Virus record (IMG/VR): IMGVR_UViG_3300048033_000922
Location: 1-27,200 of that record
Direction: 5' to 3' (one strand)
Length of the DNA: 27,200 nucleotides
Source of the DNA: a virus
Every line of letters starts with the position of its first letter. The stretch's first letter is position 1. The position numbers and the translations under genes are program-made. Positions 1 through 27,200 of this stretch are shown here, piece by piece. The notes under the pieces are model-generated. The model did not search any database. It was given only the letters and a program-made list of their open reading frames with translations, and was not told where the DNA came from.

Positions 1-153
1 ACAATATGGAGTGGTAACCCCTCTCCTGTTCAAAGAGTAAATGTTTCAGGTTCGGGTAAATCAGTTTCTTTTAGATATGTTACAAATGACACGAATGCTG
101 CACACAGTGTCCAAGGCATTGTTGTGACGTTTGGAGTGGGGGATAGATTATAA
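1..153 (+). CDS. C-terminal end of an upstream phage virion/tail protein (partial)
   Basis: An open frame runs from the first base of the window to a TAA at 151-153 and encodes the last 50 residues of a protein that starts outside the window. The tail is rich in Ser, Gly, Val and Thr, has no Cys, and ends in FGVGDRL. This is the beta-rich look of many phage tail proteins, but no family can be named. The stop is followed immediately by the ATG of the S74 fibre gene at 154, so the two are surely co-transcribed. The virion assignment rests on position and composition only. Confidence 0.6.
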   Translation, partial: TIWSGNPSPVQRVNVSGSGKSVSFRYVTNDTNAAHSVQGIVVTFGVGDRL

Positions 154-3100
154 ATGGCAGGTTATACAAGACAGAGTGCTGCTGATATTGTTTCTGGTCA
201 GGTTATTAAAGCTGAACCAGTACACAATGAGTTTGAACAGGTTGTAGCAGCATTTAATGCAAGCACTGGACACAGACACGATGGCACTTCAGCAGAAGGT
301 GGCCTCGTTCCTCTAATTTCAGACACTAACCAGTATAGTAAAGTTGTTGTCGATACAGCTAACAACAGAATTAATTTCTTTACTAATGTTGGTAATGCAG
401 CAGTAGAACAGATAAGGATACAAGATGGAGCTATTGTTCCTGTCACTGATGAAGATATTGATTTGGGTTCTGCGGCTGCTGAGTTCAAAGATCTTTACAT
501 TGATGGTGTGGGTTATATCGACACTCTGGCGGTGCATGAAAATGCTACTATTACGGGTAACCTTACCGTTGATGGGAATACTACTCTTGGTAGTGACGAT
601 AGTGATACTGTTACAGTAAATGCTGATGTTGCCTCAGACCTTATTCCTTCTGCAGATGCAACATATGATCTAGGTGCTACAGGTAGTGAGTGGAATGATG
701 CCTACATTACTGGCACAGCAAACATTGACAGCCTTGTAGCTGACACAGCAGACATTGATGGTGGTAGTATTGATGGAGTTACTATCGGTGCAAATGATGC
801 TGCTCCTGCCGACTTTACCACAATGGACACAACAGGTAATGCTACTGTTGGTGGAACATTTGGTGTAACAGGTAACACAACACTTTCTGGTACTCTTGGG
901 GTTACAGGTGTTTCTACATTCTCTGATACAGTGTGTGCACCTGACCTAAAAGCCACAGGAACATCAACCCTTAGCACAGTAGATATTAATGCAGGTAATA
1001 TTGATGGCACTGTTATCGGTGCTACTTGTACTGCTGCTGGTAGCTTTACTACAGTTAGTACGACAGGACAGGGTACTTTTGCTTCAGTCGATATCAATGG
1101 CGGTACTATTGACGGTGCTACTATTGGTGGGACTACAGCATGTCCTATAACAGGTACAACAGTCACAGCTAACACTTGTTTCGTAGGTGATATCACTGGT
1201 GCTGTTTCAGGAAATGTTACAGGTAACTTATCTGGTAATGCTGCAGGTTGTCACACAGGAAACTTTGATGGTGTAGTCGGTGCTACCACACCTGATGCTG
1301 TAACTGGGACAACCATCACAGCTAATACTTGTTTTGTTGGGGACGTCACAGGTGATGTATCAGGTGCAGTCACAGGGAACGTAATAGGTGATCTAACTGG
1401 TGATGTAACCTCAGTAGGTACTTCTTGCTTCTGTGATATCAATATGTCTGGCACAGCAGGTATTGATCTAGGTTCTGCTAAGATTACTTCTCTTGCAACT
1501 CCGACTGCCGATTCTGATGCAAGCACAAAAGGGTACGTTGACCAACAGATTACAGACCTGATTGGTGGTGCACCTGGTGCCCTTGATACTCTTAATGAAC
1601 TAGCTGCAGCTATCAATGACGATGCTGCATTCTATACATCTGTTACAACTTGTTTAGGTACTAAACTAGACACTGCTGGTGGCACTATGACAGGGGATAT
1701 TACCCTTGGTGCTAACAAGGCTACATCTACATCTACACCTACTACAGATGATACACTAACTCGTAAGGGTTACGTTGATACACAAGATGCTCTAAAGCTA
1801 AACCTGACTGGTGGAACCATGTCGGGTGCTATTGCTATGGGCACATCAAAGATCACAGGACTAGGTGATCCTACCTTAGCACAAGATGCAAGCACTAAGG
1901 CTTACACAGATGCTTGTGTAGCAACAGCAATGCCTTTGTCAGGTGGTACATTCACAGGAAATGTAGAAACTACTTGTCCTATCATTTCTTGCTACACGCC
2001 CACAAATGCATGTGACCTCACTAATAAATGTTACGTTGACTCTATTCTAAGTTCTGCTACAGATGCAGCCACTTCAGCTACTTGTGCTGCTGCTAGTGCA
2101 GTTGCTGCTGCATCCTCTGAAACTGCAGCCTGTTCATCTAAAGATGCTGCTGCTTTATCTGCTAGTGCTGCAGCCGATTCTTATGATGACTTTGATGACA
2201 GATACCTTGGTGATAAGACTTCAGACCCATCAGTAGACAACGATGGTGATGGACTTATTACTGGTGCATTGTACTGGAATACTACAGACAATGCTCTGAA
2301 AGTCTATGATGGTTCTGCATGGTCATCTGCAGCATTTACACTAGGTGATGCTCTTACATGTGTTGCAGGTGATTCTTCTCCTGCTTTAGGTGGTAATCTT
2401 AATGCTGGTACGAACTGCATCTACGGTACAGGTGCAGTCTGTGTTTCTAATCTATATGGTACACTGACAGGTAACGTTAGTGGTGATGTTACTGGTACTG
2501 TAAGTGATATCAGTAACCATGACACAGATGATCTAGCAGAAGGTACTAACCAGTACTTCACAACAGCTAGAGTAGACAGCCACTTAACAGGTGGTACAGG
2601 TGTTACTTACACAACTGGTACAATAGCTATTGGACAGGCTGTTGGTACATCAGACAACGTATGCTTTGGGTCTGTCTGTGTTACAGGTAACCCAACCCAG
2701 GCTTGTCAACTTGCAACTAAAGAATACGTTGACACGATTGCTGCTGCTGGTATTCACTACCACACACCAGTACGTGTTGAATCTCCAGACAGTGCAGGTA
2801 GCCTGAATGCTACTTATGACAATGGTACAGCAGGTGTAGGTGCTACACTTACTAACAATGGCACACAAGCTGCCTTGGTTATTGACGGTGTGACTGTAAA
2901 CACTAATGATCGTGTTCTTATTTACAGCCAAACCAATGCTTACGAGAATGGTATCTACACTGTTACCAACACTGGTTCTGCTTCAACTAACTGGGTTCTT
3001 ACTCGTGCTACAGATGCTGATACTTACGGTGCATCTGATCCTGATTCCTTCGGGGAAGGTGATGCATTCTTCGTAAAAGAAGGTAATACTGGTGCTGGTG

Positions 3101-4467
3101 AACTTTATGTTATGAACACATCAGGTGTTATAACATTTGGTACAACACCAATTACGTTCTCTGTTATTGCTGAGACTGCTGTCTACAGTGCAGGTAACGG
3201 CTTGACATTAGACGGTACAACCTTTAATGTTGGAGCAGGAACAGGTGTTACAGTCAATGCTAACAACGTTGCTATCGGACAGGCAGTAGGTACATCTGAC
3301 AACGTTTCATTCCAGTGTGTAACTGGGACATGTTGTTTTAAAGCACCAATCGTATGTGCTTCTACGGCTCTTACTGCTCCCTGTGTAAATGTAAGTACAT
3401 GTGCAAAAGCACCTATCGTATGTGGTAGTACTTGTATAGCTTCTCCTTGTTTGTCAGGTAATGCTACATCAGCAACATCTGCTGCAGCTTGGACAACAGC
3501 TAGAACACTATGTATCTGTGGAGATGTAACTGGCTCTGCTTCAGTAGATGGTTCTGGTAACGTGAACTTACTTACTGCAGTTGCAGACGATAGTCACAAC
3601 CACACAGTAGCTAACGTTGATGGACTAGCAACATGTTTGTCAGGTAAAGCTGCAACGAATGGTTCTACGTCTAACAACTTTAATGGTGCATGTATTTGTG
3701 CTGCTAACTGTTTTAAATCTCCTTATGTGTTTGTTACATGTGGCTGTGCTGCAAACTGTGTTAAGTCATCAATTTTCTGTGCTACTACTACTTACTGTGG
3801 AGCAAACATAAAAGTTGCAAACATTTGTACATCTGGTACTGGCCCTATTAAAACAGGTGTTGGTTACGGTTCTGTAGCTATGACCATCAATGATAGTGGT
3901 GGTAATGCTAACTTAACCTTTAACCATGCAAATCAGTGCCCAGACCAGCCTGGTAATGCAGGACGTATTACTGTTAATACAGATGCTAACACTGCTGTTT
4001 CAATGACATTCGGCCTAAAACAAAATGTCAGTGCAGGTTCTTTACAACCAACTACTACTTATTTTACAGTTGATTGTTATGGAGCTAATACAACTGGTTG
4101 TCATCGTGCAACAGTATGTTTAAAATCAGGAGTTGTCTGCGGTACAACAACCAGAGGTACAACAGCTTGCTTCACTGACTTCAACTCTACTTCTGACTGC
4201 AGATGCAAGGACAACATTACTACGGTAGATGATGCTTACAATAAAATCGGTCAGATCAGAGGTGTGAACTATAACTGGAAAGATTCTGGTAAGTACACAA
4301 TGGGTGTTGTTGCTCAAGAAGTAGAAGAAGCATTTCCAGAACTTGTCACAACAGATGACGATGGTTACAAATCAGTCAACTATAATGGCTTGATAGGTGC
4401 ACTCATTGAAACTGTGAAGTGTCTACAAGGTAAAGTAGAGGAACTAGAGAATGGCTCTAAAGGTTAG
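154..4467 (+). CDS. Large tail fibre with C-terminal Peptidase_S74 intramolecular chaperone
   Basis: A 1437-aa probable trimeric tail fibre. The N-terminus carries a GHRHDG motif (residues 39-44) of the kind found near the virion-attachment end of marine phage fibres. Then come repeats of the type DLG-x-E-(F/W)-x-D-x-YI (about 100-190), IDG-x-IGA...FTT repeats, GNVTG/GDVTG repeats, an Ala/Ser-rich helical stretch (about 630-680), a YDGSAW module, a module starting near VRVESP (about 873), and two copies of IAIGQAVGTSDNV. Residues about 1340-1437 match the S74 chaperone family: the catalytic motif SDxRxK appears as SDCRCK at 1347-1352, followed by a G-V-V-A-Q-E-V-E-type core. In this family the chaperone folds the trimer and cuts itself off at the Ser of that motif. 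Cysteine is absent from residues 1-260 and then frequent (about 52 in 261-1437). The stop overlaps the next gene by 17 nt. Fibre and S74 calls are strong; the receptor is unknown. Confidence 0.92.
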   Translation: MAGYTRQSAADIVSGQVIKAEPVHNEFEQVVAAFNASTGHRHDGTSAEGGLVPLISDTNQYSKVVVDTANNRINFFTNVGNAAVEQIRIQDGAIVPVTDEDIDLGSAAAEFKDLYIDGVGYIDTLAVHENATITGNLTVDGNTTLGSDDSDTVTVNADVASDLIPSADATYDLGATGSEWNDAYITGTANIDSLVADTADIDGGSIDGVTIGANDAAPADFTTMDTTGNATVGGTFGVTGNTTLSGTLGVTGVSTFSDTVCAPDLKATGTSTLSTVDINAGNIDGTVIGATCTAAGSFTTVSTTGQGTFASVDINGGTIDGATIGGTTACPITGTTVTANTCFVGDITGAVSGNVTGNLSGNAAGCHTGNFDGVVGATTPDAVTGTTITANTCFVGDVTGDVSGAVTGNVIGDLTGDVTSVGTSCFCDINMSGTAGIDLGSAKITSLATPTADSDASTKGYVDQQITDLIGGAPGALDTLNELAAAINDDAAFYTSVTTCLGTKLDTAGGTMTGDITLGANKATSTSTPTTDDTLTRKGYVDTQDALKLNLTGGTMSGAIAMGTSKITGLGDPTLAQDASTKAYTDACVATAMPLSGGTFTGNVETTCPIISCYTPTNACDLTNKCYVDSILSSATDAATSATCAAASAVAAASSETAACSSKDAAALSASAAADSYDDFDDRYLGDKTSDPSVDNDGDGLITGALYWNTTDNALKVYDGSAWSSAAFTLGDALTCVAGDSSPALGGNLNAGTNCIYGTGAVCVSNLYGTLTGNVSGDVTGTVSDISNHDTDDLAEGTNQYFTTARVDSHLTGGTGVTYTTGTIAIGQAVGTSDNVCFGSVCVTGNPTQACQLATKEYVDTIAAAGIHYHTPVRVESPDSAGSLNATYDNGTAGVGATLTNNGTQAALVIDGVTVNTNDRVLIYSQTNAYENGIYTVTNTGSASTNWVLTRATDADTYGASDPDSFGEGDAFFVKEGNTGAGELYVMNTSGVITFGTTPITFSVIAETAVYSAGNGLTLDGTTFNVGAGTGVTVNANNVAIGQAVGTSDNVSFQCVTGTCCFKAPIVCASTALTAPCVNVSTCAKAPIVCGSTCIASPCLSGNATSATSAAAWTTARTLCICGDVTGSASVDGSGNVNLLTAVADDSHNHTVANVDGLATCLSGKAATNGSTSNNFNGACICAANCFKSPYVFVTCGCAANCVKSSIFCATTTYCGANIKVANICTSGTGPIKTGVGYGSVAMTINDSGGNANLTFNHANQCPDQPGNAGRITVNTDANTAVSMTFGLKQNVSAGSLQPTTTYFTVDCYGANTTGCHRATVCLKSGVVCGTTTRGTTACFTDFNSTSDCRCKDNITTVDDAYNKIGQIRGVNYNWKDSGKYTMGVVAQEVEEAFPELVTTDDDGYKSVNYNGLIGALIETVKCLQGKVEELENGSKG
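3334..3780 (+). repeat. Cys-flanked KAPIVC-type protein repeats inside the S74 fibre
   Basis: Four related short motifs occur at residues 1061 (CFKAPIVC), 1083 (CAKAPIVC), 1186 (CFKSPYVF) and 1202 (CVKSSIFC). The first two are exactly 22 residues apart. The DNA copies have diverged at synonymous positions, so this is an old repeat kept at protein level. Cys or its neighbours recur at the repeat edges. The repeats probably make successive turns or strands of the fibre shaft. Confidence 0.6.
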
Positions 4468-4666
4468 TGGTACAACTGTTATTGATAACAGTAAGAACAT
4501 TATATCTGGAACACCTTCAGTACAGGGGACGATAGTAAAAGCTAACGTCCTCACTGCACCTTCTGGTACAACAGCACAAAGACCTAGTTCACCAAACACA
4601 GGTCACATATTTTTTGACACAGATGAAGGTAAGCTAATGGCTTACAATGGAACCGAATGGGTTTGA
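4451..4666 (+). CDS. 71-aa stand-alone fibre attachment module, paralogous to the N-terminus of the next gene
   Basis: A small protein, MALKVSGTTVIDNSKN... to ...NGTEWV, whose whole length aligns with residues 1-72 of the 1152-aa protein that follows: shared GTTV-x-DNS-x-N near the start, PSGTTAQRP in the middle, and FDTDEG-x-L-x-x-Y-x-G-(S/T)-x-W at the end. It starts inside the end of the S74 fibre gene (17-nt overlap), which suggests translational coupling. It has no Cys, unlike its paralogue. It may be a remnant of a once longer fibre, a virion adaptor, or a chaperone/connector for the fibre. I cannot tell which. There is no frameshift signature just after its stop that would fuse it to the next gene. 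Confidence 0.75.
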   Translation: MALKVSGTTVIDNSKNIISGTPSVQGTIVKANVLTAPSGTTAQRPSSPNTGHIFFDTDEGKLMAYNGTEWV

Positions 4667-4685
4667 TTCACGATAGTCTTAGGAC

Positions 4686-4689
4686 GGAG
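4686..4689 (+). promoter_or_regulatory. Strong Shine-Dalgarno of the Cys-rich fibre gene
   Basis: GGAG, within AGGACGGAG, lies seven bases before the ATG at 4697. It is one of the best ribosome binding sites in the window and supports this start and high translation of the Cys-rich protein. Confidence 0.65.
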
Positions 4690-4696
4690 AATATAA

Positions 4697-4912
4697 ATGG
4701 CATATAAGATTAATGGCACTACGGTGGTCGATAACAGCAGGAACGTTTGTGCCTGTTGTGTTACCTCGTGTTGTATTACAGCTAGTACACGTATGGATGT
4801 TCCTAGTGGAACAACAGCCCAAAGGCCAGGATCTCCTGCCACTGGATCTATCTATTTTGATACTGATGAAGGTTCTCTTGTTTCTTATGACGGCTCTGCT
4901 TGGAATGCAGTA
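4697..4912 (+). repeat. Second copy of the fibre N-terminal module (paralogue of 4451-4666)
   Basis: Residues 1-72 of the Cys-rich protein align with the complete preceding 71-aa protein. Conserved blocks are GTTV-x-DNS near the start, PSGTTAQRP, and FDTDEG near the end. The variable middle is where the Cys pairs sit in this copy. It looks like a tandem duplication of an attachment domain. Confidence 0.8.
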
Positions 4913-7900
4913 GGTGGTGGAGCAGGACTAGAAATAGAAAATCTCACTACTAGTAATACTGATGCTTGGCATTTTGGTACAATGTACCACTGTGACGAAC
5001 AGTATAGAACATGTTTTATCTACAACCAAACATGCCATGGTTGTACAGATATTTCAGCAGCAAATTCTGCTATGGGTGTTAGTTGTGTTCAAAATGAAAT
5101 GTTTTGTAGAGACCATTGTGGTAACCCATACAGATGGAGTGCCTGTGCCTCGGCCTCTTTTTATGTTCCTGGCCCAACCCCTCAATGTTTTTTCTGTATT
5201 TGTGGTGTTTTTAACCATGGGTGGGGCATGGCTCTCCCTATTACCTACAAAGGTGGTCAACCAGGTTGCATGGTATGCCAATGCTTAGGTGGCTTAGGTG
5301 GTTTTGGTAGTTACTTTGTAAATGGTAATGATGGAAGTATTGTTAATTATTTATATTCAAATGCAATATGCTATGGTCAACATCCATTTTCTAGTGGCAC
5401 AGGTATCAATAACTGGAATGAAACTTACGTAAATAAAAATGGTGGTATGACTTCCCATCAAATGCTAGTACCTTTTACTTGTATTTGTGGAAGTAGTGGT
5501 TGTTATAAACAACCTTATGGTAGATTTCACCACTTTAGATATCATGGGTCTACTTCTTATGGTGCTATAGCAGGAGCTAGAATACCTCTTTGTATGTTTG
5601 ATAGAGCTTCTAAAAACTTTGACTGTCCTGCAGCATTTCTAGTTACGTCAGATACTTTTGGAAATGGTAACGAAGAGGTATGCTGCTGGGCTTGGAGAAT
5701 AAGATCAGGTGGTATTTCTGGCTGGCCAGGTAATTATCACATAGGTGGTCACTACGCCTTAAATGATTGTATGAACTTATGTCCTCAGTGTACTATTTGT
5801 GGGGATGCTTGTTTTTGGTGTTTTGCTAGACATAATATAAAACAAGAGTATTTCTGCTGCTGTCAATGGTTTACTAAATGTATTGGTAGCCTAATGAGTT
5901 CTAGAACAGACATATGGGGTGGTGGTGATGCTACCATGTGTGATCTGTATGATAAAAACGTCTGTAGTTTTGTAACTAACGGACTTTTTGACTGTATGCA
6001 AATTAAGTCATCACAACCAAGTTGTTGCCCATTTATGATTATGGTTAGATATGGTGATCAAAATAACTGTTTCTGTTTTGGAACTTTAGCTCAAGGTCTT
6101 GGATGTGGTTGTTGTGGGCTTGCATGGCTATCAAGAAATGGTTGCTGCATTCACTATCACGTAAAAAATAATGCTATAAACCCAGATACGTGTAACTTGA
6201 AAATAGATGCTGTATATCCGACATGTAAGTGTTGTCAGTGGAATTTGTATGACGGTGTTTTAAATAGGGTCTGTCAATGTCAAAAGTGCAGCTATGGTTC
6301 TTGTGACTTATGTTGGACCTGTGCACAGTGTTGTTTGGGTTGTACTAAAAACAATTCACCTTTTGATGTTTATAATATTGGGCATGCTAATTGCATGTAT
6401 CAGTCGGGATGGCATACTCCTACACAATGGGTAAATGACGGTAAAATAACTAATTGTGCCTCAATCGCCCCAGCATGTAACTACTCTGGTGAAGCTCAAA
6501 ATTGTTCGTTTCAGTATAGAACTCTTATTGATTTCTCTTGGAATGCTTGGAGCCATTATTGTTGTAGAAAAGCTATCTTCCATGCTTTCCATTGTTATGC
6601 CCCTACTATAACCGTATTCGATTGCTGTAAAGGATTGATGGAAAGAAACATGAACCTAGACCATTTTCACTCTGGTTGTGAGTGGATGAAGTTTCTTCAA
6701 ATCTATGCAATGAGTCCATCTAAAATCTGTAGCTGTGCTACCAGCAACCCTGCTGCTTGTTACTTTGCTAATTCTTGTTGCAACGGTTGTCATTGCTGCC
6801 TAGCACAATGTGTTTGTGCAATTACAGGGTGTTCTGAAAGATCACTGTTTTTCCATTGCTATGGTTATACTCCTTGGAGACAAACTCATACAATGACAAA
6901 CCTTGGTTTCCTACCCCCAGGCCAAGGTTGGAGTCAGAATACTTACAGAAATAAAGAAAACGATCACATCGTTATGATCAGGGTTTTGAAACACGACAAT
7001 AAAGGCTGTACTTGTGGTGGTGATTATATTTTCTGGGTTGGTGCTATCTGCTATGACCTTCATAATAATTGTATCTCAAAAGTAAATACGTACTTCCCCT
7101 CTGATACAACTCATCTTCAGAGGCTAGATTCTCTAATATATTGCTGCTGGTGTACTGGTGCTGGGGAACCAACAGACATTACTGAAAGAGCTATGGTCAC
7201 CAATAAAATGAGGTGTGGGTCACACGACTTATATATTAATAATAATACTAGCTGCAGACAATCTACCAAGTATATCTCTGTAACTCCGTATGGGTCCAGA
7301 CAGTATTGGATAGACAGTGGTTGTACAGATACTGGTGGTGTTACCCTTGTTATGAGTAACATGCCTGGTGAAAAAATTAATGTTTGCTGTTGTAGTTGCA
7401 GGTGTGCTCACACCTATGCATGTCAGGCATGTTGTTGTGGGTGTTGTAAGTCAGAAGGTATTTCAGGCTACATGAGAATTGTTCCTGGGGTTACTCAGGT
7501 TCTTAAAGTACCTTACTCTAAACCCCTGGAGTGTGTAGGTTGGAGATCACAGCCTGACTTTGCAAACTGGCTTAACGAGTATTTCTTCCCCACTAAAAGA
7601 ACTAATCCTTGCTTCCCAATAACTACTGGATCTACAGCACACAAGTGTTTGGTCTGCTGCCAGGAAAGTAGTTCGGCCTTCCCCCACCATATTAGACACT
7701 ATCCTTGTAATAGGGTGTACCCATACCAGTGTAGACTTTACTGGCCTATTTATGCAGGTCAAGATTGTCAACACAGAGGTATGAGATTTAAGTTTATGAA
7801 ATCAAATTGTTGTTTCTGGTTTAACTGTTGCTGTGTCACAGGTGTTGCAAATGGAACTTTCTGCCCCAAAATGATTTGTACTCACCACTTCTGTCGGTAT

Positions 7901-8155
7901 GGTTTGAAAGGATGTACAACAACTTGTGCAACAATATACGATCAAATATGTGCTTGCCACCTAGACTCTAATGAATCTTCTAAAAGATATATTAGTAGAT
8001 TTATAGATTCCGACAATAACTTAAAAGCACGTCCATACTACGTAGATGGAAGTGGCAATAGGTTCAGTGAATCTTATATTAAATATGGTAACGGTGAAAG
8101 TCCAAACGATAGATTCCACAGACTTTGGAACGAAGACATTATTCAGTGTTGCTAG
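4697..8155 (+). CDS. Extremely cysteine-rich 1152-aa fibre/adhesin-type protein
   Basis: No family is recognised for the main body. Residues 1-72 are a fibre N-terminal module shared with the preceding 71-aa protein, ending in YDGSAWNAV, which places it on the virion by analogy. From residue about 97 on, the protein is packed with Cys (about 127 in total, 11%, hand count), with about 21 CC or CCC runs and high Trp, Tyr, Phe, His and Gly. A CxxC ladder is encoded at 6302-6343 (6 Cys in 14 residues), and 11 Cys in 21 residues at 7385-7447. Near the C-terminus, residues about 1088-1150 have no Cys before the protein ends in CC. No signal peptide or membrane segment is evident. The paralogous stub has ordinary residues where this protein has CACC and SCC, so Cys has been put into, or kept in, a conserved module. 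It is followed by the sugar cassette. Candidate roles: disulfide-hardened fibre, metal-binding fibre, or substrate for thiol modification. All are inference. Confidence 0.8.
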   Translation: MAYKINGTTVVDNSRNVCACCVTSCCITASTRMDVPSGTTAQRPGSPATGSIYFDTDEGSLVSYDGSAWNAVGGGAGLEIENLTTSNTDAWHFGTMYHCDEQYRTCFIYNQTCHGCTDISAANSAMGVSCVQNEMFCRDHCGNPYRWSACASASFYVPGPTPQCFFCICGVFNHGWGMALPITYKGGQPGCMVCQCLGGLGGFGSYFVNGNDGSIVNYLYSNAICYGQHPFSSGTGINNWNETYVNKNGGMTSHQMLVPFTCICGSSGCYKQPYGRFHHFRYHGSTSYGAIAGARIPLCMFDRASKNFDCPAAFLVTSDTFGNGNEEVCCWAWRIRSGGISGWPGNYHIGGHYALNDCMNLCPQCTICGDACFWCFARHNIKQEYFCCCQWFTKCIGSLMSSRTDIWGGGDATMCDLYDKNVCSFVTNGLFDCMQIKSSQPSCCPFMIMVRYGDQNNCFCFGTLAQGLGCGCCGLAWLSRNGCCIHYHVKNNAINPDTCNLKIDAVYPTCKCCQWNLYDGVLNRVCQCQKCSYGSCDLCWTCAQCCLGCTKNNSPFDVYNIGHANCMYQSGWHTPTQWVNDGKITNCASIAPACNYSGEAQNCSFQYRTLIDFSWNAWSHYCCRKAIFHAFHCYAPTITVFDCCKGLMERNMNLDHFHSGCEWMKFLQIYAMSPSKICSCATSNPAACYFANSCCNGCHCCLAQCVCAITGCSERSLFFHCYGYTPWRQTHTMTNLGFLPPGQGWSQNTYRNKENDHIVMIRVLKHDNKGCTCGGDYIFWVGAICYDLHNNCISKVNTYFPSDTTHLQRLDSLIYCCWCTGAGEPTDITERAMVTNKMRCGSHDLYINNNTSCRQSTKYISVTPYGSRQYWIDSGCTDTGGVTLVMSNMPGEKINVCCCSCRCAHTYACQACCCGCCKSEGISGYMRIVPGVTQVLKVPYSKPLECVGWRSQPDFANWLNEYFFPTKRTNPCFPITTGSTAHKCLVCCQESSSAFPHHIRHYPCNRVYPYQCRLYWPIYAGQDCQHRGMRFKFMKSNCCFWFNCCCVTGVANGTFCPKMICTHHFCRYGLKGCTTTCATIYDQICACHLDSNESSKRYISRFIDSDNNLKARPYYVDGSGNRFSESYIKYGNGESPNDRFHRLWNEDIIQCC

Positions 8156-8181
8156 TTACTTAATCGTATGATAAAATTCAC

Positions 8182-8200
8182 CAGGGCTGTAATGGCCCTG
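8182..8200 (+). terminator. Short hairpin between fibre and sugar genes (weak terminator or processing site)
   Basis: CAGGGC pairs perfectly with GCCCTG around a 7-base loop, inside the 73-base gap between the fibre stop and the glycosyltransferase start. It is followed by an A-rich rather than T-rich stretch, so it is not a classical Rho-independent terminator. It may lower read-through or stabilise the upstream mRNA 3' end. Confidence 0.35.
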
Positions 8201-8228
8201 TAAAGATAATAATAAAAAGAAGAAGACT

Positions 8229-9155
8229 ATGAAAACTGTTTTTATGATTGATGGTGGGGCAGGTAGGGCTATAGCAGCTATTCCTGCTCTTATCAAGTAC
8301 TATAAAAAGAATAAAGACTTCCAGATTCTTGTAAACGGTTGGGACTCCATGTTCTGGGGTATTCCTGAGTTACACGATAGGGTCTTTAATCCAGATCAAA
8401 AAGGAGCTATGGAGCAATTCCTTATGGATGCTGACAGAGTTGTCTCTCCAGAACCATATCGAGTTCCAGGTTATTACAAACAAGAAAAGTCTCTTGCTGA
8501 AGCATTTGATTACTTAATTAACGAGACTGATGATCACTCTGACCTTTGTGCTCCTATTCTTAAAACAAATAAGAATGAAGAACTACAAGCTGCTAATTTT
8601 ATGCAGCAAGTGAGGCAACAACAACAAAAACAGAAGACTATTGTTATTCAGCCTTTTGGTAGATCTATTGAGAAACCACAAGAAGGTGTTTTACTAGATC
8701 AGTCTTCTCGTTCTATTAATCCAGATACGTATCTCAAACTGGTAAAGAAACTAGCAACAAAGTATAACCTAGTTTTGTTTGCTGAGAAAAACTTCTGGAT
8801 GCCTGAAGACACATACACCATGAAGCCTGAAGCAGACCTTCGTATGTGGGCATCATTTATTGATGCAGCAGACTACTTTATTGGTTGTGATTCTGTAGGA
8901 CAACACATAGCCAGAGCACTTAATAAACCTGGATCAGTTATTATAGGTTCTACCTTTGCTATAAATACTACCTATCCTAATTACTTTAACATAATTGAAA
9001 GGGATGTCCCAAAAGTTTACTCACCTATTCGTATATCAGGTCTTGAGTCACACTTAGCAGATAGAATAAATGAAAACACTGTTGAGTTTACAGATGAAGA
9101 GATTAATTCTATATATGCTGAAATTGTAAAAGACATCGAAAAGAAGGTGAAGTAA
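8229..9155 (+). CDS. GT9-like glycosyltransferase (ADP-heptose heptosyltransferase type)
   Basis: A 308-aa protein with the two-lobed (GT-B) layout of glycosyltransferase family 9, whose known members move heptose from ADP-heptose to LPS core or, in autotransporter heptosyltransferases, to protein. Seen: N-terminal DGGAGRAIAAIPAL (residues 8-21), corresponding to the family's GG-x-GD...PAL loop; IVIQPFGRS at 138-146, the start of the donor lobe; and ADYFIGCDSVGQHIARAL from about 214, followed by KPGSVIIGST, corresponding to the family's DSG-x-HIAAAL-x-x-P...GST donor site. Length fits the family (about 300-350 aa). It has no signal peptide, so it acts in the cytoplasm. It is followed one base later by the carbamoyltransferase and then the ADP-heptose genes, which strengthens the donor prediction. 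Target (fibre protein, host LPS or DNA) is unknown. Confidence 0.72.
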   Translation: MKTVFMIDGGAGRAIAAIPALIKYYKKNKDFQILVNGWDSMFWGIPELHDRVFNPDQKGAMEQFLMDADRVVSPEPYRVPGYYKQEKSLAEAFDYLINETDDHSDLCAPILKTNKNEELQAANFMQQVRQQQQKQKTIVIQPFGRSIEKPQEGVLLDQSSRSINPDTYLKLVKKLATKYNLVLFAEKNFWMPEDTYTMKPEADLRMWASFIDAADYFIGCDSVGQHIARALNKPGSVIIGSTFAINTTYPNYFNIIERDVPKVYSPIRISGLESHLADRINENTVEFTDEEINSIYAEIVKDIEKKVK

Positions 9156-9156
9156 A

Positions 9157-10872
9157 ATGAATATTCTAGCAATTAACCCAGGTCACAATGGTTCTGCTGC
9201 TCTACTGGTAGATGGTGAGATTAAGTTCTACATTGAAGAAGAACGTCTGTCTCGTACTAAGTATGACGGTAATCCTTACAGAGGTATCCTTGAAGCAATA
9301 CATCATGGTATTGATATTATTGTTTTAGGTGGCACTCACCCAGAGTTTCCTTCGTTACCTTGGACTGGTGAAGATCCTTACTCTGCTCTTGTTCGTAAAT
9401 TCCATCCTAACGTTCAAGTTTTAAAGTTGGCTCATATACATCACCTTGGACATGCTGCTGCAGCTTTCTACAATTCTGGTTTTGAAGATGCTGCTGCTGT
9501 TATTGTAGATGGGTCAGGAACACGACAAGAAATTCAAATCAATGAAGAAGGTCAAAAGAACTCAGGTTTTGAAACAGAGACTATCTTTAACTGTGATTAT
9601 GAAGAAGGTATTAAGCCTGTCTTTCAATCCTTTGGTGGTAACTACGACACCCAGAGAGTTGTCGGTGAGAACCTTGAGATGGACAATGCCATTACACTCG
9701 TTAAAGGATATGAAGCTGTATCAGAGTACCTAGGTTTTGGTTTTATTGAAGCAGGTAAAACAATGGGTCTTGCACCATACGGTAAGTATGATGAAATGAT
9801 TCCTAGCTTGTTCTTTAATGGCAGAGGTAACAAGAATGTTTTTATCCCTAATTATCCTGCTGGTGCTTATATTGATCATACTCGTCACCCCTACCTAACA
9901 CTACGTGAAGATCCTCGTGCTTGGCACAGTGATCCTAATAAGGTGACAGATGCAGCTAAGAACTTAGCTTGGGCAGTACAAGACGAAACACAAAGTCTTG
10001 TAGGAGACTTGATTGAAAAAGCTGCATCAACAACTGGTAAAACTAATATTGTTATTGCAGGTGGATACGGTCTAAATTGTGTAGCTAACTACTACTACAA
10101 GAAACGTTTTCCTGATCTTAACATTTATGTTGATCCTATCTCTCATGATGGTGGTACAGCAATCGGTCTGGCACAGCTAGTGTACTACACAGAAACTAAA
10201 GACAAAACTATTCGTCCACTGAAGACTTTGTATCTTGGCCCTGAACGTGAAGAGTCCTACGACTTTGGTGACATTGAAACAGAGGAAGTAAAACCTGCTG
10301 ATGTAGCAAAGCTTATCTCTGACAAGAATATCGTAGCTTTGTATCAAGGACGTTCTGAGGCTGGTCCTCGTGCACTAGGTAACCGTTCTATCCTGTACGA
10401 TCCCACAGACCCTGACGGCAAGGACACTGTGAACAAGGTCAAAGGACGTGAGTGGTTTAGACCCTTTGCAGGTTCTATGATGCAGGAACACTTTGAGGAA
10501 TGGTTTGATACCTACGGTATGGAAGAGTCACCATTCATGATGTATGCAATGGACTTCAAGTTAGAGAAGCATGGAGAGTGCCCTGCTATCACACACGTAG
10601 ACGGTACTTGCCGTATTCAGACTGTGACTAAAGAGCAGAATGGAACGTATCACACTTTGATTGATGAGTTCCGTAAGATTACTGGTGTACCTATTTTGTT
10701 CAACACCAGCTTTAACTTAGCAGGTGAGCCACTGGTAGAAACACTAGACGATGCAATGAGAACTATTAAGAACTCAGACATAAATTACTTGTACCTACCA
10801 GAACAAGGTCTGTTGGTGAAGTATCCTTACAATGACTCAGTAGTTGAAGAAGTAGAGGAAAAGGCTGCTTAA
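9157..10872 (+). CDS. NodU/TobZ/CmcH-family carbamoyltransferase
   Basis: A 571-aa enzyme with both family domains. The N-terminal ASKHA-like domain starts NILAINPGHNGSAALLVDG and contains HIHHLGHAAAAFY (residues 93-105) and VDGSG near 117-121. These correspond to the His and Asp metal/phosphate-site residues described for TobZ. The C-terminal YrdC-like domain has YQGRSEAGPRALGNRS (396-411), then VKGREWFRPFAG and a typical NTSFNLAGEP. The family moves a carbamoyl group from carbamoyl phosphate, via carbamoyl-AMP, onto a hydroxyl of a sugar or antibiotic. A good ribosome site (AAGGTG) lies at the end of the preceding gene. Its stop overlaps the convergent gmhB-like stop by 4 nt. Next to heptose genes it recalls the 7-O-carbamoyl-heptose of Pseudomonas LPS core, so a carbamoylated heptose is a plausible product (inference). 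Confidence 0.93.
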   Translation: MNILAINPGHNGSAALLVDGEIKFYIEEERLSRTKYDGNPYRGILEAIHHGIDIIVLGGTHPEFPSLPWTGEDPYSALVRKFHPNVQVLKLAHIHHLGHAAAAFYNSGFEDAAAVIVDGSGTRQEIQINEEGQKNSGFETETIFNCDYEEGIKPVFQSFGGNYDTQRVVGENLEMDNAITLVKGYEAVSEYLGFGFIEAGKTMGLAPYGKYDEMIPSLFFNGRGNKNVFIPNYPAGAYIDHTRHPYLTLREDPRAWHSDPNKVTDAAKNLAWAVQDETQSLVGDLIEKAASTTGKTNIVIAGGYGLNCVANYYYKKRFPDLNIYVDPISHDGGTAIGLAQLVYYTETKDKTIRPLKTLYLGPEREESYDFGDIETEEVKPADVAKLISDKNIVALYQGRSEAGPRALGNRSILYDPTDPDGKDTVNKVKGREWFRPFAGSMMQEHFEEWFDTYGMEESPFMMYAMDFKLEKHGECPAITHVDGTCRIQTVTKEQNGTYHTLIDEFRKITGVPILFNTSFNLAGEPLVETLDDAMRTIKNSDINYLYLPEQGLLVKYPYNDSVVEEVEEKAA

Positions 10873-11516
10873 GGTAGCCTATCCACAAATTGGAGGAGGT
10901 TATCGAAAACCTTAGTCTTCTTTCTTAACTTCTCTTTTGAGAACTTCTTTAGCTCTCCTTCAGTGTCCACCCCATGACCAGTTCTTACTAAGATTGGGGT
11001 GGCACCAATTCTCTCAGCAGCTTTAAGGTCAGACATCTTATCGCCTACATAGAAACCCTTATCTTTGAACCTAGTCTTTCCACCAAAGATTTCTTTCTCT
11101 GCTCTGTGAAACATACCTAAATTAGGTTTGGCATAAATATCTTCCTTGAGAGATGACTCAGAGTAGAACAGGCCATCAATAGAGTAGATACCTGCATTAC
11201 CAAATATTTCAAACATACGTTGATGTACAGCCTCTACTTGTTCTTGTGTCTGCAGCCCTTTGAAGATTCCACCCTGGTTAGTAAGTATAACTACTTTGTA
11301 ACCTTTCATACGTAACTTGTGGATAGCTGCTAAGGACTCAGGGTACACCTCAAAGTCTTCAGGATCTGTGATGTAGTGCCCTTTGTCTACGTTGATAACA
11401 CCATCACGATCTAGACCTACAATAGACTTAGGGAAGACTGTAGGCCAATCTGGGGGTAACTCTTGTTGAGGTTGTTGACTTGGTTCTTGTGTAATAATAT
11501 GTTTAAATCTGGACAT
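10869..11516 (-). CDS. gmhB: GmhB-like HAD phosphatase (D-glycero-D-manno-heptose 1,7-bisphosphate 7-phosphatase type)
   Basis: A 215-aa HAD-superfamily enzyme of the histidinol-phosphatase/GmhB branch. It removes the 7-phosphate of heptose 1,7-bisphosphate in the ADP-heptose pathway. Seen: motif I LDRDGVINVD at 35-44 (nucleophile Asp36, acid/base Asp38); motif II LTNQGG at 78-83; motif III Lys130-Pro131; motif IV VGDKMSDLKAAERIGA at 157-172. The first 30 residues are a Gln/Pro-rich extension before the fold. The Cys/His zinc loop present in E. coli GmhB between motifs II and III is missing. It is the only minus-strand gene in the plus-strand block, convergent with the carbamoyltransferase and divergent from the nucleotidyltransferase. 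Context makes the heptose role likely; other sugar phosphates are possible. Confidence 0.85.
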   Translation of the reverse strand: MSRFKHIITQEPSQQPQQELPPDWPTVFPKSIVGLDRDGVINVDKGHYITDPEDFEVYPESLAAIHKLRMKGYKVVILTNQGGIFKGLQTQEQVEAVHQRMFEIFGNAGIYSIDGLFYSESSLKEDIYAKPNLGMFHRAEKEIFGGKTRFKDKGFYVGDKMSDLKAAERIGATPILVRTGHGVDTEGELKKFSKEKLRKKTKVFDNLLQFVDRLP

Positions 11517-11533
11517 ATTAGGATCTTTACCTC
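11517..11533. promoter_or_regulatory. 17-base divergent intergenic region carrying ribosome sites for both strands
   Basis: The core GGATCTTTACCTC offers AGGA for the plus-strand gene at 11534 (about 10 bases spacing) and, on the other strand, GAGG for the gene starting at 11516 (about 13 bases). No room exists for two promoters, so any promoter of each gene must lie inside the neighbouring coding sequence. Confidence 0.5.
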
Positions 11534-11944
11534 ATGAAGAAAGTTTTTGTTAATGGTGCATTTGATGTATTGCACTCTGGGCACCTAGATCTCCTTGATT
11601 TTGCAGGGATGCTAGGTGGTCATTTGTTAGTAGCTATTGACACAGACAGGCGTATTGAGTATAACAAGGGTATTGGGAGACCTTTTAATCCTTTGTCAAT
11701 ACGTAAACATATAATGTCTATGTTGAAGCCTGTCAATAGTGTCAGAGTATTTGATACAGACGAGGACTTGGTAGGTATTATAAAAGCTTATCAGCCTGAC
11801 GTAATGGTAAAAGGATCTGATTGGAAAGGGAAGACAATACTTGGGGAGGAGTACTGTAAAGAAATAGTATTCTACGAGAGAACCAATGGGCAGTCTACCA
11901 CAAAAGCAATCGAAGATTTTATTACTAGGCGACAGTTGCTATGA
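11534..11944 (+). CDS. rfaE2: HldE C-domain type nucleotidyltransferase (heptose 1-phosphate adenylyltransferase)
   Basis: A 136-aa cytidylyltransferase-fold enzyme. VNGAFDVLHSGHL (residues 6-18) holds the HxGH nucleotide-binding motif at 14-17; GRPFNPLSIR and PDVMVKGSDW follow as in RfaE2; the C-terminal GQSTTKAIEDF matches the family's CSTT-x-x-I end. It should join heptose 1-phosphate and ATP to give ADP-heptose and pyrophosphate. In E. coli this domain is the C-terminal half of the bifunctional HldE; here it is a separate gene placed before the kinase gene and overlapping it by 59 nt in another frame. A GlmU/TagD-like use with another sugar or alcohol phosphate is the main alternative, made less likely by the neighbours. 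Confidence 0.88.
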   Translation: MKKVFVNGAFDVLHSGHLDLLDFAGMLGGHLLVAIDTDRRIEYNKGIGRPFNPLSIRKHIMSMLKPVNSVRVFDTDEDLVGIIKAYQPDVMVKGSDWKGKTILGEEYCKEIVFYERTNGQSTTKAIEDFITRRQLL

Positions 11945-12641
11945 TGAATATCACACAGGCACTGTATCAAGAATAAGCCCAGAAGCTCCTGTTCCTGTCT
12001 TTGATCTTGGATCTTCTGTAATCAAGAGAGGCATGGCTTACAACGTCTACAACAACTTAGTTAATCTAGGTGCTAGAGTAGACATCATAACAGAGTATAG
12101 AGAACGTAAGCATAGGTACATTGAAGATAAGACTGGTCAGCAACTGATCAGAGTAGATGAAAAGATTAAGACTGAGCACATAGATACAGCAGACGAAGAC
12201 GTAAGTATGTATGATGCTGTTGTTATCTCAGACTACAACAAAGGGTTTGTAGCAGAAGGTGACATAAAAGATTTTAGAGCTAAGTATAACGGCCCTATCT
12301 TTGTTGATACTAAGAAGACCAACCTAGCTCAGTTTGATGGCTGCTTCGTAAAGATAAACCAGTACGAGTTTGAAGCAGCAGAAACACTAACAGACGAACT
12401 GATCGTCACATACGGCTCAAAGAAAGTCGAGTATAAGAACAGAACTTACCTACCCCCTAGTGTAGAAACTCATGATGTGTGTGGTGCAGGAGATACGTTC
12501 CTTGCAGGACTTGTGTTTAAGTACTTGGAATCGTATGATATAGATGCTGCTATTAAGTTTGCAATGGATGCAGCAGCAATAACTGTACAACATAGAGGTG
12601 TATATGCACCTACACTAGATGAGGTAGTAAATGAGACTTGA
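11886..12641 (+). CDS. rfaE1: HldE N-domain type sugar kinase (heptose 7-phosphate 1-kinase), shortened
   Basis: A PfkB/ribokinase-family kinase of 251 aa (family about 310). Seen: ILLLGDSCYDEY (11-22), TVSRISPEAPVPVF (26-39), the near-diagnostic RfaE signature, VVISDYNKGFV (112-122), QQLIRVDEK (85-93) and the catalytic CGAGDTF (199-205, base Asp203). It should phosphorylate D-glycero-D-manno-heptose 7-phosphate at C1. Odd points: the usual GGAAN substrate segment reads RGMAYN at 48-53; the segment between the first sugar-binding loop and QQLIRVD is about 40 residues shorter; and the usual TGAGD is CGAGD. It starts inside the nucleotidyltransferase gene; no better downstream start keeps the first beta strand. 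The stop overlaps the cupin start by 11 nt. Substrate specificity may differ from E. coli. Confidence 0.85.
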   Translation: MGSLPQKQSKILLLGDSCYDEYHTGTVSRISPEAPVPVFDLGSSVIKRGMAYNVYNNLVNLGARVDIITEYRERKHRYIEDKTGQQLIRVDEKIKTEHIDTADEDVSMYDAVVISDYNKGFVAEGDIKDFRAKYNGPIFVDTKKTNLAQFDGCFVKINQYEFEAAETLTDELIVTYGSKKVEYKNRTYLPPSVETHDVCGAGDTFLAGLVFKYLESYDIDAAIKFAMDAAAITVQHRGVYAPTLDEVVNET

Positions 12642-12987
12642 AGGCTTCGTTAAGAAAGGTTGGGGGTCTGAACTAATCTGGGCAACCAACGACAAGTACT
12701 GTGGTAAGTTCTTACAATTTCACTTTGGTGGTAAGTTTTCTATGCACTTCCACAAAGAGAAAGATGAAACATGGTATGTCTTATCTGGTAAGTTTGAAGT
12801 ACACTGGATTGATACCGAAGATGCAACACTACACGTTGAAGAGTTAAATGAAGGAGACACCTGGCGTAATCCACCTCTAGTTCCTCATCAAATATTTTGT
12901 TTAGAGGAAGGTACTATTGTAGAAGTTTCTACTCCTGATTCCGTTGAAGATAATTATCGTGTCGGAAAGGGAGACAGTCAAGAATGA
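12631..12987 (+). CDS. Single-domain cupin, possible sugar-phosphate isomerase/epimerase
   Basis: A 118-aa one-barrel cupin. The first motif follows HxH(x)4E(x)6G with His39, His41, Glu46 and Gly53; the second-motif His is His86 in PPLVPHQIF. All four metal ligands are therefore present, so an active metal site is likely. It opens with a KKGWGSELIW segment, reminiscent of cupins related to the C-terminal part of type II mannose-6-phosphate isomerases. It is wedged between the kinase (11-nt overlap) and the epimerase (ATGA overlap), so it belongs to the same pathway. Since the isomerase GmhA is absent, it could supply an isomerase or epimerase step, but this is inference. A regulatory or sugar-binding role is possible. 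Confidence 0.78.
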   Translation: MRLEGFVKKGWGSELIWATNDKYCGKFLQFHFGGKFSMHFHKEKDETWYVLSGKFEVHWIDTEDATLHVEELNEGDTWRNPPLVPHQIFCLEEGTIVEVSTPDSVEDNYRVGKGDSQE

Positions 12988-13754
12988 AAATCTTAGTCAC
13001 AGGTAGCAATGGTTTTATCGGCAAAAATCTTATCACTAAACTACAGGATGAACATGAAATTATTAGAAACGAATGGGGAATGTCATTCCCTTCAATTAAG
13101 AATCTAGATTGGGTTATACACCTAGGAGCCATTAGCTCCACCACAGAAACAAACATCTCAAAGATATATAGGCAGAACCTAGAGTTCACTATTAAGTTAT
13201 ACGAAGAATGTATTAACAACGATGTTAAGTTTCAATTTGCTTCTAGTGCCTCTGTGTACGGATTGAAGTCAGACTTTAAAGAGACTTCTCCTCTTGATCC
13301 TCAGAACCACTATGCTCGTAGTAAAGCAATGTTTGAGAGATATGTAGAGTTGAGAAATGCTCCTATTACTACACACATATTTAGATATTTTAACGTCTAC
13401 GGACCACAAGAAGAACACAAAGGAAATCAAGCAAGTCCCTTCACCAAGTTTATGGAACAAGCTAAGACGACTGGTAAGATAAAGATCTTTAAAGGATCTC
13501 CTAAATACTTCAGAGATTTTATCCACGTAGACCAAGTTGTAGATTGTCACCAGAGGTTCTTTGATATTGATGAATCAGGTGTTTGGAATGTCGGGACAGG
13601 GAAAGCTCTTAGCTTCTACGATGTAGCCCTAGATGTTTCAGATAAGACTGGTGCAACTATAGATTTTATTGATTTCCCAGATAATTTAAAAGGTAATTAC
13701 CAAGAGTTTACTAAAGCAGACACAACAAAGCTTAGGCAGACTTTAGCATTATAA
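12984..13754 (+). CDS. hldD: HldD/RfaD-like ADP-heptose 6-epimerase (short SDR)
   Basis: A 256-aa extended SDR enzyme that should turn ADP-D-glycero-D-manno-heptose into ADP-L-glycero-D-manno-heptose. Seen: NAD(P)-binding GSNGFIG (7-13); HLGAISSTTET (46-56), typical of RfaD; ASSASVYG (86-93); catalytic Y-x-x-x-K at Tyr110/Lys114; FRYFNVYGPQEEHKG (133-147), where Lys146 sits at the place of the second HldD catalytic residue (Lys178 in E. coli); FRDFIHVDQV and WNVGTGKALSF as in the family. The family is about 310 aa, so this copy has lost loops. ATGA overlap with the cupin gene shows coupling. HldD is by far the best match among SDR epimerases because of the STTE and EHKG signatures. Confidence 0.9.
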   Translation: MKILVTGSNGFIGKNLITKLQDEHEIIRNEWGMSFPSIKNLDWVIHLGAISSTTETNISKIYRQNLEFTIKLYEECINNDVKFQFASSASVYGLKSDFKETSPLDPQNHYARSKAMFERYVELRNAPITTHIFRYFNVYGPQEEHKGNQASPFTKFMEQAKTTGKIKIFKGSPKYFRDFIHVDQVVDCHQRFFDIDESGVWNVGTGKALSFYDVALDVSDKTGATIDFIDFPDNLKGNYQEFTKADTTKLRQTLAL

Positions 13755-13764
13755 GGTATTAAAG

Positions 13765-16700
13765 ATGAGTGGAACAAAGTATTTAAAAACAGAGGGTGTT
13801 CTTACCTATGGTGCCCAACAGTTTGAAGATCTGCCTCCTGAAGCCAAGGAAGCAATTAGTAGTAGTGACAGGCACACTGTAAACTCTGATGGTACAATCT
13901 CTTTTACAGATAGTGATGGGTCACAGCAGCTTATGCCAGTAGGTACTGATGATGCTACTGTAGACCTTTCTTCTATTGATTCAAATGTACTACAAAAAGC
14001 TGCAGACTTAACATACCTGGCTCAGAACACTGGTGTTTCAACTGCAGAGTTAAATAAAGTTTATATTGAACTTGGATTAGACCCAAACGATAGTATGGCT
14101 TTTACTAAAAAAGATGCCATCTTAAGAGAAGCAGGTTATAAACCAGGATCTAACACAGAATTTTACGGTAACAATCAAGCTGCAGACGTTGGTGCTCAGA
14201 TCCTTGTAGAACGTAATGCACAACAACCTACTGAGCAGGACATTATTGATGCTGGCTTAGACCCTAACGAAGTCTCTGTTGTAAATAGTAATGCTGCCAA
14301 TGCTTTTTACCTTGAGCAAGAATTAGCAAATAGAGGTATAGATTCTAGTCAAACTGCTGGAAGAATCGGAAGCACTGCAGGATTCCTTGGTGGTGATCAA
14401 AGTTCTTTAGGTATGACAGGTGCTACACGCATACAACAAGTAAGAGATAATTTTGACAGTATGCTTGCAGAAAAAGCTCCTGACAGTTACTGGATGAATA
14501 AGTCCAAAGAAACTGGAATGACCCCTTCTGAAATGCAGCTAGACATGCTTGAGTGGGATCTCATTAAGAAGAAAGCTGAAGAAACTAGAACTGGTGTAGG
14601 TGGGGGATCTGGTATAACTGGTACTATTAATACTGGTGGTGTAGGTACGGGTACTGGTAATGTCACAGGTGGGGCTACAGGAGATGGAACCTATACTGGA
14701 CCAAACTTTGTAAGTACCCCTAACATTGGAAACATTACCCCTGTCTATGGTGAAGGTCAGACTGGCCTTACTGAAGTAGATATTCCTACTTACGAAGCAG
14801 GACTAGGATTACAGCAGAAACAGTTTGAAGATCGAGCTGTTGAATCTGCTAAGTTAATCCAACCACAGACACTAGCAGAACAACAAGCTGCTGGTGAGGC
14901 TCCTGCCTTTGAGAATAGAATGTACCGTAATAGATTTGGTATGGTTCAGTATATTCAGTTCATTAAAGGACCAGATGGTATCATGAGACCGACAACACCG
15001 ATCCCACAGGGATACTATGAGGTGAAAGGTTTTGGTGCTCAACAGCAAGCTACTGGTGCTGCACAAGGTGGTGTGATTAGATCATTCCAAGAAGGTGGTG
15101 TAAACCCAGCCCTAAACTATCAACCTGGTGGTACTGTTGTCCAAGCTGCTGACGGTACTTACAAGATCAAATACCCTGACGACACTTATTCACAGTCATA
15201 TGATTCAGCTATGAATGCTAAAGCTGCTAATGATATGGGCTTGAGTGGTATGGGTCTTCCTGATTATGCTACGTACTTGCAAGACCAGGGTATCAATATG
15301 AACCTACCTGGTTATGACGAAGCAGCCTATCAGTCGGCATACCAGACTTATATTTCTAATCCTGCTACACTAGAGCAAATAAAAGCAGACCAAGCTGCTG
15401 CAGAGGCAGAGGCTAATCAACCAGACCCTCTGACTGCTAATGTAGGTGGAGATCAACCTCTAGGGGAAACAACTGTATCAGCCGAAGATCTGGCACAGTA
15501 CCAAGCTGACTTAAATGCTCAAGCTTTTGCTGCACCCGGAGGTGCTGTAGCCGCCTCTCCTGTAGCTTACCTTGATCCTAATTCTGCTGGAACTGTTATG
15601 GATTCCAGTACAGGCCAAGCTCTTGGTACAGCACCTATGGTGCAAGAGGATCAGGTGGCACAGATTGAATCTGCTACTACTGCTGATGTTCCTACTGGAC
15701 AGGGTGCTGCAACTTACACAGCTAACCAAGGTTATACTGACGTACAGAAAGCTACAGAAGGTATGACACCTGCCACCATGACAGGTGGCCCTACACAAAC
15801 TATTACAGCAGAAGAGCAGAAGACGAGTTCTGTCTCTGGTCTTGATGCTGCTACAAGTTCTTCTATAGATGTTACAGGACAGCCTACTCGTACACTGCAG
15901 ACAGGACCAGATGGTGAGCTTATCCAAGGTACTGGTGTAGACCAAGCAAAAGTAGGAGAAGCATTCGGTACTGGTGAGGTACAGGCTGCATCTGTCCAAG
16001 GTGAACTAGCTAACTTGATGTCTCAGTTTGAGGGTGGTGACACACCTGCTTGGGCTGCAGGATCGATGAGGGCTGCTTCACAGATGCTTGCCGCCAGAGG
16101 TCTAGGTGCTTCAAGTATGGCAGGACAAGCAGTCATTCAGGCTGCTATGGAAGCTGCTCTACCTATTGCTCAGATTGATGCCAGCAACAAACAGCAAATG
16201 GCTCTATTCAAAGCAGAACAAAGATCTAAGTTCTTAGGTATGGAGTTTGATCAAGCATTCCAAGCTAAGGTTATGAATGCTGCTAAGGTATCTGAGATTG
16301 CTAACATGAACTTCACTGCTGAACAGCAGATTGCTCTTGAGAACTCTAAGGCTGCAAACACAATGGCCTTACAGAACCTAAGTAATGAACAAGCCTTGGT
16401 GATGGCAGAAGCTGCTGCTCTATCTCAACTAGATACTCAGAACCTAAGCAATAGACAACAAGCTGCAGTTCAGAATGCTCAGAACTTCTTGCAAGTAGAC
16501 ATGGCTAACCTAGCCAATGAACAGCAGACAGCTATGTTTAAACAACAGTCTTTGATAAACAGTATCTTGTCTGATCAGGCTGCTGCTAATGCTGCTGCTC
16601 AGTTCAATGCTACATCAGAGAACCAGACTAACCAGTTCTTCTCCAACCTTTCAGCTTCAGTCAACCAGTTCAATGCAGCACAGATGAATGCTATGAAGCA

Positions 16701-17118
16701 GTTTAATGCTGACGAGGTTAATGGACTACTAGAGTTTAATGCTGCATTGCAGAACCAAAGAGAGATGTTTAATGCTCAAAACTATCTCGTTGTTGCACAA
16801 GCTAATGCTCAGTGGAGACAGAATGTAGATACCATTAACACTGCTGCAGCTAACCAGTCTAACATGGAGTATGCTAAGAACGTAAACAATATCACTCAGG
16901 CTGCACTAGATGAAATCTGGATGCGAGAACGAGATTTGTTGTCTATGGCTTTCCAATCTTCGGAAAACACTTTGACTAGAAACAACTCTGTTCTTCTGCA
17001 GAAACTTGCCGCAGATGCTTCAATTGATTCAGCAAAGCTACAAGCTGACATTGAAGCAGAATCTGGTGCCTCTACCCTGTTAGCCTCCGTATTTATGAAA
17101 GCAGTAGGACTAATATAA
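13765..17118 (+). CDS. Large virion-type protein with long 11-residue helical repeat region
   Basis: An 1117-aa protein with no enzyme motif recognised. Residues 1-270 are a mixed region with DGTISF and EF-like acidic segments; about 275-310 is a Gly/Thr linker; the middle (about 380-750) is low-complexity and rich in Ala, Gln, Thr and Gly; residues 804-1045 form a Gln/Asn/Ala-rich helix with 22 consecutive 11-residue blocks, many beginning FN or QN; the end is helical (AKLQADIEAES) with a short hydrophobic tail. No Cys was found. Similar Gln/Asn/Ala-rich helices occur in large structural proteins of marine tailed phages (from memory, not a search). It is followed one base after its stop by the muramidase gene. 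A tail-tube, tape-measure-like or DNA-ejection role is plausible but not proven. Confidence 0.7.
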   Translation: MSGTKYLKTEGVLTYGAQQFEDLPPEAKEAISSSDRHTVNSDGTISFTDSDGSQQLMPVGTDDATVDLSSIDSNVLQKAADLTYLAQNTGVSTAELNKVYIELGLDPNDSMAFTKKDAILREAGYKPGSNTEFYGNNQAADVGAQILVERNAQQPTEQDIIDAGLDPNEVSVVNSNAANAFYLEQELANRGIDSSQTAGRIGSTAGFLGGDQSSLGMTGATRIQQVRDNFDSMLAEKAPDSYWMNKSKETGMTPSEMQLDMLEWDLIKKKAEETRTGVGGGSGITGTINTGGVGTGTGNVTGGATGDGTYTGPNFVSTPNIGNITPVYGEGQTGLTEVDIPTYEAGLGLQQKQFEDRAVESAKLIQPQTLAEQQAAGEAPAFENRMYRNRFGMVQYIQFIKGPDGIMRPTTPIPQGYYEVKGFGAQQQATGAAQGGVIRSFQEGGVNPALNYQPGGTVVQAADGTYKIKYPDDTYSQSYDSAMNAKAANDMGLSGMGLPDYATYLQDQGINMNLPGYDEAAYQSAYQTYISNPATLEQIKADQAAAEAEANQPDPLTANVGGDQPLGETTVSAEDLAQYQADLNAQAFAAPGGAVAASPVAYLDPNSAGTVMDSSTGQALGTAPMVQEDQVAQIESATTADVPTGQGAATYTANQGYTDVQKATEGMTPATMTGGPTQTITAEEQKTSSVSGLDAATSSSIDVTGQPTRTLQTGPDGELIQGTGVDQAKVGEAFGTGEVQAASVQGELANLMSQFEGGDTPAWAAGSMRAASQMLAARGLGASSMAGQAVIQAAMEAALPIAQIDASNKQQMALFKAEQRSKFLGMEFDQAFQAKVMNAAKVSEIANMNFTAEQQIALENSKAANTMALQNLSNEQALVMAEAAALSQLDTQNLSNRQQAAVQNAQNFLQVDMANLANEQQTAMFKQQSLINSILSDQAAANAAAQFNATSENQTNQFFSNLSASVNQFNAAQMNAMKQFNADEVNGLLEFNAALQNQREMFNAQNYLVVAQANAQWRQNVDTINTAAANQSNMEYAKNVNNITQAALDEIWMRERDLLSMAFQSSENTLTRNNSVLLQKLAADASIDSAKLQADIEAESGASTLLASVFMKAVGLI
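16174..16899 (+). repeat. 22 tandem 11-residue (hendecad) blocks
   Basis: The region encoding residues 804-1045 can be cut into 22 gapless blocks of 11 residues. Examples are QNLSNEQALVM, QNLSNRQQAAV, ANLANEQQTAM, FNAAQMNAMKQ, FNADEVNGLLE, FNAALQNQREM. The first position is mostly hydrophobic (F, I, M, A) or Q, and the second is mostly Asn. No insertion breaks the register. This pattern predicts a long, slightly right-handed or nearly straight helical bundle. Confidence 0.8.
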
Positions 17119-17119
17119 A

Positions 17120-18085
17120 ATGAATGAACGTGACGCATTAATTGAAAAACGTAAGATGAGAAGGTTGAACAGCCTAGCAGAACTTATCTTAGGAAATGCA
17201 GCAGATAAATCAGCAGCTAGTACACAAGAGATTATTGGTCTTGGGTCTAGGGCTGCTGCTGAAACGGAAGAAGGTTCTCGTAAAGCTATCGGGAATGTTA
17301 AACGTGCAGGTCAAAGATCACAGCAGTTGACAGAACAACTCCTGCCAGATGACGATCCAAGAAAAGCTGAATTAGATATGGCGACTTGGTTGGCTTCAAT
17401 TAGATCAGGACTAGACCCTATTGATCTACCTGAAATGGAAGGTGCTCCTTCCCTTGATTACTTTCAAGGACAGGACATAGACTCTACAGAGGATGCTACA
17501 CAAGCACAGGTTGACACACTGATAGGTTCTCTTGGTGCAGGTTATGACCGCCCATCAGACATTCCTGCTGCAGAAGGATCAGGTGTATACGACTACTCAG
17601 GTCTACCAGATTACATGCAACCTGGATCAGCCTTTAGATCAGCTTTGAATGCTGTAGAAGCAGACAGTTATGACACCATGTTTGGTGAAGCCCATAAGGT
17701 AGATAGTCCCTTCAAAGGTACAAAGATTACACAGATGACTATGGACGAGATCTTTGATCTTGTTGAGTCTGGTGGTGATTTCCATACGCACAATAGAACT
17801 ACACACAATGAAGATACAACTGCTATTGGTAAGTATCAAATGGTAGGGAAAACACTACGAGACCTAAGAGACAGAGGTATCCTTAAGAAATTAGGGATCA
17901 ACAGTGACACTAAATTCACTCAAGATACCCAAGACACTATTGCTATGCACCTTGCTGAGAGAAGAGTTAGACCAAAGTTCAGTATGGCAGAGGCTAGAGA
18001 AGAGCTAAAAAATGAATGGGAAGGTTTTAAAAACCTAAGTGAGGGTGAACTAAACCTTATCATTAACGAAATTAGAGGGTCTTAA
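17120..18085 (+). CDS. Virion-associated muramidase / lysozyme-like protein
   Basis: A 321-aa protein. Residues 1-200 are a helical, acidic adaptor region without recognised motif. From about 208 there is a lysozyme-fold domain: FDLVESGGDF (catalytic Glu probably 216 in ESGG) and AIGKYQMVGKTLRDL (236-250), the pattern seen in phage lysozymes and tail muramidases with E..GG and A-I-G-K/R-Y-Q. It should cut the peptidoglycan glycan chain. With no signal peptide or membrane segment, no holin next door, and a position inside the virion block, a role in local wall opening at DNA entry fits better than end-of-cycle lysis. No Cys was found. It begins two bases after the preceding stop. Confidence 0.78.
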   Translation: MNERDALIEKRKMRRLNSLAELILGNAADKSAASTQEIIGLGSRAAAETEEGSRKAIGNVKRAGQRSQQLTEQLLPDDDPRKAELDMATWLASIRSGLDPIDLPEMEGAPSLDYFQGQDIDSTEDATQAQVDTLIGSLGAGYDRPSDIPAAEGSGVYDYSGLPDYMQPGSAFRSALNAVEADSYDTMFGEAHKVDSPFKGTKITQMTMDEIFDLVESGGDFHTHNRTTHNEDTTAIGKYQMVGKTLRDLRDRGILKKLGINSDTKFTQDTQDTIAMHLAERRVRPKFSMAEAREELKNEWEGFKNLSEGELNLIINEIRGS

Positions 18086-18087
18086 TA

Positions 18088-18636
18088 ATGTCACAGAACT
18101 TCATGGCCCCAATCCCAGGGCAATCACTAACGGACGAACCTAAGAACTATGCTTGGGAAAGGCCACCAGAAATAACTGATCACAACGAAGCTGTGAAGTA
18201 TCACATTGAACGTATCCAAGACGAAGACGTAATCGATAACGTTTTCTTTGCTCTTGAGTTTGGTGTACCTGTTAAGACTTTATCAGAGGCTATGCTGACT
18301 GGTGCTGTAGGTAACGGTATCCACACCATTGATACCAGTCTGATCATTGAGCCTGTTGTCAGAGAATACATTATTCGTCTAGCAGATCAGGCTAAGATTG
18401 AATACAAAGTTATGTTTGAACAGGATGAACCAGATCCCGAAGAACGTGCAGCACTTCTTGTTCGTAAAGCAATCAATCAAACACCAGAAGAAGAACGTGA
18501 TCAAGGGATAGACTTCCTAGAAGATGTGGCTACAACTATGGAATCTGAAGAGGCACCCGAAGAGATGTCTGAAGAGATGCCAGAAGAACAAATGGCACAA
18601 GAAGAAAAGCCACAAGGCTTGATGGCGAGGATGTAA
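18088..18636 (+). CDS. Phage protein of unknown function with acidic tail
   Basis: A 182-aa protein beginning MSQNFMAPIPGQSLTDEP and then WERPPEI (24-30). The IPGQSLT/WERPP start looks familiar from proteins of marine tailed phages, but no function is known to me. Residues 30-120 are predicted helical; residues about 130-182 are strongly acidic and Met-rich (repeats of EEMSEEMPEEQM), ending in GLMARM. Such a charged tail suggests a chaperone, scaffold-like or assembly partner for the large neighbours (inference). It lies two bases after the muramidase stop and three bases before the next start. Confidence 0.65.
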   Translation: MSQNFMAPIPGQSLTDEPKNYAWERPPEITDHNEAVKYHIERIQDEDVIDNVFFALEFGVPVKTLSEAMLTGAVGNGIHTIDTSLIIEPVVREYIIRLADQAKIEYKVMFEQDEPDPEERAALLVRKAINQTPEEERDQGIDFLEDVATTMESEEAPEEMSEEMPEEQMAQEEKPQGLMARM

Positions 18637-18639
18637 AAC

Positions 18640-21600
18640 ATGGCTATAAGTCTTAAAAGAATTGCACTAGGTGCTGCAGGTAAAGTCGGTGAGCAGATAA
18701 TAAAGAATGCTGAGTACATCAGGGAAGAAGAAAAGAACAAGAAAGACTATCTTTTTACTAAAGCTCTTGAAGGTCAAGCTAAGGTTAAGCAAGCACAACA
18801 AAAGCTGATGAATGAGTACTCCACGTTGAGAGACATGGGTGTTGATGAACGTAGGCTTAAGAGGTATATGAAGAACAACCCCAAGGCTGTTAGCTACCTA
18901 GCAGGTATTGTTGCCCAGAACCCTGGTAAGCTTGACGGTGCAGATCTAAACACTTTCTTTAAGATCAACGAAGAGAACCCTGACATTACTGATTCAATAG
19001 AGGACTTGGTAGATCAAGCCTTTGTCCAGTACAGTGATGTTGAATTACCAAAGTCTCCTCAAGAAAAAGAAAAGACTTTCTTACAACGCCTGTTCTCTGG
19101 TGTAGATACTGACGAGATCAACAGAAATGTTGCAATGGCAGAGATCTTACCGGGTGTAACTGGTGGTGAGGTCATTGCAGGTATGGATCGGTTTGGTCAA
19201 CTACGGTCAGGAACTGGTGCAATTAAACCTGATTACTCTGTCCTTGGTGAAGAGAAGTACGATAACAGAATGCTTCTTACCCAAAGAACAGACATGATTG
19301 AAGAGTATGATGACTACCTTGAAACACAGCTTCAGGCGGCACAGGATTCTGGAAATACAACTAGGTTTGATGACCTACTGTTGTTAAAGAAGCAAGGTAC
19401 AACTAACAGGCTTAATGCTCTTATTAAGCTGAACCCTTCTATTGCTCAAAGATACTTCAATGAGCCGTATGGCTCTGAGTTATTTGACCCTGAACGTGGT
19501 ATCTTTAGTTCTAGTACTTCTGCCCTACTGTCCCCAAGAGAAGAGGGAGAATCTGTTGGTGTTTCTCCAGTAGGAACTGGTACAGGAACTGGTACAGGAA
19601 CTGGTACAGGAACTGGTGATACAACACTTAAAGCTGCACCCGGAGTTAGTATACCTAAATCTCTGGAGTCTGAGATTACCCTAAACAATGATGGTGTACC
19701 TGTCTTTGACAGTATGGAAGAAGCTCAAGCAGCTAATGACAAAGGTCTACTTGGTCCTGCATTTATTAAAGGTGAGGGTACAGCAAATCTAACTGCTGAT
19801 ATCACAGACACTTCTTCTCTTGCAGGAATCTCTGCTGCTTCAGGTGGATTTAGTACTGACCCTACTCTTTCTGTAGAGGATCGTGTTAAAGCTAAACGTG
19901 AAGCAACATCAAATGTTGTTGAAGGGGTAAGCTCTACGATAGCAGGAATAGATAATGCTCTAGATACAATAGCAGGGAACACTGTTCTTGAGATCAGAGA
20001 AAAAGCTAACACGGCTCTTGGAGCCATTGCCCAAGTTACAGGTAACGACAGACTAGCTGATCATTTCTATCGTGTTTCTATTGAAGCAGAAGATGGTACG
20101 AGAAAAGGTGTGCAGTTTGATAAAGGGCTAGTTGACGGAATTAATAAAATACTAGATGACATGGGTGTAGCCGACTACTCTAAAGTAAAAGACGAACCTG
20201 ATGCCGTGAACCAGTACGTAGACGATCCTAACACAGAGGGTCGGGATCTGGATGCTGACTTAGGTACAGGGTTTGAACCTGCTACTACCAGACTGTTCTC
20301 AACTATGGACCGTTTGAAAAAACTTAGATTGGCAGTTAATGAAGATCCTAAGAATGTAACTCCAGAGGCAGTAGCAGAAGCTGTCCTAGAACCTACCTCA
20401 AGAACTCAAAACCCTGAGATACCTAAACGTTCTGAATGGAAATACAATAGTTGGCCTACTAAGAACGGAAGAAATGTAACAGACGATAATGTTCTCTTTG
20501 ATATGTTGGTTTACGATAGACAAAACAAGTCTTATCCAGACTCTAGTTATCTAGACGATGGCTTCACTCAAGAGCAACTTGATCGTGTAAGAAAAGAAGT
20601 TGATGCAGCCTTTAGTGGTAGTGGTCCTGACTACGATGCAGCCTTACAAAGAGCACCAGATCATATTGAGAAGCTAGGCTCTCAAGCTATGGATGCTTGG
20701 AGAAAGCTAACAGCTAAAGTAAAGGAGTATCAGGGTGTAGCTCAAGATGCTCGTGGGACTGTTGGTGCTTCACCTGTAGCAGAGTCTTACACACAGGAAG
20801 AAATCCTTGCTTGGTATGAGAACCACAAGAAGACCAAAGAGAATGCTGAGATGGAAGAACGTATTCGTGATGATGCACGTCAGTTCTTACAGGACAGACG
20901 AAGCTTCCCTCAACCCCTTCCCACTATCGTGATTGATAGACTAGCTGATGACGTAGTAGAAGAAGCTAAAGTTGATAAGGAAGTAACAAGGGTTGTACAA
21001 CAGCTTGACCAAAAAGGTGGTGTACCATCTAGTAAAGAAGTTGAAGCTCTTAAGAAAACACTAGAATTGAATCAAGAGATTAATACGTCAACACAGGAAC
21101 TATACCGTGGGCCTATCTCTGGTAAGACCCTAGTGGAAAAACTAGATGACATCTACAACTTCTATAACACTGAAGATCCTGAGTATGATCCTCGTGCTAT
21201 CGGTACAGTAGGTTTCCGTGACTTAGGGCTACGTAGTCCTGCTGATGATGTACGTCCACCTCGTAATGAAGAGCCTGATGCACAGACTAGAACGAGAGCA
21301 CCACTAGGTGATACTCGTGCAGACCCTAATGCAGAAATAGCTTTGGACTCTGCAGTAGGTATGCCTGACAGACCTGCAGGTTTGATGTCACCTCCAAGCC
21401 GTAACGGTGAACCAAGGGTCGGTGAACCTGCACGTTTCACTAATCCAAAGTTAATGGGCACAGTGAAGAGACTGCACGGTTCTGGATCTAAAGTCTTTAA
21501 GGACTTTGATAAGAAGGTATCCTCTGGTACAATTAAAGCTGCTGACGTAACTCAATTGATTAACAGCACCAAGAATCTACCTAAGTCTGGATCAAGACAG

Positions 21601-21651
21601 ACCCTTCTTGAATCTCTGTATGAGCTACGTGACACACTTAATAAAAGATAG
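18640..21651 (+). CDS. Large virion-type protein, unknown (1003 aa)
   Basis: No family recognised. Residues 1-60 are basic and helical (KVGEQIIKNAEYIREEEKNK); 60-300 are mostly helical; a GTGTGTG linker at about 312-326 is encoded by a 12-base tandem repeat; the central part (about 340-520) is Thr/Ser/Ala-rich; residues 560-1003 are charged, helical and Pro/Arg-rich, with the end resembling a compact domain (VKRLHGSGSK...LLESLYELRDTLNK). No Cys and no clear membrane segment were found. Size, neighbours and composition suggest an internal or ejected virion protein, comparable in position to the inner-core proteins of podoviruses, but this is inference. The next gene starts after eight bases. 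Confidence 0.62.
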   Translation: MAISLKRIALGAAGKVGEQIIKNAEYIREEEKNKKDYLFTKALEGQAKVKQAQQKLMNEYSTLRDMGVDERRLKRYMKNNPKAVSYLAGIVAQNPGKLDGADLNTFFKINEENPDITDSIEDLVDQAFVQYSDVELPKSPQEKEKTFLQRLFSGVDTDEINRNVAMAEILPGVTGGEVIAGMDRFGQLRSGTGAIKPDYSVLGEEKYDNRMLLTQRTDMIEEYDDYLETQLQAAQDSGNTTRFDDLLLLKKQGTTNRLNALIKLNPSIAQRYFNEPYGSELFDPERGIFSSSTSALLSPREEGESVGVSPVGTGTGTGTGTGTGTGDTTLKAAPGVSIPKSLESEITLNNDGVPVFDSMEEAQAANDKGLLGPAFIKGEGTANLTADITDTSSLAGISAASGGFSTDPTLSVEDRVKAKREATSNVVEGVSSTIAGIDNALDTIAGNTVLEIREKANTALGAIAQVTGNDRLADHFYRVSIEAEDGTRKGVQFDKGLVDGINKILDDMGVADYSKVKDEPDAVNQYVDDPNTEGRDLDADLGTGFEPATTRLFSTMDRLKKLRLAVNEDPKNVTPEAVAEAVLEPTSRTQNPEIPKRSEWKYNSWPTKNGRNVTDDNVLFDMLVYDRQNKSYPDSSYLDDGFTQEQLDRVRKEVDAAFSGSGPDYDAALQRAPDHIEKLGSQAMDAWRKLTAKVKEYQGVAQDARGTVGASPVAESYTQEEILAWYENHKKTKENAEMEERIRDDARQFLQDRRSFPQPLPTIVIDRLADDVVEEAKVDKEVTRVVQQLDQKGGVPSSKEVEALKKTLELNQEINTSTQELYRGPISGKTLVEKLDDIYNFYNTEDPEYDPRAIGTVGFRDLGLRSPADDVRPPRNEEPDAQTRTRAPLGDTRADPNAEIALDSAVGMPDRPAGLMSPPSRNGEPRVGEPARFTNPKLMGTVKRLHGSGSKVFKDFDKKVSSGTIKAADVTQLINSTKNLPKSGSRQTLLESLYELRDTLNKR
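19573..19617 (+). repeat. 12-base tandem repeat encoding a GTGT linker
   Basis: GGAACTGGTACA occurs three times in full plus nine bases of a fourth copy, with no mismatches. It encodes Gly-Thr repeats in a linker between two parts of the 1003-aa protein. Perfect copies at base level suggest recent slippage, so linker length may vary between related phages. Confidence 0.9.
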
Positions 21652-21659
21652 GTAATAAC

Positions 21660-24600
21660 ATGGCAGTAATTCTAAGAGGTCAAGAGCAACAGTCCTTAAG
21701 ACCTGCTAGAGATGATGGTTCTCTTTCATCTCTTTTAGATGAAGAAAACTTTCGTGTCGTAGCTGACTACATGTCTGACCGTTTCGGTATGGATGAAGAC
21801 AAGTATGACAGACAAGAGATTGTTGACTCTTACATCAATCAGATGAGGGGGTTCAAAGTAGGTCAGTCTGTTATTGTTGGTCAAGAACTTGCCCACCTAT
21901 ACAGTGGTGACACAGACGAAGAGAAAGCTTCAAGACGTACCAAAGCTACCAATGCTTACAAGCTTTTTGATTCTCTTGGGAATGCCTTTGGTTCAGACAG
22001 GACACTGGGTGAAAAAGCTGATGCTGTATATGACTACGGTAGAGCTTTGATTGTTGACCCAGTAAACCTAGTTAGCCTTGGTGTTGGTAAGTTGTTTGCC
22101 AAAGGTGCTTCAAAGGGTGCAGTAGAGCTACTAAAGTTCCAAGCTAAAGAGGCAGGTGAAGCTGCAGTAAAGTCTCTAGGGAAGGGTGCATCCGAATCTG
22201 CTAAGTTAACTGCTCGTAAAGAAGCAGCTAGACGTGCTTATGCTAGGGCAATGGAAGACCAAGCATTTAAGGATGCGGCTAAGGTTGCAACTAAGAGGGA
22301 GATCTTAGGTACAGCAGCAGCAGATAGTACAGCAGCAGGTCTTGTTGACAGAGTACAGCAGGAAGCCGAAGTTGTAGCCAACTACAAAGACGGTATCAGC
22401 TATGCACAACTAGGGCTTGCCTCATTGTCTGGTGTTGTCGGTGGGGGCTTTGCCTACGGATTCTCTTTGGCTAAGGGTGCATCTAAACTACCTATGACTT
22501 CTCTTGAATTAGAAAGATCAATGGAAACATTGTCAGCTTCAAGAGAGCTATCAGCTAAGATGGCTAGGGAAACTGCACGTAAAGACTTTGATACTCAAGA
22601 GTTCCTGAAAGGTCTTGAACAAACTCGTGAACTTCTGAGAGGACAGAAGGAAGAGATGATCAAGGCAGGGTACTACGTAGGTAAGGTTGAGGGCATTGAA
22701 GCTAACATGTCTTTGGAAAGAGCATTCCTTGTTGGTGATGAAAATATAGGTGCACCTAGAGGTTTGATCCAGTTGCTTACTGACTCAGGTGTTCCTGTTG
22801 AAGCACTAGCTACAAGACCCAAAGATAAAACTTTCACAGAGAACTTAAACGATATCATTGAAACTGTTGACCCTACTGTCAAAGACGAGATCAACGATGT
22901 TCTACAAGAGATCATTGAAGGTACTCCGATGGAGGGTCTTAACCTTGATGACTACCTTGCCTTTAGCCTAGCTCAGTACAACAGGGCAGGACAACAGAAC
23001 CAGATTGCTGCACAGGCAAGTCGTCTTGTTAATAAAATGGCAAAGCAAGCAGGTGTTGAACCCGGTCAGGTCAATGCAAGTTCAGCTATTGAAGCTGTCG
23101 TTGATCCTATTACTGACGAAGCTAAGAAGAACTTCCTAGCAGGTGGTGCTAAGACACTGCAGGACAACTTGATTAGAGCCTTGGTTACTCACCCAGGTAC
23201 GACAGCACTTAACCTTGTAGGTTGGAAACAGGCAAGCATGTCCCAGTCGGCATCTGACATGGTACGTGCTGCATTGTACGGTGGTGCTGCCACGTTTAAC
23301 ATGTTGATCGGTAAATCCATGAATGCAAAGAAGTACTCTAACCTGTCAAGGCAGATGGTATCTTTGCAGAAGCAGAAACTAACTAACCTCATTGATCCGT
23401 ATACTACCTACGAAGCTGCAATGGATTACTTCACATTCAGACCTGAAGCACAACGTGAGATGTTTAGATACATCACAGGTGGTGTTGAGGTAGACGATGT
23501 TCTAAAGGAACTAGATCTAGAACCTGGTCAGAAACTAAGTAGGACTGGGATGCAGAAAGTAATCAACTCGTTTGAGGTTGCTTACGGTGTTAAAGCACAG
23601 GACTTCTTCTCCAAGACTCAGGAGTTCATGTACTCGATTGATAAGCAGATCCGTATCAAGTATGGCAAGAGCTATGCAGAGTTTATCCGTAGTGATGACT
23701 CAGCTACTTACTTGGCTGAGAAGGGTACTGACAGATACAAAGAGTTCATGGAGATTGAAACCTATGCCGTTCAGGATTCACTCCGTAATGTGTTTGCTAA
23801 ATCATACGGTGACACAAAGACTGTGATGGGCAGTGTAGCCAACATCATTGAACAGGCTCGTAACTATCCTGTCATTGGTGCTATGGTTCCCTTCGGTCAG
23901 TTCTTTAACAACACTGTAGCATTTATGTTTGACCACTCAGGTGTAAGCCTGTTGCACAAAGCTGCACGTAAGACTGCAGGTAATCCAACAGATAGAAACA
24001 CTATGGACTTGGTGACTAAAGCTGCTGTCGGTTGGAGTACACTAGGTATGGTTACTGCTCGTGAAGTTGATAACCTAGAAGAGGGACTGCCTTGGTATGC
24101 TGAGAGAGATGAGTATGGTGCTGTAGTAAACAGACAGTACGACTTCCCTTACAGCTTGTACAAACTAGCAGGACGTATGGGTGCTCACATTGCAAGAGAT
24201 GAACAAGTACCACAAGAACTACTAGCAGAGTTTGGTAGAAACTTTGGTACTGAAGGTTTGACTAGACAACTTGGAGATGCAGGTACAACAGCAATGGAAG
24301 CTATGTACATGCTAACACAAGGTGAGTTTGGGGAAGCACAGGACCAAGCCGTAGATGCATTAAAAGCTTCTGCTTCTATGTACGTATCAGGATTCACACG
24401 TAGACTTGATCCAGTCAATCAGATTGCTGCAATGCAGAGAGGTGAGGACTACGTAGCTGTTGATCGTAAGCAAGGCTACCAGTACATTAACAACTCTGTC
24501 AGGTACGTAGATCAAATCTATAGCCTACTATCTGGTGAGGACATTGCACCAGAGAAAGAATCAGCAATAACAGACAGGAAACCTGTACAAGGTATTGGCA

Positions 24601-25088
24601 GGGTGTTTGGCTACAGAGAAGTTCTCCCTTCCTCTACAACACAGAAACTATTTGCTGATGTAGGTAGACCTGATTGGATGACAGAGATTAGATCCAAGTC
24701 ACCAGAAGCTGCAAACATTTTCAATGAGCAGGTATACCCAACTCTAGAGTTTTACTCCTCTGTTCTTGTTGATAACGGTAAGTGGGATAAGATGTCTCTT
24801 AAACAAAAGACAGCAGCCCTAAAATCTATGCTAACCCTTGCAAAGCAAGACACAAAAGAAGCACTGCAGGAATCTTATTCAAGCAGAGATACAAAGGCAG
24901 GACTGGTCTTTGATATAGGTAACTCAGGTGCAAAGAAAGAAGATGTACGTAAAGTACTGAGGGCTTTTGAAGTACGAGAGAAAGACCTATGGGATCTGAC
25001 TGTTCCTCAACTACAGTTAGCTTTAGCCATGATTAAAGATACAAAAGAATCGGGCAAGGATATGACTGAAAGACTAGGACTACAATAA
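21660..25088 (+). CDS. Large internal/ejection-type virion protein (1142 aa)
   Basis: Unrecognised by name, but built like the very large last proteins of virion operons. Residues 1-125 are acidic and soluble; 125-150 (ALIVDPVNLVSLGVGKLF) is weakly hydrophobic; 150-240 is Ala/Lys-rich and helical; 250-270 (LGLASLSGVVGGGFAYGFSL) is a good candidate membrane-inserting segment; later hydrophobic parts lie around ALVTHPGTTALNLVG and NYPVIGAMVPFGQFFNN; a Trp/Tyr-rich GLPWYAERDEYG patch follows. No Cys was found. A membrane-interacting helix in a giant virion protein fits a DNA-ejection channel protein, similar in idea to T7 gp15/gp16. The protein is the last plus-strand gene and stops four bases before the terminator stem. 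Confidence 0.65.
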   Translation: MAVILRGQEQQSLRPARDDGSLSSLLDEENFRVVADYMSDRFGMDEDKYDRQEIVDSYINQMRGFKVGQSVIVGQELAHLYSGDTDEEKASRRTKATNAYKLFDSLGNAFGSDRTLGEKADAVYDYGRALIVDPVNLVSLGVGKLFAKGASKGAVELLKFQAKEAGEAAVKSLGKGASESAKLTARKEAARRAYARAMEDQAFKDAAKVATKREILGTAAADSTAAGLVDRVQQEAEVVANYKDGISYAQLGLASLSGVVGGGFAYGFSLAKGASKLPMTSLELERSMETLSASRELSAKMARETARKDFDTQEFLKGLEQTRELLRGQKEEMIKAGYYVGKVEGIEANMSLERAFLVGDENIGAPRGLIQLLTDSGVPVEALATRPKDKTFTENLNDIIETVDPTVKDEINDVLQEIIEGTPMEGLNLDDYLAFSLAQYNRAGQQNQIAAQASRLVNKMAKQAGVEPGQVNASSAIEAVVDPITDEAKKNFLAGGAKTLQDNLIRALVTHPGTTALNLVGWKQASMSQSASDMVRAALYGGAATFNMLIGKSMNAKKYSNLSRQMVSLQKQKLTNLIDPYTTYEAAMDYFTFRPEAQREMFRYITGGVEVDDVLKELDLEPGQKLSRTGMQKVINSFEVAYGVKAQDFFSKTQEFMYSIDKQIRIKYGKSYAEFIRSDDSATYLAEKGTDRYKEFMEIETYAVQDSLRNVFAKSYGDTKTVMGSVANIIEQARNYPVIGAMVPFGQFFNNTVAFMFDHSGVSLLHKAARKTAGNPTDRNTMDLVTKAAVGWSTLGMVTAREVDNLEEGLPWYAERDEYGAVVNRQYDFPYSLYKLAGRMGAHIARDEQVPQELLAEFGRNFGTEGLTRQLGDAGTTAMEAMYMLTQGEFGEAQDQAVDALKASASMYVSGFTRRLDPVNQIAAMQRGEDYVAVDRKQGYQYINNSVRYVDQIYSLLSGEDIAPEKESAITDRKPVQGIGRVFGYREVLPSSTTQKLFADVGRPDWMTEIRSKSPEAANIFNEQVYPTLEFYSSVLVDNGKWDKMSLKQKTAALKSMLTLAKQDTKEALQESYSSRDTKAGLVFDIGNSGAKKEDVRKVLRAFEVREKDLWDLTVPQLQLALAMIKDTKESGKDMTERLGLQ

Positions 25089-25091
25089 AGA

Positions 25092-25118
25092 AAACCCCCA
25101 GAGATTAACTGGGGGTTT
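25092..25118. terminator. Bidirectional Rho-independent terminator
   Basis: AAACCCCCAG pairs perfectly (10 bp) with CTGGGGGTTT around a 7-base loop. T-rich runs follow on both sides: TTTAGTTT on the plus strand and TTTTCTTT on the minus strand. It sits between the convergent stops at 25088 and 25122 and serves both the virion operon and the opposite-strand operon. Confidence 0.92.
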
Positions 25119-25121
25119 AGT

Positions 25122-25364
25122 TTAAGACGATTTATCTTTAGTCTTTTTATGCTCAAGCATGAGGCAAGAATAACAGTATGCTTGGCTGACGATCTCGTCT
25201 GATCGCATGTACTTCCCAGAGGCAAGTAACCCTGACAAGGCTGCACCTGCGAAGTAATCCCTAGCTGGTATGTCTCCACTAGGAATGTCGGATTGAATAA
25301 ACTCTTGGGCTTCTTGCTCAAGGGTTTTTTTCTTTTTAGAACTCGTACTTCTGGCCATATTCAT
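25122..25364 (-). CDS. Small phage protein of unknown function
   Basis: An 80-aa protein, last gene of the minus-strand block. The N-terminus is Ser/Lys-rich (ARSTSSKKKK), then an acidic helix, and then RDYFAGAALSGLLAS (35-49), a motif I associate with small uncharacterised phage proteins, followed by YCYSC near the end. It overlaps the upstream DUF3310 gene by 29 nt; the second Met (MARS) would shorten the overlap. Function unknown. Confidence 0.6.
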   Translation of the reverse strand: MNMARSTSSKKKKTLEQEAQEFIQSDIPSGDIPARDYFAGAALSGLLASGKYMRSDEIVSQAYCYSCLMLEHKKTKDKSS

Positions 25365-25635
25365 TCTCTAAAATAAATAAAAGGTATTGTATCCCTTTCT
25401 TTATGTCTTCTGCACCATTCTTTTGTCGATGCCTACTAACATACTTGACTACATTACCATCAGCAAATGGCATGTCGTTAGCCATGATGTACTCAATAGG
25501 CTGAACCTTCTTACTTCTATAGTGGTCACCACCAATCTGGTGAATCATGGCTGAATTATCAAAGTTAGAACACTCACCACACTCACCCGAATCATCTAGG
25601 AAGTTCCCACATAACGAACAAGCTGTGATTGTCAT
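25336..25635 (-). CDS. Zinc-ribbon plus DUF3310 phage protein
   Basis: A 99-aa protein. Residues about 32-97 match DUF3310: QIGGDHYRSKKVQPIEYI, then GNVVKYVSRHRQKNGAEDIKKGIQYL, a small helical domain common in phages, with unknown biochemical role but found among nucleotide-metabolism genes. In front of it residues 6-22 hold C-S-L-C...C-G-E-C, two CxxC pairs nine residues apart, which looks like a small zinc-binding knuckle. The ATGA overlap with the upstream gene shows coupling. Together with nrdJ it suggests an early, nucleotide-related operon. Confidence 0.88.
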   Translation of the reverse strand: MTITACSLCGNFLDDSGECGECSNFDNSAMIHQIGGDHYRSKKVQPIEYIMANDMPFADGNVVKYVSRHRQKNGAEDIKKGIQYLLFILENEYGQKYEF

Positions 25636-26078
25636 AGGGTAACCAATTCTGCCTCTGTGTAAGGAACATGAAAGAATGTTTCACCCTTCCAAATATTCCT
25701 ACCCTTGGCCTCTTTGATCCTATCGTCTGTCATCAGAGTATCTTTGATTCTCCAAGCTTTGTTCAGATCCTTATCAAAGATATAAAAGTTTAGAACACCA
25801 TTCTGTTCTTTGTACTTCTCTACGAGTCTACGTTTACGAGAAGGGATTCTAATATCTGACCAATGTGTAGGCCAGTCCCCATCCCATGCTACTTTAACTT
25901 CGGCTTCGTTGAAGTATGTATAGCCATTCTTCTGCGAAACAACATCAACGTTATAGTCTTCTTTAGTTGAGACTATTGTGTGACCATTCTCTTCAAGATG
26001 TTTGACTAAAGCTTGTTTAGCTTTCTCGTCGTATACATCATACCATGATTTACTGAATGGTCTGTTTGTACGTTTCAT
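25632..26078 (-). CDS. Possible PD-(D/E)XK nuclease-fold protein
   Basis: A 148-aa protein. The part NVDVVSQKNGYTYFNEAEVKVAW (split as Asp45/Val-rich strand, then Glu-Val-Lys at about 60-62) has the D...ExK spacing of the PD-(D/E)XK nuclease fold, with a preceding helix (AKQALVKHLEENGH) where the fold expects one and basic residues (PSRKRRLVEKYK) after it. This is pattern reading, not a family match. Proteins of this kind in phages may cut or process DNA. It is coupled by ATGA overlaps to both its neighbours. Confidence 0.5.
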   Translation of the reverse strand: MKRTNRPFSKSWYDVYDEKAKQALVKHLEENGHTIVSTKEDYNVDVVSQKNGYTYFNEAEVKVAWDGDWPTHWSDIRIPSRKRRLVEKYKEQNGVLNFYIFDKDLNKAWRIKDTLMTDDRIKEAKGRNIWKGETFFHVPYTEAELVTL

Positions 26079-26230
26079 TTGCCTTGACCCCTATATGGTT
26101 TTGTTGCCCTACGTTTATGCTTATTCATTGAACCTAGTTTCATAGAGGGTACTTTTTTAGACTGAGAAGTTTTCTTCTTCAAGGACTGTACTGTTCCAAC
26201 AGAGGAACCGACTAGCTGTACCTTAGCCAT
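26075..26230 (-). CDS. 51-aa Lys/Arg-rich small protein
   Basis: A short gene between DUF1289 and the possible nuclease: ATG at 26230-26228, stop TGA at 26077-26075 forming an ATGA overlap with the next start. It starts 8 bases inside the preceding gene's end. The protein begins MAKVQLVGSSVGTVQSLKKK and ends KHKRRATKPYRGQGK; it is strongly basic without Cys. The tight overlaps on both sides and the filled gap make it a real gene. The charge suggests nucleic-acid binding, but no family is recognised. Confidence 0.72.
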   Translation of the reverse strand: MAKVQLVGSSVGTVQSLKKKTSQSKKVPSMKLGSMNKHKRRATKPYRGQGK

Positions 26231-26459
26231 TTAGTTGTCTCCACTTTAGTTCATAGACTAGCATGTTCTGCTCGTAATCAGACATTATCATCCAATCTCT
26301 TATTTCGTCAAGTGTTCTTTTACACCCCACACAAAGACCATCTTCAATACGACAGACCTTTATGCAGGGTGAAGGGACAGTGCCCAGTTTCTTTCTACGT
26401 TGTCTATTCACACTGACGTAGACCAGTTGCTGGATCAAAGTAGCAAGCACCACCTTCAT
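26223..26459 (-). CDS. DUF1289 small Cys-rich protein
   Basis: A 78-aa protein. Residues about 28-65 match DUF1289: VPSPCIKVCRIEDGLCVGCKRTLDEIRDW, with the family's four conserved Cys (SPC-x3-C...C-x2-C) and following helix. The family is widespread in proteobacteria, is thought to bind metal or an Fe-S cluster, and has no firm function. The ATG at 26459 gives a 56-nt overlap with nrdJ; a GTG at 26411 would give only an 8-nt overlap and would start right before the basic NRQRRKK segment. Neither has a clear ribosome site, so the start is uncertain. Confidence 0.85.
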   Translation of the reverse strand: MKVVLATLIQQLVYVSVNRQRRKKLGTVPSPCIKVCRIEDGLCVGCKRTLDEIRDWMIMSDYEQNMLVYELKWRQLNG

Positions 26460-27200
26460 CCACGTAGTCCTGTGTCTCTTCTACTTCTGACTCTTCGACT
26501 ACATCCTCAGAGGTAGAAGCATTCAAGATACCATAACGTTTACCTGCTGCTCTGAATGTTGTGCAGCCAGAGGCACCACCGTCATAGGCATCCATGTACA
26601 CCTGCTTGAACTCTTCCCAAGTTACTTCCTCACCTGTGTTACAGGTCTTGGAGCAAGCTGAGTCAACAAAACGAGAAGCAACGTTCAACACTTTGACGTG
26701 ATCAAACACAGACAGTTCGTCTGCAGTCTTACCCTTCACCCCAAACACACGGTAACCGTAGTCTTCTACTCGTTCAACCTTGGGTCCATCGAAGGTTTGG
26801 ATAGTTCTGTCGTAGTAATGGGAGAAGACAGGCTCGATTCCAGAGGATACGTTGTCGGCTGACAAGCTGATAGTTCCTGTTGGAGCAACCGAAAGAAGAT
26901 GACTGTTACGGATACCACACTCACTAATGAGATTACGGATATCATCAGGAAGAGACTTAGCAAAGTCACTCCCCAGATAAGCCTGAGTAAAGAGAGGAAA
27001 TGGACCTTTCTCCACAGCCAACTCAACAGATGTACGGTATGCCACATTCCTAATCACCCCCATGATTTCTTCGAGGGTCTGCAGGAATCGTTCACTGCCA
27101 TACTCAAACCCTAGTGCTTCGATAGCATTTGCTACCCCAGTAACACCAAGGCCCATACGTCTTTTACTCTTGGCTTCTAACTCCTGTTCTTTCAGTGGAT
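26404..27200 (-). CDS. nrdJ: Class II (adenosylcobalamin-dependent) ribonucleotide reductase, C-terminal part
   Basis: The frame stays open to the window edge at 27200, so only the last 265 or so residues are seen; the Met near 27156 is internal, since SKRRMGLGVTG continues across it. This enzyme turns ribonucleotides into deoxyribonucleotides for phage DNA synthesis. Seen: SKRRMGLGVTG; SVAPTGTISLSADNVSSGIEP, the substrate-binding PTGT/S loop; SACSKTCNTG; GCTTFRAAGKR, typical of the class II/NrdJ end; and a C-terminal Cys pair (ACYFDPATGLRQCE) for redox regeneration by thioredoxin or a like donor. No effector-protein partner gene is needed in class II. Its stop overlaps the DUF1289 frame. Dependence on B12 implies that the host makes or takes up cobalamin. 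Confidence 0.93.
   Translation of the reverse strand, partial: PLKEQELEAKSKRRMGLGVTGVANAIEALGFEYGSERFLQTLEEIMGVIRNVAYRTSVELAVEKGPFPLFTQAYLGSDFAKSLPDDIRNLISECGIRNSHLLSVAPTGTISLSADNVSSGIEPVFSHYYDRTIQTFDGPKVERVEDYGYRVFGVKGKTADELSVFDHVKVLNVASRFVDSACSKTCNTGEEVTWEEFKQVYMDAYDGGASGCTTFRAAGKRYGILNASTSEDVVEESEVEETQDYVDEGGACYFDPATGLRQCE

Follow-up and report, generated by a model that had tools for sequence, protein, structure and literature searches.

A cysteine-rich fibre-like protein beside an ADP-heptose cassette in marine phages: a proposed S-heptosylation module

Enzymatic S-glycosylation of cysteine is known in bacteria from sublancin and other glycocins, which are modified by S-glycosyltransferases such as SunS. 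Among protein heptosyltransferases, the BAHT enzymes (TibC, AAH) act on adhesins (TibA, AIDA-I). A four-Cys iron finger has been described for BAHT, and Asp110 of TibC is the candidate catalytic base: with Ala in its place, heptosylation is abolished or much reduced (PMC4358343). In marine phages, genes of the cyanophage cluster T4-GC 302-308 were earlier listed as hypothetical or as LPS genes (PMC3037559). Here we analysed a window of 27,200 nucleotides of viral DNA (the whole of the stretch studied, positions 1 to 27,200 of IMG/VR record IMGVR_UViG_3300048033_000922), in which a gene for a Cys-rich fibre-like protein is followed by a gene for a heptosyltransferase of the GT9 family and by further sugar genes. 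We infer, and consider it fairly likely, that the GT9 enzyme S-heptosylates the cysteines of the fibre, the sugar being probably carbamoylated, and that the fibre and the downstream genes form one glycosylation module.

The Cys-rich protein (4697..8155, plus strand, 1152 aa) carries a PHROG fibre/structural N-module. The original prediction had counted by hand about 127 Cys, and the recount gave 127 Cys (11.02%) in an open frame, with agreement also on the 21 CC/CCC runs and on the 11 Cys within 21 residues at nucleotide 7385. The CxxC ladder that it described does occur as a local feature at residues 536-549 (CDLCWTCAQCCLGC); across the family, however, this spacing is no commoner than expected (observed/expected 1.02). 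Residues 1-75 are an ordinary fibre N-module common to many marine phage proteins, and the remainder is a variable Cys-rich body. At residues 16-30 the Cys cluster NVCACCVTSCCITAS (4742..4786, plus strand) takes the place of the Cys-free variant NIISGTPSVQGTIVKAN of this module, and it is nearly invariant among about a dozen relatives of the protein. A Cys-free copy of the N-module (4451..4666, plus strand, 71 aa), conserved in relatives, lies just upstream.

The whole protein as query found no relatives in viral contigs, and in a phage search it gave matches to the N-module only, the body having no relatives detectable by direct search; relatives were therefore sought through the neighbouring genes. 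Those obtained, full-length or partial, share 23-43% identity and contain 9-13% Cys on independent contigs, and because of this the ORF is not an assembly artefact, one of the two outcomes named as contrary to the original prediction; their occurrence on many contigs also rules out a frameshift. The reading of a genuine fibre or adhesin-like protein with an ordinary N-terminal module is borne out, and codon use is normal, as the original prediction had stated (T at codon position 3 is 0.48, versus 0.50 in the neighbouring fibre gene). Cys retention in relatives is 56-72% at 30-53% overall identity, which places Cys among the best conserved residues, so that the other outcome, a loss of Cys among homologues without any pattern, is not what we found. 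Conserved Cys positions are also expected from disulfides or metal sites. The statement that virion proteins are poor in Cys is true for this genome: the internal virion proteins encoded at 13765-25088 contain no Cys, which rules out reassignment of Cys codons or a genome-wide Cys bias.

Upstream, a long tail fibre with a C-terminal S74 chaperone (154..4467, plus strand, 1437 aa) contains 52 Cys (3.6%), which the original prediction had overlooked. Its homologues have 0 Cys in 1080 aa (CRP-1) and 3 in 1419 aa (CRP-235), and its Cys align opposite Ala, Thr, Ser, Asp, Asn and other residues in these proteins. The best matches of this fibre are in Roseobacter phages CRP-1, CRP-9 and CRP-235, and it is also related to HMO-2011; the order of the genes, with internal virion proteins, DUF3310 and ribonucleotide reductase, likewise fits these phages. 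The GT9 cassette was not found in CRP-1, CRP-235 and HMO-2011 within the regions read. A general scarcity of Cys in the virion proteins of phages with GT9, considered as added support, was dropped because GT9-less relatives are also nearly Cys-free.

The original prediction stopped at the protein, and we sought an explanation in the adjoining genes. The GT9-family gene (8229..9155, plus strand, phrog_8954), proposed to encode a protein S-heptosyltransferase, is followed by genes for a NodU/Nol-like carbamoyltransferase (9157..10872, plus strand) with a proposed role in sugar carbamoylation, a GmhB-like heptose bisphosphate phosphatase (10869..11516, minus strand), an HldE-C-like heptose 1-phosphate adenylyltransferase (11534..11944, plus strand), an HldE-N-like heptose 7-phosphate kinase of PfkB type (11886..12641, plus strand), a cupin similar to cyanophage T4-GC 307 (12631..12987, plus strand) and an HldD-like ADP-heptose 6-epimerase (12984..13754, plus strand). 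The best NCBIfam match was each time the pathway enzyme (E values: GmhB 3e-36, HldE kinase 1e-35, HldE adenylyltransferase 5e-27, HldD 4e-68), all four matches lying below the equivalog cut-offs. As predicted from these matches, the cassette covers most of the ADP-L-glycero-D-manno-heptose pathway. No GmhA gene is present within the 27,200-nt window; cyanophage cassettes encode their own GmhA. The GT9 cassette also sits among tail genes in the cultured cyanomyoviruses S-SSM7, P-SSM2, S-CAM1 and S-CAM3 and in single-cell-derived marine viruses.

An AF2 model of the GT9 enzyme built from 77 sequences reached a pLDDT of 96.5, and a model from 10 sequences (pLDDT 52) was set aside. The top Foldseek match was TibC (E 4.6e-10), followed by WaaF, WaaC and similar enzymes. 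VIA-align gave Z of 23.6 for 3tov, 21.9 for WaaF, 21.1 for TibC and 19.9 for WaaC, with the lowest rmsd for TibC (2.9 Å, 263 aligned); subunits of the NDH complex scored 18.7-19.7, and after a gap other GT-B folds followed from 12.8 down. The whole-chain GT-B fold of ADP-heptose transferases is thus predicted for this enzyme by the model. Its Pfam PF01075 score is 18.6 bits against a cut-off of 22, PF01075 matches 39 of the 77 family members at E<=0.01 (best 4e-8), and the GT9 alignment, used as a profile against PDB sequences, retrieved no glycosyltransferase. Arg13 is found in 77/77 members, at a position where WaaC and WaaF carry Asp13 in the sequence alignment; for TibC the correspondence was taken from a short-motif sequence alignment and the aligned range. 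The N-terminal GD-motif Asp that serves as catalytic base, a feature of characterised O-heptosyltransferases and not of PF01075 as a whole, is absent in all 77. Arg in place of the catalytic Asp might be compatible with a thiol acceptor, which would need no strong base. The four-Cys iron finger is absent as well, as the 308-aa enzyme contains just 2 Cys.

Cys-rich fibres adjoin a GT9 gene in well over 100 related phage sequences, some loci from different searches being the same contigs. The search with the 8229..9155 gene yielded 29 viral loci. Of these, 27 are close relatives, and an upstream Cys-rich ORF (6.9-12.7% Cys) was present in 26/27, the exception starting at a contig edge; about a dozen of these ORFs are related to the 4697..8155 protein, with 23-43% identity in full-length alignments and Cys retention of 56-66% at overall identities of 30-44%, and the others share with it the N-module only or nothing. 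After dereplication, 59 of 73 GT9 loci with enough flank had a Cys-rich ORF, versus 0 of 70 GT9-less control loci sharing the fibre N-module (Fisher p about 2e-26, computed on 67 of the controls). The corresponding tree of 85 GT9 enzymes, which takes in more distant loci gathered with a GT9 alignment, comprised 59 with Cys-rich ORFs, 14 without and 12 at contig edges; a few of the 59 are loci with long fibres that have 4.8-6.4% Cys and locally dense stretches. The fibre N-module as query led to 80 loci: GT9 is present in 8 of them, each time with a Cys-rich ORF, 70 have neither, and 2 end inside a Cys-rich ORF. Furthermore, 130/131 Cys-rich ORFs lie upstream of GT9 on the same strand. Such Cys content is no chance event: the GT9-less control phage loci contain 780 ORFs of 150 aa or more, and none of these has 6% Cys or above.

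The same arrangement, GT9 after fibre-like ORFs of about 10% Cys, was found in unrelated phages including HMO-2011-type podoviruses, P-SSM2, S-SSM7 and S-CAM1/3. In seven regions read from cyanomyoviruses and single-cell viruses, one to three Cys-rich ORFs (7.6-12%) stand upstream of GT9 in 7/7, and the remaining ORFs of at least 120 aa have 0-4% Cys; the Cys-rich proteins of P-SSM2 include PSSM2_304 and 306. A reverse search with an alignment of the Cys-rich Gly_rich_2-type family gave 79 loci, with GT9 in 57/57 of those having at least 3 kb downstream; the 14 loci lacking GT9 are contig ends. Within the phage database, the Cys-rich proteins of P-SSM2 and S-CAM1 have relatives only in phages that bear GT9. 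No Cys-rich ORF of at least 150 aa was found where ADP-heptose genes occur without GT9 (S-SM2, 171 kb; P-TIM68, 131 kb; Sf-CH8, 21 kb read), and no Cys-rich fibres where the carbamoyltransferase does (L040, L074), so these GT9-less carriers rule out either as the partner of Cys-richness. The 14 GT9 loci that lack a Cys-rich ORF fall mainly in two parts of the enzyme tree, in one of which long fibres are mildly elevated in Cys (58 in 1130 aa in L172, 60 in 2040 aa in L154). The linkage is strong but not universal among distant members, because four negative records read whole or nearly so still contain no large ORF above 6% Cys; at most they have ORFs of 111-153 aa with about 8% Cys or fibres of 3.6-4.2%, and Arg13 is kept. 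A contig-edge effect as the cause of the exceptions found no support in these four records.

Grouping of 104 nonredundant Cys-rich proteins gave 38 clusters with no mutual similarity detectable by BLAST, remote homology being possible, and thus it is Cys content and not sequence that they have in common. Their lengths span about 120-1460 aa; Gly_rich_2 (PF21722) is present in some and the fibre N-module in others, and many contain nothing known. Pooled Cys is 10.1%, versus 0.8% in other ORFs of the GT9 loci (12-fold), while Ser (8.5% versus 7.0%), Thr (7.8% versus 7.8%) and His (2.1% versus 1.8%) are hardly enriched or not at all, and Lys, Glu and Asp are depleted. Adjacent Cys are mildly enriched (1.5x), an even Cys count occurs in 53/106 proteins, as in random parity, and no clear sequon surrounds the Cys.

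Because Cys-rich fibres adjoin a heptosyltransferase gene in many phages, the fibre cysteines are probably sugar attachment points. The original prediction had offered disulfide armour, metal binding or thiol modification; the adjacent heptosyltransferase favours the last, and the other two have lost ground. Beyond this locus, we lean towards a widespread S-heptosylation in phages, in which GT9 enzymes put heptose or carbamoyl-heptose on dozens of fibre Cys and unrelated fibres have convergently reached about 10% Cys as acceptors. Gene content, predicted fold, linkage and convergence are what the analysis shows; the biochemical steps are inferred and would be as follows. The phage would make ADP-heptose during infection, with GmhA contributed by the host or encoded in another part of the phage genome, and in the reducing cytoplasm, where the thiols of the Cys-rich fibre are reduced, GT9 would transfer heptose to them to give S-linked heptose, which the carbamoyltransferase would probably decorate; thiols of the long fibre at 154..4467 would be S-heptosylated likewise, to a lesser extent. 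The resulting dense sugar coat, with one site per about nine residues, might replace charged residues for fibre solubility and shield or tune the adhesin.

Disulfide armour, with Cys becoming oxidised once the cell has lysed, so that the fibres are crosslinked, and with the heptose genes serving another purpose, has a precedent in Agrobacterium phage Milano, all tail components of which are disulfide-crosslinked (PMC10811340), and it agrees with the above-average conservation of Cys positions and the enrichment of adjacent Cys; we nevertheless regard it as unlikely, since disulfides do not predict a near-obligate heptosyltransferase linkage in unrelated phages, and the random parity of Cys counts is weak evidence in the same direction. 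That GT9 heptosylates fibre Ser/Thr, in the manner of TibC on TibA, with Cys separately structural, would suit a fold shared with the protein O-heptosyltransferases TibC and AAH, yet it is decidedly improbable when Ser and Thr are hardly enriched against 12-fold for Cys and the catalytic Asp of O-transferases is an invariant Arg in this family.

We give still less weight to a remodelling of the host surface, in which the GT9, ADP-heptose and carbamoyl genes alter LPS or capsule, with the Cys-rich fibres as mere passengers. In favour of this reading, the cyanophage genes were earlier assigned to LPS, with their function unknown or 'stuffer DNA' as a possibility (PMC3037559), but ADP-heptose phages with other glycosyltransferases have no Cys-rich ORFs, and hitchhiking leaves both the 38 dissimilar clusters and the Cys gain of the long fibre unexplained. 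Moreover, LPS of the marine Synechococcus strains WH8102 and CC9311 contains neither heptose nor KDO (PMC4515613), so that a host LPS core is not the destination of ADP-heptose in these cyanophages; Sf-FS3, a GT9 phage, infects WH8102. Least probable of all is binding of Fe, Zn or Cu by the fibre Cys, to which local CxxC runs such as that at residues 536-549 and the 40 His of the 4697..8155 protein would point, since CxxC is at chance family-wide, His is barely raised and the GT9 linkage is left unexplained.

In the open-access papers searched, nothing relevant was found on Cys-rich phage fibres or phage S-glycosylation, which agrees with the claim of the original prediction that no phage fibre family of such composition has been described; the importance of the Cys-rich fibre was underestimated there. 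If S-heptosylation is real, abundant marine phages would carry a new kind of protein modification, a heptosyltransferase family with thiol acceptors would be defined, and the sugar genes of P-SSM2 and S-SSM7 that were possible 'stuffer DNA' in 2010 would gain a function; the idea can be tested directly on phages in culture.

Compared with known systems, SunS belongs to another GT family, uses another donor and modifies one Cys of a small peptide, whereas dozens of fibre Cys would be modified here. Phage Milano likewise has functional Cys in tail proteins, in its case as disulfide crosslinks, and we know of no heptosyltransferase linked to that network. The LPS heptosyltransferases WaaC, WaaF and WaaQ (GT9) share fold and donor class with the window enzyme (Z 19.9-21.9) but differ in Asp13 for Arg13, in acceptor and in gene context, and its best NCBIfam score against them is 24 bits with a cut-off of 170. 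T4-GC 302-308 of P-SSM2 and S-SSM7 is the same cassette (GT9 as 302, carbamoyltransferase as 303, and homologues of HldE, cupin and HldD), and its link to Cys-rich proteins is not made in the searched text of PMC3037559, where 'cystein' does not occur. In the BAHT systems a dedicated heptosyltransferase of GT9 fold is paired with an adhesin, and in the window an adhesin gene and donor genes adjoin that of the enzyme; ADP-heptose as donor and hyperglycosylation of the surface adhesin would be further likenesses, with Ser as the acceptor in TibA and Cys as the proposed one here. The window enzyme (308 aa, aligning to TibC 97-394) has no N-terminal beta-barrel, and the module is not filed under BAHT because the iron finger and the catalytic Asp, the latter replaced by Arg, were tested and are both absent. 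By analogy, the module would most likely work like the BAHT systems, as a phage-encoded counterpart with its own donor pathway and carbamoyltransferase.

The long tail fibre (154-4467) carries in its S74 chaperone domain the motif SDCRCKDNI (window 4192-4218), in which the Ser-Asp belonging to the auto-cleavage motif expected there has two cysteines beside it. An ORF of 71 amino acids without cysteine (window 4451-4666) duplicates the N-terminal module of the Cys-rich fibre protein (4697-8155) and is kept in the related loci L003, L005 and L028, located between both fibre genes. Possibly, this ORF encodes a small adaptor or capping protein.

GT9 relatives with 43-49% identity were found in loci L176, L181, L183, L185, L191, L194, L195, L198 and L199, where no Cys-rich ORF is in the neighbourhood. 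The proposed glycosylation module is also present on contigs from archaeal and bacterial MAGs (L204-L213), e.g. Woesearchaeota and Euryarchaeota; these are probably phage contigs binned with the MAGs. The sugar cassette of S-SSM7 includes a tryptophan halogenase gene (L033:25098-26582).

The cyanophage homologue of the cassette cupin (window 12631-12987) is T4-GC 307, which bears the RefSeq name "cysteine dioxygenase". Since T4-GC 307 is present alongside the ADP-heptose genes in cyanophage S-SM2, where Cys-rich fibres are absent, it goes with the sugar pathway. HldE is encoded by two separate genes (window 11534-12641), for the adenylyltransferase and the kinase, which overlap by 59 bases in different frames. 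GmhB (window 10869-11516) lies on the minus strand and the rest of the cassette on the plus strand; whereas GmhB is the inverted gene in the window, in cyanophages it is HldD.
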